IMG/VR virus record: IMGVR_UViG_3300025659_000002 | Span: 99,946-163,945 of that record | Length of the DNA stretch: 64,000 bases | Reading direction: 5' to 3' (one strand) | Origin: a virus | Part shown: one piece after another, positions 1 through 64,000 of the stretch | Layout: every line of letters begins with the position of its first letter | How positions within the stretch are numbered: position 1 is the stretch's first letter | Made by a program: the position numbers and the translations under genes | The notes under the pieces: model-generated | Database searches by the model: none | What the model saw: the letters and a program-made list of their open reading frames with translations, nothing else | Told to the model about the DNA's origin: nothing

Positions 1-119
1 GAGATGTGGAGAAACTTGATCAAGAAAAACGTCAAAACCCATTTTCTAAAGTTTCTACCTTGATTAATTCTAAAGTAAAATCTCTAAAAAGTTTGCTTTT
101 TGAAACAGTAACAATTTAG
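1..119 (+). CDS. C-terminal end of an unknown protein (partial)
   Basis: Only the last 38 codons lie in the window; the frame starts at base 3 and ends in TAG at 117-119. The visible tail is polar and lysine-rich, ending LLFETVTI, with no motif I recognise. The next gene starts one base after the stop, so the two are probably in one operon. Its place upstream of neck and sheath genes suggests a head or neck protein, but that is inference from position only. Confidence 0.5.
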   Translation, partial: DVEKLDQEKRQNPFSKVSTLINSKVKSLKSLLFETVTI

Positions 120-120
120 T

Positions 121-1056
121 ATGAGCCTAGTATCGACAGGGAACATAAGTTTAGACATTAAGTATATATTTTTAAGCTTTGCTCAAGAGTTATTCTTGAA
201 CGATGCTAAATATATTTGATCGGCAAATGTATTAACTACCGGCATAATTATAGCGGATAAATACGCAATTGATTTAGGAGTAGTAGCACATAGACCGTCT
301 ATTGTATTGTCAAGAGGAAGTATGTCTTGATTAAAGCTAGGACTTGATCAAAGAATTAATACTTCGTCATTAGCTTACGGTAGCCAAATAGGAACTATGG
401 GAGGTCCTCAGGGATCAGCAAATCTTGCTAAGAATGCTAAATTTACTGACTTATTGAGAACCTCAATAACTTTTCATGTACTAGCAGCAAATGGGGTTGC
501 CGCAGATGATATAGCTAATACACTTCATATAGCTTTACTCGCTAATAAACAGGCACTTAAAGCTAAAGGGGTTCATAGAATTTTAGGAATTACCGTTAGT
601 GAAGAACAATTAGTTAATGCGACAAGTGATATAGAAGTAGCTAGTATTTCAATAAGAGTTGACTTTACTACCCAAAGAACCGTACAATTAGGAGAGAGAC
701 AATTTAATTGTAGAGTTTATGTTGCAGGTACAGAAGTAGATGAAGGAATTAATTTTAGAGTAGATACTAATGGGACACAAGTTGTATTTGGCACAGCCCC
801 AGCAAGCGGTACTCTTTTAACTTTAACATATGTAGATGCTGTTACCTTAGATACTATTACTTTAGCGGCTTTAGGAACGGGAGACGGAAATACTGTTATT
901 TTTACAGTACCAGCTTCAGGAACAATTTATGGATACTATACGCTTTTGAGTGAAATATTAATAACAGGACCAAATGTAACTTCTCAGATAATAACTAGCG
1001 GAGTAACTACAAGCGGCTTAACAACTATATCGGGATTATGAGCAAGTGTTAACTAA
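121..1056 (+). CDS. Putative neck / tail-completion virion protein (TGA-recoded)
   Basis: A 311-residue protein if TGA is Trp. In-frame TGAs lie at 217-219, 328-330 and 1039-1041, and the real stop is TAA at 1054-1056. Under the standard code only a 214-aa internal piece from 397 would be called. The N-terminal third has the pattern RPSIVLSRGSMSWLKLGLDQ, in which the W is TGA. The remainder is beta-rich and Thr/Gly/Ser-rich, with short repeats (SGVTTSGLTT) near the C-terminus. It sits just upstream of the sheath, where large myophages keep neck and tail-terminator proteins; that role is inferred from position. It overlaps the next gene's GTG start by 11 bases. Confidence 0.6.
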
Positions 1057-1822
1057 AGAAGCACAAGAACAAATAATAAAAGAAGCGTTTTATAGTGAAC
1101 TTGAAAAACTAGGAGTACTTGCCTGGCTTCCAAGATTAATGAGTTTAATAGGGAAAAAGGGACTAGCTTCAGGATTAAAGGCTACTAATACTGGTAAGTT
1201 TTTTGCAGGAGCATCGAAACATAAAGGATTTCAAGCTAAATTAAATTATTTTTCTAGATACGCGAGCCCAACTAATATGATGAAGGGAAAATGGGGTAAG
1301 GTAACACAGACTGATTTTAAGAGTCTTAAAATGCAAACAGGAAAAGGGAATATACCAAGAGGGATTAGAACCTCTATAGGTAATACCGCTCAAAACATAA
1401 AAGAATTGACAAAAGGATTAAAAGGGAAAAATGTTTGGGAAGGAATGAGCCAAGCTGGAAAAAATATAAAGGATTGGGGCGGAAATCAGCTGCGAGGATC
1501 TTTATATAAAGAAGTCAATGTAGGAAATAAAGGCGTTGATTTAGGAAATAAAATATTTAAAAGAAAGGGAATATTACCTAATAGTAAAATTTTAGGGGTA
1601 ACCAATAGAGGAACAGCTTTAGTGAGAAAAAAAATACCATTAAATGCGGCATATACGGGGCCAGGAATGATGGTAAGCACTCCTCTTATGATTTCAAAAG
1701 ATAGTAAAGGTAATAAACTTTCGGTTACAAAAAGAGTAGGCCAAGGCGCCAAAGATGCCTTATTGTGGGGGATAGCCCCTCCAATAGGAGCAGCGGATAT
1801 GCTAAGGTCATTTACAAAATAG
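1046..1822 (+). CDS. Unknown basic virion-associated protein
   Basis: 258 aa starting at GTG 1046, inside the end of the previous gene, and stopping at TAG. It opens with an amphipathic helix (KEAQEQIIKEAFYSELEKLG) and is then strongly basic, with many KG and GK steps (FAGASKHKGF, LTKGLKGKN). There are a few Trp codons, all TGG. No enzyme motif is visible. Its place between the neck-like protein and the sheath suggests a structural or assembly role. I do not recognise the family. Confidence 0.55.
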   Translation: MLTKEAQEQIIKEAFYSELEKLGVLAWLPRLMSLIGKKGLASGLKATNTGKFFAGASKHKGFQAKLNYFSRYASPTNMMKGKWGKVTQTDFKSLKMQTGKGNIPRGIRTSIGNTAQNIKELTKGLKGKNVWEGMSQAGKNIKDWGGNQLRGSLYKEVNVGNKGVDLGNKIFKRKGILPNSKILGVTNRGTALVRKKIPLNAAYTGPGMMVSTPLMISKDSKGNKLSVTKRVGQGAKDALLWGIAPPIGAADMLRSFTK

Positions 1823-1841
1823 TTAAATGGAGGATATCTAA

Positions 1842-3473
1842 ATGGCTTATACTAAACCAGGTGTGTCGGTAGAGCAGGTCAATAATAACACTACACCAAT
1901 TCTTCAAGCGCCAAACCTAACAGCATGCATGATTGGAAGATCATACTGGTGACAGGATCCAGCGTTAGATGAATCTACGTATAGTACAAAATATACTGAT
2001 GCAGGCGGACTGACCATCGCATTGTCTGGAATAAATTCTAGTTACAATGAACTTACTAGTGTAAGTGGCTTAACAACGGTAGATTTAATAATTACTAAAG
2101 GTAACGGAACAAGTAATACAATACATGTACCAATAGCTAATATTACTAGAAGTGGACTTAATCACTTAGTAATAGATGCTGGATTACTGGTAAGTAACGG
2201 CGGAGAGGCTACCGGAGAAGCGGATGCCAAAGTAGGGTATTTAGCTACAAATTCCGGCTCACAAGGATTTAATACACACGCAAGTGTTGCCGATATAAGA
2301 GATGTCTTAGGCCCTATTGTATCTTGGAACCCATTAGCTTTTGGGGTATACCTAGCTATGTCAAATTCAGGATCTGAAATTCAGTCTTATGGAGTATCGG
2401 CAGATAGTCCTACGGCTGTAGGTGGGTATTCTGATGCATACGATGCTTTAGAAACTAAAGAATCTTATGCCTTAGTACCTTTAACTGAAAAAGATTTAGC
2501 GGTTGGTACAATTAGTACTCACTGTAATACTATGTCAGCAGCAGCTGGTAAGAAAGAGAGAATAGCTTTCGTAGCTCCTCAGGTGTTATGGGACCCACTG
2601 GGAACTGCCCACGCAGAAACTAGTTCACAAAAATTAGTTACTGCGGGCTTAGTAGGTGACGCAAACTCAGCTTATGAATCTAAACGTATATTCTCAGTAC
2701 ACCCTGATGCAGGATATCTACAAGAAACTAGACATATTAGTACAATTCATCCAGATTGGATAGCTAGTAGTTTTAGCCTTTTTACTAATGTGAGTTTTTC
2801 TATATATGAGTTATATGCTAAATTTGCAGCGGATGTACGAATTAATAGTGTACTATACAAGAAAGGTAGTAAGATTACAAGTACAATTTGGAGTGCCTTA
2901 GTGGCAGCTGAATGGGGTACTGCAGGAATGGTTACGGTATTAGTACCTGTACCAGGATTTTATTATGGAGCAGAGGCCGCGGGGTTAGTAGCTGGAGAAT
3001 CTCCAGAACAACCACTTACTAGGCTTCCGATTTCAATAATGAAACAAACATATGGATCTCAAGATTATTTTTCTGAAGCTCAATTAAATAGAATGGCCCA
3101 AGGTGGTACATATATTATGACTCAGAATTCTGATTTTAGTTCAGTATATTGTAGACATCACTCGAGCACAAATGTAACGAGTGTGGCAAAACGAGAGCTT
3201 AGTGTAACTAAGGCTGTGGATTATACTTCTAAATTTATTAGAGATGGGTTAGATCCGTATATCGGACGAAATACTATTAGTCCTAGTTTTTTAAAATTTG
3301 TAAATTCAGTATTAGTGAGTATAGGACTATTTTTAACTCGAAAAAACTATATTGATGATTTACAAGTGGTATCAATTGTACAAAATAGCGTTAATGCGGA
3401 TACAATAGATGTAGAAATTAATTTACTACCTTTATATCCAGCCAATTATATCACAATCAAGTTAGTATTCTAG
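1842..3473 (+). CDS. Contractile tail sheath protein
   Basis: 543 aa starting at ATG 1842 behind a strong ribosome site (GGAGG at 1829-1833). TGA codon 37 (1950-1952) follows a TGG Trp (SYW-W-QDP); a standard-code caller would begin only at 2022. The N-terminus MAYTKPGVSVEQ matches the conserved opening of sheath proteins. The C-terminal domain (VDYTSKFIRDGLDPYIGRN, then FLTRKNYIDDLQV, then NVDTIDVEI-like strands) is the typical sheath core that contacts the tube. The next gene, 12 bases away behind AGGAGG, is the tube, as in other myophages. It forms the contractile outer tail. Confidence 0.9.
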
Positions 3474-3485
3474 GAGGAATAAATA

Positions 3486-4121
3486 ATGGCAACACGAACT
3501 TTAAATGATTGGGATTTTGACGTAGAGCACGTACAAGATATTACTAGCGGAAGTGATTTTTTATCTTCCGAATCGGTAGTTATTTGTGCGGGACCGCCTT
3601 CAGTAACTAAGGCAGCCGCTTTTAATGAATCTCATTTAATACCAATAGGAGTGGTGCAAAATGCACAAGTTAGTCAAAGTAAACAACTTCAACAATTTTT
3701 TGAAGTAGGTTCAAGAGAGCCGTTCTTTATCCCAGGTAGAACATTTGTTAATGCCTCATTAGGCAGAGTAATGTTTGACGGGCCATCAGTAATGAAGGCT
3801 CTGTATATGCAGGGAACTGCAGCTGACGTGCCGACGGATTTGGAAGGATTAACTACAGCCGATTTTGCAAATGCACCATCTAACCCTCAAGGGGGGTCTG
3901 GAAATTTTTATATAAATTTATCGGCTAAATTCTTTAATAACCCTTTAGGTTTAGCATTTTTATTAAATGATATGGACGACAATAGATATGGCGGTTTTTA
4001 TTTAGAAAATTGTTTTATCCAGCAACATACACTTAACGTGGCAAGTCAACAAACTGTATTGTTTGAAAATGTATCTATAAGATGTTCTCGATTAGTCCCT
4101 CTTAATTGGAAAGAAGCATAA
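3486..4121 (+). CDS. Tail tube protein (putative)
   Basis: 211 aa with a strong SD (AGGAGG at 3473-3478, overlapping the sheath stop). Mid-protein it has the stretch IPIGVVQNAQVSQSKQLQQF, followed by EVGSREPFFIPGRT. This matches tail tube proteins of large myophages, where a beta-strand with the QN/Q pattern is followed by the E(I/V)GSR motif. Position directly after the sheath supports tube. It has no in-frame TGA. It is the last + strand gene before the 38 kb - strand block and is followed by a strong hairpin. Confidence 0.72.
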   Translation: MATRTLNDWDFDVEHVQDITSGSDFLSSESVVICAGPPSVTKAAAFNESHLIPIGVVQNAQVSQSKQLQQFFEVGSREPFFIPGRTFVNASLGRVMFDGPSVMKALYMQGTAADVPTDLEGLTTADFANAPSNPQGGSGNFYINLSAKFFNNPLGLAFLLNDMDDNRYGGFYLENCFIQQHTLNVASQQTVLFENVSIRCSRLVPLNWKEA

Positions 4122-4136
4122 TTATAAATTTAAGAT

Positions 4137-4169
4137 AAAAAAAAGGAAGGGGGCAATGCGCCCCTTTCC
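4137..4169. terminator. Two-sided intrinsic terminator between convergent operons
   Basis: Bases 4145-4154 and 4160-4169 form a 10-bp stem (one G-T wobble) with a 5-base loop. Eight As at 4137-4144 become a U-run for - strand transcripts leaving the Nmad1-like gene. The + strand side after the stem is AT-rich but has no long T-run, so termination should be strongest for the - strand. It lies exactly where the tube gene and the opposing early operon meet. Confidence 0.85.
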
Positions 4170-4191
4170 TAATATTTCTATAAAAAATGGA

Positions 4192-4539
4192 CTATTTAGC
4201 CCACTTTCCTTTATTTACAATCCTAGAAATTATACTATAAACTCCTAAATCTAAAAAAGCATCTTCTACAGATTCGTTTTGTGGAGACCTTCCGGTCTTT
4301 ACCACAAGATTCAATAATCGTTGCATTTTATCATTCATACGAATAATTATTCCAGTAGTAGACAACCTTTTATCTTCGTCTGTTTTTAAGTTGGTTCCCA
4401 TACTGATATTGTTTGGACCATAATCCATTTGTTTCCTACAAAAGATAGCAAAATCTTCAGCCTGTATAGCTTCAAATTCTTTCATCATTTCTGGATATTC
4501 TTTTTTACAGAACTCAATTGGATTTATAATGTCTGTCAT
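4192..4539 (-). CDS. Nmad1/DUF1599-like protein
   Basis: 115 aa from ATG 4539. A GTG at 4572 would extend it by 11 residues but overlaps the polymerase end. The pattern YGPNNISMG, RMNDKMQRLLNLV, then ESVEDAFLDLGVYSII and a terminal GKW matches the DUF1599 family. That family has been called nucleotide modification associated domain 1 because it recurs in phage operons for modified nucleotides. Biochemical function is unknown. It is the last gene of the - strand operon, just downstream of DNA polymerase, and ends in TAG before the hairpin. Confidence 0.7.
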   Translation of the reverse strand: MTDIINPIEFCKKEYPEMMKEFEAIQAEDFAIFCRKQMDYGPNNISMGTNLKTDEDKRLSTTGIIIRMNDKMQRLLNLVVKTGRSPQNESVEDAFLDLGVYSIISRIVNKGKWAK

Positions 4540-4552
4540 TTTTATATATTGA

Positions 4553-6379
4553 TTAGTGCTTCCAATGGCCACTAACGTGAGAGTCTACTTCCATAGACAC
4601 GTCGGGGGCATAATAGTTAAAGGCTAGTATCATTAATTTTTCTACCATCTTTGCTACATCGTCTGCATCATCTTCGTGTACTTCTAATAAGATTTCATCG
4701 TGTACTACGTTTACTAGTCTAGCATCGTAGTCTTTTTTGTCTATTTCTGCTTTGAGTAAACAAAGAGCTTTTTTTGTAGTACTAGCTCCTGCTCCCTGAA
4801 AAGGGAGATTTTTTGCTTCATTCATAGCGTGAGCAACTTCACCTTTATTATCCCAATCTACATGAGACAAGTCTACACGGCGCTTATCTAATGGCGAATA
4901 ATTATATTTATTTTTTGTGGCGTCAGCTACTAAATTATCAAGTGTATATTTTATCTTTGGAAATGTTTTAAAATATAATTTGATAAGTTTTTTTGCGCCA
5001 TCTAGGTCTAATCCTAAATTTTTCCCTAGTTTAGTAGGGCCAATTCCGTAAATTAAACCGAAGTTGATGGCCTTAGTGTTCCCACGTAGTGCCAACATTT
5101 CTTTTCCTTTATCACATAAAAAATCAGTTTCCGGATCTTTCTTCCACACCTTTCCAGTATCTGGATCTAGAAAATCATCATAAGGTCTATTATATATAAG
5201 ACTTGCTGAATAACTATGTAGGTCCATGCCCTGCTCAAGTGCATAAGTAAATTTAGGTTCTTTGCTTAACTGCGTTAATAATCTCAATTCTTGCCCAGAA
5301 AAGTCAGCGGCAATTATTTTATAATCAGAGTGTTGAGATGTAAATGCCGCTCTATAAACAGCCTCTTTAGGAATATTCATTAAGTTCGGCTCTTTCCCAG
5401 CCATTCTTCCTGTTTTTGCTCCAAGTTGAACAAACCTCGCATGAATACGTTTATCTAATTTATGTACGTTTTCATTTAAGAAGGCTTCTCCATAAGTGGT
5501 TACCCTTTTAGTAGCCTGTCTATACTCTAGAAGCGCGTCGATGACTTCATGTCTTACACTTTTAAGAGTATTTACATTCGTGTTTTCTAAGGGTTTTCCT
5601 ATAATTTTTTCTAATATAGGTTTTATTTGTTGATGGGAATTATAATTGATAATGGGTTCTCTAAATAAATCTACAGAACAATGTGGTATGAAGAAATTAT
5701 CTAAATCTTTTTTAGCTTTGGCGGCTGTATCAGCTGCTAAGGTTTTAAGAGCTAACCATTTAGGTTTGTCTACATAAATTCCATTTAGTTCCATATCTCC
5801 CAACACTCTTGCAGTATCATATTCTAAAGTACCCAATTCTTTCATACCACGTTGCGCTAATAAATGTTGAATTTTAGCATATAATGGTATCAAATACTTA
5901 ACGTCTAATCCAGCATACTCTATTTGGTCGTCGTCAAATTTATCCCCAAATTCCATTTCTGAAAAACTTTTTTGAGAACTTTTATCTAAATCGACGCCGA
6001 GAAACTTTTTAGCCACTTTAGCTAAACCGCTTCCAATATTTCGCCCTTGGACTAATAGTTGGTGTCCTAACATAGTACAATGTATATTTTCTATTTCTAT
6101 CTTAAAATTAGATTTTGTAAATTGATATTCAAATTTGCTATTATGAGCTATCTTTCTTGTATCCGGTAATTTTAACCAATCTAATAATTTGAAAATATGT
6201 GTTCTAAGTTTATAAACATCATAAACATACTGTCTATATTCATTACCTACTTGTATAAGTAGTACTTTATCAGTAAGTGGATCTAATCCTGTAGTTTCAA
6301 GATCATAGCCTACTCCTTGTAAGGATTTTAAGTATTCAAGAGATTTATCTAGCTGTTTGCTAGTAGTTATGTATGTCAT
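4553..6379 (-). CDS. polA: Family A DNA polymerase with 3'-5' exonuclease domain
   Basis: 608 aa, T7-like in size. The N-terminal proofreading domain shows Exo I DLET (D26, E28) and a later YAGLDVKYLIPLY Exo III-type segment. Polymerase motif A is DFSGQELRLL, motif B RGNTKAINFGLIYG, and motif C VVHDEI (about residues 558-563). These are the catalytic Asp/Lys/Tyr residues of PolA enzymes. All Trp codons are TGG. Its start overlaps the end of the sigma gene by 20 bases, so translation is probably coupled. It is the replicative polymerase candidate; no other polymerase is seen in the window. Confidence 0.95.
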   Translation of the reverse strand: MTYITTSKQLDKSLEYLKSLQGVGYDLETTGLDPLTDKVLLIQVGNEYRQYVYDVYKLRTHIFKLLDWLKLPDTRKIAHNSKFEYQFTKSNFKIEIENIHCTMLGHQLLVQGRNIGSGLAKVAKKFLGVDLDKSSQKSFSEMEFGDKFDDDQIEYAGLDVKYLIPLYAKIQHLLAQRGMKELGTLEYDTARVLGDMELNGIYVDKPKWLALKTLAADTAAKAKKDLDNFFIPHCSVDLFREPIINYNSHQQIKPILEKIIGKPLENTNVNTLKSVRHEVIDALLEYRQATKRVTTYGEAFLNENVHKLDKRIHARFVQLGAKTGRMAGKEPNLMNIPKEAVYRAAFTSQHSDYKIIAADFSGQELRLLTQLSKEPKFTYALEQGMDLHSYSASLIYNRPYDDFLDPDTGKVWKKDPETDFLCDKGKEMLALRGNTKAINFGLIYGIGPTKLGKNLGLDLDGAKKLIKLYFKTFPKIKYTLDNLVADATKNKYNYSPLDKRRVDLSHVDWDNKGEVAHAMNEAKNLPFQGAGASTTKKALCLLKAEIDKKDYDARLVNVVHDEILLEVHEDDADDVAKMVEKLMILAFNYYAPDVSMEVDSHVSGHWKH

Positions 6380-7175
6380 CCATAAAATACCTGAGTTTAT
6401 CAGCTCTCCAAGTTCGTCTTAATTTGTTGAGAGCTTGTTCTTTAATTTGACGAATACGTTCCCTAGTTAAGCCTAAATCAATACCAATATCTCTAAGAGT
6501 ATAAGGTCTAATATGCCCAATACCAAAATACATTTTCAATATTTGTTTTTCTCTAGCAGGAAAACTGCTTATAACGTCATCGAATTCCTCTCTGAATTCA
6601 TCAATAAGATGTTCTAATTCTACTGAAGAGGCTATTGCTGGAATTACGTTTGTAAGCGTATCGTCGTTATCTGTGTGGGGTTCGTCAAGATGAATAACTG
6701 TATAGCTATATTTTAAATCCTGTAAAGCGTTAGGATTATCGACTAATTCTGCTATTTCATCATAACTAGGAACACGCTGTAATTTCGTTTCAAGGTATTC
6801 TCTAGCTTTTGTTATCTTTGTAACATTTGTTATTTTGTTTAAAGGTAGACGAATCATTTTTGCATGCTCATGAATGGAAGCCATAATAGCTTGACGAATC
6901 CACCATACAGCGTAAGTAATAAATTTGAAATTACGAGAAGTATCAAATTTAGAAAAAGCTTTAACTAATCCTAAGTTTCCTTCTGCAATTAAGTCTTCTA
7001 AACTAATACCTTGATTCTGATATTCTTTTGCAACTTTTACAACAAATCTTAGATTTGAGGTTATTACTGTATCATAAGCTTTTCTATCACCAGCCTTTGC
7101 TAAGCGCAAGAGTTCTGCTTCTTCTCCCTTTAATAAGGGGTTGTGATTTTGGATTTCTTTTAAGTAACGTTTCAT
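6360..7175 (-). CDS. RNA polymerase sigma-70 family factor (early set)
   Basis: 271 aa with full sigma regions 2-4. Region 2 has NLRFVVKVAKEYQNQG and DLIAEGNLGL. The -10 recognition/melting segment is FKFITYAVWWIRQ (around residues 84-95). Region 3 follows RLPLNK, and the region 4 HTH is LGLTRERIRQIKEQALNKLRR. It lacks region 1.1. The wording closely resembles primary sigma factors of Bacteroidota, a weak clue to the host, from family knowledge. Both Trp in WW are TGG. Its ATG overlaps the TGA stop of the upstream phosphoesterase (ATGA). Confidence 0.9.
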   Translation of the reverse strand: MKRYLKEIQNHNPLLKGEEAELLRLAKAGDRKAYDTVITSNLRFVVKVAKEYQNQGISLEDLIAEGNLGLVKAFSKFDTSRNFKFITYAVWWIRQAIMASIHEHAKMIRLPLNKITNVTKITKAREYLETKLQRVPSYDEIAELVDNPNALQDLKYSYTVIHLDEPHTDNDDTLTNVIPAIASSVELEHLIDEFREEFDDVISSFPAREKQILKMYFGIGHIRPYTLRDIGIDLGLTRERIRQIKEQALNKLRRTWRADKLRYFMDDIHNY

Positions 7176-7882
7176 ATATCTAGTATCACATAAGACTGAT
7201 TATTTTTTGAAAAGTTCCCCACACCGTGTACCTTTGTAGTATTTATACTTCCTTCATATTTTTTATGATGGTGTGCGAAAACATAATGTTTTGGTTTTAA
7301 AACTTCGACTAATTGTCTTAAATGTTTACTACCTTCATCATGATTAGTTTTTTTAGAAAAAATTAAATCTGAAGCAGCTTGGTGAGTTACTAAGACGTCA
7401 ATAGAAGTATCGTCAGTGGTGGCTCGTATACTTAATTCCTTAATTTGTAAAGAAGTATAAAAGCGTTTATTTCGATCGACTAATTTTTTCTCCGGCCAGT
7501 GAAATTTAATAGGAGACCATATTCCTCCTAAAACACCAATCCGTACATCACAAATGGTATGAACTCTAGCTTGAGGTAAATAGTGTATATTTAGAGAGTC
7601 TAAATACCAATGAGTTAGATTATTAAAATCTTCATGGTTACCCATAATAAAATATATAGGTATATCAAATCTCTTTAAATTTTGAGCAGTTAAATCTTGT
7701 ATTATTTTTTTTACATTCCAAAAATTATGACGTACTTCTTTAGAACAGGCAGCCTCTTCCGATCGATATAACCCAAAATCTCCGCCCTGCACTATTGCAT
7801 CTACTTTATGTTTTTTTACAAAAGAATATACATTATCAATGTTAGAGTGTACATCTCCTATAAAAGCTATTCTTGCGGCCAT
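7172..7882 (-). CDS. Calcineurin-like metallophosphoesterase
   Basis: 236 aa with the metal-binding signature in order: GDVHS (residue 9 on), GGDFG, GNHED, THQ and a terminal HHH (FAHHHKK). These define the two-metal phosphoesterase fold; the substrate (protein, nucleotide or nucleic acid) cannot be read from sequence. It is the only gene in the window that appears to end in TGA (7172-7174), overlapping the sigma ATG. Reading that TGA as Trp would add only four residues before a TAA. Its start overlaps the preceding 95-aa gene by 16 bases. Confidence 0.85.
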   Translation of the reverse strand: MAARIAFIGDVHSNIDNVYSFVKKHKVDAIVQGGDFGLYRSEEAACSKEVRHNFWNVKKIIQDLTAQNLKRFDIPIYFIMGNHEDFNNLTHWYLDSLNIHYLPQARVHTICDVRIGVLGGIWSPIKFHWPEKKLVDRNKRFYTSLQIKELSIRATTDDTSIDVLVTHQAASDLIFSKKTNHDEGSKHLRQLVEVLKPKHYVFAHHHKKYEGSINTTKVHGVGNFSKNNQSYVILDI

Positions 7883-8154
7883 GGTTCACTATCTCCTTGA
7901 AAAATTACTGTTTGCCCTTTTAAACTTACTTCCACTGTTTGCCCATTTTTTAGGGCATTACATACCCAACATAGGGGAACTATACATTTCTTAGAGTTAT
8001 CCCAATTATGAAACACTCTATCATATTTTTCTTTTTCAATGTCTCCTATCTGGTTTTGGGTATTCCAAATTTCTCCCAAGTCTTTACTCTGCCTACGTTG
8101 CTGTCTAAGATGTTGATCGCCGTGCGGTGCGGTAGTGTTTATATTATGACTCAT
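7867..8154 (-). CDS. Unknown 95-aa Cys-containing protein next to E1
   Basis: 95 aa, coupled by a TAATG-type overlap to the E1-like gene. The N-half is polar (Gln/Arg/His-rich). The C-half has KCIVPLCWVCNAL, with three Cys that could bind a metal or form a reactive site, then two predicted strands (TVEVSLKGQTVIF). It has four TGG Trp codons. I do not recognise it. Its position suggests it belongs to the ubiquitin-like cassette, but it lacks the Gly-Gly tail and any clear E2 motif. Confidence 0.55.
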   Translation of the reverse strand: MSHNINTTAPHGDQHLRQQRRQSKDLGEIWNTQNQIGDIEKEKYDRVFHNWDNSKKCIVPLCWVCNALKNGQTVEVSLKGQTVIFQGDSEPWPQE

Positions 8155-8741
8155 TAGAATATATAAATAAACCTAGCAGAATTTACTACGTCACGGGTCC
8201 AATTTAAAATAAATTGAGCACCAATTTGACCAATAATTCTATTTCCACCTTGGACTATGCCTGCCTCTAATTCATAGGCTAATTGACAACTTCCATTTTC
8301 TACTTTTTCTGGCAAAGTTTTTAGCATATCATCTAATGTATTAGTTGGATGCTTAGTAAAAGCAGCTATGGAGCGGCCCTCACTTCTTAAATCTATCCAA
8401 TATACTTCTGGGTTTTTCTCTGCAAAGCGAAACAATAGTTCTCTAAAAGCAGTATTATCTACAGCGCTTACTATGCAATCGTATCCTGTTAGCTGTTCTT
8501 CTGTAAGTATGTTTTCAGTAATGGCTGAAAACCCGTATTTTACTTCAAGACATTCTGCTTTATTATCCATTATATCTTCAGTTTCATAAGTAGTATACGG
8601 TAAATTTTTACTTTCAACAGTATCTTCATCTGCAAAGTAAAATAAAGTCTTATGAAATTGATTGTGTTTATTATAGTGATCTATATCTGGGGCTATCCAA
8701 GAGCCTATCCCACCACCACCTACTATTAATATTTTTTTCAT
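8154..8741 (-). CDS. ThiF/E1-like adenylating enzyme
   Basis: 195 aa, short for the family. The Rossmann nucleotide loop is GGGGIGS (8-14). The ADEDTVESKNL segment (37-47) corresponds to the E1 D-x-D...N motif. K61 follows in DNKAE, and SAVDN (92-96) with R100 matches the conserved adenylation Asp-Asn and Arg. C152 (NGSC) is a candidate catalytic cysteine. The usual zinc CxxC pairs are absent. E1-like enzymes adenylate the C-terminal Gly of beta-grasp proteins for sulfur transfer or conjugation. It is start-stop coupled to the JAMM gene upstream, and a Gly-Gly-ending 76-aa protein lies two genes further up. Confidence 0.85.
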   Translation of the reverse strand: MKKILIVGGGGIGSWIAPDIDHYNKHNQFHKTLFYFADEDTVESKNLPYTTYETEDIMDNKAECLEVKYGFSAITENILTEEQLTGYDCIVSAVDNTAFRELLFRFAEKNPEVYWIDLRSEGRSIAAFTKHPTNTLDDMLKTLPEKVENGSCQLAYELEAGIVQGGNRIIGQIGAQFILNWTRDVVNSARFIYIF

Positions 8742-9175
8742 TAGTTTTGTATAATTATTTGTGCTTCGTTAAATTCTCTGATTACACCATCAAAATACCA
8801 AGCTGTCATACTCCTATACATGGGAGAGAAGATAATATATACTCCTTCATAACCTGCATAATTTAAATCAGTGGTAGAAGGTATTGGGTGGTGTCTTGGG
8901 TGTGTATGTGCTATACCTACAAGATCATAATCTGCATCATCATGCATATGAGTAGTTTTGCTCAACACATTGAATAAATCTTCAGGTTTTGGAGTATAAT
9001 ACACTTCGGCTTTAGAAGATATTTCTGTGTTTCGCATTCTCATATATTCCATACAATGCCAATAGGTATCGCTGGATTTACTACCCAAGAGAGCCCCACA
9101 GATTTCTACTGTGGGGTCCTCTAAGGCGTGATTGTAAATATCAGCAATAACACTAAAATTACAAACTAAAATCAT
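8741..9175 (-). CDS. JAMM/MPN family metalloprotease (deubiquitinase-like)
   Basis: 144 aa, a single JAB/MPN domain. The zinc site is intact: E24 (VEICGALLG) and H90-T-H92-x7-S100-x2-D103 (HTHPRHHPIPSTTD), the exact JAMM spacing. JAMM enzymes cut after Gly-Gly in ubiquitin-like proteins. In some phages a JAMM domain is instead fused to NlpC in tail assembly; no such fusion is present and it is not in the tail module. It overlaps both neighbours by one base, so it is probably co-translated with E1 and the HTH protein. Confidence 0.88.
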   Translation of the reverse strand: MILVCNFSVIADIYNHALEDPTVEICGALLGSKSSDTYWHCMEYMRMRNTEISSKAEVYYTPKPEDLFNVLSKTTHMHDDADYDLVGIAHTHPRHHPIPSTTDLNYAGYEGVYIIFSPMYRSMTAWYFDGVIREFNEAQIIIQN

Positions 9176-9954
9176 TATATGAACTCGATTAAGCAGCGTT
9201 TAGGAATTCTTGCTTTTTTACAAATCTGCTCTAGAGGAGCAGGAGCTTTTCCAAAACGTTTCCAAAAATTAGCCTTAATGAAATTATAATCTTTAAATGT
9301 AATCCAGTTTTTTCCTGGAGGGCCATATAAAGCCCATATTAAACCATTAGGCATATCTAGTTCTCTGGAAATTGTGTCAAGATTGAGGTTAACCCAATGC
9401 ATGGCATATATACCAGGGCTGCCAGTTCTTACAGGCACTGCTTTAGAGCTATCTGAAGGGCGATGACATGGGTGTATTCTGTCTAGAAGACCTCTACCTC
9501 TTACAATGTCGTTTGCAACCTTTGAAAATCTTCCTAGATATTTATTCATTTCAGTTCGAACAGTATTAGGAGTTATATTCAAATTCATATCTCTTAAATT
9601 TTGCATAATATGTTCAAAATGTACTCCGTTAGCGAACTGCTGGTGAACATAATCTTTTGCCCATAATTGGCCATTTACCGGAAGTCCCCAACGCTTGTGT
9701 TCTATCCATTGTATCCCTGCGGCTTTAAAAAGTCCTCGCAAAGTTTCTGAAGTAGTGTTTAACCTTTCGGCTAAATCAGATTGAGTAGTTCCTATCTGTA
9801 CAATAAAAGGAGCAGAACCCTCAGGAAATGAAGGTTCCGCTGCTTTAGTAAGTTCTAATCTTTTACCAGCTCGTCTTAAAGTTGGAATGAAATTATCAGC
9901 AGTAGTAATGTTTACTCCGCTACCTCGGCTTGTTGTCGTATTCTGTTTTCTCAT
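9175..9954 (-). CDS. Multi-HTH protein in the ubiquitin-like cassette
   Basis: 259 aa, basic. Several segments look like helix-turn-helix units: TTQSDLAERLNTTSETLRGL (about 57-76), NLDTISRELDMPNGLIWAL (about 190-210), and PLEQICKKARIPKRCLIEF at the end. Seven Trp are all TGG. It may bind DNA or be a regulator or substrate-recognition protein; I do not recognise the family. It starts 16 bases after the Gly-Gly protein and ends overlapping the JAMM start, so it is firmly inside the cassette. No E2-type HPN...C motif is evident. Confidence 0.6.
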   Translation of the reverse strand: MRKQNTTTSRGSGVNITTADNFIPTLRRAGKRLELTKAAEPSFPEGSAPFIVQIGTTQSDLAERLNTTSETLRGLFKAAGIQWIEHKRWGLPVNGQLWAKDYVHQQFANGVHFEHIMQNLRDMNLNITPNTVRTEMNKYLGRFSKVANDIVRGRGLLDRIHPCHRPSDSSKAVPVRTGSPGIYAMHWVNLNLDTISRELDMPNGLIWALYGPPGKNWITFKDYNFIKANFWKRFGKAPAPLEQICKKARIPKRCLIEFI

Positions 9955-9970
9955 TTGTCTTATTCCTAAG

Positions 9971-10201
9971 TTATCCGCCAGCTAAAGCGTTTGTTAGTAC
10001 AATATCAGTTCCGATTACATCTGCAACACTAAGCCCATTAGGACTACGAAATTGTTGATCGATAAATAACCATTTTGATTCATTGTTTGTTTTTTCTTTT
10101 ATCATGTCGATTGCGTCGAGAGGAGTCCCATACCAATCATCGTGACCACTTTCAGATATAATCTGTACGTGAACCTGAAGGTTGTCTTCTTTTTTATTCA
10201 T
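9971..10201 (-). CDS. Candidate ubiquitin-like protein ending in Gly-Gly
   Basis: 76 aa, the size of ubiquitin, ending TNALAGG. Predicted order is strand (LQVHVQIISE), turn, helix (PLDAIDMIKEKT), strand (KWLFIDQQF), then a C-terminal strand (TDIVLTNAL) and the exposed Gly-Gly. This is compatible with a beta-grasp fold. The same operon encodes an E1-like enzyme and a JAMM protease, the two enzymes that handle such tails. The fold is inferred, not proven by homology; the Gly-Gly end is seen directly. It would need no maturation because it already ends in GG. Confidence 0.68.
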   Translation of the reverse strand: MNKKEDNLQVHVQIISESGHDDWYGTPLDAIDMIKEKTNNESKWLFIDQQFRSPNGLSVADVIGTDIVLTNALAGG

Positions 10202-10217
10202 TATAATTTTGTGATTA

Positions 10218-12269
10218 TTATAGAGTTGTTATTTGCTGAGCGACAAGATTGTCGTTATGTAATGCAAATAGTCTATTTACTAATTTGTCTTTTCCTACTT
10301 GTGCTGTGGACTTATCCACAATACAAACATAATTTCCAGACGGGTATCTATATACCTGAGAACCGTCTGCACTAACTACATAAGTATCTAATTTACCTTT
10401 AACAAGATATCCGGTAATAGTTTTTCCGCTTATATTATAAGCATCGATTTTGATATTAAAACGTTTTTCTGTGTCAGCTAATAATTTTTTACTTTTTTCA
10501 ACTGCCTCATTAAATTCTCGTTTTGCACCATCCAGTAAGCCTTTTATATCAGAGCTACTTACATTTTGAACAATGGTACCATCTAAGAGAGCGCTAACAA
10601 TTTGTAGAACATTCACATAATTTTTAAATCTTATAAGTCTCTGAGTGTCAGATACTCTAAATTCTTGTTTATTTAAAACTAAATAGTTTATATTTTTTTG
10701 TCGTCTAATTGGAAATTTAAAGGAAAGCATGCCGCCATCTAAGGGGTCTTTTGCTTTTACATCAACACCATTTTGAAGATACCCATGTATTTCTAAAGAG
10801 CAGCTGCTAACTGAGTGTAAAAAATAATCATAGTCTTCTTGTGAAGTAAAGCAAAGCGCCCTCTGAAGGCATTCTGCAACTTCGCTAGCATTTACTCTAT
10901 GTTCATTTATATATAAACGTTTGCTTACTACCCCATTCGCATTAGTAGTGTATTGTGCGTCAAGATTAAAGGAAACTTCTCCAATTATACCAGAAGAAGC
11001 GTCTGACTGAGCTTCATCCTCTACGAATCTATCTAAAATTCTTTCAAAATTTAAATCTTGAATGTCGGACCAATACCATCTTAATTCACTTATTAAAGTT
11101 TTAGTCCAGCCTTCATTTGGCTTAAATATTCGTTGGTTTTCATAGGTTATTTCTGTAGAGGAAATTGTCATTCCGTTTAAAGAGATTGGTTTAGTATCTA
11201 ATTTATCTAAACGAGCAGTAAATTTTTTACTCAGATTGGTTTTAGCTACTTCTTCATTTTCTTCTCTTAATTTAAGTTTATCAGCTTTTTTTACAACTTG
11301 TTGTATGTCTCTACTTTCTAAAAGCATAGGAAGTTCCCCAGCTTTTGAAGCGGACGCCCACAAGCTTTTTAAAATTGTTTCAGTAGGGAGCACGGGGTGA
11401 TCATCAGTAAATACTAATGTTTGAACACGACCCGCAGCGTCTCCATCCCTAAACAATATTCTACCGATGTCCATGTAATTGTATAATTCGTGATCGGGAG
11501 TCAGCATACTTATATAAACTCTATTATTGTATTGATTCCAAGAATTATTATAACTATAAGAATTTTTATTACTTTGTTCTACTGTAAATACAACTCGTCT
11601 GTTAACGGATTCTAATACAGCGATAACTGCTGCAAATTTCTTTGAAGGGCTACCATTATAGAATAAATGTTCAGGATTTACTTCTTTTACAAAAGTAGAG
11701 GTTCCTTTGCTATTTAATTCTGATAGAAGCTTAGAGGCTCTTGGCCACAAGTCAACTATTGAATTATCGATTACTCCTAGTTCCATATAATTTCCAGAAA
11801 TCTCAGTATTTATAAAAATATGAGTATATAATTCTTCCCAGAGATTACTAATATTTTCAAAAACTATATCTGTAAAATTTACAGATAGGCTTCTGAAGAA
11901 ATTAGAAAGGGCCCCAAAAGAACGTACGGTAGTAAGATCTTCTGGAGCTATTTCTTTTATTTTAAAGTTATATACGACAAAAAAGTTTTTGTCATTATCT
12001 TCTATTTCTGCACCATAGGTTTCTAACGTAAAATTAAGGTCGTCAGAAGTTCGCGTTGAGTTGTTAAAGTTTCTACCTTCTAAATGACACATAGCTTTGC
12101 TAGTTGTCAATTGAAAGGTGATACCTGATAAGGTACCGCTGTGCATTTGAAACTCTTCACTATTAAACAAGGCGAAGGGTTTGGTACGTAATGTTTCCTG
12201 TTGTTCTTCACCAATTCCTAACTCATAAAGTGAGTTTAGAGCTGGTATTATTTTCAGTTTTACTTGCAT
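10218..12269 (-). CDS. Unknown 683-aa protein upstream of the Gly-Gly protein
   Basis: 683 aa, intact, with seven TGG Trp and no TGA. The N-terminal half is beta-rich (LKIIPALNSL, ITFQLTTSK). The C-terminal third has a charged helical stretch (LLDGAKREFNEAVEKSKKLL) followed by more strands. Cysteines are scattered without a metal-binding pattern. I recognise no family. It is five bases after the OB-like gene and 16 bases before the Gly-Gly protein, so it shares their operon. It could be a single-strand-nucleic-acid factor, a modification target or a partner; no evidence separates these. Confidence 0.6.
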   Translation of the reverse strand: MQVKLKIIPALNSLYELGIGEEQQETLRTKPFALFNSEEFQMHSGTLSGITFQLTTSKAMCHLEGRNFNNSTRTSDDLNFTLETYGAEIEDNDKNFFVVYNFKIKEIAPEDLTTVRSFGALSNFFRSLSVNFTDIVFENISNLWEELYTHIFINTEISGNYMELGVIDNSIVDLWPRASKLLSELNSKGTSTFVKEVNPEHLFYNGSPSKKFAAVIAVLESVNRRVVFTVEQSNKNSYSYNNSWNQYNNRVYISMLTPDHELYNYMDIGRILFRDGDAAGRVQTLVFTDDHPVLPTETILKSLWASASKAGELPMLLESRDIQQVVKKADKLKLREENEEVAKTNLSKKFTARLDKLDTKPISLNGMTISSTEITYENQRIFKPNEGWTKTLISELRWYWSDIQDLNFERILDRFVEDEAQSDASSGIIGEVSFNLDAQYTTNANGVVSKRLYINEHRVNASEVAECLQRALCFTSQEDYDYFLHSVSSCSLEIHGYLQNGVDVKAKDPLDGGMLSFKFPIRRQKNINYLVLNKQEFRVSDTQRLIRFKNYVNVLQIVSALLDGTIVQNVSSSDIKGLLDGAKREFNEAVEKSKKLLADTEKRFNIKIDAYNISGKTITGYLVKGKLDTYVVSADGSQVYRYPSGNYVCIVDKSTAQVGKDKLVNRLFALHNDNLVAQQITTL

Positions 12270-12274
12270 GTGTT

Positions 12275-12691
12275 TTAATCAAAAAGTCCGGTTTTTTCTG
12301 TTAATTCATTGGATTCGGAAGTACTCTCCTTCATGTCACATATAGTTAACACTAGGAAGTCTTTTGGGTCTGGATATAAATTTACTTCTTTACCTTGTAA
12401 GCCTTTCAGCGTACCGGCGTCGTAATAATCTAAAACTTTTGCTAAAGTGCTACCTGACGATAGCTCACCTTTCGAGTCGAGTGTAAACCATAATCCCTTT
12501 ATCCCTTGGGACTGTTTATGGTCTTCTACCCAACAATCAGATACTTGAAAAGTCCTACGACCATCATTAACTGAAAGTATAATTTTATCCGCAGTTTCCC
12601 CATCTCTGGTGGATACTGTTGTTTTTTTCACTTCTTCTACTGTTCCCTGTCGTAACTTGCTTCCGACTCCTAAATCTAAAAAGTCATTCAT
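12275..12691 (-). CDS. Small protein with SSB-like acidic GLFD tail
   Basis: 138 aa. The N-terminal part has alternating hydrophobic strands (SKLRQGTVEEVKKTTV, KIILSVNDGRRTFQVSD) compatible with an OB fold. A low-complexity Ser/Glu stretch follows, ending EKTGLFD. The DUF669 protein at 32894-33313 ends in the same four residues after an acidic run. In bacterial SSBs the acidic, hydrophobic-tipped C-terminus recruits partner enzymes, so a ssDNA-binding or partner-recruiting role is reasonable but inferred. It is the first gene after the RNR terminator and so probably opens a transcription unit. Confidence 0.55.
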   Translation of the reverse strand: MNDFLDLGVGSKLRQGTVEEVKKTTVSTRDGETADKIILSVNDGRRTFQVSDCWVEDHKQSQGIKGLWFTLDSKGELSSGSTLAKVLDYYDAGTLKGLQGKEVNLYPDPKDFLVLTICDMKESTSESNELTEKTGLFD

Positions 12692-12777
12692 TGTTTTCTT
12701 ATTTGGTTGATATTCTTTAATGTCTTAATCTAGTAACTTGCTTCCGTTGTGTGAAGACTGAATACCATCTTCTACAT

Positions 12778-12805
12778 AAAAAAAAGGTTAGGATGGCCCT
12801 AACCT
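12778..12805 (-). terminator. Intrinsic terminator downstream of RNR
   Basis: Bases 12786-12792 and 12798-12804 form a perfect 7-bp stem (GGTTAGG/CCTAACC) with a 5-base loop. The eight As at 12778-12785 give a U8 tract on the - strand. It stops transcripts coming from the RNR gene, which ends at 12831, and separates them from the 12275-12269 operon. Confidence 0.85.
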
Positions 12806-12812
12806 CTTCTTA

Positions 12813-12830
12813 ATTCTTATACCAAAAAAT
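12813..12830. repeat. 18-bp intergenic repeat, copy 1
   Basis: The sequence ATTCTTATACCAAAAAAT occurs here, between the RNR stop codon and its terminator, and again at 42699-42716. Read on the - strand it is ATTTTTTGGTATAAGAAT, which contains a TATAAG box like a -10 element. A promoter here would run straight into the hairpin, giving a very short or attenuated leader. Confidence 0.55.
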
Positions 12831-14819
12831 CTAAATTTCGCAGCTGTCGTTACTACAAAATTTTTCTACTTCGGCATTGTTTCCCTTAACTTTCTTGAAA
12901 GATAAGGATTTTATGTTTTTAATTAATTTATTATAAGCATCTTCCGTTATTTTTTCGTAAGGCATTTGCGGGTAAGCACCTCCTTCTAATTTTGGAAGAA
13001 ATGAAACAGATTTTAATTTGTATTGAAATATATCTAAGGCCTGCTCTATGTATGGGCCTTCCGTTTCCGGGTCAAATGTGATAGTAACAGAGACAGAGTT
13101 ATCTGCCCAGTACTTTTGCATAAATGCAGCCATCTCTAACTGTTCCCACATTGATACATCTTCTAAGGTTCTTATGTGCTCTCCAACGTCGACTGGAACT
13201 TCTACTACTGACGTAGTTGCTTCTTGCCCAAAGGCTTTTTCTACAACATATCCTGCCTTTCGTAAAGGTTCTAATAAAGGACTATCATTAGCTAAGCGTA
13301 CACGTCTAATATAAAAACGGCTTTCTGGGTAATGCTGTCCAGGGGTAGCGCCTACTAGTATAGAAATGGAACCACTAGGTTTCATTGTACTTAGGCGTAT
13401 AGACCTAGGAATAGCAAACCAGTCTGAGTATGATTCATCATAGTTTTTTAGGGCTGCGTATCCCTCATTTAGCCAATGCTTTAAAGTATCTATAGAATTG
13501 TTTGCTAAGAATTGAGCTACGGCACCTACGCCTGTACCTACTCTTCTATTTCTTAACATAATTTGATTGGTTTCAGGCCAATGGGTATCAAGTAATGTTA
13601 TTGTTTTAGAGTATAAATAGGCATATTTTAGAGAGCGTATAAAGTCTTCAAGAGTGTCATGTTTGCTTAAGAACACCTCACATAAATTGCATTTTTCTCC
13701 GCTTTCTAAAAATATTTCACCACAAGGGTTAGTGCCCTTAGTTTTCGTATCAGCTCTTAAACCACTGTTGGTTTCACCAAAACGTCCATTTGCATGGGCA
13801 TTCTCTGGCCATAATAATCCGGGTTCTCCATTTATTCTTATTCTTTCAGCAATCTCTTTGTAGTTCATACCTACTGTGCCTATCACGGAATTGTTACTTG
13901 CCCAGCCATATTCTATACGATCTGGATTTTTCTCATAATTTTTTAAATCCAAAAATTCGTCTATAGGTAAGCCTGCAAGTAAAATAGCGGATCTTCTTAC
14001 GTTTCCAGCTACTACAGTTTTGCCAATAAAATTAAATATATCAGCGATAGTTCTAATAGTAATAAGGGATCCAGCATTATGTGATAAAGTTTTCTCTATC
14101 ATAATATGCATCTCTTTTAGAGGGCCTGATCCAGAGGATACCCCTCCAAAGGTTTTTATAGGTAAGCCTTCTGCTCTAATTTCAGTATAATCAAAGATAG
14201 GTTTAGGTATTTTATAAAAGAAAGATTTTATTAATATGTCTAAACTTTCTACCCAACCTTCCCTAGAATCAGGAATAACAAAAACTTCAGTACCTTCTAA
14301 TTGTCCCTTTACTTCAACAGTGCCCGCACCTAATAAGTCGGCCCCAATACCAACACCGCACATAAGCATATCCATAGCAAATGTAAAAGGTTTACTGGGA
14401 TCTTGTTTCATAGTTTCAGTACTAATAAAACTACAATTAAATAATGCAGGTGTTAATTTTTTCTTTTCAATTATATCGGTACCTTGCGCATACAACCCTC
14501 TTCCTGGTGCTAAAATTTTCATAGACCACATTCTGTAGTACATTTCCTGTGCAGAAAATTGAGCTTTTTGAGGAACCCAAGCTAGTCTAAGTGATTCTAT
14601 CCATCTTTTTTGAATGTTATAGGTACCTTCAACAACTCTTCTGATGGTTTCCCACCATTCCTCGTTTTTGCCATTCTCCTTAATTCTAGAGTATGTACGT
14701 TTGTAAACTAACTCACCTAAACCGTTAAATCCAAATGGAGGTTTTTTTCTTTTGTATTTGTCTATAAATGTTTCAGTTAGTCTAAAAGGTACATAATCTT
14801 CCATTTGTTTTTTCTCCAT
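12831..14819 (-). CDS. nrdJ: Adenosylcobalamin-dependent (class II) ribonucleotide reductase, monomeric type
   Basis: 662 aa, somewhat shorter than the bacterial RTPR prototype. Features seen are NCSFIST (first redox cysteine), GVGIGADLLG, NPCGEI (thiyl-radical Cys and catalytic Glu), KCNLCEV (partner redox Cys) and PSGSISILVG. The C-terminal CSNDSC pair (C-x4-C) shuttles electrons from thioredoxin. This arrangement marks a B12-dependent enzyme making dNTPs without oxygen or a small subunit, so it needs host cobalamin. 13 or so Trp are TGG. Its ATG overlaps the dUTPase stop (TAATG). Confidence 0.9.
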   Translation of the reverse strand: MEKKQMEDYVPFRLTETFIDKYKRKKPPFGFNGLGELVYKRTYSRIKENGKNEEWWETIRRVVEGTYNIQKRWIESLRLAWVPQKAQFSAQEMYYRMWSMKILAPGRGLYAQGTDIIEKKKLTPALFNCSFISTETMKQDPSKPFTFAMDMLMCGVGIGADLLGAGTVEVKGQLEGTEVFVIPDSREGWVESLDILIKSFFYKIPKPIFDYTEIRAEGLPIKTFGGVSSGSGPLKEMHIMIEKTLSHNAGSLITIRTIADIFNFIGKTVVAGNVRRSAILLAGLPIDEFLDLKNYEKNPDRIEYGWASNNSVIGTVGMNYKEIAERIRINGEPGLLWPENAHANGRFGETNSGLRADTKTKGTNPCGEIFLESGEKCNLCEVFLSKHDTLEDFIRSLKYAYLYSKTITLLDTHWPETNQIMLRNRRVGTGVGAVAQFLANNSIDTLKHWLNEGYAALKNYDESYSDWFAIPRSIRLSTMKPSGSISILVGATPGQHYPESRFYIRRVRLANDSPLLEPLRKAGYVVEKAFGQEATTSVVEVPVDVGEHIRTLEDVSMWEQLEMAAFMQKYWADNSVSVTITFDPETEGPYIEQALDIFQYKLKSVSFLPKLEGGAYPQMPYEKITEDAYNKLIKNIKSLSFKKVKGNNAEVEKFCSNDSCEI

Positions 14820-15262
14820 TAAGAAGGTTGTTCAGAATCCGAAGAACCGAAACCTTTATCCCCACGAGCGGTTTCAGTAAGTTCTTCTTCCTCTCCTAAC
14901 TCTTCTAGCTGTATAAGCTGTCGTCTTAAAATAACCATTTGAGCAATTTTGTCACCAGGCTCTATGGTGTAAGGGCGATATCCAGTGTTTTTAAACATGA
15001 CAGCTATCTCGCCTCGATAGTCAGAGTCTATGACTCCGGCAGTCACTTTTAAAGCATTTTGTAGGCTAAAGCCGCTTCTGTCCCAAATTTTACCAAAGTA
15101 AGAGGTGGGTATTTCAAAGGATAGTCCGGTGTGAACCGCTTTTGTTGTATTTGCTGGAATAACAATTTTATGATCGGCATATAAGTCCATGCCAGCTGCG
15201 CCATCATAGGCCATTGTAGGGGACTTAGCTGATTTAGTCAGCTTTTTAAATCTAATATTCAT
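14819..15262 (-). CDS. dut: dUTP diphosphatase
   Basis: 147 aa with all five trimeric dUTPase motifs: AGMDLYA, DRSGF, GVIDSDYRGEI, GDKIAQMVI and C-terminal RGDKGFGSS. Motif II reads GKIWDRSGF rather than the usual ..PRSG, a small variation. It hydrolyses dUTP to dUMP, limiting uracil in DNA and feeding dTMP synthesis, in line with the adjacent RNR. Start-stop overlap with RNR suggests coupled expression. Confidence 0.95.
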   Translation of the reverse strand: MNIRFKKLTKSAKSPTMAYDGAAGMDLYADHKIVIPANTTKAVHTGLSFEIPTSYFGKIWDRSGFSLQNALKVTAGVIDSDYRGEIAVMFKNTGYRPYTIEPGDKIAQMVILRRQLIQLEELGEEEELTETARGDKGFGSSDSEQPS

Positions 15263-15556
15263 TTAGTTTGTAGTGGTTTCTGGTGTAATTTTATTTTCAA
15301 TAATCTGTATATTATTAATAAGTGTTATGGAGTCTATAGAAAGCATAGTAGGGGTTTTAAAATCGGCAGTAAGAGCCGTTATATCTATATTTTGGAAATC
15401 GGTTTCACCGAAAGGGCGAAGTACAATAGCATCATCTATCCCCTTCACTAGTTCAATAATTCCTACATAAGATTCTCTATGTAAACCTTCTCGAACAATA
15501 AAGCATTTTGGGCCATAAATATTTATAAAGGCGCTTATACTATCTTTTGAGAACAT
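15263..15556 (-). CDS. Unknown 97-aa protein
   Basis: 97 aa from ATG 15556 (MFSKDSISAFINIYGPKC). An earlier ATG at 15601 overlaps the RecU gene by 67 bases and is less likely. Mixed alpha/beta composition with several Ile/Val strands (CFIVREGLHRESYVGIIELV), ending Thr-rich. No known motif. It sits directly before dUTPase, one base from its start, within the nucleotide/recombination operon. Confidence 0.5.
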   Translation of the reverse strand: MFSKDSISAFINIYGPKCFIVREGLHRESYVGIIELVKGIDDAIVLRPFGETDFQNIDITALTADFKTPTMLSIDSITLINNIQIIENKITPETTTN

Positions 15557-16011
15557 AATTTTTTTACCTTGGTTAAGTAATGTTCCGGCTCTGTAAGCCA
15601 TTCATTTTTAAAATCTTTAAAGGGTATGGAACGTCTACCTTCATCATCATACCAGTATTTAGTAATAATGCTTAAAGGCGTAATATATACCTTAGTTGGA
15701 TGTATTTTTTTGAAATGAATTAAGAAAAAAGCTATTCCACCTAATTCCTTAACCATCTCTAAATACAATAATTGGTGTTGGTGTATATTAGCTAAAGGAA
15801 ATCTAGTTTTTATTTCAGTTTCCTTCGCATCATAAGCAATAAATTTACCACCACCAATTAGTCCGGCATAATCTACAGTTGAGGTTTGTGCAATTAATCC
15901 TCGTTGTGTATAAACAATAGGCACTGGTATCTTTAAAATCAAGGCTTTTCTATCTCGCCTTAAATTTAAATTAATAGCATTTGCTGTCTTTTCTAATTGA
16001 TTAACTTTCAT
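15535..16011 (-). CDS. recU: RecU-like Holliday junction resolvase
   Basis: 158 aa. The core reads VDYAGLIGGGKFIAYDAKET, followed by FPLANIHQHQLLYLEM and GGIAFFLIHF. This is the RecU nuclease pattern with catalytic D, D and K in place and the conserved HQ. RecU cleaves four-way junctions produced by recombination-dependent replication. It lies between the glycan locus and nucleotide genes, overlaps the upstream sulfotransferase by 11 bases and is free of in-frame TGA. Confidence 0.85.
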   Translation of the reverse strand: MKVNQLEKTANAINLNLRRDRKALILKIPVPIVYTQRGLIAQTSTVDYAGLIGGGKFIAYDAKETEIKTRFPLANIHQHQLLYLEMVKELGGIAFFLIHFKKIHPTKVYITPLSIITKYWYDDEGRRSIPFKDFKNEWLTEPEHYLTKVKKLCSQKIV

Positions 16012-16687
16012 TATGAGAACCGCCTAAATATTTAGAATATCCTATTTGTTCTTCTAACTTCCAATTTAAATTAGCAGTTATATACTCAATTATATGTTGA
16101 GGAATTTTTTTAAAGAATTCTTCTTTTAAATAAAAATCTTTTTTATTAAAAGTTTCAATACTTATAGCACTTTCTAAACAATATTTTTCTAAAATTATTG
16201 TAGAATCCCAAATAGCTAGATTGTATTTTATAGCTAAAAAATCTAATTCAATTTTTGGATTCTCCAACAACTCTTCATATTTTATAAATTCTATATTTTT
16301 TACCACTTTCCTTAATAATAAAAATAAAGCTATTTTTTCTTCTCTGCATTTAAAAATATTGTCAAATGTCTCTACTATCTTTTGTTCCGTAATTATATCA
16401 TAAGACCTAAAATCATTAGATAAAAAATCTTCCCAGCTAACCATAGCTAATTCAGGTAAATGGTGAGGGTGTTCAAACATACCTAATAGCCAGGAATAAG
16501 GATTCTTGTGTATTATTAAAAATAAAGTGTCTTCAGGAATTGGTATTAAAGAGTTATAATTTGGCAATCCATGTTTCCAGCCGTGATTAAAAACTATTTC
16601 AACCTCTCTGATATTATCACGTATAAGATACTCTAACCAGGTAGTTCCTGAATGCCTTTCCCCAAATAGCTGTATTTTAGAAATCAT
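16001..16687 (-). CDS. Sulfotransferase-like P-loop protein
   Basis: 228 aa. The N-terminal loop GERHSGTTWLEYLI matches the PAPS 5'-phosphosulfate loop of sulfotransferases. LIIHKNPYSWLLGM matches the 3'-phosphate site (normally R.P..S, here K.P..S). The rest is helical and Ile/Lys-rich. It would move sulfate from PAPS to a hydroxyl, most likely on a sugar given its neighbours. Replacement of Arg by Lys in the 3' site lowers certainty. It is the last gene of the glycan locus. Confidence 0.72.
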   Translation of the reverse strand: MISKIQLFGERHSGTTWLEYLIRDNIREVEIVFNHGWKHGLPNYNSLIPIPEDTLFLIIHKNPYSWLLGMFEHPHHLPELAMVSWEDFLSNDFRSYDIITEQKIVETFDNIFKCREEKIALFLLLRKVVKNIEFIKYEELLENPKIELDFLAIKYNLAIWDSTIILEKYCLESAISIETFNKKDFYLKEEFFKKIPQHIIEYITANLNWKLEEQIGYSKYLGGSHNES

Positions 16688-17511
16688 TAGGATTCAAATG
16701 GATTGCAACTAATCATTTCTTTAATTTGATCTTGTATAGAAGGTATTTCATCTATTATAGGTTTTTGAATATCTTTACTATTTACCAAAGATCTATCACA
16801 ACCTGGGGTTGCTTCAAAGAGATCCACTTTTATATCTAAGTTATACTCGGCGATTAGCAACGTTAGTAACTGGTATTTGGAAATGATTTCAGGAGAAAAT
16901 ATATGTCTAACTCCTTTCCAGTAAGTTTCCTTAACAATAATATCCCTAATAATTTTAGCTAGTTGCCAACAAGTAACTCCGTTCCAAAAATGATTTGTGT
17001 ATCCAAATACTTTAGAACCCTCTTGAGTTTTTAACCACTCTATTAGGGAACGTTGGTTTCCTTCTCGCTCTTCACCAATTAAAGAAGTTCTGATTACAGT
17101 AATATTTTCAGGCTCTCCTAAAGCCTTTGTTTTTCCATAATCATCGATAGCGTCTTTAACATCTACCTCTGAGTACTTACCTTTTTTTCCTGAAAATACG
17201 CCATCGGTAGTAATATGTATTACATTGACTTCAGTAGTTTCTGCTAAATCACTTAATAGATGTGGAAATATACTATTAACCTGTATAGTCTCATATAAGC
17301 CCCTAACTTGCATTCTTGGCCCAATGACCCCGGCACAGTTTATTATGACGTCCTCGGGGCCAATTTGCTCCAATTCTAGCCATTTAAGAACTGTAGCAGG
17401 CCTACATAAATCGAATTCTTCGGAACCCAAGGGTACTAGGCCTTTAATTCCTATTAACGCGGAGCTTACATAACGGCCTAACATGCCATTAGCTCCGAAT
17501 AGATACATCAT
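16687..17511 (-). CDS. RmlD-like NDP-sugar reductase
   Basis: 274 aa. It has an NAD(P) Rossmann loop GANGMLG (5-11), a TTDGVFSGKKGKY segment and catalytic YGKTK (YxxxK), typical of dTDP-4-dehydrorhamnose reductases and related WbjC/WlbI-like enzymes. With the adjacent CapD-like dehydratase it could take a 4-keto-6-deoxy sugar to a finished deoxysugar. The exact nucleotide sugar is not readable. No in-frame TGA; ends TAATG onto the sulfotransferase. Confidence 0.8.
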   Translation of the reverse strand: MMYLFGANGMLGRYVSSALIGIKGLVPLGSEEFDLCRPATVLKWLELEQIGPEDVIINCAGVIGPRMQVRGLYETIQVNSIFPHLLSDLAETTEVNVIHITTDGVFSGKKGKYSEVDVKDAIDDYGKTKALGEPENITVIRTSLIGEEREGNQRSLIEWLKTQEGSKVFGYTNHFWNGVTCWQLAKIIRDIIVKETYWKGVRHIFSPEIISKYQLLTLLIAEYNLDIKVDLFEATPGCDRSLVNSKDIQKPIIDEIPSIQDQIKEMISCNPFES

Positions 17512-18452
17512 TATATTGTCTCCTTTAAAATTGTTTCTAAGTCTTTTTTTGACACGGCAAAATCCTTACTGTTATATTCATTATTTTTTAATAAAACTTC
17601 ATCGTTATAAGTATTTTTATAATGCATTAAATAATATTTGCCAGGATCAGCCACTCTCCCTAATTCTTCTTTAGCAATCATAACCTCATGAATTTTTTCT
17701 GAAATACGAGGTTTTCCTATTTTGTATTTTAAACCAAAATTTTCTTTAAAATAATCAAACATATCCTTAACTAAAAAACTTTTTAATTTAGGAATAATAT
17801 TAAACCCAGTTAATGAAAAACCTATAGGACGGCTAAGCGCGTAATCTATTAAATTTACAGCTTCAGCTACTGAAATCATAAATCTAGTCATGTCCGCACT
17901 ATACAATGTAAGTGTATATTCGTTAGAAATGGCGTTCTTTATTAAAGGAATAAGACTTCCTGTAGAACCTAACACATTGCCATAGATGGCCGTGTTTAAA
18001 ACACAGTCTCCAAGAGAGTTTTCAGAATTTACTATGAACAATTCTCCTGCTACAAATTTCATAGAACCATATAAGGTGGTTGCTGCTCTACTTTTGTCTG
18101 TAGAAATAAAGCAAGAATCTATATGATTAGTTTCTGCAGCGGCTCTACTGTTAAGAGCTCCATTAATAATTGTTTTGACGGCTTCACTTGGATTTTGGTC
18201 AACGGCTTCTATTTGCTTCATACTAGCCGCAAAGATAGCTTTGGAATGACCCATAGAGGCTTCTATCAGCCTTTCCTTATCATTTACGTCACCTATGACA
18301 CATTTAATATTTGGGAATTGTTTTTTTAAATAATAGTGCTTTGCCTCATCACGGCTATATACGGTAATCCTATTAGTTCCATAATATTCTTTAACTAACG
18401 CAGTTCCTAAAAACCCCGCTCCTCCAGTAATAAAAATACGTTCATCAAACAT
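17511..18452 (-). CDS. CapD/PseB-like nucleotide-sugar 4,6-dehydratase
   Basis: 313 aa from ATG 18452, which overlaps the previous stop as TAATG. An upstream in-frame start at 18500 would run into the neighbour and is unlikely. Motifs are TGGAGFLG (Rossmann), CFISTDKSRA and LYGSMKFVAGE with YxxxK. This is the pattern of UDP-GlcNAc inverting 4,6-dehydratases. The product would be a 4-keto-6-deoxy-HexNAc for the reductase encoded next. Confidence 0.82.
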   Translation of the reverse strand: MFDERIFITGGAGFLGTALVKEYYGTNRITVYSRDEAKHYYLKKQFPNIKCVIGDVNDKERLIEASMGHSKAIFAASMKQIEAVDQNPSEAVKTIINGALNSRAAAETNHIDSCFISTDKSRAATTLYGSMKFVAGELFIVNSENSLGDCVLNTAIYGNVLGSTGSLIPLIKNAISNEYTLTLYSADMTRFMISVAEAVNLIDYALSRPIGFSLTGFNIIPKLKSFLVKDMFDYFKENFGLKYKIGKPRISEKIHEVMIAKEELGRVADPGKYYLMHYKNTYNDEVLLKNNEYNSKDFAVSKKDLETILKETI

Positions 18453-19636
18453 TAGGAAGACCTCTCTCGTATTGACAATCGAGGTAAAGGTTTTAACCAT
18501 TTACCTAAAAACCACGAGTTCTTATATACAATTTCATCTATAAAATTATAGGCAAGTACTAGAATATGATCTGGATTATACCCACGTAGAAAATCATTAT
18601 CTAAGATTGGTATATGAGTTCCAGGTGTGAGTTTATTTTGTCGTAATGGAGAGTCATCTATAATAAATGGAATCTCATCTTCTGTAATACCCATAGTGGA
18701 TAAGTATATATTAGCTTGACCACTAGCTCCATAAGCTACTATTGTTTCATTTTTCTCTTTAATATTATGCAATGTTTGCTTTATATCTGTTTTAAGATTT
18801 ACTAACTTCTTTTTAAAAACTTTAATTTTATACTCAGTCAAAGCTGGAGGAAAAAAGTAAAGGGGGGTTGCCGGCTTAGTTCTACTAAATATAGCATGTA
18901 AAGATGTTCCATGTATACTAATATACTCATAAGAGTCTAAGTATAATCCATGTTTATCCATTAGAGCAGTTAAAGACTCTATTGTATAATAAAATAAATG
19001 CTCATGATAGAAAAATGGAAAGCACATCTCATCTAGTAAATAATGAAAATCCTGCACTTCTATAATTAGTTTGCCGTCAGGACTTAATAAGGTATCTATA
19101 CCATCTATAACACTTTCCAAATCTTCCATATGGGCAAAATTGTTAGCGGAAAATATAACATCCATAAGCCCAAAATCATTTTTTATTTTAGTAGCTACTT
19201 CGTTATCAAAATAGTTATTAACTAGTGTAACTCCTTTAGGAACAGAGTCTAAAGCAACATTTGATGGGTCTACATTTATTACTAAATGATTCCCTAATTC
19301 CATTAGTCTTTCTCCTAGTGGGCAAGAGTTTCCTCCTATTTCTAATATACTAGAGGACGAAGCTAATTCGTTATGTAAACTTTCGGCTTCCGCATAAAAG
19401 TGATCTTTTAAAGTTTTAGTAGCGTGTGTATTATAAAAATAGTTATCGAATAGCTCATGTTTTGGTATCCTATCTTCTTTTAAAACTTGAGCTAATCCAC
19501 AATCTTTACAATATAAGATTCTAAGAGGTTTTAAAACGTCGTCTTTAATATCTTCTAAGAAATTGCCTGCTATAGGTGCATGATCCATAGAAAATATAAT
19601 ATCGATGTTAGTTGAGTTGCATATAGCGCATTTCAT
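18452..19636 (-). CDS. Sugar C-methyltransferase (zinc-binding, SAM-dependent)
   Basis: 394 aa. The N-terminal zinc knuckle is CAICNS...CKDCG (Methyltransf_13-like), then the SAM site SILEIGGNSCPLG, a FFYHEHLFYYT motif characteristic of TylC3/NovU-type 3-C-methyltransferases, and a C-terminal domain with AYGASGQANIYL (Methyltransf_14-like). These enzymes methylate a 4-keto-sugar carbon to make branched sugars. Substrate is inferred to come from the CapD or GMD branches. Starts two bases after the GMD stop. Confidence 0.85.
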   Translation of the reverse strand: MKCAICNSTNIDIIFSMDHAPIAGNFLEDIKDDVLKPLRILYCKDCGLAQVLKEDRIPKHELFDNYFYNTHATKTLKDHFYAEAESLHNELASSSSILEIGGNSCPLGERLMELGNHLVINVDPSNVALDSVPKGVTLVNNYFDNEVATKIKNDFGLMDVIFSANNFAHMEDLESVIDGIDTLLSPDGKLIIEVQDFHYLLDEMCFPFFYHEHLFYYTIESLTALMDKHGLYLDSYEYISIHGTSLHAIFSRTKPATPLYFFPPALTEYKIKVFKKKLVNLKTDIKQTLHNIKEKNETIVAYGASGQANIYLSTMGITEDEIPFIIDDSPLRQNKLTPGTHIPILDNDFLRGYNPDHILVLAYNFIDEIVYKNSWFLGKWLKPLPRLSIRERSS

Positions 19637-19638
19637 CT

Positions 19639-21773
<2,135 letters not shown>

Positions 21774-21789
21774 TAGTATTTATTGATTT

Positions 21790-22716
21790 TTATTTAAGCT
21801 GTTCATACACTTTCTTTATGCCCTCTTCCAGAGGTGTAAATTCGAATTCTGGAAATAAGGACATTAATTTAGAAGAGTCTATATCTTTTCTGTGCTGTCC
21901 ATTAGGCATTGAAGTATCATATCTAACTTCTAAATGTTCGGCATTAAGAGCTTTTAAAGCTATAACTACCATTTCATTTATACTTAAATTTTGATTTGGT
22001 GGGGCTATGTTTACATTTTCATATGTATCAGTATAGATCATTAGTTTTATAAGTCTTGCTAAATCTCCGGCATACATAAATTGTCTAAGAGGAGTACCAT
22101 CACCCATTAAGATTATAGTAGAATCTCCATTATCAAGAGCTTTCCTAATTTTAGTTAATAAAGCAGTTAAGAAATGACTTTTAGTTGGATCAGTTTTATC
22201 CCCATCTCCGTATAAATTACATGGAATAATATAATTATAATTAGTATTATATTGAGTATTATAGGCATCAATTTGTACCGCCATAGCTCTTTTAGCATAC
22301 GCGTAAGAGAAGTTAGTGGGTGTGGGAGGGCCATCATGTAGTTGTTCCTCAGCCATCGGATATACAGTAGCCTTGCCTGGAAAAATACAAGAACTTAGGA
22401 TTCCAACAAATCTTGGTGTTTTAGTTAGCATGGCATATCTAAGTAAATTAGTATTCATCAGAATATTGTCCGTATAGTATTCTGCAGGATGCTCAATGTT
22501 ATCTAAGATACCTCCAACTCTCGCGGCCAGGTGTATTATACATGCGGGTTTTAGATGATAAAACAACTTTCCTACATCATCTTCGCTTCGCAAGTCATAG
22601 TCATCGGACGACAGATACACAGCATTGGGCATAATTTCTTGCAAACAACTGCCCACTAGACCACTTCCACCGGTTACTACTGTTAGAGTTGACATATTAC
22701 TGTTAACCACACTCAT
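21790..22716 (-). CDS. colC: GDP-colitose synthase / GDP-fucose synthase family
   Basis: 308 aa SDR: VTGGSGLVG loop, HLAARVGGI, SSCIFPGK, FSYAYAKRAM (YxxxK), PCNLYGDGD, GDGTPLRQFMYAGDLA. These match the epimerase-reductase family containing Fcl and ColC. Because ColD precedes it, the likely substrate is GDP-4-keto-3,6-dideoxymannose, giving GDP-L-colitose. Fcl activity (GDP-fucose) remains possible, since the two differ little in sequence. A second start at 22695 is possible. Confidence 0.82.
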   Translation of the reverse strand: MSVVNSNMSTLTVVTGGSGLVGSCLQEIMPNAVYLSSDDYDLRSEDDVGKLFYHLKPACIIHLAARVGGILDNIEHPAEYYTDNILMNTNLLRYAMLTKTPRFVGILSSCIFPGKATVYPMAEEQLHDGPPTPTNFSYAYAKRAMAVQIDAYNTQYNTNYNYIIPCNLYGDGDKTDPTKSHFLTALLTKIRKALDNGDSTIILMGDGTPLRQFMYAGDLARLIKLMIYTDTYENVNIAPPNQNLSINEMVVIALKALNAEHLEVRYDTSMPNGQHRKDIDSSKLMSLFPEFEFTPLEEGIKKVYEQLK

Positions 22717-22719
22717 AAA

Positions 22720-23481
22720 TTATAGGCCAAATATTTTATACATAAACTTATCTTTTTCATAAATCTCCATTTTTAAAGCTGCAGGTATTTCATAGCAATC
22801 CACAGGCTTTCTATTACTTTTCTGAGGTTTTTCAGAAGCTTCGACTTTTTTCACACTTTTAGGGCCGTTAAAAGGGACGCCGTGTTGCACACATAAAGCC
22901 TTTAATTCCTCAGAAATATTTTTTTGATGTAAGATGTGGTAGTTGTTTTTTATCCACTCCAACTCTTCACATACTTCGTCATTAGATTTTAAATCAGTTA
23001 TTTTTTTAGACCCAAATTGATCTAGGAAACCAAAAGTATAATACCCTATTTTTAAACGTGTTAGCTCTTTAAAAACATGATAGTCATAAGTATGATGCTG
23101 TCTAGATAAAACATTTGCGTGTTGCAATAAGAATTTATTGTCAAACATATTCCCCAATATTTTAACTAATCCCAAATCTCCGCTTAAACTATGTTTTTCA
23201 GAAATATAACGATTAATATGCCCTTCATTTGGATCTAAGGGCTTTGCATGACTTTCCTTAATTTGGGCATACTTAGGATCTAAACATCAAAAGGTAATTA
23301 AAGAGATATAGTAGTCTAAAGGTTCTCTGACAATACAAACTTTTTGTTCATTAGAAATTAAGCCATTATTTTTACAAAAATGATAGTTTCTATGGTGTCC
23401 CAGAGTGTACCCTTTGGGTAAAACTCTATGCGCATAAGTTCCAGCTGTCTTTGGCTGATGAAATATTATGAATTCTGGCAT
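22720..23481 (-). CDS. Second sulfotransferase-like protein (TGA-recoded)
   Basis: 253 aa from ATG 23481 (MPEFIIFHQPKTAGTYAH). An ATG at 23496 is also open but overlaps the upstream gene more. TGA at 23287-23289 joins two fragments. The P-loop PKTAGT and VREPLDYYISLI match the 5'- and 3'-phosphate loops of HexNAc/chondroitin-type sulfotransferases. The C-terminal part is basic with a KPQKSNRKP stretch. It probably sulfates a glycan built by the neighbouring transferases. Confidence 0.72.
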
Positions 23482-24122
23482 AGTATTGTTAACCATTCCT
23501 TAGAGTAAACTTTGAATTGTGGATATTTTTTTCTGATAGTCTTTACTACTGTGTTGTTATCTTCAAGAAAACATACAAAAGTGTCAGATAAAAATGGAAT
23601 AGCATCCTCTAGTGTCTGTAAAATAGTTTCATCAGTGTGGTAGGCATCATCAACAAATATGTCTATAGTCCTACCCTTTAATATTTTTTCTAAATAATTA
23701 GAGTTAGATACAAACTGATCAAACTCAAATACTTCCGGTAATTTATTTGGAAAAGCTCCTAAATCTAACAAGGTTTGTAGATTATCTTCAAAGTAAGTTA
23801 AACTGATGTCTAAACCTATTACAGAGCCATTGGGGAATAAATCCCCCCAAAGAGCTAAACCGGAACCTTTTAAAATTCCAACCTCTACTATTGTAGGAGC
23901 CATGCTGGAATTAACAAAGGGTAGTAAATGTTGGGCATATTCCGAATTGTAGGCAGTTGGCAGCATTCTGTCGCCACCCTGCATACCTATTGTCGATAGG
24001 TATCGTTCCGATCTGGGGTCCCTTTCACTAACATGTTTTATGGGCACGTTTGTTATAAGGCCCCCATATTTTTTTTCAGTTGTTTCTAGAAATTCTTCTA
24101 GTTGTGGTATAGTGTAGCTCAT
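23466..24122 (-). CDS. Class I SAM-dependent methyltransferase
   Basis: 218 aa. The SAM motif is VEVGILKGSGLALWG with VIGLDIS ending the second strand; IDIFVDDAYH is the post-I/acidic motif (Methyltransf_24/CmcI-like, which often act on sugars). A clear AAGGAG ribosome site precedes the ATG at 24122. No in-frame TGA although its neighbours have them. O-methylation of a sugar is the likely role, inferred from context. Confidence 0.75.
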   Translation of the reverse strand: MSYTIPQLEEFLETTEKKYGGLITNVPIKHVSERDPRSERYLSTIGMQGGDRMLPTAYNSEYAQHLLPFVNSSMAPTIVEVGILKGSGLALWGDLFPNGSVIGLDISLTYFEDNLQTLLDLGAFPNKLPEVFEFDQFVSNSNYLEKILKGRTIDIFVDDAYHTDETILQTLEDAIPFLSDTFVCFLEDNNTVVKTIRKKYPQFKVYSKEWLTILCQNS

Positions 24123-24130
24123 GTAACTCC

Positions 24131-24910
24131 TTATAATTTAATACTTGTTTCTCAGTATAGATCTGATATGTTTCTATCCCGATTCGCAGGACCAAACCAG
24201 GTTGCTGGAAACACTACTTTCTTATCTTTATTTTTATTTAAGTAAGCCCCTCACCAGGAAAAACTCGAGTTAGCAATGATGTTATGACTACACCTAGATA
24301 AAATATTCATATCTATAAAGTCTTTCTCTCCTTCGATGTATACTGCGCTATCCCCGAACACAGATTTACACCAAGGAACGTCATCGCTCACAATGATTTT
24401 TTTAGTATTCTTAGGAAATAAATCTAAACCTTTAAAATAGTATTCAGGTGTTAAAGGTAAATGAAACTGTGGGGTTTCTAAATAATCCCCCCTTCTAACA
24501 TGAATTCCGATAGTTTCTTCTGTAAATAGATTTCCATACTTAGAAGTGATATATTCATTAGTTTCAGATGGCAATTCAAATAGATTTTTAATAAAAAGCT
24601 CGTTATGTTTAAAATACTTATCTGATTGAAAATAACCCGTTAGTATAGAATTGTTAGAACAATTTATTTTTTTAAAATGAAAATAAGGCTCCTTGTACTC
24701 ATTCACACAGGCACTTACATTGGCATGCGGTACTTTCCAAAAAATGGTATCTTTATACACATTTACACGATCATAGTAGTGAGTTCTACACTGTATAGGC
24801 TGATCTAAGTTAAATCCGTATTCTCAGTCATTGTCGATAGCTAAAGAAACTACATTTGCTATTTGAAATAGTAAGTTCCCCAAACCACCCATTAAGTTAG
24901 CTGTTAGCAT
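24131..24910 (-). CDS. GT11 alpha-1,2-fucosyl/colitosyltransferase (TGA-recoded)
   Basis: 259 aa with TGAs at codons 28, 220 and near the end. The N-terminus GGLGNLLFQIA and HVRRGD (137-142) are GT11 signatures. SSFSW-(TGA)-GAYLN falls on the conserved SSFSWWGA motif, so TGA sits exactly where the family has Trp. GT11 enzymes move L-fucose from GDP-fucose. E. coli O55 has a GT11 that moves colitose, which fits the GMD-ColD-ColC set nearby. It overlaps the upstream GT2 by 14 bases. Confidence 0.88.
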
Positions 24911-25601
24911 TGGCTGCTTTCCTTCTTTTGAAATTTTGTATCGCTCGGTTGGCATTGACAGCTGCTTGCAGAAAAGTGGCACCGTTTGAAGCAGACTCTG
25001 GCAAAATTCTATAGTTATATAAAATTGCGTCTACAAAGTAAGGAGTAGTAACTTCGCTAAGTTTATATACCAAATCCTTGTCTCCTCCAGGACTGAGTGT
25101 TAGGTCATATCCTAGACTTTCGTTATAAGTAGTTCTTCTAAATGTTTTTAAATGGCTAGGCGGACAATCGTAAATTGCCTCATGTTCCCCTAATTTTCGA
25201 CACCACCCCTCTTTAAGAGGTAGTAGGGTTTCATCACACAGCATAAAATTTGAATATACGAATCCACGCGCTCCTTTATCATACTCTTCTAGAATTTTTG
25301 CCGTAGCTTGCGGAAGCAGTGCATCGTCCGAGTCTAAAATACCGATAATGTCAGTTGGGGAGTTAGCAATCATATTTATCATAGTCTGCAAACTTCCTAG
25401 ATTTTTAGAATTTTGTACACAAATAAATTTATCATTATTAGCTACTAGGTTTTTTATAAATTCTGCGGAGCCATCAGTACTAGCATCGTCTGTTATAAAA
25501 GCGCATCACCGGTCACAGTCTTGTGCCATTAGCGACTCATATCAGTCTTCTAAATACTTTTCTTTATTATAATTTGGTGTTATGTAAGTTATATATTCCA
25601 T
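24897..25601 (-). CDS. GT2 family glycosyltransferase (TGA-recoded)
   Basis: 234 aa; two TGAs near the N-terminus (LEDWYES and CDRWCAF), so a standard caller starts only at 25391. GT-A motifs: YITPNYNKEKYLEDW opening, FITDDASTDGS for nucleotide binding, ILDSDDALLP as the DxD metal site, GGDKD later. It adds a sugar to a growing glycan. Tight spacing to its neighbours shows an operon. Confidence 0.82.
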
Positions 25602-25615
25602 GTAAAGATATGTCC

Positions 25616-26266
25616 TTATATTTCTGAGGGCTTTAATCCTCATTTTTCTGTAAAGTATTTGGTATTGTGTCCTATTATGTTCACAGAACGATCGCCGTTT
25701 GCATATAAATTGTTTCCGTGAGATGCTTGGGTCCCTACTTCTCCATTTTTTAATACATAGCTAGCATCTTGCAGCCTCTTCCCAAAGTCTATGTCTTCGT
25801 GTCCGTAATTTCCATCAAAATTTATGTCGAAAAGACCTATAGCATCTAACACTGTTTTTCTAATTCCTAAATTAGCGGTACTGAATCAACCATCGGCGGT
25901 CTGACCATTTCAAAATTTTATAATTCCTCTAGAAACATCGGCTGTTTTTAAAGTGTCTAAATGAGCTTGTATGAAGTTATTCGAAGTGGGTATACAATCA
26001 TCATCTAGCAAGATGATATAAGGAGAAACACACAAAGCAACAGACTCATTGAATCTAGCAACTCTGTGGTAGCCAGCATCCTCATTTCATATAAATTTTG
26101 TAATTATTGAGTAAGTTGCGGCATTGATAGGGTCACAGCTTCCGTCATCATTGATGATGAGATTAAAATTAGTGTTAGTTTGTTTCCCTAACATTTTTAA
26201 GGTTTTTAACAGTTCAACTGGCCTGTTATAAGTTGTGATGCAAATATCTATATCTTTCTTTTCCAT
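25616..26266 (-). CDS. GT2 family glycosyltransferase, galactosyl-type (TGA-recoded)
   Basis: 216 aa joined across four TGAs; only a 70-aa piece is open in the standard code. Opening DICITTYNRPVELLKTL, LIINDDGS, LLDDDCIP (DxD) and the C-terminal NYGHEDIDFGKRL (ED acid/base region) match GT2 enzymes of the chondroitin-synthase/galactosyltransferase type. Start ATG 26266 overlaps the AsnB stop region (TAATATG), so they are coupled. Confidence 0.82.
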
Positions 26267-26267
26267 A

Positions 26268-27590
26268 TTAAAAACCTATTTTCTCTTCAACTTCGAAGGG
26301 AAATTTATTAATTGTTAAGTAGTGATGCAGTACGCTTTTGTAATGCCTATTTTTCAATTCTTGAGAAATTCATAAAAATTCTTGAACCACTTTTTTATCT
26401 AAAAACGGGTATCTACTTTCAATACCATACGCACCTCCTACATACTCCTCTTTGGCCAAGTAAGACTCCATAGACGAGCCGTAAAAAGACGCTCAAGGAA
26501 ACACAGTATTCAAGTCTTTTGGAAACAGTCCTCCAAAATTGGAATGTGGGTATTTCGATTTCCCACCAAACCCGTAATCTGAAAACAATTCATCAGCACC
26601 AGCTCCGCTTATGTGAATTTTTAATCCAACGCTCTTTGCTTTTGCGCACAAATACGAGAATTGATTAGAACCGTTATCGTCTACAAGTTTTAAGTTGAAT
26701 TCGTTATAGCTGGATGAATCTGAGCGTATGGTGTACACGAAGCTGTCTGTATTACGTACTATAAATTGATGTGCCAAATCCAAATCCTCGGGACGCACTG
26801 TGTACTGATCGATGCGAGTTGTGTTTTTTAAAACATCATATCTTTCCGCTAAAATCTTTTTATTCTCGTGGCCAACGTGAGTATAGGCTTGAAAAGGTAC
26901 TTTTAGTTTGTGCATTTCACAAGCAATGGCACCGCTGTCATACCCACTAGATAGCCCTATAAAGATTTTTTCTCTGATGTTAGTTTTAGCACGTTTTTTA
27001 ATGCTTTCAGAAAAAGCGATCGCTCAATCGTCAAAATCAGTTTTATATTGGTCTAAATTAAACTCGAAATTAGCGAAGGATCTTAATAGTTGCTTCGTTT
27101 TTAAATCAAAAACAAAGGTTGTGTTTGCTGCACATTTTTTTATATCAGTAAATCCAAGCTTGTATAAAGGATCGGCGTAACTTGCTATTCCGATATCCTG
27201 CGAGTTAATTGAAAAAAATAGAGGTTTTGTTTTAAAGGTATCGGTACTAATAAGTAAGATTCTTTTATTAAAGTCTACTAACGCCAAAGCAAACTCCCCA
27301 TCTAGCAATTTTGTAAATTGCTCCCCATACTCCTTGTATAGTGGAATAAGACATTTTGTATCATTATCAAAGCCATCGAAATTATAAATTTCGCCGTTAA
27401 ACAATACAACGACGTCGTCTTCTAACAAAGGCTGCGAAGTTCAAGCCCCTGTTATACTGAGCAAATTGTGCAAAAAAGTTATGCCATTAATATTTTTAAT
27501 GTTTGTACTATCGGGCCCACGCAACTGGAGAAGTCTATTGATCTGTGGTAGATTTTCTACATCTTTTGTAGTTAGTAAAAAAGAACACAT
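26268..27590 (-). CDS. AsnB-type glutamine amidotransferase (TGA-recoded)
   Basis: 440 aa across four TGAs. The chain begins MCSF, with Cys2 ready as the Ntn nucleophile of class II glutaminases, then FNGEIYNFDGF. The synthetase domain has the PP-loop LSSGYDSG (S215-S219) and SGAGADELFSDYGFGG. ATP-dependent amide transfer from Gln is implied. In polysaccharide loci such proteins amidate uronic acids (WbpS type), more plausible here than asparagine synthesis. No TGA interrupts the catalytic motifs. Confidence 0.87.
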
Positions 27591-27591
27591 G

Positions 27592-28263
27592 CTATGACTT
27601 AGTCCTTATTTGTGGTATCAATTTGTTTTTGTGTAGCCCGCCATTGGCATATCCAGGCAAAGTACATATAGATACAGCTGTTTTTCACGCTACAAAGGGC
27701 AAACTTAGTTGGTCTCTGGAAGAATACTTACAAATTTGCTCTCACCAACGTAAATTCAATACTTTGATTTTATCAGTATTTTTGCGTATGAATGTTGGAA
27801 GTTCATACAGTCCATTATTCTTTGGGTAGCATTGGCTACGATAGTAGTCCATTTGTCTATGAATGTTTTCAGGTAAGTCATATTTTAATTTCAATAACTC
27901 AGAAGCTTCTTCATAAATACAAGTTCTATGGGTATGTTTAAATACTCCTAAATCTTTGTTATGTAAATACTGCTCACAAAATTCTAAAGGATTTTCAATT
28001 ACCTCATGGGTGGGATCGTGCCATATTCAATAATTATAATCTGGGAAAAATAAATGAGGCATTATCTTATAAATTTTAGCATTTCGTCTATTTCTATATA
28101 GAGAGTCTAAACTAAAATCAAGTGCTGGTAATTGAGTTCAGCCTTCACATTTTTGTGGTTTGTCTACAAAGGCAAAGTAATCTACATCTTTAAATATATT
28201 GTTAGGAGTATGTAGTTTAGCCACATTCCCACAAATAGCTGTTATAATTGCAACTTTAGTCAT
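27592..28263 (-). CDS. DUF616 / TOD1-MUCI70-like glycosyltransferase (TGA-recoded)
   Basis: 223 aa, invisible to a standard-code caller because of four TGAs. The core YKIMPHLFFPDYNYWIWHDPT (W before I is TGA) and the C-terminal LRWWEQICKYSSRDQLSLPFV match DUF616, a glycosyltransferase-like family common in polysaccharide loci. The ATG at 28263 overlaps the upstream GT2 end by eight bases; the stop is TAG, one base from the AsnB start. Confidence 0.75.
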
Positions 28264-28921
28264 GTATTTTTTTTACGTAATTTAATTCCTGTCTTATAGT
28301 TTCTGTAGCAATATTTTGTTGAACCTGACCTGACCAGAGTCTGTTTACTACTAAACAATCGTCTAAAATTTGAGGTAGGCCGAAGGTATCATATAATCGT
28401 TTATAATATTCTACATCCATTAAATATATCAAATTTTCATCGAAAAGTAAAGGTTTATAATTTCTTATAGCTAATACGCTTGGACTACTGATAGTATTGA
28501 CTCCGTGGTGAATATTAAGACCATATCGTGGAACCATTTTAGCTCCCGAGGTTGTCTTAGAGCCTGTTACAGCTCAAACTACCTCTGAAGTAAAAGTTTT
28601 ATAAATTTTTTCAAGTGAAGTATTTTTATATAAAAAGTCATCTTGAAATAAGATTTTTATTATATCTCCACTACAGCATTTAATGGCATTATTAATATTG
28701 GCAGAACTATTTCCACGATTTAGCTCATTTTTTATATATATAATATTTAAAGTATCTTTATACTTTTTACATAAAGCTTTTATGCTCTCATTAAGGCTAT
28801 GGTCTGATACTACTACTTCGAAATCCTTAAAGGACTGTTGTAAGAATATATTAAATTGGTATTCTAAAAATTCTACCCCTTTCCCTAACATTTCATAAGT
28901 AGGTATAGCTATTGATAACAT
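28256..28921 (-). CDS. GT2 family glycosyltransferase (TGA-recoded)
   Basis: 221 aa with one TGA at 28574-28576 (EVV-W-AVTGSK). Opening MLSIAIPTYEMLGKG, VVSDHS for nucleotide contact, LFQDDF as the DxD-like site and LMDVEYYKRL in the acceptor region identify GT2. A 75-bp gap (28922-28996) with no clear signal separates it from the next gene upstream. Confidence 0.8.
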
Positions 28922-28996
28922 TATATTAATTCCTTAATTCCATTGTTTCATAAGTGTGTTTTTCACGCAGCCTCCTATTAGTTGTATTTTATATAT

Positions 28997-29641
28997 TTAT
29001 ACACCTAAGCACTGAGAATAGTTTCTTTTCCCTTTTAGTATATCACTAAAACCCTCTTCTTGTCCACAAATTCTTGGATTAGCAAAATAAGTATTTAAAG
29101 TTGGCTGTAAGTTAGAATAATAATAGTTATCTATAGGAATATTTAACTGCTTTAACTCTTCTACGATTTTATGAAATACAAAATGTTGATCATTTAGTAG
29201 ATAAGAGTGTGTAGTTAACCCCCTACTCTTAGCTATATATTTTGAAACAGGTATTGCCGGTTCTAAAAAATTAGCTCCTAAATAAAATAAATCTCAATCC
29301 TCTGGTAATTCTGTACAAGTTTGTTTTAGTCTATCAAAAAAATTATTGCAAAATAATACATCATCTTCTAAGATCCATATAGTTTTATACCTATTTATAC
29401 TGGCATCTTCTATAACTTTTTGATGACTAGTAAGACATCCCCAAGCTCCTTTACAGGCCCCCTTCCAGTGAGAAGGTATAATTGTTAATGGGTCGTCAGC
29501 GTCTATAGCTTTAAAAATTTTTACAGTAGGCAAACTATCATTTGGTATACTAGCTCCCCATTTAGTTTTAAAAGAAATTAGTCTATCCGGTCGTTTATGT
29601 AAGTTAATACAATAAATGGCGTCTATGTCTGTCAATTTCAT
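28997..29641 (-). CDS. GT25 family glycosyltransferase, copy 1 (TGA-recoded)
   Basis: 214 aa. IDAIYCINLHKRPDRL is the GT25 opening, AWGCLTSHQKVI and ILEDDVLF the central motifs (DD metal site), then a C-terminal CGQEEGFSDI. The single TGA is at 29294-29296 (LPED-W-DLFYLG). It is a tandem duplicate of the next gene; in that copy the matching codon is TGG. GT25 enzymes are LPS/LOS galactosyltransferase relatives. Confidence 0.85.
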
Positions 29642-29643
29642 AA

Positions 29644-30294
29644 TTAAAAGCCAAGCTCACTTGTGTAGTTACATACCCTTCCTTGGATATCACTATAGCT
29701 ATTATTGTCCTGACCACATAATCTAGGTACACTAAAATATGTATTAAATCTTTTTTGTAAATCGGTCACGTAGTATAAGTCTATAGGATCTTTTGCTACG
29801 GGCAATTCCTTAATTATAGTTTGAAAAATATTATGTTGATTGTTTAAAAGGTAGGCGTGAGTAGTAAGGCCTACAGTCGTGGCAAGATGTTGTGATACAC
29901 GTTCAAGCGGTTCTTGTGGGTTATAGCCTAAGTATAGTCAGTCCCAATCCTCTGGTAATTCATCTAATACTATTGCTAATTTATTAGAAAAATCAGCATC
30001 AAAAGTAACGTCATCTTCTAAAATCATAATAGTTGTTTCATTGGAGGTTACAGCCTCTCTAATAACTTTTAAGTGACTTAGAGTACAAGCATAAGCCCCA
30101 GGCAGGCCCCTTCAGCCTGCCGGGAATGCTTGAGATTGACTACGAGCGTCTACCGCTTCGAGAATCTGTAAGGAGGGTATGTCAACGTTTGTGGTAAAAG
30201 CATTTTTGAATCTTTCTTCAAAAAGTGTTAATCTATCTGGTCTGCGTTTTAAGTTTATACAGTAAATTTTGTCTACAATGTTATTTAATTGCAT
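29644..30294 (-). CDS. GT25 family glycosyltransferase, copy 2 (TGA-recoded)
   Basis: 216 aa. VDKIYCINLKRRPDRL, YACTLSHLKVI, ILEDDVTF and LCGQDNNSYSDI align with copy 1 along the whole length. TGAs at 30112-30114 (PAG-W-RG) and 29938-29940 (DWD-W-LYLG). The first aligns with a TGG in copy 1 (PSHWKG). It ends TAA two bases before copy 1 begins. Confidence 0.85.
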
Positions 30295-31230
30295 CTAAAT
30301 TAACTCCTCTAGAAAATTGTTAAACACTTGTTGCTGTTCTTCAAAATTTATAATTTCTCGTATTTTGACTGCAGCGTTATGTTGTAAATTATGTCTATAA
30401 GTTTCGTCAGTTAAGTATCTATCTAATTTAGATTTAAACTCAGCAGTAGACTCAAGAATAATACTTGTTTCATCAGTAATCCATCGTTCCATAGTCTTGC
30501 CCCTAACGAAGGGTTTAAAAGCTATTATAGGTCTTCCTGTAGCTAAACTTTGAATTGTAGCAAACCCATAACCCTCTTTTTCTTTAATATGCATAGTAGC
30601 TATTTCTTCCTTGAAACTGTCGTACAAGTTAGGGCCACTTATGTATCCATTAGGCTCCCCAACTCCATATCTTCTAAAATCTAAATTTGGAAATTGGGCC
30701 GTACATTGAGAATACAAAGCTAAAGAGTGTGCCCAAAATTCCCCATAACTATTAATATAGCTATTTAGAACAGTAAGGGATTCTTCTGGAGCTTCTTGGA
30801 ATACTTCATAGTCTACAGGGAGTAGTATATGTGAAGAATGCACACCTTGTAATTTTCCAACCTGATAGGCATGTAAATTAGCTGATAGTACGTTCTTAAA
30901 ATAATTAAAATTTATTACTCCAGTATGGTATTCATTTCCATAATAAGAGATGTATTTTACAGAGGAGCCTTTCTTATTTATAATATTATTAATAACATCA
31001 TTCTGCTGCTCAAAACAAGGGTTAATAACTGCGTCAATTATATCAGTATCTAAAAATTCTTGATAACTAATAGTAACTCTATTTTTAGTAGACGCAGTAT
31101 ATTTTAAACCGTATTTTATAACCGGTACCCAACTTTGATCTAAAAAATAAATATTATGATCAGTGTTTTTACTTAAAAGAAAAAATGCTTCATCTACATC
31201 TGGGTGCATGGAAGGTAGTAATATATTCAT
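30295..31230 (-). CDS. GT-B (GT4-like) glycosyltransferase
   Basis: 311 aa from ATG 31230, overlapping the upstream stop (TAATG); the longer start at 31251 is less likely. The C-terminal EKEGYGFATIQSLATGRPIIAF is the GT4 nucleotide-sugar motif (E-x7-E variant), with a preceding YSQCTAQFPNLDFRRYG. No TGA despite several Trp, unlike the next four genes in the operon. Confidence 0.78.
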   Translation of the reverse strand: MNILLPSMHPDVDEAFFLLSKNTDHNIYFLDQSWVPVIKYGLKYTASTKNRVTISYQEFLDTDIIDAVINPCFEQQNDVINNIINKKGSSVKYISYYGNEYHTGVINFNYFKNVLSANLHAYQVGKLQGVHSSHILLPVDYEVFQEAPEESLTVLNSYINSYGEFWAHSLALYSQCTAQFPNLDFRRYGVGEPNGYISGPNLYDSFKEEIATMHIKEKEGYGFATIQSLATGRPIIAFKPFVRGKTMERWITDETSIILESTAEFKSKLDRYLTDETYRHNLQHNAAVKIREIINFEEQQQVFNNFLEELI

Positions 31231-32837
31231 TAATTTAGTAATGAGTACCAAGAAGCTTTTATATTAGCTTTATCTACCTGTTGTTTTAAAATAGGAATAG
31301 CCTTCTGGGCTTCTTCTTTCCAATACCCATAATTCTTTTTTACTTCTTTTATTTGTGCAATTGCTTGACCCATGTCTGGATTATATTGCATACCTATAGA
31401 CCCTACGTCATCAGGCCTTCCTGAATAGTAAGCATCGCTAAAGTCACCACTTTCTACCCATAAAATTCCTGGAATATCTTTTAAATCTAAATGAGCAGTG
31501 TTTTTACTTAGTATCACAGGTATTCCTTGTAAAAGGGCTTGCCTAGGCGTAATACTATAACTCTCTCCAGCTGATAGAAATACATAGCAATTTAGTAATT
31601 CCCACCAGGATTGGTATTCTTCGTTATCTAATGTTTTATGTTGAAGAATAATATTATTGGGTTCTTGGGCAATGTGTTCCTTTAATTGGTTCATCATAAC
31701 TGGAGTATTTACAAATCTTCTGGAATGAAGTTTCAAATAGTCATTTTCAGTTTTACAAGCATTAAAAGCATCAATTATATTATCTACTTTTTTCCTATCC
31801 CAAAACCCACCTGAATACCCATATACAAATTTATTGGGTTCTGGATTATTAATAAAGTTTGGAAAGGAAGCTATATGTTCTACTTTATATATTTCAGTTT
31901 CTGGGTATTCTTCTTTTAAACAGTCAGTTAGCCATGAATTTGTAACTACGATATTATCAAAAGTAGGTATTATATCTTTTAAAGTAGAAACTCCAGTGTT
32001 TTCCCACATTAAATACCAGTAAGTATTTGCGTCGTAAGTGTTTTTAATCCAGGAAGTTAAATTATTATTATATTCAATAATATTAGATTCCAGGTCAATT
32101 CCTGATACGTGTACAAATTTACAATTTTTGTAATCAAGTGGCTGTCTAATATGAGCATTTTCATATTTTTTATATAATTTAAGCCATTTAAAATCTTGTT
32201 CATGTTTTTTTAAAGTAGTAGGCATAAAATTAGTTAAAGTGCTTAAAAATATAAAATTTCTATGTAAGCGATCTAGTGGTCGATTGAAAGAAATATGTTT
32301 AAAATCTTTAAATACATGTTTATATAGATTACATAGGTGTGCCCCCAATCCATCTTCTTTGTAATGAAATCCGTGAAGAATAACTGATTTATCAACCTCT
32401 CCTGTAGGTTCTAATTCTTCACAACTAATAGTTCCCAAATAAGCATCTATGTCGAAGACTTTCTTTTTAATGATTAGATTGGTTATATCTAATTTTTCAA
32501 AAGTAGATTTGTTGCCCGACACAGCCGCCATGAGCCCTGAAGGTTTTTTTAAATCATTAGGGTTGGACGGACTAATTGTACATTGTATAGGACCGGTGAA
32601 GTTAGTGCCTTGGTAAAAATTAGTTACTACGTTACAGGTATGTTTATTATTATTTGCTTTTATTATAGTTTTACATTGCAGAGAATTAACTAAAAGATTT
32701 TCCCATAAAAAATTTAAGTATACTTCAATATCTACAGTAGTATTATACTCAATTTCTATAGAATAAATACTACCGGCTTTAAAATCTTTTACGTTTTTTA
32801 ACCACCAAGTTTTATAAGTTCCTAAATCTTGTATCAT
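31230..32837 (-). CDS. Two-domain GT4-like glycosyltransferase
   Basis: 535 aa. The first 150 residues are a beta-rich domain of unknown role (GSIYSIEIEYNTTVDIEVYL). The remainder is GT-B: YGYSGGFWDRKKVDNIIDAF opening the nucleotide domain and SAGESYSITPRQALLQGIPVI as the donor motif. About 14 Trp, all TGG. It is the first gene of the glycan operon after a hairpin, so the promoter is probably just upstream. Confidence 0.78.
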   Translation of the reverse strand: MIQDLGTYKTWWLKNVKDFKAGSIYSIEIEYNTTVDIEVYLNFLWENLLVNSLQCKTIIKANNNKHTCNVVTNFYQGTNFTGPIQCTISPSNPNDLKKPSGLMAAVSGNKSTFEKLDITNLIIKKKVFDIDAYLGTISCEELEPTGEVDKSVILHGFHYKEDGLGAHLCNLYKHVFKDFKHISFNRPLDRLHRNFIFLSTLTNFMPTTLKKHEQDFKWLKLYKKYENAHIRQPLDYKNCKFVHVSGIDLESNIIEYNNNLTSWIKNTYDANTYWYLMWENTGVSTLKDIIPTFDNIVVTNSWLTDCLKEEYPETEIYKVEHIASFPNFINNPEPNKFVYGYSGGFWDRKKVDNIIDAFNACKTENDYLKLHSRRFVNTPVMMNQLKEHIAQEPNNIILQHKTLDNEEYQSWWELLNCYVFLSAGESYSITPRQALLQGIPVILSKNTAHLDLKDIPGILWVESGDFSDAYYSGRPDDVGSIGMQYNPDMGQAIAQIKEVKKNYGYWKEEAQKAIPILKQQVDKANIKASWYSLLN

Positions 32838-32858
32838 TTTTAAATTTGATTTAAGTAA

Positions 32859-32883
32859 AGGCGCCGGCTATTAACCAGCGCCT
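32859..32883 (-). terminator. Hairpin between replication and glycan operons
   Basis: Arms 32859-32867 and 32875-32883 pair GGCGC/GCGCC and GG/CC around one C-A mismatch, with a 7-base loop. On the - strand only a short TTT follows, so it is a weak terminator or a processing/attenuation site. It marks the boundary between the DUF669 gene and the first glycosyltransferase. Confidence 0.5.
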
Positions 32884-32893
32884 ATAATACTTA

Positions 32894-33313
32894 TTAGTCA
32901 AAAAGACCGCCTTCTTCTTCTTCAGCAGCTTCAGCTGACTGATATTGAGAAAGTATATTTTTGTGACCACCTTTGCCATTACTACCGATATCAGCATATA
33001 CTGATACAGTTTTTCCTCGAATAGCGCCGACTATATCTTCTACTTCTACGCTTTCTGATATAACGTCTGCTTTATCTACAGCTCTTAATAGATTTATTAC
33101 AAAAGGAAGAGCCTTTTCTGTCATAGTAAAGGTATTCCACGCTTTCCTATTTTTGTGTTCTCCGTCTGCTACTGTAAATGTCACATTAATTGTTTCATTG
33201 TTATTTGAGGACTTTCCAACTTTTATGTCACCTATAGTGCATGTGTATCTTCCTTCTGGAAGAGGGTCGAAAGTTCCTGACTTATCTGCGGATTTTTGTA
33301 AATTATATCCCAT
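32894..33313 (-). CDS. DUF669-like ssDNA-binding protein
   Basis: 139 aa. FDPLPEGRYTCTIGDIKVGK and ETINVTFTVADGEHKNRKAW fit the DUF669 beta-barrel found next to phage recombinases. The tail is acidic, EEEEGGLFD. The same GLFD end occurs in the 12275-12691 protein. Probable role: coat ssDNA and load the Sak4-like ATPase encoded directly upstream. ATG overlaps that gene by 11 bases. Confidence 0.75.
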   Translation of the reverse strand: MGYNLQKSADKSGTFDPLPEGRYTCTIGDIKVGKSSNNNETINVTFTVADGEHKNRKAWNTFTMTEKALPFVINLLRAVDKADVISESVEVEDIVGAIRGKTVSVYADIGSNGKGGHKNILSQYQSAEAAEEEEGGLFD

Positions 33314-34244
33314 CTGTGTTGTCTTTGGTTAGATCATTTATTAATAAAATTGCTTCGTCTTCTTTAAGATCCAGCACACTGTTTACGCTGTAGTCTGTTG
33401 CTAAACGTTTTTTGGTAGCTTTTTCCCCTACTTTTTTAGTTATTTTTTCTAAGGCCATTAGGGTACCGGCCTGAACACCCGCAGTTTTTAAAGCTTTACC
33501 TTTAAATTTAATTTCTGCATGTCTTCCGACGGTGTCTTCTAATGCTTGTTGCTGGTTAAAAACAACTGGCTCTCTTTCTAAAGTCTCGTTACCTAGATAT
33601 TTTGTAAAAGATGCGTATGAGAATTCAAAAGGTTTGTCTTTTGGTAAACGGTTAGTTCTATCTTTTTCTACAATAGCCATATGTTTTGTACCTTCATTAT
33701 ATAATTCTATAACGACGTCAAACATGAAAGGCATATCTTTTGGTACATCAGGCTGCGTCCCAATAACTTTCATAAAATCTCCATCTTCAGAGGAGTATAA
33801 AGTTTTAGATTTAGCAGTTACAATAATATTCATGTCTAAAGCTAGCATCTTATTTACCATGTATTTTACTTCAGCTTTTATGTGTCTGTAGTCTAAAGGT
33901 TGTAGTACATAATCGCTTTTACCATTTTTGATAGCCATTTTTTTAGTAAAACCTAATATTATTTGATCATAAATATTAGTAAAAGGATCTACTACTAACG
34001 TCTTTCTATCCCGAGGGTCCTCTAATAATTCATCAATAGCTTTTTTTACCATTGTTGGATTAGCTGTCTTAATCCTCTCGAAATCAAAAAATTCTCCATA
34101 GTACTCCGTTCCTTTTTCTGCGTCTATTACCGCACAATTTGGAAAATGTAATGAAGCTACAGATTTACCAGTTCCGGTTGCTCCATAAATAAGCATTTTT
34201 AAACGTGTTGCCTGTTTTTCGGCAGGTTCAAATAGTGAACTCAT
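33303..34244 (-). CDS. Sak4-like RecA-fold ATPase (AAA_24)
   Basis: 313 aa. Walker A GATGTGKS (about residues 21-28) and Walker B TLVVDPFT. The LDMNIIVTAKS strand and VVIELYNEGTKHMAIVEKDRTN complete the AAA_24 core. Such proteins act as single-strand annealing or strand-exchange factors in phages, usually with a DUF669 partner as here. Function inferred from family and pairing. Confidence 0.83.
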   Translation of the reverse strand: MSSLFEPAEKQATRLKMLIYGATGTGKSVASLHFPNCAVIDAEKGTEYYGEFFDFERIKTANPTMVKKAIDELLEDPRDRKTLVVDPFTNIYDQIILGFTKKMAIKNGKSDYVLQPLDYRHIKAEVKYMVNKMLALDMNIIVTAKSKTLYSSEDGDFMKVIGTQPDVPKDMPFMFDVVIELYNEGTKHMAIVEKDRTNRLPKDKPFEFSYASFTKYLGNETLEREPVVFNQQQALEDTVGRHAEIKFKGKALKTAGVQAGTLMALEKITKKVGEKATKKRLATDYSVNSVLDLKEDEAILLINDLTKDNTDGI

Positions 34245-34256
34245 TCTTTGTATTGG

Positions 34257-34898
34257 TTATTTTGTGTATCTACGAACAATATCATAGGCTTTATAAGTAG
34301 CTTCAACGTCTCTTAAACAATAATCTTTTATTGCTTCTATTCTTCCAGCTTTAAAAGCTGTGTATACGTCTTTAGCTGCTATATCGCCTTCCTTAGGAGA
34401 AGGTATTCCTAAGAAGTCACAAGCTAATCTTAATGTGGGAGCCGCGTATCTGTCGTAGTCAGAAATATGGTTCATTACATCAAAATGTGGGTGCTTTTGA
34501 AATCGTCTAGTATCTGTGAAATCTTTGGAAGTTGGAAGGATTTTATGCATCATTGAGCGTTTTACAATGAAAGGTACATCGAACCCTAACCCATTATATG
34601 ACACGTAAAGGCCATAATAATGATTCTTAACTATATTCCAGAACTTTATTAGGATTTCTTTTTCTTCTCCTATTAGGCCTAGTTTTTCGAACTGGCCCTT
34701 GTCGTTTGTCTTCATTAAACCAATACAAATAATTTCTCCAAAATAAGGGCTTGTCGCCATTACGCGATTCTTTAGTTCCTCTGGAGATTCGTCCGATTCT
34801 TTTTGTCTGTTTATTTTCTTTTGAAGCTCTTCCTCTGCTATCTCTGATAGCTTAGTTTGTTGAGGAATAGTTTCAATATCTAAGGTCAATGTGTCCAT
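34257..34898 (-). CDS. DnaQ/PolB-type 3'-5' exonuclease
   Basis: 213 aa. LTLDIET holds the first catalytic D and E, YNGLGFDVPFI the second motif, and DYCLRDVEATYKAY the third (DEDD family, PolB-exo2-like). It is a stand-alone exonuclease; PolA in this phage already has a proofreading domain, so a recombination or repair job is likely. Confidence 0.83.
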   Translation of the reverse strand: MDTLTLDIETIPQQTKLSEIAEEELQKKINRQKESDESPEELKNRVMATSPYFGEIICIGLMKTNDKGQFEKLGLIGEEKEILIKFWNIVKNHYYGLYVSYNGLGFDVPFIVKRSMMHKILPTSKDFTDTRRFQKHPHFDVMNHISDYDRYAAPTLRLACDFLGIPSPKEGDIAAKDVYTAFKAGRIEAIKDYCLRDVEATYKAYDIVRRYTK

Positions 34899-34942
34899 AG
34901 TTTTTATGGTTAGTTCTATATATTAATATAACCATGATTTGC

Positions 34943-35692
34943 TTATAAAAGCAATGGTTCTTTTGTAGGTGCTATACGAAATAAATCTTTATGTTCTGGA
35001 AATCGTGTGTTAGCTTCACTTAACAATAATTCCTCATTGTTAGTTTTGCTAGACAGGTGTCCAAACATAAGCCATTCTACTGAGTCCAAGTCAAGATCCT
35101 CATCAATAAAGTCTAATACTTGGGCGTTACTTAGATGTCCGTAAGGACCGTCTATTCTGCCTTTTAGTATTATGTCATATTCATGGTGACCCCATAAGGT
35201 TTCGGTATCATAGTCCGCTTCAAGTAAATACGCGTCACACCCTTTTAAGGAGTGCCTTATCAGTCTTGTAAAACTTCCAGTGTCGGTTAGATACCCAAAT
35301 TTCTTACCATTAGATAAGTCTTCAATTACATATCCCACACTATCAGCTACATCGTGTTTAGTACTAAAACTAGTTATTTTCAAATCTTCTAGAGTGGTAC
35401 TTGTGCCAGCTTCGTGATAAATTACATCACATTTATTAAATGAGGCTTGCTTTTCCATAAAACATCTTTCTGGAAGATATATTGATTTACCAGTTTTTCT
35501 ACCAAAAACTCCAGCACCAGATATGTGGTCTCCGTGCTCATGGGTTATGAATACAGCCTCTGGCTCAACATCTCCCATAGCTTCTTTTAAGCGTTTGTAA
35601 CTTACTCCTAAATCTATAAGTATACTAATCTTATCAGTACTAATTAAACACGAATTTCCAGAACTACTGCTAAATAGAGAGTGTATTCTCAT
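34943..35692 (-). CDS. Metallo-beta-lactamase fold hydrolase (YycJ-like)
   Basis: 249 aa. FSSSSGNSCLI opening and the zinc ligands HEHGDH, TKHD, TDTG, and terminal GHLSS give the MBL signature of the YycJ/WalJ group, linked to nucleic-acid processing. Substrate unproven. It lies between the primase-helicase and exonuclease genes, supporting a DNA-related role. Confidence 0.82.
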   Translation of the reverse strand: MRIHSLFSSSSGNSCLISTDKISILIDLGVSYKRLKEAMGDVEPEAVFITHEHGDHISGAGVFGRKTGKSIYLPERCFMEKQASFNKCDVIYHEAGTSTTLEDLKITSFSTKHDVADSVGYVIEDLSNGKKFGYLTDTGSFTRLIRHSLKGCDAYLLEADYDTETLWGHHEYDIILKGRIDGPYGHLSNAQVLDFIDEDLDLDSVEWLMFGHLSSKTNNEELLLSEANTRFPEHKDLFRIAPTKEPLLL

Positions 35693-35704
35693 AATAGTAT
35701 TTGG

Positions 35705-38449
35705 TTAATCTGTGGTAGTCAAAATTCCAGGCTTTACTCTTACTACCCTAACAGAAGCTTTATTAAATTTTCTGATTTGCAGTTTGCTATCATAAATTTT
35801 ATCTTCTTCATATAGCTCCGTTAATATTGCCTTTTGGCTATGATCTAAGCTGCTACCTGCGGACCTTAAGGACCGTGATACCTCATTATAAGCTAGTGCA
35901 AATATAATACTGGGGGTAGGTTCGCTAGATCCTTTTATTGTACTCCAAAACCCTACTATAGGGGCTGGAGATTGATCTACATCCATAATGCTGTCGGCTT
36001 GTAATCTTAGCCTTCCGCTTGAAATAAGTTCATTAAGTATTTTTAGAAATCTATCAGACGCTAACTCAGCTGCTGCTTCTGTTACTAAGCTTTGAACTTT
36101 TTCTTTTAAATGCTCAAATAGTCTCTCTTGAAAATCTTTAGCTTTTCTTCTAGACCATAAAAATTCAGATAAATATTTATAACTAGTACTGAGTAGGGCT
36201 ACATTTCTAGAAATTCTAATATCATTAGATTGCCCTTCTACAATTGCATAGTATGTGCGTAAAAAATCGTCATAAGTTTTTTCTAATAATACTGGGTTTT
36301 GATTTAAAATATGGTGTATATACCTTGCGGTAAATCCTGGATAGTATTTACTTACTCCTTGAATCTTTTTCCCTAAATCTAAATCTCGTTCGTAAGTTCC
36401 ATCAAGATTTACCATAAACATACGGGATAAGTTAGAAGCTTCCCCTGCTGGGGTGTCTTCTCCGCTGAACATAATCCAACCTCTTATTACATAAGTTTTA
36501 GCTATTCCTAAAGAAGCGTTCATTCTAGATCTTGTAGTATTATCTGCAAAATTTTGCATTAATCCTAAAGCAGCATTATAAGCGCTTGTAGTAGCCATGT
36601 TCTTTTGTTTAAAATCATCAATTGCAAATATTGCATCTTTAAAAAAGTAACCAATTCTTCCAATACTATTTGCAGTGGATCTCCATGAAGCTACAGTTTT
36701 GAAATTTCCATATAAAGTTTGTAACATATTAACAAAGTAAGATTTACCCCTACCTGTCTGGCCTCTAACAAAGAATAGGTATCTTGTTTCATCACTGCCT
36801 AAAAACGGAAAAATGATAGGCAAATAGGCATGACCTATAGCTGTATGGGATACTTCAAAACTAGAAAGGCGAATTAGATCTTCTCCAATACTTTCTCTAG
36901 CTATTTCAAATTCTTCATCACTAAGCATACACATGTCTAAATCACATGAAAATTGCTCATCTGCTAAACTAATGATGATTTCATCGTTTTCTCGTACACC
37001 ATCTTTATCAATTAAAACAGAAGGGGTTCTATAAACTTTAGGGTACAAGTCTCCTTTCGGAATATTGTTGTATCCAAATTGTTTTAATACGGTGATGTCT
37101 TTTGCTTCTGAGTATTTTTGAACTGCGTGTTGTATTGTAATAATATTATCCATGAGTAATTGGTTTGGTCCTAAAACGGCGGTTACATAGGCTCTAAATT
37201 CATTAGGGTTAGAGTAATCTTCAGCTGTCATACAGAATTTTTCCTCTCTATTTTCATTTATTATATCACCACTAAGTAAGGTTTTTTCATGTAAACCATC
37301 CGCCACTCTTTTTACTTCGTTTAAATTAACTATAAAGCTAGATATTTGCCTAGTACTTGGGGCTTGATCTTTCTTAGCAGGCATTCTCTCATAATAAGCT
37401 GTGCCTGATTGAAATACAAAACTTAATTTACTAGTCGAGTTATCTTCTGCTAGGTTTTCTCCTTTGGCCCAATGGTAGAAGGCTATAGGGCTGTTTGCAG
37501 TTCCTATCTCTTTACATTGAAATTCACAAACATTGTTGTATTTTGAGCTTTGAAGTTTTTTACAGGTGATTGGTAAATAGCCCTTTTGTTTATCAGCTCT
37601 TACTTTATCCCGCATTTTCTTCAAGTGATACTCGGTAGTTTTTGCATCATAATGATGAAGTTTAGACAGAAATTCTTTTACAAAATATTCTTCTGCATCC
37701 TCTCCCGCATTGATAAATAGATATCCAAAAACTTCTCTTAAGTAATTTGGACAGGTTTTTTGAGTTAAACAATTATCCCATGAATTTTTTAAAGCCCTAC
37801 ATCTATTTACTATTTGTAAAAAAGAAGTGTCTGGAGTACTAAACTGTTCCAGTTTAGCGTATTTCATGGTATCTAAGTTTAATTCGTCTATAAATTTACT
37901 GAATTTTTTAGATTTATGGTGGAAGCCATTAGGTCCTTTTACTAAATTTCCCATATCTTCCATAGTTGGGAGGTCGGATTGTTTAGGAAAAATTTCCCAT
38001 TCAATACTTTCATGAACCTTATCTAGGCTACTAAAGATATTTTCTAAGCCTTCTTTAACAGCTCCTGCGTCAACTGGATGCTCGAAAAACATCCATACGT
38101 GGTAGCCTTTATGCCCCGAATGTTCAATATAAGATGGTATTTCAAATTTAGATAATAGGGCTTGTGCGGCCTGGGCTTGTTCCCAAAGCACTTCTTCCCA
38201 TTCATCTAATTTAAAATCTGGAGAATTCCAAACATCTTTAATTACATCTATATCTAATACTGCCCATTTTATTGTGTTCTCAATTGGTATCAATTGGTAT
38301 AGGCCTACTGTCTGCTCCCCTTTTAAATGCGCATTTATTATCTCGTCGTCTATTTCTTCTTTAACCGGAAAATACATACCCTTAGGGGATTGTACGGAAT
38401 ATATGTCAGCCCGATGAACAAATAATTGTTTAAATACTTTTAAATCCAT
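35705..38449 (-). CDS. AEP-type primase fused to a P-loop helicase/ATPase
   Basis: 914 aa. The N-terminal part (to about residue 200) shows WAVLDIDV (catalytic DxD), IEHSGHKGYHVWMFF and LVKGPNGFHH, as in TOTE-type archaeo-eukaryotic primases. A Cys-rich region follows (CRALKNSWDNC, CPNYL, CKKLQ...CEFQC), possibly an Fe-S or zinc module. The C-terminal ATPase has RGQTGRGKS (Walker A) and IFAIDDFKQ (Walker B). It is the candidate replicative primase-helicase. At least ten Trp, all TGG. Confidence 0.83.
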   Translation of the reverse strand: MDLKVFKQLFVHRADIYSVQSPKGMYFPVKEEIDDEIINAHLKGEQTVGLYQLIPIENTIKWAVLDIDVIKDVWNSPDFKLDEWEEVLWEQAQAAQALLSKFEIPSYIEHSGHKGYHVWMFFEHPVDAGAVKEGLENIFSSLDKVHESIEWEIFPKQSDLPTMEDMGNLVKGPNGFHHKSKKFSKFIDELNLDTMKYAKLEQFSTPDTSFLQIVNRCRALKNSWDNCLTQKTCPNYLREVFGYLFINAGEDAEEYFVKEFLSKLHHYDAKTTEYHLKKMRDKVRADKQKGYLPITCKKLQSSKYNNVCEFQCKEIGTANSPIAFYHWAKGENLAEDNSTSKLSFVFQSGTAYYERMPAKKDQAPSTRQISSFIVNLNEVKRVADGLHEKTLLSGDIINENREEKFCMTAEDYSNPNEFRAYVTAVLGPNQLLMDNIITIQHAVQKYSEAKDITVLKQFGYNNIPKGDLYPKVYRTPSVLIDKDGVRENDEIIISLADEQFSCDLDMCMLSDEEFEIARESIGEDLIRLSSFEVSHTAIGHAYLPIIFPFLGSDETRYLFFVRGQTGRGKSYFVNMLQTLYGNFKTVASWRSTANSIGRIGYFFKDAIFAIDDFKQKNMATTSAYNAALGLMQNFADNTTRSRMNASLGIAKTYVIRGWIMFSGEDTPAGEASNLSRMFMVNLDGTYERDLDLGKKIQGVSKYYPGFTARYIHHILNQNPVLLEKTYDDFLRTYYAIVEGQSNDIRISRNVALLSTSYKYLSEFLWSRRKAKDFQERLFEHLKEKVQSLVTEAAAELASDRFLKILNELISSGRLRLQADSIMDVDQSPAPIVGFWSTIKGSSEPTPSIIFALAYNEVSRSLRSAGSSLDHSQKAILTELYEEDKIYDSKLQIRKFNKASVRVVRVKPGILTTTD

Positions 38450-38461
38450 ATAATGGTATGA

Positions 38462-39946
38462 TTAAAATTTTTGTTCGTTTCTTAGTGAATTACATTTAAA
38501 ATTGCAAAATAATCCACATTTTAATTTACCATCAGTAAATAGATCCGCAGACTTAGTTTGTAGAGTTGCCCACGTTTTAAATAAATGTTCTTTATCTAAG
38601 GGACAGTCAATTTTGTTTATTTTGTAAAAAGCTTTTTTTAGATTAGGTTTCTTATTATAAAGTTTCCCGTATAATACCTTGTATTCTAAATATCTCTTTA
38701 CCTCTTTTAAAGCTTTTTCAGGGAATTCAGTATAATTAGATAGTAAAGATTTTAGATCTTCATCGCTAATTTTCAACATAAATTTCTCTGGGGCTACTAC
38801 AGCTAAATGGGCATTTATTCTACTACGTAACTGCTCGACTCTCGTCATTTTAATATCTTTCCTACCGGTGCCCCATCTGTCCGCTATCCGTAAATCTAAT
38901 AAATCGTGTATGTTATCTTCTCCAACTCTACCAATAAATTTCTTTAAGGAAGCGCTCGATTTGCAAGCTACGATATTAAATAAATGATTTTTAACAAGTA
39001 AGACTACTTTTTGTGAAAGCTTCTTTGGAAATCCCCATCTGTATAAAATACGTTCAGCTAAAATTGCTCCAACATTTTCATGTGAATAAAAATGTAAGCC
39101 AGTATCAGTTATAATTTGGGTTTGAGGTTTACCTATATCATGCAATAACGCCGCCAATCTTAATATTAAAGTATTTGGGCGACCTATTTTTACAGAATCA
39201 AGGGCATACATAATATGCCTATCTAAGGTTAAGCCTTCTTTTTTGTTGCTTTGGGGTATGCCGTATGTATGGGTGTACTCTGGAAGTATTTGATCAGAAA
39301 TCCCTAACTGTCTTATTGTATTAAAAAAGTTACTTGGAACCTCACTGCGGGTGAACAGTTTTTCTAATTCAGATCGAAGTTGTTGAGAGTGTACCGTACT
39401 TATTTTCAATCGATGCTCTTTTATACTCTTAACTGTTTCCTCCTCTATCTTCCATTCAGATCCTAACAAACTATGAAGTACAGCACATCTTAAAATCCTT
39501 ATTTTAGATTCCAATATTCTAGTTGCACCATCGCCAACAAACTTAATAATTTTATCATGTATGTCACTTATTCCGTTGTGAAAATCTATCCACTCTTCTG
39601 TTATAGGCTCATAGTATAAACTATTAATAGTAAAGTCTCTTGAATTAGAATCTTCTAATAAACTACTTGTAAATTCGTAGTTATAATATGTATTAGATAA
39701 TGTTACCTTTTTTAGTGGATATAGTATAAATTTAGTATCATTATATTGTATTGTAATCGAGGTGTCATAGGTGCTAATGGATGTTATCCTGGAAGCTAAT
39801 TTCGTTTTTATTTGTGCTAAAGTGCCTTGTACTGCGATATCCCACTCTGTTGGTATCTTCTGCATGTATAAATCTCTAGCAGCTCCCCCACAAACCCAAG
39901 CTTTGAATCCCATTTTATTTAAAAATCTTATTATATGTTTTTCCAT
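38462..39946 (-). CDS. CCA-adding tRNA nucleotidyltransferase-like, with HD domain
   Basis: 494 aa. WVCGGAARDLYM is the pol-beta GG-RD motif; the metal pair reads EWD where bacterial enzymes have DxD; SRDFTINSLYY is the conserved RRD-type motif. An HD domain follows (LLHDIGKP), then a C-terminal Cys cluster (CGLFCNFKC). It could repair or complete tRNA 3' ends, including a phage suppressor tRNA, or be a poly(A) polymerase. The Glu for Asp change calls for an activity test. Confidence 0.8.
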   Translation of the reverse strand: MEKHIIRFLNKMGFKAWVCGGAARDLYMQKIPTEWDIAVQGTLAQIKTKLASRITSISTYDTSITIQYNDTKFILYPLKKVTLSNTYYNYEFTSSLLEDSNSRDFTINSLYYEPITEEWIDFHNGISDIHDKIIKFVGDGATRILESKIRILRCAVLHSLLGSEWKIEEETVKSIKEHRLKISTVHSQQLRSELEKLFTRSEVPSNFFNTIRQLGISDQILPEYTHTYGIPQSNKKEGLTLDRHIMYALDSVKIGRPNTLILRLAALLHDIGKPQTQIITDTGLHFYSHENVGAILAERILYRWGFPKKLSQKVVLLVKNHLFNIVACKSSASLKKFIGRVGEDNIHDLLDLRIADRWGTGRKDIKMTRVEQLRSRINAHLAVVAPEKFMLKISDEDLKSLLSNYTEFPEKALKEVKRYLEYKVLYGKLYNKKPNLKKAFYKINKIDCPLDKEHLFKTWATLQTKSADLFTDGKLKCGLFCNFKCNSLRNEQKF

Positions 39947-40311
39947 TAATAAGCTTCCTCTTCATATAAATGACCATCTTTATCTGATAGCATCTCGGTC
40001 CAGCGAGATGTTGGTCCAAATATAAATGACTTATGTTTAAATCTATGGTAATCGCAAGAACACCAAGCAGAGGTTTTCTGAAGAGGGGGTTTAAATTTCG
40101 TATCGGCATCTACAGCCTTAGAATATTTTCTTTTTAACTGAATATCCGGCACGGTACACCAACCATTTCTAAACATTGTACTTCTATAAAAGAAGAATCT
40201 ACAAGTAAAACAGCAAGCCGTAATTCGAAAATTCGGCCTTTTTAAATCGTTTTCTAATAGTTCTTCTGTGTCTGTTGTAAAATTATAGGTTGGTTCATAA
40301 TCTTGTGTCAT
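39946..40311 (-). CDS. Unknown 121-aa Cys-rich protein
   Basis: 121 aa, basic and aromatic. Cysteines cluster as CCFTCRFFF, WCTVP and WCSCDYH, suggesting a zinc-binding fold. It precedes the CCA enzyme with a start-stop overlap, so a role with RNA or DNA processing is possible but not shown. Confidence 0.5.
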   Translation of the reverse strand: MTQDYEPTYNFTTDTEELLENDLKRPNFRITACCFTCRFFFYRSTMFRNGWCTVPDIQLKRKYSKAVDADTKFKPPLQKTSAWCSCDYHRFKHKSFIFGPTSRWTEMLSDKDGHLYEEEAY

Positions 40312-40363
40312 ATATTATTTTGGTTTAACTATTAAATATATAGCTAAATTTTGTTAACTCCAA

Positions 40364-40597
40364 TTAAAATTTTGGAGAAAAATTAGTTGCCCCGTCGACA
40401 AAAAGAGTTCCATCCTCTCTAGCTGTTGCCCACTCCTCTGGAGTAGTAGGGCGTACTGTAAGAATTCCAGAACAGGAAACTATATATTCTTGAGGCTGTA
40501 TATAACATTTTGCTAATACTTCTCTACGTTCTCTTAATTGTTCTGGGGTCATATTTGCCTCAAGTTCGCTTGCTGTTAAATTACGAGATTTGTCCAT
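40364..40597 (-). CDS. Unknown 77-aa protein
   Basis: 77 aa: a helical charged N-terminus (LEANMTPEQLRERREVLAKC) then short strands (YIVSCSGILTV). Overlaps the previous gene by 17 bases. Not recognised. Confidence 0.45.
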   Translation of the reverse strand: MDKSRNLTASELEANMTPEQLRERREVLAKCYIQPQEYIVSCSGILTVRPTTPEEWATAREDGTLFVDGATNFSPKF

Positions 40598-40772
40598 AAG
40601 AATCCATCTCCAAGTTAAATGTTTTTAATATTTGGCTTTCTATGCTCATTTTATAATCGTCTACTAAATCGCTAGATAAAAATTTCCCCTCATTGGCTAA
40701 ATCGTCAGCTAAATTACTTAAAGCCTTATGCTGATTTAGTATTTCTATTAAAGTATCTCTAGTTTTTTCCAT
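40581..40772 (-). CDS. Unknown 63-aa helical protein
   Basis: 63 aa, acidic and probably all-helical (TLIEILNQHKALSNLADDLA). It overlaps the deformylase end by 14 bases. Not recognised; could be a small regulator. Confidence 0.42.
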   Translation of the reverse strand: MEKTRDTLIEILNQHKALSNLADDLANEGKFLSSDLVDDYKMSIESQILKTFNLEMDSYGQIS

Positions 40773-41295
40773 GTTTTAATTTACCTATTTTATCTATAGT
40801 AATGCCGTTCAAGTGATCTACTTCATGTTGTAAAGCAAATACTACCGGCATAAATTCTCCATATAATTTACTTTCTATTTCTTCAAACTCTAAATTTACA
40901 TATGAAATCCAAATATTAGCTCGTCTTTTTACTTTATAAATCTGCCCAGGGCCACTAAGGCACGCTTCTAGCATATCTACTTTTTTACCCATAGGTTTTA
41001 CTATTGGATTTACAGCTACCAACCACCCATCTAAATTTTTTATGGTAATGATTGCGGGGCATTCTGGCCCGTCGGTTTCTTTATAAATTTGAGTCGCTGC
41101 CAATCCTGCGCAATTCGCTTTCATAGATTCGGCAGTCTCAGTTAAATCTCTTACAAAGTTTACAATGTGTTCTGGCCACTGACGTACGCCTTCTACTGCA
41201 GAAGTTAATCCACCAGTCGAGCCTTTTGGTATCTCTACTGGAACCGCCTTTACATTTAGTAAGGGACTTCCAAATTTATTTATTTCTCTAATCAT
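40759..41295 (-). CDS. def: Peptide deformylase
   Basis: 178 aa. The three motifs are present: I as GLAATQI, II as EACLSGPG (usually EGCLS), III as QHEVDHLNG with the metal-binding HExxH. An insertion of about 20 residues lies between the start helix and motif I. It removes formyl groups from new proteins; phage copies occur in marine and gut phages. Overlaps the helicase by eight bases. Confidence 0.9.
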   Translation of the reverse strand: MIREINKFGSPLLNVKAVPVEIPKGSTGGLTSAVEGVRQWPEHIVNFVRDLTETAESMKANCAGLAATQIYKETDGPECPAIITIKNLDGWLVAVNPIVKPMGKKVDMLEACLSGPGQIYKVKRRANIWISYVNLEFEEIESKLYGEFMPVVFALQHEVDHLNGITIDKIGKLKHGKN

Positions 41296-42667
41296 CTAAG
41301 TCTCCTAATGTTTTATATATTTTACGTCTTGCGTAGTATTGGTACTTAAGAAGATCAACCTTTTTATCTACAAAGTCAACTATTATTGCTCCCTTTTTAC
41401 CATCACTTTTTCTCATAAGTCTTCCAGCTGATTGCCTAATTTTAACTTCTGATCTTATAGGGGCTGCTAAAATAAGAGTGTCTAAATGTGGTATATCTAG
41501 TCCCGTGCTAAAAAGGCCATAAGTAGAAATTACAATTCTAGTTTCTTTTTCTCTTAATTTTTTCATGACAGCTTTACGATCTTTTTTCTTCATTTTAGAA
41601 GTTAGTTTAACAGACCCTTTAAGCTTTGTTTGTAAGTAATCTACCTGCGATAATCTTAGACATAATATACAAATATAACCTTTTTCATAATCTTCTTCAA
41701 TAGTATCTAAAATCAATTGGTTACGATCCGTATCCTCTGAAAGATCATTAATCATCATACCATATTCTTGAGTAGAAAATAAAGGAAACGTATATTTAGT
41801 AGGTATAATTCGTACATCGGGTGTAACCAATACATCTGCTAATGCGCTATTAGGTACTGTATGTAACTTAGGACCTGTTGCCCAAAATATAACCTTTGTT
41901 AACCCATCTGCTCTTCTAGGGGTTGCTGAAAATCCCCATTTATACTTAGCCTTTAACTGTACCATAGTTTCCATGTAAGTTTCAGCAGCAACTATATGAA
42001 CTTCGTCTGCTATAATTTGTCCAAATGTATCATTTATACTATCCCAGCGCTCGTCTTTTAATTTAGCCATAGTTTGGTGTAAGCCTACACTAATAGGTTT
42101 CACATCAAATTTACCATCGCCAATAAATCCTATATCTTTTTTTCTTAAATTTGTGAACTTGGCGATCGCTTCAATAGTTTGATTAGCTAATTCCATTGTA
42201 TTAACTAGTACAAGGGTATTCTGTTTATTGTCTACTATCATTTTTACAAATACTACAGTCTTACCACTTCCGGTCATAGCCTCAATAACTCCACAAGTTT
42301 TCCCTATACAGGCATTTACTATATCTTCTTGATAGTTTCTTAGCTTGCCTTTAAATTTTAAGGTAGAGAAAATTGAATCAGTTTTGTGTGAAAATCTTAA
42401 ATCTACTATGTTCTTTTTAGAAATCTGTTGTCGGTTGTTTTTAAATATGGTTAAGATTTCATTAAGCGCGCCTACTGGCACATACATAGCATCTTCAAGA
42501 TCTTCAAAGTATTTTAATTGCGACGGCGTTCCCCAGCAAGCAAGTCCCATATCTAATTTTTTATTAAATACAGGGTTACTGATGGTTAGGTAGTCTCTTA
42601 CTAATTTTTTGTTGGCTGTTGTCAAGTTTATCAGTTTAGCTTTATTATTCACTTCAATTTTTATCAT
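41288..42667 (-). CDS. SF2 DNA helicase (UvsW/SSL2-like)
   Basis: 459 aa. LRNYQEDIV (Q-like), MTGSGKT (Walker A), DEVH (motif II), SATPRRADG (motif III), STYGLFSTGLDIP and QSAGRLMR (motifs V-VI). Such helicases remodel recombination forks and R-loops, in line with UvsW. First gene of the - strand block; the divergent control region lies upstream. Confidence 0.88.
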   Translation of the reverse strand: MIKIEVNNKAKLINLTTANKKLVRDYLTISNPVFNKKLDMGLACWGTPSQLKYFEDLEDAMYVPVGALNEILTIFKNNRQQISKKNIVDLRFSHKTDSIFSTLKFKGKLRNYQEDIVNACIGKTCGVIEAMTGSGKTVVFVKMIVDNKQNTLVLVNTMELANQTIEAIAKFTNLRKKDIGFIGDGKFDVKPISVGLHQTMAKLKDERWDSINDTFGQIIADEVHIVAAETYMETMVQLKAKYKWGFSATPRRADGLTKVIFWATGPKLHTVPNSALADVLVTPDVRIIPTKYTFPLFSTQEYGMMINDLSEDTDRNQLILDTIEEDYEKGYICILCLRLSQVDYLQTKLKGSVKLTSKMKKKDRKAVMKKLREKETRIVISTYGLFSTGLDIPHLDTLILAAPIRSEVKIRQSAGRLMRKSDGKKGAIIVDFVDKKVDLLKYQYYARRKIYKTLGDLDD

Positions 42668-42795
42668 AAAAATTAATGGTTAATCGCTTCGCTTCATTAT
42701 TCTTATACCAAAAAATATAGGCAATTATCCTTGGAAAGTTCCACAATGTTGTTTATATTTAAAATGAAATTAAATTAAATTAACCGACGTAAAAT
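42668..42795. promoter_or_regulatory. Divergent control region for early (-) and tail (+) operons
   Basis: 128 bp without a gene. Toward the - strand it holds the second copy of the 18-bp repeat with a TATAAG box about 30 bases from the helicase ATG. Toward the + strand it holds TTGG at 42731-42734 and TATATTTA at 42754-42761, 19 bases apart, which resembles a Bacteroidota-type promoter. No SD precedes the + strand ATG at 42796. Promoter calls are by eye. Confidence 0.4.
42699..42716. repeat. 18-bp intergenic repeat, copy 2
   Basis: Identical to 12813-12830. On the - strand it places GGTATAAGAAT upstream of the helicase gene, where a promoter is expected. Confidence 0.6.
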
Positions 42796-43230
42796 ATGAA
42801 TAATTATTTAGAACAGCTGTTTGATAACGGCTATGTAGAAAAAGAAGTGGATATTATTCCAAAAAAACTTATAGCTATATTAAGGACTATTAATGGAGAG
42901 GATCAACTAGAAGTTGAACGGAGCATGAGTGTGGTAGAGGGGTCTAGAGCCTATGTATTACATGAGTATAGTATTCGACTTTTAAGTAGAACTCTAATTG
43001 AATATAAAGCTATTAAATTTAAAGATTTTGTAGATGCTGAAACTTATATAAGAAAGCTTCCGTCATTACTTATCGAAAAACTAATTTTAGAGCAAAATAT
43101 TCTTGATAAAGAATTAGCTAACGAACTAAATTTGGAGAGGGTAGAAAAATCTTTTTTCGGACAAAAGCCAGCAGAGCAAGAGTCAGAGCAATCGTTAGAG
43201 GGCTCGACCCCGGGAAAAGAGGATCTTTAA
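42796..43230 (+). CDS. Tail assembly chaperone, G-like short form
   Basis: 144 aa, directly upstream of the tape measure cluster, where lambda-like phages keep gpG. Composition is acidic and helical; the end EGSTPGKEDL is produced when no frameshift occurs. The stop TAA is at 43228-43230, ten bases after the slippery site. Function inferred from position and from the frameshift arrangement. Confidence 0.7.
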   Translation: MNNYLEQLFDNGYVEKEVDIIPKKLIAILRTINGEDQLEVERSMSVVEGSRAYVLHEYSIRLLSRTLIEYKAIKFKDFVDAETYIRKLPSLLIEKLILEQNILDKELANELNLERVEKSFFGQKPAEQESEQSLEGSTPGKEDL

Positions 43231-43562
43231 GAGAGTATATAATTCTTAGAGGCTTAGCCGAAGAGGATACATTAAAATTTTTAGAGACCACCTTGCTGGC
43301 TAAATCTCAAATCTTAAATCTTGAGTCGACTTCAGATGTAGAACAGTATAATAATTTACTTAAAAAATATCATCAAGCAGTAATTTTAGGACAATCAGAA
43401 CTGAACGGAGACGATAAAACTCTTATCGATTCACAAATGGATAGTTTCAAAACTCATTTTAAAGATAAAAATATAAAAATAGAAACTAAAATTCCAATAG
43501 ATAAAGAACTTGAATTTGAAAATATTGACATTAATAATTTAAAGGCACATTTACAAACATAA
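42796..43562 (+). CDS. Tail assembly chaperone, GT-like frameshift form
   Basis: A -1 slip at G GGA AAA (43212-43218) fuses codons 1-141 of the short form to the frame that ends at 43562, giving 255 aa. The fused part reads RGSLREYIILRGLAEEDTLK and on through LLAKSQILNLESTSD, a natural-looking soluble helical sequence. The downstream frame has no good start of its own before 43293. In lambda the GT extension recruits the tape measure, which is the next gene here. Confidence 0.65.
43212..43218 (+). other. Programmed -1 frameshift slippery heptamer
   Basis: G GGA AAA in the frame of the G-like gene (codons CCG GGA AAA), an exact X XXY YYZ site close to lambda's G GGA AAG. It lies ten bases before the short-form stop, as in G/GT systems. 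Confidence 0.7.
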
Positions 43563-43577
43563 TAACGAGACCTCACA

Positions 43578-46004
43578 ATGGCTGAACAAGAAGTAACCTA
43601 TAAAGTAAAATTAGATGAGACCGATTTAGCGTCGCAATTATCTAATGTACGAAACCAAATAGATGCGACTATTGGGCAGGCATTCGCTAGCCCCACAATT
43701 CCAAATATTGGTAACATGGATAGCGAAGGTCCTGGATTTTTTAATAGAGCTTGAGAAACTTTTGCAAATCAAGCTTCTAACATGTCGCTCGGATTTGACC
43801 AGTTTAAGCAAGATGTCAGTAGTATACGAAATGTAATCTCCCCACCTAACCAAGCCCCTTCTTTTCAAATGCCTGACGTCCCTTGGGGGGCCACAATACC
43901 TAATACTGCATGAGGTGAACTGAAAGGTTCTTTAGGATTTGGATATGACCCCACACAACCCATAACTCATGGTGATTTCAAACAAAGATCATTAGAGGGT
44001 CTAGCAGAACGTGTTGGGGACTATAGTGGGAATTTCACATATACTACTTTAGGATCCTCTTTAGGATTTGGAGGTATTATTCCAGCAATAGCTGGGATGT
44101 CAACTGGACTTATGTTGGACATGACCGCTAATGTGTTTGGCAGTGACATAACTACCCGAGATAATATGGCTAAAGGCTTTCAAGAATTGGGAAAATATTC
44201 TGGAATAAATCTATCTAGAAATGCTGCTAGAGACATAGCTGGAGATTTAGTAGATAGGGTTTCCGGATCAGAATTTAGAGGAAAAGGGTACTCTCTTGAA
44301 GAACTACAATCAAATGTTTTAGACTTTGGAGAAGCTGGAGGCTTTTCTAACGTACATGATGCTCAGGGATTTCAAGAAACTGTAAAAGGTTTATTAGACA
44401 ACGTAAGAACAGTAGCTCACGCTTTAGGTACTTTCCAAGAAGAAGCTGTCCAAATTATGGCTGAATTAGAACAAAGGGGGATTGTCGGTACTGCCGATAT
44501 GGGAACTTATTCTGCAAGAATGGCTGGCGGAGCTAGATTAGCTGGAATGAGCGGTGGAGCCTTTGCTCAAACTATGTTAACTGGGGCTGACATGGCCATA
44601 GGGACTGGACTTTCTCAACAAATGGGAGCTTCTCTTGCTGGAGATTTAACTGGATACGCCAACCAACTTCTTAAAACTAATTTAGGAAGCGAATTAATAA
44701 CAGATTACGGGGGTGTAGGAGCAGTAGCTAATAAAATGCAACAGCAGCTTATGGGATATACTGGTGGACCCCATGCTTTTTTACAAACTTTAGGAAATAC
44801 GTCAGGGCAACCCTTAATTTTAAATACTAATGAATTATATGGGGCTATTGGATCTAATATGAATGACCCCTTTAACTTTTTTAGAGCTTCTGCCAATCAA
44901 TCTGCTAATATGAATGACAGAAAATCTTTTGAATTATCGTTAGGAGCCCTTGCTCCCGGTATAACTTTAGCTGACGCTATGGGATCTCCAGACCTTGAAT
45001 CAACAATAGGTATAATTAGCAGACAACAGGGTATCCCGGTACAGGATGTTGAACGTATGCTACTTCAACTTCCTTTTGCAAAAGAATCTAATATACTTAG
45101 TGGGGGTGACGCCTTAACTGAAGTAATTAAATCAAACTCAGATACTGAAACAGCTTTATATAAATTTGTAACCCAAACTCCAGGAGTGCTAGCAGTACCC
45201 TTTAAAGCTGTTGGTAATTTTCTTGCTGAAGGCGCTTCAAAGTTTTCTGATGCTATGGAAGATACAATAACTTCTTTAAAAGGATATGAAGTATTCAGGC
45301 CAAGTTCAGAGGCCAGATCTATGACGGAAGAAGATCTTGAAGAACGTTTAGACAATGCTACAACGATTATGGAGGGGGTATCTGTTAGACGTCTAGCCTT
45401 ACAAGAAAAAAAAGATAGAGCTTCAGGGAGTATAGCTAGAAGTAATCTGTTATTTCAAACTCCTCAACAAGAAAGGAATGCAAGAGCTGTCTTTAGTGAA
45501 AAAGTTATTCTTACAGAGGAAGAGAAATTAGCTGAAAAAGATATAGAACTATATAAAGTTATGATTTCACTTAAAGCTTCTGATACAGCTGCTATGGCTG
45601 AGATATTTCCAGATGATTTTGAAAAAGCTGCTTTTGGAGTAATGCTACGTACGAAAGAAAGATATGATTCTATTAAAGGCGGAGGATCTATAGATAATAT
45701 AGAAATAAATTTAGAAGACAAACTTTCAAGACAAGAAGTTGCCAGTACCGTCAATGAGTTATATAGTACAGATAAATTAATACAGCAATATTATGACCAA
45801 CTACCTACTACACTTGTAACACAATTGGAAAAACGTAGAGAGTCTATGAACAATGATGAAAAATTTGCAAATGACTTATCTGTAATGGGGAACACTATGG
45901 AAGAAATGACAAAAAAGAGTACTACAGCCTTACTGAATATCGACCTTAATATTTCAGCATTAGTTTCTAATAAAGACCTAAACTCTAATGGGAAATCTGG
46001 ATAA
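43578..46004 (+). CDS. Tape measure protein (TGA-recoded)
   Basis: 808 aa with two TGAs in the first 115 codons; a standard caller starts at 44097. The N-terminus YKVKLDETDLASQLSNVRNQ is typical of tape measures, followed by Gly/Ala-rich helical segments (GGIIPAIAGM, GAGLAGMSGG-like) and long charged helices. By the usual 1.5 A per residue, an 808-residue ruler implies a tail near 120 nm. Position after the G/GT chaperones supports the call. Confidence 0.82.
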
Positions 46005-46006
46005 TA

Positions 46007-48310
46007 ATGCAAGAAACTGTTAGAAATTTATCTAGTTTTGAACTATATCTAGAAGGAATTAAAGTTCCATTTTCTTCGATATCCATTAATGAAGTGGAAG
46101 GAGGTCTGCCGTCGGCTAACATGTCCTTCCCACTAGACTCTGGGGCTTTAAAGGTCTTGCCAGGAACTATTGTACAAGTGTTTGGTCCAAGTTCTAATGG
46201 TACTACAGAGAAATTAGTATTGTTATTTGAAGGGGATATTCAAAGCAAAAGTTATAGGAAAACCCCAGTGGGTAGAGATGTAACAATCAAATGCCAAAGC
46301 CTTTTAGCTGGTTTGTTTAAAACCTCCGTCTACTCCCCTACTTCGCTAGTAAGTGATCGTTATATAAATAAAACAGCATCAGCAAAAGCTTATATCATAA
46401 AGCCCGAGAATTTAAATACAGAATCTTCTAATTATAAATTAAATGTTTTAAAAAAAACCGAAGAAGTTTTAGATATTACTGTTGACGACGTAAATAGTAT
46501 TAAATTAGATATATTTAAAATTTGAGGACTTTTATGGCAAGCCATCAATAATGATGACAATGTAAAAACTGGTAATTTTATAAAATTAACTCATACGCTT
46601 AGTACTTATTTTGAAGTATTCGACGTATTATATGGGCTTAATGCACAATCTTTTAGAATAAGTGAATCTATATTTGCTTTTCCAAACCCTGAAAAAATTA
46701 ATGCAAATAAATTAGATTTAATGAAAAAAATGATGGGTACCCCTAATATGAGTATTATTGAGTCGCCGCCTATTGGATTATCGTCCATTATTTCTCAATT
46801 TTATAATCTTTTATTTTATAGAATGTTATACCCTGCAGCCTTTACAAATTCATATTCATTTTATACTACAAACGCTAGTCAAGTTCCTACAAGAATGTAT
46901 TTATTACCGGATTTAGATAATTCCCCTCCTGCACTTTGTAACGTATTTTTTCCTAATCAATTAGATTCTCTTAATTTAGACATTAATTACCAATCAATAC
47001 CTACCAGGCTTACAGGCACTAGCACTACTCCTTTAGGAAAATATGAGGGCGTAGCTGGTCCTCTAACTACTTATTTACCTCACACCGTAGTGCCCTCAAA
47101 TACTCCAATTTTTAAAGATGAGCTACATGGAGTAGACTCTGGATTTACAGAGGAAGAGCTATATAGGGGGGTTCGTAGTGAATTGTTTCAAATAAATGGG
47201 GATTTAATTTTTACTCTAATTGGCCAAGAAGCTTCTCCCGCATTTACAGAAGACTCTCCTTTTTTAACAGCTTTACATGATTTTTCAGTACATGAATTTT
47301 CAAGAAAAAAATCTATGGGTAAATCTTGCAGTTTACAAAGTGAGTGGAACCCCCACAGAATGATAGGAGTTCCTGCCTTAATTTTTGATATAGGAGCTCC
47401 ATCTGTGACGGGAGTTATACACTCAATAATAACCTCCATCACTCCTAAATCTATATTTAGCAAAATTAATTTGAGAAACGCTAGAGTACTATATGATGAA
47501 GAATTAGATGGGCCCTTTTCTTCCACATCAACTTCCATTAATACTTTTAATAAATTTATTATTAATAATTTTACCAGCGACCCCTATTTACCCATTAATA
47601 ATCGTTTATATAATGAAGACCTCTATAACTTTGATAAAATAGGAATGGATACTTATAGTTATTTATTATTTGGTAAAGGCTCAAAAAGGGGTAAATTTTT
47701 AGATTTATCTAAAGCCGGAGCTCCTGCTAGTCCTCCATTTGTCAATAATCCTCCGTTTGTTAATTATAACGCTAACTTAGAAAGCATGAAGACTACTTCT
47801 AGAGTTGACCACTCCATTCTTCATTTTTTACGAGACTATTCTACTCCCGATAATTTATTAAAATCAAATGAATTAATAAAGGAAGATGATTCTTTGTCTG
47901 TAACCTATACTAAATATATGTATTTAGCCATTCAAAAAATAAAGAGTTTATATATACAAGCTAGACACTCTAAAACTAATCTTCAAAAATTTACTGATAA
48001 AATTACTTGAAGAGATTTAATAGATAAGAATTCTTATTTAACATACTTAAACGTTAGCAACACTGGTAATAAAAAAGATTATAAAGACCCTGCAACTTTA
48101 CTTGATAAGGCCAATAATTTAAGGGGGCTTTTAATGGTAAAGTCTGAAGAGGAGGTTAGTACCAAATTTTCTCAATCAAAGTCTACAAAAGAATGAGTAG
48201 AAGCAGAGTTAAGGAAAACTACTTCAGATATGTTTTTACCTTACAATATTACTAGATACGCTCAAGTAATAGAGGCTTTTAAAACTACATTAAAGTCTGA
48301 GGTTGTCTAA
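46007..48310 (+). CDS. Baseplate hub-like protein (TGA-recoded)
   Basis: 767 aa with three TGAs (46523-46525 among them), two bases after the tape measure stop. The opening LSSFELYLEGIKVPFSSISI and EGGLPSANMSFPLD fits tail hub proteins that use a beta-barrel around the tube end. I see no lysozyme or peptidase motif. The rest is long, Asn/Tyr-rich and unassigned. Hub role is inferred from the N-terminus and order. Confidence 0.6.
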
Positions 48311-48321
48311 GGAGCACAGTA

Positions 48322-49440
48322 ATGACAGATCACGTATCACGAGCTATAAACGCTATACAAGATGAAATTAAAGGAAGTGTAAATAACCTTATTTCTCCAT
48401 TTTTAAACGTAGGAAACCAACTATTAGGAACTCTTCTTCCAGATTTGGGTGTAGAAAAAACTTCACCTAATAACTTAGCTGAAGAAATAGAAAATATGAC
48501 TGACGTTGGAGCAGTGCTTATGGTATACTCTAAAGACCCTGGAGAAGTAACTCATCGTTCTAATAAATTTTTCCTTCATTCCCTTAATTTTACATATAAA
48601 GAGAAGGCGCAATTAAATGAAACTTTTGATTCACCAGCTATTTCATTTTTTGGGGATTCAATAAGAATCTATAATTTTGCAGGAACAGCTATAGATTACG
48701 CAAGTGAAAGTGGGAGGGCTTGGGAACATTTTCATCAAAGTAGTTTAATAAAAATGTATGATGATATATTGCGCGGTACTAAATTAGTTCAAAATAACAG
48801 TATAGCCATTATGAAAATAATGAATCATACTATTTGGGGGTATCCTTTAAATTTTAGAGGCGGTTATAACGCTGCACAAGATAAGGTAGCTAGCTTTTCT
48901 ATGAGCTGAATAGTCTTAAAACACACCTTGACCTTTCCTAGTATAGTTACGGATGATAACTTAAAAACACTGTACACAACAGTAGACGCAAGCGTAGATC
49001 AAGCTTACTTAAATAATATAAATAGTGTACTGGATAAAACAAATAAATTACTTATATTAAAAGAATACGATGTTAGTTTAGAGTCACTGCCTGATTTAGA
49101 TCATATACCGTCAGCTTCTCTACAAAACCACTTAGAGGATCTAACGTCCTTAAATTTTTATGCGAAGGTTTCAGAAAATATAAAAGCTTTACAAGATGAT
49201 TATAAAAATAAGCTATCTGCCGGCATTTCCAATGTGTCAGCTGTATTGAGTACGCAATTTCCGGGTGGTTGAGATCAGATAGACTCATTTTTTCAAGATT
49301 TAGGAAAATACTCTACTGGAGCATTTAGTACTGCGACAATTGATGAGAATGAATTTTTAAATTTTCAACTTTCTCTATTAACTATTTTAGAAATAAAAAA
49401 TAGATTAACAACTTTTAAAATACAAAACCTATTATCATAA
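48322..49440 (+). CDS. Baseplate/tail protein of unknown type (TGA-recoded)
   Basis: 372 aa with TGAs near 48907 and 49270; SD AGGAGC just ahead of the ATG. The middle contains LMVYSKDPGEVTHRSNKF and YASESGRAWEHFHQSSLIKM. The C-terminal part is helical. It ends TAATG onto the sigma-like gene. Structural role inferred from the operon; family not recognised. Confidence 0.55.
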
Positions 49441-50156
49441 TGACTACTTTAAAACAAAAAGAATTAGAATTATTTAATCAATATAGATCTGGCGACAATG
49501 AAGCTAGAACTAAATTATTAACCTCCCTTAAGCCTCTAATTAGGGGTCAGGCGAACAAATTTACTAATTCGGGACTTCCGCCAATGGCTATTGAGTTAGA
49601 GGCTCATAGGCTAGCTAGCGACTCTTTAAACACATATGATCCTAGCAAAGCTCAGTTAAATACTCATGTAACTAATTGATTAAAGAAATTAAGTAGATTT
49701 GTTACTAATTATCAAAATGTTGGACATATACCAGAACCTAGAGCCTTAATTATAGGAAAGTATAATGCTATTTTTGATAATTTAGAAGCTGATAAAGGTA
49801 GAGAGCCTACTATTACAGAGTTGGCGGATGCTATGAATTTGCCTCCAGTTGAAATCGAAAGACTACAAACAGAGCTTAGGAAGGATTTATCTATTTCTTT
49901 ACCAGAGGATAAAGAGGATATAGGTGGCTTTTATTTTCATGCTAAACCTGGCAGTTTTAATAAATCAAAAGAAGCGTTGGAATTTACATACTTTGATGCT
50001 GATCCTATAGATAAAAAAATATTAGAATATACTTTTGGTATAGGTGGTCAGGGCATCTTAAGAAATAAAGATATTCAAAAAGAATTAAAACTAAGCGCTG
50101 CTAACTTAAAAAAACGAAAGGAAGAATTAGCTACTACTTTAGATAGTATCATATAA
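49440..50156 (+). CDS. Second sigma-70-like factor, late-type (TGA-recoded)
   Basis: 238 aa, inside the baseplate operon. Region 2 reads LFNQYRSGDNEARTKLLTSL with LIRGQANKF and DSLNTYDPSKAQLNTHVTN, then a TGA at codon 80 (49677-49679) before LKKLSRFV. In sigma region 2 this slot normally carries Trp in the melting helix. Region 3-like REPTITELADAMNLPPVEIE follows, and a C-terminal HTH (NKDIQKELKLSAANLKKRKEEL). T4 gp55-type late factors sit in similar contexts. Translation depends on UGA decoding. Confidence 0.8.
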
Positions 50157-52219
50157 TGAGTATAATTACTAAATTAGGATTAAATGATTCATTAAGTGCT
50201 CTTGGCATTTCGGGAGATACTTGTAACTCATCAGCAATCGCAGATAAGCTACAAGAAGCTACTGAGCAATTAGGGCAAGATACTCAAGAAGCTATTAATT
50301 TAATTGCATCTAAGTTAGGTGGTAATTTCGTAATAACTATAGGAGCCCTCTTAGAGGATTTTGGAGGGGCTAGTTGAGGAGCTTTAAAAAATTCATTGTT
50401 TTCTAATTTACTACATGGGGATTTCTTAAGTTCTTGGGCGGGAGCAACATCTTTGCTTTTAACATTTGTACCAAGTACTGAGATTGTTTTATTATACTGG
50501 GCGGCACAGACTTTAGAAACCCAGCTACGAATACGTGATGAGTTTGCAAAAGCCTTATTAACTGAGTTAGATATTATTTTAGAATTTGTAAAAGCGTTAC
50601 AAGGATTAAATGCGGGAGCTACTACTCCGGACTTTTTTGCTAACATTGCTAAAAGTCTACGACATATACAAATTGCTGAAAGAATAGTGGGAATAGAAAG
50701 GGGCAAACAATTAAATAAAAATGCTGAACAAGTTAATATTAATATTGATAATATTAAGGTTGCCAGATTAGAACTTCAAAACGCTATCGACGATCTTACA
50801 AGTGAGCAATATAGTGCCATTTTACGAGAAGTTGAAGATCTTCATAATGAGTATGGATTAGAAAAACCCTTACTAACCAATCCAGACGCTGCTATAGCTA
50901 CTGGAGAGTGGTTAAACAATTGAATATCTTATTTTAATAGTCTTAGTTCTAGCGTAAAGGATAAATTTTTTGATGAAAATGGGAAACCCTCTGATGATTT
51001 TAAAGAATTTTCTGCCAAACTTTTAAGACTATTTCCAGAGGTATTAAGAACATTATCATTATATACAGTTGTTTCAAATTCAACAAACATATTAGTTGAA
51101 AAGTTTCCTATAGTGCTCAGTCTTAGTAGTTGATCTAGGAAGCGTCTTAGGAAGTTATTACACCCACTTCGTTCTAGTGAGTGAAAGGATTTTATAGCAT
51201 CTGATATTACGAGGACAGCTTCAAGTGTTTTTTCTGACCCAGCTACAAATAAAACTACCTGAAAACAACTGATGGTATTAGGGCAGGGAGCTGAAGCTGC
51301 TATTTTGGCTTTTCCTAGTTATTGAGATTTTATACAAGATAGCTCTAATCTTGGAAAAACACTACTTGACCCAGCTCTTAGACAACTAAGGGATGTTGAA
51401 TCTGACATGATTGCTACAAAAAAGGCTGCTAGTCTTCACTCTAGCACTCATGGGCAAGTAAAGTTTAAATGAGTGTCTCAAATTTCTTCTGTTGATGCCG
51501 GACTAGCTGTGCTTACGGGTGAGAATTCTTTTTTTGAACGTAAATGAGGTATTAATCCTTTTACAATTCAATATGATTTTGAACAAGCAGGTATTGCATT
51601 AGAGTCGTTAAAAACTTATATTAATAATAAGCACGAGAATACTGAACCTGGAGATGTTGCTTTTGAGATTGCTCAAAAATACTTAGGACCTCTATCTTTT
51701 GATGTTTTAGGGCTTATTCATAACTCTACCCAAACTATTGCAGGAGTTCAGGCCGCTAGGGTAGCTTTGAGCGAACAGCAAGTATTAGATAGACAGGAAG
51801 CCGAATTATGTAATATATTTACAAGGACTGTAGAAAGTATAGAAGGGTTTAGTGCTATACAGCAGTATTTAGAAACTGTAATTCAGAGTTTAGAAAGTGA
51901 TTTATTAAATAATGGAGTTATAGCAAAGCTAAGAGACGGAAATCTTTCAGATTTAGCTGAAATTCTAGACACTGGAGCTCTCATCACTGAAGGAGTTAAA
52001 TTAGCAAATTGTCTAATAAATAAAGATGGCGTAGTATCTACTAAGTTTTTAGAAAACTGAGCTGGATTTTTAGGTATTAGTATGTCTGACGAAGAGATAG
52101 CTAAATTTAAGGGAATAGAAAAATACAAAAATATGGTTTTTAAACAATTAATAGACACAAAAGATATGTTATACGCTGCCCTAAAAATACATACTGAAGA
52201 AGTTAACGAGGTTAGTTAA
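50156..52219 (+). CDS. Large baseplate-associated protein (TGA-recoded)
   Basis: 687 aa with nine in-frame TGAs, the most in the window (50375, 50921 and on). Mostly helical with hydrophobic Leu/Ala stretches (LLLTFVPSTEIVLLYWAAQT) that could be buried or membrane-facing. The ATG overlaps the sigma stop. No motif recognised; a structural role is inferred from neighbours. Confidence 0.55.
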
Positions 52220-52220
52220 G

Positions 52221-52661
52221 GTGAGTTTAAGAGATATAAAATTAGTAAATTTTTCAGAAACTAGCAGCTCTGTCTCATTTACCATTAGTTCTGTATTAAA
52301 TCCAGTAATCGGTAGAGACAACTTAATACAAAGAATTGTTAAGAAAATTTTAACAGCTAAAGGCTCTAATGTTTATGATTCAACTATCGGAAGTTCTTTT
52401 GCTAATTTATTCCAAGTTACGTCTACTACTAGAATAAAAGAAATTGAAAATATTTTTCCTATATATTTGGAAACAATGGTAGAACAATTAAGAGACGAAC
52501 AAGAATCTGAAATTTTAGAAGGAATCACAATACCTGACGGAGAATACTTAGAAAACATCATAATGGAGTCGGTCGCATATGACGACACTTTTGGCGGATG
52601 GTTAGTCTCCCTACGAGTATTTACATTAAATAATTCTTCATTTTCATTAAGCATACCTTAG
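52221..52661 (+). CDS. gp25-like baseplate wedge protein (putative)
   Basis: 146 aa from GTG 52221, one base after the previous stop. GRDNLIQRIVKKILTAKGSN followed by GSSFANL and FPIYLETMVEQLRDEQESEI resembles the small wedge (gp25/GPW-like) that precedes J-like proteins. Stop TAG. Order gp25-like then J-like is the usual one. Confidence 0.62.
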   Translation: MSLRDIKLVNFSETSSSVSFTISSVLNPVIGRDNLIQRIVKKILTAKGSNVYDSTIGSSFANLFQVTSTTRIKEIENIFPIYLETMVEQLRDEQESEILEGITIPDGEYLENIIMESVAYDDTFGGWLVSLRVFTLNNSSFSLSIP

Positions 52662-52674
52662 GATAAAAAAAATT

Positions 52675-55600
52675 ATGGCTATTGACATTAAAAATTATAT
52701 TATAGAAAAAGTAAGAATCTTAGATCCTACTATAGACACGCGACCTGGAAGTGTATTTAGAGATTTCTTTATAAATCCGCTAGTTCCTATTATAGAGCAA
52801 TATGAGGCGGAACATAATGCGGTTCTTAATACTTATAATGTAACTGATTTAAGTATTTTAGAAGAATCCCAATTAGACGCTACAGCCGCTAATTTTTTAT
52901 TAGAAAGAATTACTGGGAGTAAAGCTACTGGTTATGTAAAAATGTATTTTTCTGCACCTAGGTCTATAAATTTAGGCCAGGGGACCGTTTTGACTAGCGC
53001 TTCTGGTAGACAGTTTGAAGTTGTATCTGATTTTAGTGTTACTAAACTTCAAATGGAATTAAATACTGGAGACTACCCAAACTATGACAGTGGGCTTATT
53101 CCGGTTATTGCTAAAATAGCTGGTTCAGAATATCAAGAAGAGCCTAATACAACTTTTACTTTAGCATCTTCAGCTATCACTCCAATTAAAATTGTAAATA
53201 CAGCAGTCTTTATTGGCGGTACTGATAAAGAAACAAATACAGCTTTTTATGCACGTATTAAAAATGAAATAGCTAATTTATCTTTAGCTTCTTCGGCTGC
53301 TATTGAAACTCAAATTAAAAATTTAGTAACTACTGCAATAGCTGTAGAGGTTGTAGGCGCTGGGCATTTTAGAATGATTCGGGATTTAACTACTAGTATT
53401 GCTAATGTTACGAGTTTTTCTTCAGAAGACTATTTTTTAGTTCACTCAGGAATGCACTCAGGTTATGATAAACCTCATGTGGCTTACACTGGGGCATTTC
53501 AAGATATAAACGAAACCGAAGCTATTGACTTTCCTACTCCAGCATCCTGATCAAGAGAATTTTCTAATGATTTTTATACAGGAATTTATAAACTTACTGA
53601 CGCTCTTTATGCTGAAGGCTCTACTTATGTACTAGTCAACGAATTATTTGGTGATGCAGATCCTATAAATCAACAACCCTCTCTAAATATGTTAGCCGCT
53701 TCGGGTTTATGAGAATTTCATGATGGCATTAGTCCTAGCCAAGATCCTTATTACTTAGACGAATTTGGAATTGATATAGCCAACCAACGCCTACGCTTGG
53801 GTAAAACTTTAGATAATACGGATTTAACCAATAATAGCGACGTAGCCTTAGCTTTATCCGAATTACAATCTATTTATACACAATTCTCTAATGCTCTAAC
53901 TTTAACTGATTTTAACATCGCGGCAGAAAACTATACAACATTAGTAGACGCAATTAATTTTAATAGCGTATCCCCTATCTTTAGTAAAGAAATTGACCAG
54001 CATACCGGTATAGAAATAAGCTGTACCATGGAAACTACTGATGCAACTGAAAATGGGGAAATGGCTTATATTACTGTATTAAGAAATTCTAAAATATTTA
54101 AACCACAAGATGGTTATGGGTTAGCTTGGAGAAAACAACCTGAGTTTTTAATTAGATTACATACTAATTTAATTAATGCTTCCTATACTTACCCAGGAGG
54201 AACTACCCAATATACTACAGATGCTGCTCGTTTCGAAGAAGAATTCCAAACTAGCTTATTATCCACTTGAGCTGTTTCAGCTGGCGGTACTGGAATCCCT
54301 AATACTTATTGAAAATATAATGTATTCTTAGTTGATAATGATATATTACAGGAAGAAGTGTGGATTGGTAGTGACCAACTTTGAGACCAAACTAATGGTA
54401 TGAACCAATTCTTACAAGCTGCAAAAGTGTGGATAGAACCTAACATTAGGTATGGTTTTAAACTTAAAGTTTACGCTAAACTGGGATTTGAAGGTTGGGT
54501 CTGAGATGACGAGTCTGATGTATATAATGTAGACACCCATAAAGTTATTGATAGAGGTACTACTTACCCACCTTATATACCTACCTCAGGAGAATTACAA
54601 ACTACAGAAACTGGGATAGGTACGATAGTTAGTACTAGGGGACATTTTGGAATTTCTGTAGCCCAAACTATGAATTATGAATGGTATGTAGACACTTTAA
54701 TAGTAAAATCTTTTGAAGAAACTTTTCCAATGCATCTATTTAAATTTAAATTACCTTCTGCTGATTTTAATTCAGCTAATCAGTGTGAAATAAATTATTA
54801 TGGTGCAGGTTATGACGCTGTACAATACGGTATAGATAGTAATACTGGACATTCTAAAGTTGAGGCAAGAGTTTATAATGTGGTAGACGCAGTTTGAGAA
54901 ACTTTAGGTACCCATACCTATACCCCTGCCCAAGTAGAAGTTAGTAAAACTTTAGGCAAACTTACTAAAACTTTAAATCCTTTATCTAACTATTTAGATA
55001 GTGATGGATATACTAATATAGCAGCTGCTGCAGTAAATACTGGAACTAGTTTTCCAAACGACACCGAACACACCCTAAGAAGTTATTATGTTGAGGCTAA
55101 TAATATAGTAGCTGAGGCTTTTCATCGAGGAAATGCTATGGATATCTATGTTCACGATCCTTCAAATATTGTAGAAGGTTCTGTTGTAGCCACTATGTCG
55201 GAAAACTCCTTACATTTACAATCCTTAACTGGCACCCATAATTATATTCAAGAAATTATAGAAGTAAGAGAATTTATTTCACAAGTTGCCTTTGACACAA
55301 GCAGCTACTCTATAGTAAATAATAATACTGGTACAACTTACTCTAAGAATAGTAGTTACACTATTAATTTTAGTTTAGAAGGAATGGCAGGAACTATTCT
55401 TGAAGTAGTTTATAGATATTGGGCAAAAGGGGATACGGTAGATGCTTATTTTACAAGCGCTGATAGAGTTTACCCCGTAGCAGATCAATCTATTAAAGTA
55501 ATGCCGCCAACCATAATTGATATTACTAAATTAGAGTATTCAGGTGGATTAGCTGAAACAGAAATGAAATTAAAAATAAGAGATTATTTTAATGAACTTA

Positions 55601-55815
55601 CTTCTACCACTTTTGATAAGTCAGACCTAGTAAATGTATTATATACTAATGGGGCAACATTTGTTAATTTAAATATGACAATAGATGCTCAGGAGTATGA
55701 TCCTTTAATGGCTAAAGTTACTACGAGAGTTGAACAAACCTTTACAATTTCTTCTTTAAATGTCGGTAGATTTTATACGAATTTAACCTATCTATCTGGA
55801 GTTTCTCAAATATAA
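52675..55815 (+). CDS. Baseplate wedge protein, J-like (TGA-recoded)
   Basis: 1046 aa with seven TGAs. The N-terminal 250 residues follow the Baseplate_J pattern: RPGSVFRDFFINPLVPIIEQ, LDATAANFLLERITGSKATG, VFIGGTDKETNTAFYARIKN and AVEVVGAGHFRMIRD. The later two thirds are beta-rich and not matched by eye. It forms the ring that holds fibres to the tail. Ends TAATG onto the next gene. Confidence 0.82.
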
Positions 55816-57479
55816 TGTTCAATCCAGAATCTAATATAGAAGCTTCTCAAATATGAAATAACTTAGGAACTTTTTATAATTTGGTAGACGCATCTTCCAA
55901 AACTATAATAGAAAATTATTGGGAAGCACTTGTTAATGGGATGGAAGGTGTATTTTATAATTTATATCAAACTGAGTTAACAAAATATTTAGAGTATACT
56001 TTAGGATACCTGGAGGAGTCTTATCAAACTTACCAAATAACTTTAGACGGTTTGGGCGCAAATACAGAGTATGGTTACTTATCCGCTCCTACAGGAATTT
56101 CTGCTTCCCCTCAAGCTCCCGTAATAAGTGGGAATACTTATGCTTATGTAGTGAGCTCTTTAAATGGTGTAGGAGAAACTTTAGGGGCATCTCCGGCTTT
56201 AGCTATTAGTGGTGGGAGCAATTTGGTAACTAATCCAAATACTGTTAGTTGAAGCGCTGTTACTGGAGCTGATTTCTATAATGTTTATGGTAGGGTTATT
56301 GGAAGCACTTTTGGATTACTTGCTACTGTGTCAGGACTAAGCTACTCTGATGTTGGAACTACTCCTGGATCTAAAATAAGTAGGAGTTCAAATACTGCAA
56401 AAAATACATATTGGTATGCATTACCGGAGAACAAAATTTTCTTAACTATTCCCACTATTAGTGGTATAGGTTCTGGCCAAACTCTTGTAGAGGGGAGCGA
56501 TTATGAAATTGATAAATTACATAAAATTAAGTTTTTAAAACCGTTCCATACACAAACATTTAATATTGAGCAACAAACAAATCTATCTTGACTTCTTAAT
56601 TCTGGTAAAAATAAACCCTTGACTTTAGTTAGAGGGTTACGCTATGCTTTTGTAGTTGACGATACTACTTCAACTTTTACCATTTCCGGAGCTTCTGGAG
56701 AATTAGTGACTGGTACAACTGATGGTACAATTGAATTTACACCAGTAACTGCTACTCCTGATACTATTTATTATACTGGAGGAAATTCTATTTCGATAGT
56801 GAATTCTCTAACTAATGAATTAGTTATGGATGATAATAAAACGCCAACTGTTTGAGGAGATGAATTCTTTTCTGTCAGCGGCTTACTTTTATTACCATCT
56901 TTAACTTCAATTTATTTTCCAGCTTTTGGCCTATCTACTGATCCAGAATCTCTAATTGTTTCTGGATACTACCAACCTTTTACAAGCGGATACTACAGTG
57001 GCGGCTTAACTTACTTTGAACAACGAAGAGACTATGCAGTTCATTTAAAAAATTGGGCATTTGCTTACGCTGCATACTTAAAAAAACAACCTACAGTAAC
57101 TAACTTAACACAGGCTTTTGAACTTCTATCAGGCCTACCATTTACCTATGAAGCTTGTATAGTAACTAATGTTACGAATAGTGGGGGTTATAACTATGTT
57201 GTTACTGATGAAAGGACTTACGAAATTACTGAAAACTTAGTATTAAAGGTAGGCATTGGAGATTCATTATCTAAATTTGATATTTTATGTTCGGGTATCG
57301 CTTTACATGATTATATACAAAGCCCTACCGTTGTTTCTGGAATTTTAACAAAAGAAGGTCAAATAACTGAATTTGATGTTAGAACAACAAGTACAAATGG
57401 AATTGGATCTATCTTTAATTTTAAAAATGTTTATTCTACAGGAGTTCTTCCTGAAAATGTAACTGGAGTAGTTGGGTAA
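55815..57479 (+). CDS. Baseplate/fibre-connector with FN3-like domain (TGA-recoded)
   Basis: 554 aa with four TGAs. LSAPTGISASPQAPVISGNT through YVVSSLNGVGE and TVSWSAVTGADFYNVYGRV looks like a fibronectin type III domain (W is TGA in the key SW-SAV motif). Long beta-rich C-terminus. FN3 domains are common in exposed phage tail proteins that bind surfaces or glycans. Function inferred. Confidence 0.6.
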
Positions 57480-58366
57480 TGAGTAGAATATTATTAGTTC
57501 GTGGAGTAGAATATGTATTTAATCTATCAGATAGAGAGCACGATTTTATATTAAGTACAGACTCTACAGGTGGAACTTTAACTGGAATAATTACTAACGG
57601 AGTTACGATAGAATGAGAATTTTATGACGGTTCTGTATGAAGTGGCGACGTACATTATTATTTAGATAAACCTTATGCGGGAGCTACTCACGCTATTGAT
57701 CCAGATTCAGAGAGGGTATATAAATCTAAAATTAGTTATACTCCTAATGCTGCCACTCCAGATACCATATATTGTCAATGTAGTGAGCATGTAAATGAGG
57801 GAGTTACTATTTACGTATCTACAGTTGAGGGTACTACTTTAAATGAATATGAATGATACTATCTATTAGGAATAAATCAATCTAATAGGCTGAGCTATGT
57901 TAATAGCGATCCTACCTTAATAGACTCATTTTTATCAGAAAGATTGCCAGCAGGAGTAAGAGTGAAAAGATATAATAAAGCGGCTGCGGTAACTGCTTTA
58001 GGCGACACTACCTCATGGCATCATCCTATTTCTGCTGAAATTGTTTCACTTTCAGGCTTGATTTCTGACATAGAAAATGATATATTAACATATACGTGGG
58101 CACAAACTGCTCCTTTAGCAACTATCCTAACGTTATCTGGGCTAAGTAGTCCAATAACAAGTGGAAACTCTATAAATATGACAGCGGCTTTATCAATTCC
58201 GCCAGTTAGTACTTTATACGATTTTAGAATAACAGTTGATGATACTTATAACGCAAGTAGAAACACTATACAAGTAAAGGTTTCAGGCTTACAACATTTT
58301 GATAACTGAACATACACATCTTTTGCAATGGGCGATTGCCGATTACCCTTTAGCGAACTACCTTAA
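57479..58366 (+). CDS. Tail protein with PKD-like domain (TGA-recoded)
   Basis: 295 aa with four TGAs. The C-terminal region has ENDILTYTWAQTAPLATILT and LYDFRITVDDTYNASRNTIQ, the pattern of a PKD/cadherin-like beta-sandwich. The N-terminus is beta-rich. Likely exposed tail decoration or adaptor. Overlaps the previous stop (TAATG). Confidence 0.58.
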
Positions 58367-58378
58367 TGGAGAAATAAC

Positions 58379-59941
58379 ATGGCTATAACACTTTCAGGCT
58401 TAAATACAAGCATGACCCCAAACACGGTTCTTTCGCTGTTAAGTACCAATTTCGGCACTGTAGAAACTGCAGTAAACGCTAATACCCTTAAATTAACTGG
58501 AGTTGTTGGCACAGCAATAGGAGCTGCTAACGAGCAGGAATTAACTAATAAAACTATAACCTCTGACAATCGAGACGGTTCCAAAGGTAATATTTTTGAT
58601 ATTAGTAGAAAGGATATTGGAGATAATTTATTTAAATTAACTGCCTATACCCGAGCGGGTGTAGCTGATGGTATCATTAATAATGTTGATGTTAATGAAA
58701 CAGAAATGTATAATTTAATGATAAGTGGTGGCAACGGAGTTAAAGCTCAGGTAGCCTCAAACGTTCTTAAATTAACCATGCATCCGACAGCAGTGCTTAC
58801 TGATACAGTATCTATGGTAGTTGGTAATGCCACATTAACTTCAGGATTTGAATATGATTATGCAGGTACTGGGTTATTTAGAGATAAACTAGGGATAGGC
58901 TATCATACTTCGGCTTTATCAGCAAATTTACATATTAAACCTACAGCGGCTGAAAATAATATTACAACAAAAATGGAGGTATCTACTAGTTATTCTATAA
59001 CAGAAACTAAATTGGTAGGAGCTTCTAGTTCTATATTAACCTGAAACGGTACAACCCTAACTCGTTCTGTAGCAGGTACTTCTATAATGTCTTTAACGGC
59101 AGCTGCTATGGATATAGCTGGGAACATAACTTGTTCTGGTAACTTAGGCGGTACTTTTATAGGTACTTTATCTGCTTCTGCTACGCTAGCTTCTAACCTT
59201 ATTGATACTGCTCAAATTCAAGATTTAAAAGTAACGGAAGCAAAACTTGCTGCCGGCTCAGTTACTAATTCTAAGCTAGGGACTTATTCTGTAACAGGAG
59301 CTAAGCTAAACCCTAGTATTGTTGGAAATTCCATGCAATACTCTTCAAGCGTAATAAATGTTAAAGTTGCCAATTCTACATTAATAACTACAACTAGCGG
59401 GCTACAAGTAAATACGCTTACGACTGCTGAGTTGCCAATTACGGCTACGTCAGGCATTGCCACTGCGGATTATATCTGAACAGGGGATCAAATATCGGCG
59501 GCTGCTCAAACAGGTTGACATGGGGATACTACCAGAATAATTTTAGCGCCTGGAGACTTCATCAATAGTAGAGATCCAAATGATGATACTTATATTATCA
59601 CAACCTCAAATAATGATTATTGGCTTATGGGTGATACTTACATTAAAGCAGTAATACCTATACCGGTAGGTTATAGAGCCACCGGGGCCTGTGCTTGAGG
59701 AAGTAGCGCTGATCTCACTTGAGCAGTATTTCAATCTAGCGTTAAGACTTATGCTGCTACTACTTTATTAGCCTATACACCCGCCATACTAACTGGAGCG
59801 GCTGAAAACATTATTGACTTAACAAACCCTTCCGATGAAAAATTAGGGGCAGGGTTTGATTATGTAACTATGATAGTTAGAAATGCTATGGGTGGAAGTA
59901 AAAATTTTTATGGCGCAACAGTTAAAATAGAAAAGGTATAA
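58379..59941 (+). CDS. Tail fibre protein (TGA-recoded)
   Basis: 520 aa with five TGAs. TAIGAANEQELTNKTITSDN and AQIQDLKVTEAKLAAGSVTN are typical repeat-rich trimeric fibre shafts; the C-terminal part (YDYVTMIVRNAMGGSKNF) may be the tip. GTLSAS-type Ser/Thr repeats are frequent. Probably host-binding. An AAGGAG site precedes the next gene. Confidence 0.7.
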
Positions 59942-59952
59942 AGGAGTAAATA

Positions 59953-62802
59953 ATGATTAAAATGAAAGTTCCATCGGGGACTAGACAATCGCTAGAAACT
60001 GTATTTGATAATGTACAATCTTACATGTTTGATAACTTATCAAATAGAGTAAATTTACTATTTGGAGATAGTTATGGGCAAGCTTTAGATTTAGATCAAG
60101 GATCTTTATCTACTAATAGTACTGGATTTGCTGTATCTGTAAACGCCTCTACTAATTTTAGAACAAAAATACAAATTTTACCAGGAACTATTTATTTTAG
60201 TAATGGAGAATATTATAAAACTACAGATATTTTATCTGCAAGTTTAAGTAGCTCTGTAGGTTCTTTAACAGCGGATACTTATTATTTAGTTGAACTTGTT
60301 TATAATGAGTTAGGTAGCGAGCCTATAGCTGCGCAATCCTCTTTTGTATATGACACCACTTCTAGCGCTCCATACTCTCAAAAAAATACTAAATTTTCGG
60401 ATAACGTTACAATTACGTTTACTGAACTTACTTACGGCTCTACGTCTATTACAGCTTCCGCGGGTAGACTACCTTTAGCAATAGTTAAGATTATTTTGGG
60501 AAATGACGGAAATCTATGATTACAGAGCGGTGCAAGCTGATCATATACTGACGGAACAACGACTTATACACCAACGGCTACTGGAGAAGTGGACCTAAGA
60601 GCCTCTTATTTATTACGCCTTAATTCTAATTTATACGATGAAACAAAATTAGTGCTAAAGGATAGAGATAATACTGGTGCTAGAAAAATGACAGGTTCCC
60701 TAGAAGTAGCCGGTAATGTTTTAACTTCTGGATTATCAGTTTTTGGTACTGGTTATTTCTCTGGAAACGTAACCATTAGTGGTTTAGCTTCCTCTCGATC
60801 ATTTAGACTTGGAGCTATACATACTACTGCGTCATTAAGTTCTATATTTGATTTTGTAGTAACCGACCATAGCAGTTCTATTGGAAAATTAAGTATTTCC
60901 CCCGCAACCTATAATAGAGATATTTCTTTTAAAGACAAAGATGGTAACCCTGTTTTAGTAATACATAATGCCACTAAAAATATTTCAATAGGTTCTGATA
61001 CAGATACTCATACCTTACATATTACCGGCGATATGTTACTTACTGGAGCCTTTACTCCTGGGTCAATTGCTTCGGCCGGTAACATTGCGTCCTCTGGAAT
61101 AATTTCAGCAGCTTCAATGCAGGTAGGAGGAGTAGACGTAAAAACAGATGCGGGAACTCCTAATAATATCAATAACTTTAGAATATATGATGTTACCCTT
61201 ACTAATGATCCTAATGAAAAAATGGCTTACTTATGGTTAAAATGAAATTGGGACGCTATTTTGCCTGAAGCAATTGCATATGATACTGGGCTTGTTACCT
61301 TGCCAACTGCTTTAGAAAATACAAATGGAGAAGGCTTTGATACTCAAGGTGACTTCAGAACTAGTACCTTAGTAAATAAAAAATATTTACAATTTTGGAA
61401 TGGCGATAAATTCTTAATCACTAATTATGATTCAACAAATAAACAATTTACTATAAATACTACGGGATTAAAAGGTAATGCTTATGGAACTTATACTAGT
61501 GCCAATCCAGTAACTTTAGATTCTACAGCTCACTCTTTTAATGCTACACACTTATGCGACATTGTAGATGGTCCTACGACTACTGGATATCGTATAAAAA
61601 TTAATGAAACTGGAAGTGCGGAAAAAGCTTCTAGATCTATAATTTATGATTTAGATCGCTATCAAGTTAGATACCCAAGTTATAGTGCTAAATTAGAATT
61701 AGAAAACACTTATGCTATTTTAGCTCAAGCAGTTAATATAAATAATGATGGTATATTACAGACAATGTATGGAAGCTCTTATGACCCAGATCACGTATCC
61801 GGTGGACAAACTCCCATTACTTATAATATACCTTATAGACATACCCTGCCTAATATTAGTACAGAGGGTGCAGTAAGCTTAACTTCAACTAATTTTGGTT
61901 TTAATATCAACCTTACGGGTTGGCAAGTTGCTGGAGACGCGTCTAATACCGCACAAGAATTTGAAGTAGCTTATACTAATTTAGCTACTGTAGATTTTAA
62001 TGATACTTTAGAAACTACTCATATAATTACAAAAGATAGGTTTATACCTGTAACAGCTAACTCTCCTAATACCTGATCAGTAGCGGCTAGACCTTTACAA
62101 AATAAACAAGTAGTTGGAGCAATAGCTGTAAATTCAGTTGTTGCCGGTGGCGGAGGTGTTCCTCCTACAGACCTTTTATTAGCAACTATTCCATTTAATG
62201 TAATGACAGCTTCTGGAATATTAACAAGTACTCCTGATGTAAACTCATTTGCAACCTTTACAGAAACTGGTGGAGAATTTTTTGGAAGTGACGCTTTAAA
62301 TGGTATGGCTATTGACGTAACTATTTCAGGAGGGAGTACTCTTTCTGGTAGAATTATTGATAATACTTTATATAATGATAGTGGTATGGCTCAGAAATTA
62401 GCTTTATCTGATACTACTGGAGTATTAAGTGGGGATGCTTGGAATACAGGTACTTCGTTAACTGGAAGGCTTATAGAGGAAATTGATAATTTACCTATTG
62501 ATTATATTATAACTAACATAGCTATAAGCGTTAAATCAATTACTGGAATATCTGCCGGATCCCCAGGAGTTATTAGAGCTTACCAATACGGTAACTCTTC
62601 TAATTATGTAGCCTTAGAGATTAATGGCGTAGGGGCAGTAGTAGATACTTCTGCTAATTTAGAAATTACTTCATCAGTGACTAGTCCGCGAAAAATTGTA
62701 ATAGATGCCTGAGACCCTACAGCGGTAAATAATGCTTGTAGCATGTCGGGAACAATTCTTATTTGGGCTAGACCTATAGTAGCAGCATCTGGAGCTTCCT
62801 AA
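59953..62802 (+). CDS. Large baseplate-attached tail fibre (TGA-recoded)
   Basis: 949 aa with five TGAs. The first 180 residues (PSGTRQSLETVFDNVQSYMF, then IQILPGTIYFSNGEYYKTTD) resemble fibre attachment domains. Then an SGNVTISGLASSRSFRLG, VHITGDMLLTGAF-type shaft and a long receptor-side domain follow. Largest fibre in the window. TGG and TGA both code Trp, for example in LWLK-W-NWDAIL. Confidence 0.7.
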
Positions 62803-62808
62803 TAACTA

Positions 62809-63606
62809 GTGGCAACTTATAGTGAAATATTAAAACGTGATAATGTAATTATGGACGGAGTGTTAGTAGCACTCTATAATTCTGATGGTAGTATTAGAAT
62901 TGACGTAGATACCACAGACGAGTTTGGTAGATTTTCATTTACCAGCCTTGCAACCGGATATTACCAACTACAATTTTTTGGTAAAAATTATGATAGTGAT
63001 GATATTAAATATATATCTATTATAGAGGATTTACCTACAGGTGAAAACTTCGATCCTAAAATTCGTCAAGAACGTTTAGTTGCTATGTTTAATAGTATCT
63101 CTTGAACTAGTAGAGCTATTATTGAGGCTTGTGTAAATGAAAATTTAGCTAAATCTGGAAATACTATGAGTCTAAGAGACGACATTATACAACCTCCAGC
63201 CTCGCCAAGCCCTTTAACTGCTTACGTTTATCAAACTAATTCAATAGATTTAGAGTTACCGGATAAATCAGATAAAGCTACTTTAATTGCTGATTATACT
63301 TTACAAGGAAGTTCTAATTTAAAAATAGAAACTACTTTGTCAGGGATTGTTGACGCACACTGATTTACATGATTAGACACTACTAATACAACTCCTATAG
63401 GTTCTGGGGAATATTGGCCAGCCGGTTTTTATGATCTTCGAGACGTAGAGGTTACTACTAGTGGAATTACTACTAGTGGCATAACTATTTCAGGCATAAC
63501 TTTAGGAAACAGCGGTGCTGTTAAAATAACATTAACTACAGACTCATCATCAGTTGGTGGGTATTTAACCAGTTTAGGATTTTTTACGAATTCTGTAACT
63601 GTATAA
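62809..63606 (+). CDS. Fibre-associated protein with carboxypeptidase-regulatory-like domain (TGA-recoded)
   Basis: 265 aa from GTG 62809 with three TGAs. MDGVLVALYNSDGSIRIDVD followed by DEFGRFSFTSLATGYYQLQF is a CarboxypepD_reg-like beta-sandwich. The C-terminus has a triple repeat SGITTSGITISGIT like the end of the 121-1056 protein. Probably exposed on the tail. Confidence 0.6.
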
Positions 63607-63615
63607 TTAAAAAAA

Positions 63616-64000
63616 ATGCCAGTCCCAAAATTAAATAGTAACGGTTATTGAGCCAAGACAATTTTACCTACTGAAGGTAACGCTGGAGTCCAAGGAATCC
63701 AAGGCCCTCAGGGGGCTCAAGGACCTCAAGGCCCTATCGGTCCTGTAGGTGTTCAAGGTTCTCAGGGGATTCAAGGATTTACAGGGCCTTCAGGTATTTC
63801 TGGCCAAGAAGGTAACCAAGGAAACCAAGGAGACCCCGGATTAAGTGGTCTTTCTGGAGCATCGGGGCCAGATGGAAATACTGGGTCTCAAGGAGATCCA
63901 GGAATAAGTGGGGTTCCAGGGCTTACTGGTCCAGACGGTAATGAGGGCGCTCAAGGAGAGGCCGGAGTAGGGGGTATTACAGGGCTTACCGGTCCAGACG
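63616..64000 (+). CDS. Collagen-like tail fibre (partial, TGA-recoded)
   Basis: Starts at ATG 63616 and runs off the window after 128 codons. After a short head (SNGYW with TGA, then AKTILPTEGN) there are about 30 Gly-X-Y triplets such as GPQGAQGPQGPIGPVG. Such collagen-like repeats form trimeric rods in phage fibres. The tip domain lies beyond the window. Confidence 0.8.

Follow-up and report, generated by a model that had tools for sequence, protein, structure and literature searches.

Ubiquitin is often hijacked by eukaryotic viruses, and several kinds of small gene sets built on ubiquitin-like proteins (Ubls) are known from prokaryotes and mobile elements. PRTRC-type sets, found on plasmids and in some large phages (e.g. 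Bacillus phage KLEB27-3 and Acinetobacter phage ME3), bring together a small Ubl, a JAB/JAMM protein and a stand-alone ThiF/E1 enzyme. Operon types 6d and 6e associate a JAB protein and an E1 with a small Ubl bearing a C-terminal Gly, and in type 6e the Ubl comes as 1-3 tandem repeats, a Zn-finger-like protein being present as well (Iyer, Burroughs and Aravind 2006, PMC1779556). Bacterial Bil and CBASS type II systems employ E1, E2 and JAB enzymes (PMC11354881, PMC10097602). Here we describe a gene cassette located in 64,000 nt of DNA from a large virus of bacteria (IMG/VR record IMGVR_UViG_3300025659_000002, positions 99,946-163,945; hereafter the window, whose coordinates are used throughout) that probably specifies a small virus-encoded system of ubiquitin-like conjugation and deconjugation.

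All the cassette genes lie on the minus strand. The initial annotation had described an operon coding for a 76-aa protein with Gly-Gly at its end, an E1-like enzyme and a JAMM protease with exact HxHx7Sx2D spacing, several of the genes being linked by one-base overlaps; each of these features was found again where it had been placed, and the overlaps at the HTH/JAMM, JAMM/E1 and E1/95-aa junctions read TAATG. The cassette sits within a replication and nucleotide-metabolism module with genes for DNA polymerase A, a sigma factor, dUTPase and ribonucleotide reductase, a location which suggests that it acts in replicating the genome or in taking over the host early on. Directly upstream, a conserved 138-aa gene (12275..12691, minus strand) has a homologue in the same position in 15 of the 16 cassette lineages, none being detected in L036/L037. 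A search against Rfam gave no match, and promoter-like sites were no more frequent than expected by chance.

Sixteen viral lineages share the association of Ubl, JAMM, E1 and 683-aa genes, and the loci of 16 distinct E1 sequences from viral contigs have the same order: a ~140-aa gene, a ~700-aa gene, Ubl-GG, JAMM and E1. Values of dN/dS are about 0.06-0.17 wherever they could be computed (0.07-0.13 for the Ubl), which shows by computation that the cassette genes are under purifying selection. This recurrence, together with the invariant residues described below and the low dN/dS, indicates more than a chance assembly. Since the surrounding replication module is also common to these lineages, they represent one virus group related by descent rather than 16 independent acquisitions. 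The claim of the initial annotation that no described system has this exact gene order agrees with our literature search of limited scope, which found no description of the cassette and no ubiquitin terms in the papers on magroviruses that it covered.

The 76-aa protein (9971..10201, minus strand; end ...NALAGG) is a predicted ubiquitin-like beta-grasp protein. Its AF2 model (pLDDT 83.5) has a bb-a-bb-(a)-b topology, in line with the beta-grasp fold initially proposed, and a different fold, named beforehand as grounds for rejection, was not seen. The top PDB matches of this model in Foldseek belong mostly to the ubiquitin family (ubiquitin, NEDD8, SUMO and archaeal Ubls; probability 0.97-1.0), with TM-scores of only 0.4-0.5 and no E-value below 1e-3. 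The C-terminal Gly-Gly expected of a Ubl is invariant across 17 Ubl sequences. Two Ubls have short tails after it (GGNAN in L043 and GGNV in L045), implying that these are processed. Near the C-terminus of the window's Ubl there is neither Lys nor Arg. Pfam contains no match to the Ubl family, and Pfam, PHROGs, NCBIfam and padloc gave no name for the Ubl, HTH or 95-aa proteins. Sequence searches of the PDB with the Ubl and with the 683-aa protein returned nothing useful, and the phage isolate records of INPHARED contain no match to the Ubl or the E1 of the window.

The 195-aa protein (8154..8741, minus strand) resembles a minimal E1/ThiF-like adenylyltransferase and matches Pfam ThiF above the cut-off (7.6e-9), its nearest curated models being ThiF and PRTRC_ThiF. 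It carries the Rossmann GxGGxG ATP loop and the catalytic Lys and Asp of the E1/ThiF superfamily, and residues K61, D95 and Cys152 (GSCQ) are invariant in the alignment of cassette E1s. Most ThiF/MoeB enzymes have an Arg in the NLxRQ motif; an invariant Tyr takes its place here, so superfamily membership is based on the profile match and activity is assumed. In the E1 tree, the cassette phages join L045/L046, and an archaeal clade falls within the same larger group. The L023 enzyme retrieved from INPHARED only distant ThiF proteins, of which those of ME3 and KLEB27-3 are located in PRTRC-type contexts. The distant matches of the E1 also include MccB, and an enzyme of that kind could adenylate the Ubl to yield a peptide-nucleotide or to ligate a small molecule, with no conjugation to proteins; a deconjugating JAMM and poly-Ubl relatives would not be expected in such a pathway, which we regard as extremely improbable.

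The 144-aa protein (8741..9175, minus strand) matches Prok-JAB (2.2e-17) and contains the exact HxHx7Sx2D motif (HTHPRHHPIPSTTD). Residues E24, H90, H92, S100 and D103, characteristic of JAMM/MPN+ metalloproteases, are invariant in 16 sequences. Its best NCBIfam match is desampylase (60.9 bits, the cut-off being 130) and archaeal JAMM1 and BRCC36 are among its relatives of solved structure; it is presumed to be a deconjugase and/or a processor of precursors. Between Ubl and JAMM lies a gene coding for a 259-aa putative HTH DNA-binding protein (9175..9954, minus strand), an assignment which is weak (Pfam E=0.083) and is supported by a similar, HTH-like gene in the same slot in L029. Other proteins occupy this slot in L031-L033 and the gene is absent from L003/L012/L022/L023. 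The HTH gene is a variable, accessory insert in the cassette. Finally, a 95-aa protein (7867..8154, minus strand) frequently follows the E1, with relatives in eight lineages (L003, L012, L029, L030, L034, L035, L043 and L044) and none detected in the remaining cassette lineages. Its conserved FHNWDN..C..C..C pattern is a possible metal site.

The gene coding for the 683-aa protein (10218..12269, minus strand) is present in all 16 lineages, each time immediately before the Ubl. That this protein is a constant member of the cassette, and that its C-terminal domain is conserved and bears a Cys, had been overlooked in the initial annotation. Its N-terminal half is divergent; the C-terminal domain is conserved and includes the invariant Cys649 within the motif G-x-Y-[IV]-C-I-V-D-K. 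This domain appears to be distantly related to DUF7737, the match being below the cut-off (E=1.1e-4). In the AF2 model of the protein (pLDDT 76, pTM 0.46), the domain forms four strands, a loop with the invariant Cys and then two helices. As regards the UBC fold with catalytic Cys of E2s, searches of the PDB by sequence and by fold gave no confident match of any kind; the fold search, made with the whole model, returned low-probability matches only, which were treated as meaningless. The L023 homologue had no match in INPHARED. Profile alignment of the C-terminus with a 417-aa protein of L045 was weak (P=0.013-0.022). Strong scores were obtained with a profile including L045 and L099, and these were set aside as circular; with a non-circular profile, out of 4059 ORFs the top rank went to L046, the second to L099 and the fourth to L045, with E-values of 0.1-0.9. 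Homology to the L045, L046 and L099 proteins is consequently suggestive only.

The 683-aa protein is the best candidate for an E2-like transfer factor or for a privileged substrate. If it were chiefly a substrate, the Ubl would serve to switch or assemble this partner rather than act as a general tag. The constancy and position of the gene would suit such a dedicated modification, as would the protein with a similar C-terminal domain that precedes the Ubl in archaeal L099, but the same adjacency suits a transfer enzyme equally well, and we consider such a dedicated modification unlikely.

For the favoured reading, conjugation and deconjugation of a protein tag, the following scheme can be proposed. 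The E1-like enzyme would use ATP to adenylate the C-terminal Gly of the Ubl, which it would then carry, probably through a thioester bond to Cys152; target proteins would finally receive the Ubl on their amino groups. Transfer could be direct and E2-independent, as in archaeal sampylation, or could proceed via the Cys-bearing C-terminal domain of the 683-aa protein, with the variable N-terminal part of that protein either selecting the target or being the target itself. Removal of the tag, as well as trimming of Ubl precursors having residues after Gly-Gly, would fall to the JAMM protease. No recognisable E2 or E3 was found, with no Pfam E2 match among the cassette proteins; a Prok-E2_B search of the virus's own record gave no match, but neither did its control.

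Profiles of the cassette proteins also find relatives in a magrovirus-like archaeal virus and in archaea of the Poseidoniales, and this archaeal set, as judged by sequence, is the closest cellular relative of the cassette, rather than a bacterial defence system. In Poseidoniales, Ubls of the same family are arranged in tandem, with 2-3 repeats, in a polyubiquitin-like manner, and a profile built exclusively from phage Ubls detects the archaeal Ubls at 2e-8 to 1e-2. Some of these repeats (L094) end in QAG instead of GG. An Ubl-Ubl-E1 fusion is found in L086, and a gene with the JAMM motif lies beside the E1 in about 20 of the 22 Poseidoniales loci. Among 145 archaeal genomes, Ubl and E1 co-occur in 16 of the 17 with the Ubl and 16 of the 20 with the E1, figures which are confounded by phylogeny.

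The tandem Ubls, the Ubl-E1 fusion and the JAMM beside E1 favour conjugation and deconjugation over sulfur transfer. The initial annotation had left both readings open; its grouping of Ubl, E1 and JAMM is supported by their conservation as a unit, and its sulfur-carrier alternative is disfavoured. In a sulfur-carrier system, the E1 would form a C-terminal thiocarboxylate on the Ubl, donating sulfur to a nucleoside, a cofactor or a small molecule, and the JAMM would merely expose Gly-Gly. SAMPs have dual roles, and the archaeal poly-Ubls match SAMP1 weakly. Moreover, the E1 profile matches are ThiF/MoeB-type enzymes, E1, Ubl and JAMM genes also occur in sulfur-transfer clusters (PMC1779556), and host enzymes could supply the sulfur. 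However, five viral records contain no rhodanese, no cysteine desulfurase and no confident TtuA/TilS-type ATPase (an ATP_bind_3 match was sub-threshold), and the sole Aminotran_5 match is a DegT-type sugar aminotransferase. With a cassette devoid of any biosynthetic acceptor gene, and tandem repeats that fit a modifier better than a carrier, sulfur transfer seems quite unlikely.

A phage could also gain from the same parts as Bil and CBASS type II if the set interfered with such host immunity, for example through removal of host tags by the JAMM or use of the Ubl as a decoy. Tag stripping needs no complete Ubl and E1 set, however, and the virus group as a whole retains the cassette as one unit within the replication module, its padloc matches are weak only and its nearest cellular relatives are archaeal; we thus judge counter-defence very unlikely. 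A broader proposal, which we hold as doubtful, is that of an unrecognised class of Ubl conjugation common to large bacteriophages, magrovirus-like archaeal viruses and Poseidoniales, in which a DUF7737-related Cys domain would replace the E2, the modifier would be stored in archaea in the form of a polyubiquitin-like gene and viruses would carry a streamlined single Ubl to modify replication proteins during infection. If the conjugation reading holds, a bacterial virus that encodes a modifier together with the enzymes that activate and deconjugate it, all as one conserved unit of the replication module, would be unusual, and protein tagging would be implicated in replicating the viral genome or in taking over the host. 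The link to the tandem genes of Poseidoniales offers a new branch for studying the origins of the ubiquitin system, and the 683-aa protein can be tested as a candidate transfer enzyme of an unrecognised kind.

Compared with known systems, the cassette shares phage-borne Ubl and JAB domains with the lambda-type tail assembly proteins TAPI/TAPK, a set which is without E1, and it is located in a replication module and not among tail genes. BilABCD and CBASS type II (Cap2/Cap3) have in common with it E1 and JAB parts and a phage-bacteria context. The cassette is nevertheless carried by the virus rather than the host and has neither a recognised BilB-type E2 nor a two-domain E1; with respect to CBASS, its stand-alone 195-aa E1 is not an E1-E2 fusion like Cap2 and no CD-NTase is present. 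Its E1 is also unfused to JAB, in contrast to types 6d/6e, from which the absence of a Pfam match for its Ubl family and its other gene partners further set it apart. Like the archaeal SAMP/UbaA/JAMM1 system, it combines an E1, a Ubl-GG and a JAMM without a recognised E2, and its JAMM resembles desampylase, but its scores are far below the family cut-offs, curated SAMP models do not match the phage Ubl, and it is an operonic virus cassette with a 683-aa partner.

The closest known kind is that of the PRTRC-type Ubl/JAB/E1 sets, Bil and CBASS being more distant. PRTRC_ThiF is the best match of the archaeal and L045 E1 relatives (7.8e-16 and 3.2e-12), whereas the cassette E1 scores well below its cut-off (4.1e-6; 26.3 bits against 144.75). 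No match to Prok-E2_D, the model for PRTRC B-like proteins, was found in five cassette-type viral records, the positive control KLEB27-3 itself giving a sub-threshold match. Unlike the PRTRC sets, the cassette has a Ubl of another family with a Gly-Gly end, and it has the 683-aa protein instead of a match to the E2-like protein B.

Each gene listed in the initial annotation was recovered on the minus strand of the window at its annotated position, together with the one-base TAATG overlaps that link the HTH-like gene to JAMM, JAMM to E1 and E1 to the 95-aa gene. The JAMM protein carries the signature with its exact spacing and hits the Prok-JAB profile (2.2e-17), the E1-like protein hits that of ThiF (7.6e-9), and family searches gave no confident family for the 76-aa, 259-aa and 95-aa proteins. 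The virus record is 163,945 bases long, and the window is its right-hand 64 kb; an identical E1 (100% protein identity) is also carried by a 205,518-base contig. DNA polymerase I is encoded near the cassette, as are proteins assigned by sequence as a sigma factor, ribonucleotide reductase and dUTPase. These neighbours make up a module for replication and nucleotide metabolism, and the sigma factor gene suggests a bacterial host. A calcineurin-like metallophosphoesterase gene (7172-7882) overlaps the 95-aa gene, and such a gene also follows E1 in the viral contig L022 and lies near ThiF in phage ME3. At 16687-22716 and 31230-32837, the window further contains a glycosyltransferase gene and sugar-nucleotide genes, namely GDP-mannose dehydratase-like, RmlD-like, epimerase and DegT aminotransferase genes; at 19924-20445 the match covers only part of GDP-mannose dehydratase, which may be truncated.

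An iterative search of viral contigs for cassette relatives yielded 16 distinct E1 sequences, all with one gene order: a ~140-aa gene (none detected in L036 and L037), a ~700-aa gene homologous to that of the 683-aa protein, the ubiquitin-like protein (Ubl), an optional insert, JAMM and E1, often followed by a small Cys/His protein. Because neighbouring replication genes are shared, these 16 lineages represent one related virus group rather than independent acquisitions. Gly-Gly is invariant among 17 aligned Ubls, two of which carry a short tail past it (GGNAN in L043, GGNV in L045). Also invariant are K61, D95 and Cys152 of E1, a Tyr replacing the Arg of the usual NLxRQ motif, and the glutamate and HxHx7Sx2D residues of JAMM. 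Every comparison with unsaturated dS gave a dN/dS of 0.06-0.17. Among the neighbouring genes, the ribonucleotide reductase homologue of L003 (1692-4673) is longer than that of the window (993 versus 662 aa) and contains an inserted internal segment that resembles an intein. In L023 (13934-15698), the DNA polymerase A frame stops prematurely, and behind it lies a 167-aa HNH-like ORF, which suggests that a homing endonuclease has inserted there.

The AlphaFold2 model of the Ubl, built from the 17-sequence alignment, shows a beta-hairpin, helix, strand, short strand, short helix and strand (pLDDT 83.5). The top Foldseek matches in the PDB were a trypanosome ubiquitin-like protein, NEDD8, ubiquitin, FAT10, SUMO and an archaeal Ubl, with probabilities of 0.94-1.0. 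TM-scores nevertheless stayed at 0.4-0.5, and none of the E-values fell below 1e-3. We regard a beta-grasp fold for the 76-aa protein as well supported, though unproven.

The 683-aa protein is no less constant a member of the cassette than the Ubl, and its gene always lies immediately before that of the Ubl. Conservation falls mostly in the C-terminal third, which ends with the motif G-x-Y-[IV]-C-I-V-D-K...G-x-D-K-[LIV]-[VI]-N-R; a match to DUF7737 is weak (1.1e-4, under the cut-off). Four strands, a loop with the invariant Cys649 and two helices are predicted for the C-terminal domain. This order of strand, Cys loop and helix is reminiscent of E2 enzymes, as is the G-x-I-C motif; sequence and fold searches returned no E2 relatives. 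That the domain is E2-like is a hypothesis.

Poseidoniales genome assemblies contain relatives of the cassette E1 in which a similar W-[IL]-D-L-R motif is present. In the E1 tree, the cassette phages make up a single clade that joins L045 and L046, and the archaeal sequences form another within the same larger group. L045 (a 93 kb record with a TFB-like gene) and L046 (encoding a GroEL-type chaperonin) appear to resemble published magroviruses in gene content. The Ubl profile, run against archaeal genomes, picked out proteins in which two or three Ubl domains stand in tandem; most of them (L092, L095, L100, L101, L103) end in GG and one to four extra residues. These Poseidoniales genes are like eukaryotic polyubiquitin genes, L095 being among those with near-identical repeats. 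The archaeal Ubls are recovered even by a profile built from phage Ubls alone (2e-8 to 1e-2). In the archaeal locus L086 (9446-10726), two Ubl domains are naturally fused to E1 and followed by a JAMM-motif gene; about 20 of 22 archaeal E1 loci have such a gene adjoining E1. Of 145 Thermoplasmatota genomes, the Ubl is present in 17, the E1 in 20 and both in 16 (Fisher p=1e-16, confounded by phylogeny). In the archaeal L099, a protein with a C-terminal ICI...GD..V domain precedes the Ubl, with E1 on the same strand. When 4059 ORFs were scored with a non-circular profile of the phage C-terminal domain, L046 came first, L099 second and L045 fourth (E = 0.1-0.9), a result only suggestive of kinship between these proteins and the 683-aa C-terminal domain. 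Between Ubl and E1, L099 also encodes a 232-aa protein (613-1308) in which a second motif, AICIHD...GD, may mark a further copy of the Cys domain.

The best reading of the gene set is that E1 would activate the Ubl, which would be passed to protein amino groups, directly or via the 683-aa protein, and that JAMM would take the tag off or trim a precursor. The initial annotation had left a choice between conjugation of a tag and a sulfur-carrier system. Tandem repeats and post-GG tails point to a modifier released by proteolysis, and a search of five viral records found no sulfur-transfer partner genes; conjugation is therefore favoured and the sulfur carrier disfavoured.

The nearest described kind is that of the PRTRC-type Ubl/JAB/E1 sets and the operon types with such parts described by Iyer et al. 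2006 (PMC1779556). Among jumbo-phage isolates, ME3 and KLEB27-3 carry PRTRC-type sets. The latter, a Bacillus phage with PRTRC-type JAB, ThiF and Prok-E2_D-like genes, also encodes gp199 (L090, 718-1425), which carries four near-identical PRTRC-C-like domains in tandem. The cassette falls outside the PRTRC type, however, as its E1 scores far below the PRTRC_ThiF threshold and no counterpart of the E2-like PRTRC protein B turned up in five viral records of the cassette type. CBASS type II is likewise set apart, as Bil probably is, by features tested here or given in published descriptions. We class the cassette as one that would function much as a minimal sampylation or Ubl pathway does.

Follow-up and report, generated by a model that had tools for sequence, protein, structure and literature searches.

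In-frame TGA at tryptophan sites of a tandem GT25 gene pair in a large phage, and a UCA tRNA with a second, CCA-bearing arm as its putative decoder

Introduction

Two adjacent GT25 glycosyltransferase genes on a 64,000-base stretch of viral DNA (the window) carry TGA codons in frame, and at two sites one copy has TGA where the other has TGG. This raises the questions of what TGA encodes here, in which parts of the genome it does so and which tRNA would read it. Phages in which UGA is read as Trp (code 4) have been described among crAss-like phages (Yutin 2021, PMC7886860), for the Zeta phage Lera (PMC12386605) and by Borges et al. 2022, and the restriction of recoding mainly to late genes is known from such phages (Yutin 2021, PMC7886860). 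Of the 73 phages that one survey predicted to use code 4, only 11 had a recognised opal suppressor (PMC11210395), and Yutin et al. suggested that divergent suppressors go undetected (PMC7886860). Table 1 of PMC9976931 gives C34, C35, A36, G73 and A1-U72 as the bacterial Trp identity set. A change of the anticodon to UCA costs tRNA-Trp C34, a base recognised by TrpRS, so that it has to be asked how a suppressor stays charged in a standard-code host.

Results

Layout of the phage genome

The window forms the final 64 kb of the 163,945-base IMG/VR 'virus' record IMGVR_UViG_3300025659_000002 (G000). It encodes a DNA polymerase, ribonucleotide reductase, primase, helicase, tRNA nucleotidyltransferase and baseplate-wedge protein, while terminase, head protease and major head protein are encoded in G000 outside the window. 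The source is a large tailed phage of about 214 kb, as estimated from joined coordinates. Its terminase is only 26–28% identical to the nearest named ones (Salmonella phage Arash, Vibrio phage D181). The longest near-identical contig, IMGVR_UViG_3300025602_000002 (G001; 205,518 bases), matched G000 with 99.999% identity over 90.6 kb and 100% over 65.3 kb, and contributes about 49.6 kb that G000 lacks. The window is laid out as follows:

4192–19636, minus strand: replication module (DNA polymerase, ribonucleotide reductase and others), no internal TGA
7172–7175, minus strand: ATGA, in which the TGA that would terminate one replication gene shares bases with the ATG of the following one (from the sequence)
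19639–30294, minus strand: glycan module, 22 internal TGA in 13 ORFs, TGA read as Trp
30295–42667, minus strand: replication module (helicase, primase, tRNA nucleotidyltransferase, glycosyltransferase), no internal TGA
43578–63606, plus strand: late genes, including baseplate-wedge and tail-fibre matches, in-frame TGA abundant

The glycan module comprises two GT25, three GT2 and one GT11 gene together with TOD1/MUCI70-like, asparagine-synthase-like and aminotransferase genes. The phage's own tRNA nucleotidyltransferase is of the CCA-adding type (phrog_2244; 38462–39946, minus strand). ARAGORN called a tmRNA with the tag peptide GRPAVKLAA at 96897–97268 of G001 (minus strand). At 33590–33661 of G000 (minus strand; L004:13590–13661), ARAGORN at default settings missed a tRNA that Rfam scores well (58.7 bits); its anticodon is AUU and its acceptor stem is weak.

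TGA and TGG at paired sites of the GT25 copies

The gene pair and its relevant codons are:

28997–29641, minus strand: GT25 copy 1, 214 aa, one in-frame TGA; PF01755, 44.8 bits (cut-off 24)
29294–29296, minus strand: TGA, W116 of copy 1, a conserved family Trp (masked homologue columns)
29465–29467, minus strand: TGG, W59 of copy 1; the alignment sets it against W61 of copy 2
29644–30294, minus strand: GT25 copy 2, 216 aa, two in-frame TGA; PF01755, 54 bits (cut-off 24)
29938–29940, minus strand: TGA, W119 of copy 2, the third TGA of the pair, facing Leu118 (TTA) of copy 1 in a hydrophobic column (M/L/F/I)
29944–29946, minus strand: TGG, W117 of copy 2, the homologous counterpart of W116 in copy 1 (W in 64/69 homologues)
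30112–30114, minus strand: TGA, W61 of copy 2, family column unconserved (alignment)

Both copies passed the curated cut-off of PF01755, with matches spanning positions 2–121 of the 199-position profile, and their nearest homologues come from other uncultured phages. With TGA read as Trp both frames are open end to end, whereas translation table 11 breaks both. The pairwise alignment (216 columns, 100 identical, 46%; E 2e-63) placed W116 opposite W117 and W61 opposite W59. Thus, the two reciprocal swaps of TGA and TGG that the sequence-only reading had pointed out do lie at homologous columns. By a crude estimate, random placement would give both matches with a chance of about 2e-4. Two sister contigs (L015, L016) carry identical versions of both genes, so the TGA codons are not assembly errors of a single record.

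For the homologue columns, 91 of 93 fetched loci were used, the two sister contigs being left out, and TGA was masked as X. The column of W116 held Trp in 62 of 69 distinct GT25 homologues. The column of W59/W61 was gappy and unconserved, and Trp was not preferred there. The swaps had been put forward as internal proof that TGA means Trp. This meaning holds for the GT25 genes, but the swaps by themselves are insufficient to establish it: at W116/W117 the assignment is borne out by a Trp that is family-wide, while at W59/W61 it is drawn from the pair itself.

It had further been proposed that codons flipped after the duplication. In a tree of 71 sequences the copies grouped as sisters (support 0.967; 1.25 substitutions per site), which makes the idea plausible; for sister copies, the simplest reading is that each site changed its codon once after they had split. 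However, every change may have run in one direction, from TGG to TGA, and Trp may have arisen convergently at the second site; nor is the split of the copies datable to this phage. The GT25 swap is a correct, modest case of a known recoding phenomenon.

Residues encoded by TGA

Mean BLOSUM62 scores over the 17 TGA columns with homologues were best for Trp (2.0), followed by Tyr (1.1) and Phe (0.98). The residue order was the same in 52 TGG columns (Trp 1.75, Tyr 0.59, Phe 0.34). TGA at W244 of GT11 faced W in 24 of 25 homologues and that at W238 of the terminase in 2 of 2. The remaining TGA columns were variable, some without any Trp among the homologues, and none of the columns with many homologues held a conserved non-Trp residue. 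This pattern supports the reading of TGA as Trp in the late genes and the glycan module. The late genes include one for a 1301-aa protein with collagen triple-helix repeats and 15 in-frame TGA (L051:4953–8858).

An amber (CUA) tRNA is present in the early tRNA array (G001 105393–105469, minus strand; L053:5393–5469). Additional recoding of UAG was considered and rejected: genes ending in TAG and in TAA could be extended in frame by the same length, with medians of 10 and 10 codons, and TAG still looks like a normal stop. The same oddity of a CUA tRNA was reported for Lera (PMC12386605). The gene at 30295–31251 (minus strand) ends in TAG, and the in-frame ATG of GT25 copy 2 comes immediately after it; readthrough of this amber codon would fuse the upstream gene to copy 2 and add 216 codons.

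Recoded and non-recoded compartments

The late plus-strand genes contained 132 internal TGA in 53 ORFs and the glycan module 22 in 13 ORFs. By comparison, none was found in the 29 replication ORFs and 8 in the 99 early minus-strand ORFs, where they fell within 7 ORFs. ORFs were chosen mechanically (at least 90 aa, greedy choice), and the 8 early TGA were counted as called. The ratio of internal TGA to TGG was 154:143 in late and glycan ORFs against 8:405 in early and replication ORFs (Fisher, 1e-60; this set left out 24 unassigned ORFs with 37 internal TGA, three fibre-region ORFs with 6 TGA, and the 7 post-tRNA ORFs and 4 minus-strand ORFs at 76–82 kb with 0 TGA).

TGA confined to the last 15 codons was found in 12 of 128 early and replication ORFs and in 0 of 66 late and glycan ORFs (p 0.009), which is consistent with TGA as a stop in the former. 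To judge from the sequence, the TGA at 7172–7175 looks like a real stop. The statement that TGA means Trp is therefore to be confined to part of the genome, with early and replication genes, some of them apparently ending in TGA, set apart. The GT25 pair sits in the recoded glycan module, on a strand that is otherwise free of TGA, and simply shows random choice between TGA and TGG within a recoded compartment.

A UCA tRNA gene in the lysis cassette

No UCA tRNA was found in G000, where a tRNA-Trp(CCA), standing alone at the divide between early and late genes, is the sole Trp tRNA. G001 carries a single UCA tRNA at 70650–70746, on the late strand, in the part that G000 lacks and about 5.3 kb beyond the end of the window; all its other ARAGORN-called tRNAs are on the minus strand. 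The gene lies in a lysis cassette, flanked by GTA_holin_3TM (L051:10006–10413) and Amidase_2 (L051:10781–11353) genes, which encode Trp by TGG only and are free of TGA. This is in contrast to the usual enrichment of TGA; in Lera, for instance, TGA was reported in the holin and in three of four lysins (PMC12386605). A late promoter for the tRNA block was sought and rejected, as 6 promoter-like sites were found against 5.3 expected, i.e., chance level. Searches of G000 and G001 for RF-1-domain, TrpRS/TyrRS-type and SelA genes gave no match.

In the acceptor, anticodon and T arms, the UCA tRNA agreed with the phage's tRNA-Trp(CCA) at 42 of 51 positions; the 26 other comparable tRNAs shared at most 33. 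It has G73, G2-C71, G3-C70 and A9. Compared with the bacterial tRNA-Trp identity elements, G73 is present, the 1-72 pair is G-U instead of A1-U72, and at C34 C35 A36 the first arm offers UCA and the second CCA. The molecule has 7 acceptor and 5 T pairs, a 6-bp D stem and a long variable arm with a U-CCA-A loop. It scored 48.5 bits with Rfam tRNA-Sec (RF01852; threshold 47) and 34.1 as an ordinary tRNA, although the extended acceptor/T stack of tRNA-Sec is not present (7 + 5), nor is SelA.

The second arm of this phage is among the poorer versions, with 3 of 5 pairs around a 7-nt loop or 5 of 5 around an 8-nt loop, and the minimum-energy fold of the single sequence lacks it. Because this arm is imperfect, the general claim of a two-arm tRNA rests on the family.

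A second CCA arm in UCA tRNAs of other phages

Two scans of 2.9 million viral contigs were run without requiring the loop motif, one of them restricted to a CGGT/ACCG anticodon stem. Among the matches listed, the U-CCA-A motif was present in 24 of 24 distinct Trp-like long-arm UCA tRNAs and in 0 of 12 Sec-like ones (Fisher, 8e-10); all 9 short-arm UCA tRNAs lacked it. A scan requiring the motif (89 stretches), taken together with earlier scans, yielded at least 45 distinct two-arm tRNAs. Of the long-arm tRNAs counted in loci L162 and above, 35 carried the CCA arm, every one of them with UCA and G73, and the others did not.

In the 45 tRNAs, the second arm is a covarying stem of about 5 bp with a 7-nt NUCCAAN loop, located four bases before the T stem. 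The loop retains U33, CCA, A37 and mostly A38. Stem positions paired in 202 of 225 cases (90%) in the register of the 7-nt loop, compared with 22–44% at shifts of 1–3, and 38 distinct stems occurred. The linker to the T stem measures 4 nt in 36 tRNAs, 3 in 7 and 5 in 2, which is the length of an ordinary variable loop. G73 was found in 45 of 45, with an A-U pair at 1-72 in 39 and G-U in 6. From a MAFFT alignment, RNAalifold recovered three second-arm pairs unprompted, for which 24, 10 and 5 sequences had changed on both sides. With the structure supplied, the helix was 83.6% paired, loops shifted by one base being kept in and counted as unpaired. A covariance model (R1, 16 loci) ranked the UCA tRNA first, but also matched ordinary tRNAs and was excluded as evidence.

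In locus L195, the second arm (CCGGT-CTCCAAA-ACCGG) is identical to the anticodon arm of this phage's tRNA-Trp(CCA). When this phage's UCA tRNA and a rumen-type one were compared with 50,697 phage records by BLASTN, no record covered 80% of either; only the 3' half matched, from near or within the CCA arm, and the annotated matches among those listed were tRNA-Trp genes. In another phage (L172, near 290–382), an ordinary tRNA-Trp(CCA) apparently adjoins a two-arm UCA/CCA tRNA, an adjacency consistent with an origin of the two-arm tRNA by local duplication. The second arm is neither strictly required nor universal, since a phage at locus L198 has an ordinary short-arm tRNA-Trp(UCA). No amber two-arm tRNA was present among the matches listed; the one candidate (L396) looked like an ordinary tRNA in the wrong register. 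The two-arm anatomy is well supported by sequence comparison, and a role in recognition by TrpRS is what we infer from it. In a literature search that did not cover Borges et al. 2022, no published tRNA with two anticodon arms was found.

UGA recoding in other carriers of two-arm tRNAs

In 40 other two-arm loci, the majority residue that other phages have at 240 TGA sites was W at 78, F at 22, Y at 20 and S at 15, after exclusion of 53 of 293 sites that faced solely stops or gaps. The coding gain of TGA over TAG exceeded 0.05 in 33 of 51 two-arm loci (4 kb or more); of the loci that carry other UCA tRNAs, 4 of 11 passed this value (Mann-Whitney, p 0.007). For two other phage contigs, a search for close relatives in GenBank gave no match.

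Discussion

TGA stands at conserved Trp sites, the genome falls into two compartments, a UCA tRNA gene is present, and its second arm belongs to a class with comparative pairing. Taken as a whole, the explanation that UGA is read as Trp in late and glycan genes by a UCA tRNA with a second CCA arm is considered probable. The UCA tRNA would be expressed late, and its UCA arm would decode UGA. The CCA arm would have been copied from the anticodon arm of tRNA-Trp, and the two-arm tRNA would have arisen by tandem duplication of that arm; the copy may restore the C34-C35-A36 needed by the host TrpRS, acting either in the same or in an alternative fold. In the latter, the CCA arm would act as the anticodon arm, the UCA arm being an insert, which is possible because the CCA arm lies at the normal variable-loop distance from the T stem. 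Such a fold switch would account for charging and decoding by one tRNA. The more general proposition, that UGA-recoding phages have repeatedly used a two-headed tRNA whose UCA arm decodes and whose CCA arm is read by the host TrpRS, may hold or fail with about equal probability.

If the host itself used code 4, no suppressor would be needed, and the TGA-free genes would be recent or conserved; the low G+C content of the genome and the absence of a UCA tRNA from the window's own record would fit. However, avoidance of TGA follows module and strand and not gene age, and ORFs ending in TGA are found among early and replication genes (12 of 128, against 0 of 66 recoded ones; p 0.009). Mainly on these two grounds the explanation was rejected and is regarded as unlikely; in addition, a UCA tRNA gene is present on the sister contig. 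It is still less probable that the UCA tRNA carries selenocysteine or serine, even though it scores above the tRNA-Sec threshold, has a 6-bp D stem and combines a long arm with G73, which are listed as SerRS determinants in PMC9976931. The residues in the TGA columns, Trp and not Cys or Ser, and the acceptor features (7 + 5 geometry, U72 and not C72) led to its rejection; moreover, the closest relative of the tRNA is the phage's tRNA-Trp, and neither G000 nor G001 has SelA. Reading of UGA by the ordinary tRNA-Trp(CCA), in the manner of Hirsh-type or 4-bp-stem tRNAs, would agree with its place as sole Trp tRNA of the window's record, alone at the early/late divide. The Hirsh-type tRNA-Trp reportedly carries a G24A change. 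The D stem and the 5-bp anticodon stem of the phage tRNA look normal, however, and a cognate UCA tRNA exists, so this decoder was rejected for want of anything unusual in its stems and is held to be very improbable. As for the notion that the GT25 TGA codons are nonsense mutations in decaying genes, the broken frames under table 11 would be expected; it is contradicted by the homologue columns, where TGA falls at conserved Trp sites, by the 154 internal TGA that intact frames of late and glycan genes contain and by identical codons in sister contigs, and its probability is practically nil.

A different question is whether the second CCA arm is real and serves something else, as a nuclease decoy, as a handle for an A37-modifying enzyme or as a structural relic of its origin. 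A U33-CCA-A37 loop could also be read by anticodon nucleases or A37-modifying enzymes, the loop keeps U33, CCA, A37 and mostly A38, and an arm may be copied without any adaptive benefit. A relic would be expected to decay, but the stem covaries through 38 distinct versions while the CCA loop stays, although conservation of the loop is partly set by the search pattern except in the two motif-free scans. Among the long-arm tRNAs examined, the arm is moreover confined to those with UCA and G73 (35 of 35), which also speaks against another role. Such a role is accordingly thought possible but doubtful, and charging by the host TrpRS is retained as the preferred reading.

The phage resembles other code-4 recoded phages in having TGA at Trp sites, mostly in late genes, a UCA suppressor tRNA and a large genome with many tRNAs. 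It differs in that recoding also spans a glycan module inside the replication strand, which includes tandem sister copies of GT25, in that the holin and amidase genes on either side of the suppressor tRNA are free of TGA, and in the second anticodon-like arm of this tRNA; an RF1 or TrpRS gene, reported for some code-4 phages, was not found in G000 or G001. The tRNA-Trp(UCA) of code-4 bacteria and mitochondria has a single anticodon arm, and its variable loop is short. With it the phage tRNA shares the UCA anticodon and Trp acceptor identity, but the phage tRNA has a CCA arm after the UCA arm. The UCA anticodon, long variable arm and 6-bp D stem are shared with tRNA-Sec (RF01852), from which the 7 + 5 stack, the Trp-like acceptor, the U-CCA-A loop and the lack of SelA set it apart. 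An alternative route to UGA as Trp is a tRNA-Trp(CCA) with a 4-bp anticodon stem (PMC13092985); there the stem length is altered, whereas here a cognate UCA arm stands beside the CCA arm.

What is new here is the second-arm variant of a phage suppressor tRNA, and its role towards TrpRS is the boldest live reading. If true, the second CCA arm would offer a natural solution to the problem of charging and would constitute a new tRNA architecture. It would also offer a practical fix for the annotation of suppressors in code-4 phages, and a two-arm design could help to charge suppressor tRNAs in genetic code expansion. For the phages themselves, decoding and charging would be separated within one molecule, which may account for the many UGA-recoded phages that seemingly lack a suppressor or carry an apparent 'tRNA-Sec'.

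Follow-up and report, generated by a model that had tools for sequence, protein, structure and literature searches.

The window analysed here, a stretch of 64,000 nucleotides, corresponds to positions 99946-163945 of a virus record of 163,945 bases (G000; IMGVR_UViG_3300025659_000002). The same phage is represented, opened at another point, by a second record of 205,518 bases (G001), and the overlaps between the two records are 99.999 and 100% identical. Joining them gave a circular sequence of 213,557 bases (u), the genome of a tailed phage of about 213 kb, in which each coordinate equals the window position plus 1337; the length of u is uncertain at the junction of G000 and G001, where the sequence is repeat-rich. 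The repeat-rich stretch around this junction lies at about 86976-98608 of G000. On the plus strand of the window, a late operon of tail, baseplate and fibre genes, most of them with in-frame TGA codons, occupies 42796-63999 and continues past the window end. Within it, at 49440-50156 (+), is the gene for P0001, an open frame of 238 residues, terminated by TAA, if the TGA at codon 80 (49677-49679) is read as an amino acid. This is the single TGA of the gene, and the overlapping phage records G000, G001 and G002 all carry it unchanged.

Relatives of P0001 were found at 40 IMG/VR loci besides the phage's own two copies (42 loci returned), with further ones among named phages, and the homology extends both upstream and downstream of the TGA. 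As a single sequence, P0001 matches Pfam in region 3 only (Sigma70_r3, 32.8 bits, above the cut-off) and the sigma factor family PHROG 351 (4e-11), and a profile built from 26 relatives matches SigA, RpoS and RpoD chains in the PDB (5e-16 to 1e-13) over regions 2-4. The AlphaFold model is modest (mean pLDDT 74, pTM 0.45); Foldseek with this model returned SigA and sigma S (best E 5e-7 to 1e-6, probability 1.00), with TM-scores of only around 0.3-0.4. The sequence profile is therefore stronger evidence than the fold search. By sequence and predicted fold, P0001 is a genuine sigma-70-family factor comprising regions 2-3-4. Codon 80, the sole Trp of the protein, sits in region 2 of the family profile alignment, in the column that corresponds to the second Trp of YATWW, a sigma-70 motif. 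A preliminary description of this DNA had reported a sigma-like protein in the baseplate operon, an in-frame TGA within region 2, and a stub of 79 residues in the absence of UGA decoding; all of this is borne out, and the stub would end inside region 2. It had also placed the TGA where Trp belongs, which agrees with the YATWW column and is too strong for the family, in which this column contains W, Y, H, N, S, T or Q.

In standard-code relatives, 27 of the 71 positions aligned with late-operon TGA codons are Trp and one is Ser; of the 54 aligned with TGG codons of the operon, 29 are Trp. These sums were taken over L025, L029 and L031, which are unrecoded or nearly so, L032 and L033 being omitted as duplicates of L031. 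Recoded relatives often share TGA at the same late-operon positions. Because Trp aligns at TGA codons in relatives without recoding, UGA is, on the evidence of these alignments, Trp in the phage late genes. The codon is unevenly distributed among genes called with a custom script (no published caller). In-frame TGA occurs in 13 of the 16 genes of the late block surrounding P0001, including the three immediately upstream of it, and most of the neighbours have more TGA codons than P0001 has. Another plus-strand block has TGA in 20 of 42 genes, while three minus-strand blocks (19, 12 and 84 genes) have it in none of 115 and a further block in one of 34. Unlike these, a minus-strand block at about 19639-30294 of the window contains TGA in eight of its 14 genes, and strand is therefore an imperfect predictor of TGA use. 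TGA was called as the stop of 28 genes; where these are minus-strand genes, a TAA or TAG often follows within a few codons. The overall distribution fits a code that would change in the course of infection, a model already put forward for other phages with recoding (PMC11210395, PMC10607447).

A tRNA(UCA) gene of 97 nt, with the loop UCCAA in a second arm, was detected by ARAGORN at its default threshold at L017:10650-10746, equivalent to u 70650-70746 and 5.3 kb beyond the window end; the window itself contains no UCA tRNA. In u this gene lies between a small gene adjoining the holin gene and the endolysin gene; G004, G005 and G006, three recoded relatives, have it at the equivalent position ahead of the endolysin gene. 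None was found in the unrecoded G009 (179,902 bases) or in the fragments G007 and G008, the latter a recoded relative of 52 kb. The tRNA(UCA) scores 48.5 bits against the Rfam tRNA-Sec model RF01852 (cut-off 47), but this match does not discriminate, since the tRNA-Ser(UGA) of the same phage scores higher (50.3). With an undiscriminating match and TGA aligning with Trp, the assignment of TGA to Ser or Sec was rejected. Reading of UGA by the phage's tRNA-Trp(CCA), at u 172209-172281, was also set aside: its anticodon stem has five pairs in the ARAGORN drawing, and PMC13092985 describes CCA tRNAs with a 4-bp anticodon stem as able to read UGA. Elsewhere, a tRNA with the amber anticodon CUA is present in the tRNA cluster (G001:105393-105469, minus strand), while TAG still terminates many genes, and ARAGORN reported a two-base anticodon for the tRNA at G001:118551-118623 (minus strand). 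A search of G001, G004 and G009 yielded neither a TrpRS nor a release-factor gene; because a phage TrpRS was not found, we infer that the host TrpRS must charge the tRNA(UCA). The cassette bearing this tRNA is nearly free of TGA in u (one TGA and 23 TGG in 12 genes) and in G004 too; TGA is present in the cassette of G006 and abundant in that of G005, which led us to reject the idea that the whole cassette must be TGA-free. Judging by these codon counts, cassette expression may precede decoding in some of these phages, so that the tRNA would have a head start.

The 'variable arm' of the tRNA(UCA) is a putative hairpin with a Trp-anticodon-like loop, which reads UCCAA in u, G004, G005 and G006. 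With a DNA pattern silent on this arm, we examined 80 of at least 120 matches; among the 80 matches listed, 37 had UCA tRNAs, all long-armed and some of them copies of one phage, and 27 of these 37 had TCCAA in the arm. A second DNA pattern required TCCAA. Together the two patterns gave at least 34 distinct UCA tRNAs, and 25 of the 34 among the matches listed have a CCA arm; with those of G004, G005 and G006, these make a set of 28 distinct CCA-arm tRNAs, part of which came from the pattern that required TCCAA. The CCA lies inside a hairpin loop closed by a stem of at least three Watson-Crick pairs in 27 of the 28, and the set has 23 distinct stems. The loop is exactly CUCCAAA in nine and GUCCAAA in eight, the former being the tRNA-Trp loop, that of the phage's own tRNA-Trp included. 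With the register fixed, 126 of the 140 cells of the arm are paired across the 28 tRNAs, compared with a mean of 71 and a maximum of 88 in shuffles; none of 2000 shuffles reached 126, in a control that ignores relatedness. As judged by this covariation, the second hairpin, with CCA in its loop, is kept by compensatory changes across the 28 tRNAs. No CCAA was found in the long arms of the Leu (n=34), Ser (n=35) and Tyr (n=11) tRNAs at the same loci. Minimum-energy folds contain the CCA hairpin in four of the six tRNAs folded (L076, L088, L117 and L136); in the other two, L172 and the phage's own tRNA (L119), it is absent and the arm is mispaired with the T arm. The fold of L119 counts against the hairpin in the window's phage, where support comes from the Rfam alignment and the covariation within the family, which together suggest that it forms.

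The ends of these tRNAs also resemble those of tRNA-Trp. G73 is present in all 28 CCA-arm tRNAs, A1-U72 in 22 and G3-C70 in 24, and A1-U72 occurs in none of the nine UCA tRNAs without a CCA arm; the phage's own tRNA(UCA) has G1-U72. In a BLAST search with L172, positions 47-96, which include the second arm, matched the 3' halves of tRNA-Trp genes in named records with 80-89% identity among the matches listed. The loop TCCAAA is also found in bacterial UCA tRNAs of GTDB that resemble real tRNA-Sec: of 14 hits to a pattern that required this loop, 12 fold as UCA tRNAs, nine with Sec-like ends and three with A1-U72. A contig of Bacteroides neonati (L327) carries a UCA tRNA with both the CCA arm and A1-U72, a hint at the hosts of such phages. 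The contrast in recoding between the two groups of loci is moderate, with an open-frame coverage gain of at least 0.10 at 15 of 23 CCA-arm loci (two CCA loci without scored frames being excluded) and at two of nine other UCA loci.

In tRNA-Trp, the anticodon and the identity normally reside in the same three bases. Since the anticodon doubles as Trp identity, a change from CCA to UCA should weaken charging by TrpRS. The major identity elements for TrpRS are given as the anticodon, the discriminator base and the first acceptor pair in PMC9976931. We lean slightly towards the view that the phage tRNA has two anticodons, in which the UCA arm would decode UGA and the CCA arm would be shown to the host TrpRS for charging. 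Decoding and identity would then be split between two arms, so that the usual conflict of suppressor tRNAs would be removed, and late recoding without a phage TrpRS could be explained. A literature search, short of most subscription papers and preprints, returned no second or dual anticodon and no opal suppressor with such a variable arm; the novelty of a two-anticodon tRNA is provisional.

Two classes of promoter-like motif were found in front of genes. The first is bipartite, TTG-N20-TATATTTA, and lies at 42731-42761 (+), leaving 34 nt to the gene that opens the late operon. In seven genomes or fragments, TTG stands exactly 23 nt before TATATTTA at 28 of 35 intergenic sites located within 150 nt before a gene, compared with seven of 180 sites inside genes. 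The bipartite motif precedes the late operon in u and G004 and the lysis/tRNA cassette in u, G004, G005 and G006. Because the late operon and the cassette share it, the suppressor tRNA and P0001 are probably switched on together, the tRNA not being a separate signal. The second class, GGTATAAGA, is exemplified at 42701-42709 (-) in front of a minus-strand helicase gene. In u, intergenic DNA contains 18 copies against 1.4 expected per strand, and every one of them is on the minus strand; the motif is strand-polar before minus-strand genes, is preceded by TTTTTACCTTAAAAA in some copies, and is also found in relatives. A candidate late promoter of the plus strand, TTCTTATACC, was withdrawn: reversed, it reads as GGTATAAGA, which belongs to minus-strand genes, and it had surfaced because each divergent gap had been assigned to both strands. 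The T4-type motif TATAAATA was absent before plus-strand genes in four genomes (0/19, 0/25, 0/5 and 0/20 upstream regions).

The phage also encodes a second sigma factor, P0002, an RpoD-like protein of 271 aa whose gene (6360-7175, minus strand) has no in-frame TGA. In Pfam its regions 2 and 4 score above the cut-offs and region 3 below. The gene is on the opposite strand to that of P0001, among replication genes and adjoining the DNA polymerase gene. Matches to P0002 occur in 16 of the 18 records searched, the phage itself counted, the two without a match being G006 (a 73 kb fragment) and G015. Because P0002 is TGA-free and would be made before the late genes, it is a natural candidate for the starter of late transcription, and would be a better one than P0001.

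The preliminary description had proposed that the TGA of P0001 is a built-in timer: late transcription would need full-length P0001, which could be made only once the suppressor tRNA had appeared, and the codon would thereby delay the late genes. Such a timer finds support in the nature of P0001 as a real sigma factor, in the truncation inside region 2 and in codon 80 being its only Trp, but the close relatives of P0001, which share 54-62% identity, speak against it. Four of these are recoded, with TGA in seven of eight (L026), seven of eight (L027), four of six (L028) and six of eight (L030) plus-strand frames of at least 200 aa; the operons of L025, L029 and L031-L033 show little or no recoding. 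TGA is absent from the sigma gene in all four recoded relatives, three of which have a sigma without any Trp, while the fourth has one Trp that is not written TGA. Because of this, a timer conserved across the clade is excluded by the sequences of these four recoded close relatives, an exclusion that covers the conserved timer and not one private to the phage. Moreover, the P0001 gene is not singled out, since TGA occurs throughout the surrounding block and in greater number in most of its neighbours, and P0001 cannot first turn on the late operon, because its gene lies inside that operon. With a TGA-free second sigma and the late promoter motif also in front of the tRNA cassette, we regard the timer as very unlikely. 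A sequencing error or a decaying gene would account for a lone TGA in a gene whose close relatives have none, but is scarcely credible when the codon is the same in three overlapping records, the remainder of the gene is conserved at the identities given above, and the whole operon, neighbouring genes included, is recoded.

Two further roles for P0001 deserve consideration. It might read the TTG-N20-TATATTTA promoters of the late genes, that of the tRNA cassette included, so that sigma and tRNA would raise each other in a positive feedback. The promoter motif common to the operon and the cassette, and the alignment of P0001 with known sigma factors through region 4, speak for this, whereas the motif resembles ordinary sigma-70-like promoters and relatives without TGA in the sigma gene have no such arm of the loop; we consider it unlikely. 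Alternatively, P0001 might be packaged in the virion and act as soon as the next cell is infected, for instance at the GGTATAAGA promoters that precede minus-strand genes. Its place among structural genes is kept in a distant relative, Salmonella phage Arash, and the minus-strand bias of GGTATAAGA in u would provide a second class of promoter to be read; however, no packaging signal is known and a literature search on sigma factors in virions returned nothing relevant, and this role appears improbable. Because of the TGA distribution and the relatives, we think it likely that P0001 is an ordinary recoded late gene and that its TGA is one incidental case of operon-wide recoding.

For such an ordinary recoded late gene, events may be arranged as follows. 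P0002 or a host sigma would start the TTG-N20-TATATTTA promoters, and the late mRNA and the tRNA(UCA) would emerge together. The phage tRNA(UCA), whose cassette is preceded by a separate copy of the late promoter motif, would be charged by the host TrpRS and decode UGA. P0001 would then be produced late, alongside the structural proteins, and may reinforce transcription or serve a later step. Recoding would thus gate the late operon as a whole and not the P0001 gene specifically.

The sigma codon is unconvincing as a timer, and establishing this saves effort. What matters is the machinery on which the codon depends, and the tRNA(UCA) is the part worth pursuing. If its CCA-bearing second arm acts as suggested, it would be a natural solution to the conflict between anticodon and identity, a test case for anticodon recognition by TrpRS, and an idea for designing UGA suppressors.

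The features of this phage can be compared with several known systems. Gp10 of Salmonella phage Arash and its IMG/VR relatives belong to the same sigma family as P0001 (32% identity), and in Arash the sigma gene has the same place among the structural genes, with the same locus order, and a Trp in the codon-80 column; however, that Trp is written TGG and the sigma gene contains no TGA. In T4, gp55 is the late sigma, a phage sigma linked to late genes. P0001 is likewise a phage sigma linked to late genes, whereas the T4-type TATAAATA is lacking from the plus-strand upstream regions of the four genomes here. The tRNA(UCA) shares the UCA anticodon and the long variable arm with tRNA-Sec (RF01852), but A1-U72 is found in 22 of 28 CCA-arm tRNAs and in none of nine Sec-like ones, and the phage TGA aligns with Trp, not Ser. 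The CCA-arm tRNAs have the G73, A1-U72 and G3-C70 ends of tRNA-Trp(CCA) (28, 22 and 24 of 28), from which they differ in an extra UCA anticodon arm that follows the D arm and precedes the CCA arm. Recoding as a regulator of lytic genes is reportedly the subject of a primary paper by Borges et al. (2022). This phage resembles those predicted to use table 4 in having the standard code in early-type genes, TGA as Trp in late structural genes and a phage-borne tRNA(UCA), and differs from them in that a sigma gene is among the recoded genes. In the accessible parts of the published accounts, Sup-TCA tRNAs are reported for 11 of the 73 phages with predicted table 4 use (PMC11210395), and recoding is summarised as sitting mainly in late genes (PMC10607447). 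Compared with the phages in these parts of the two papers, the tRNA(UCA) here is distinguished by a second arm that resembles the Trp anticodon arm.
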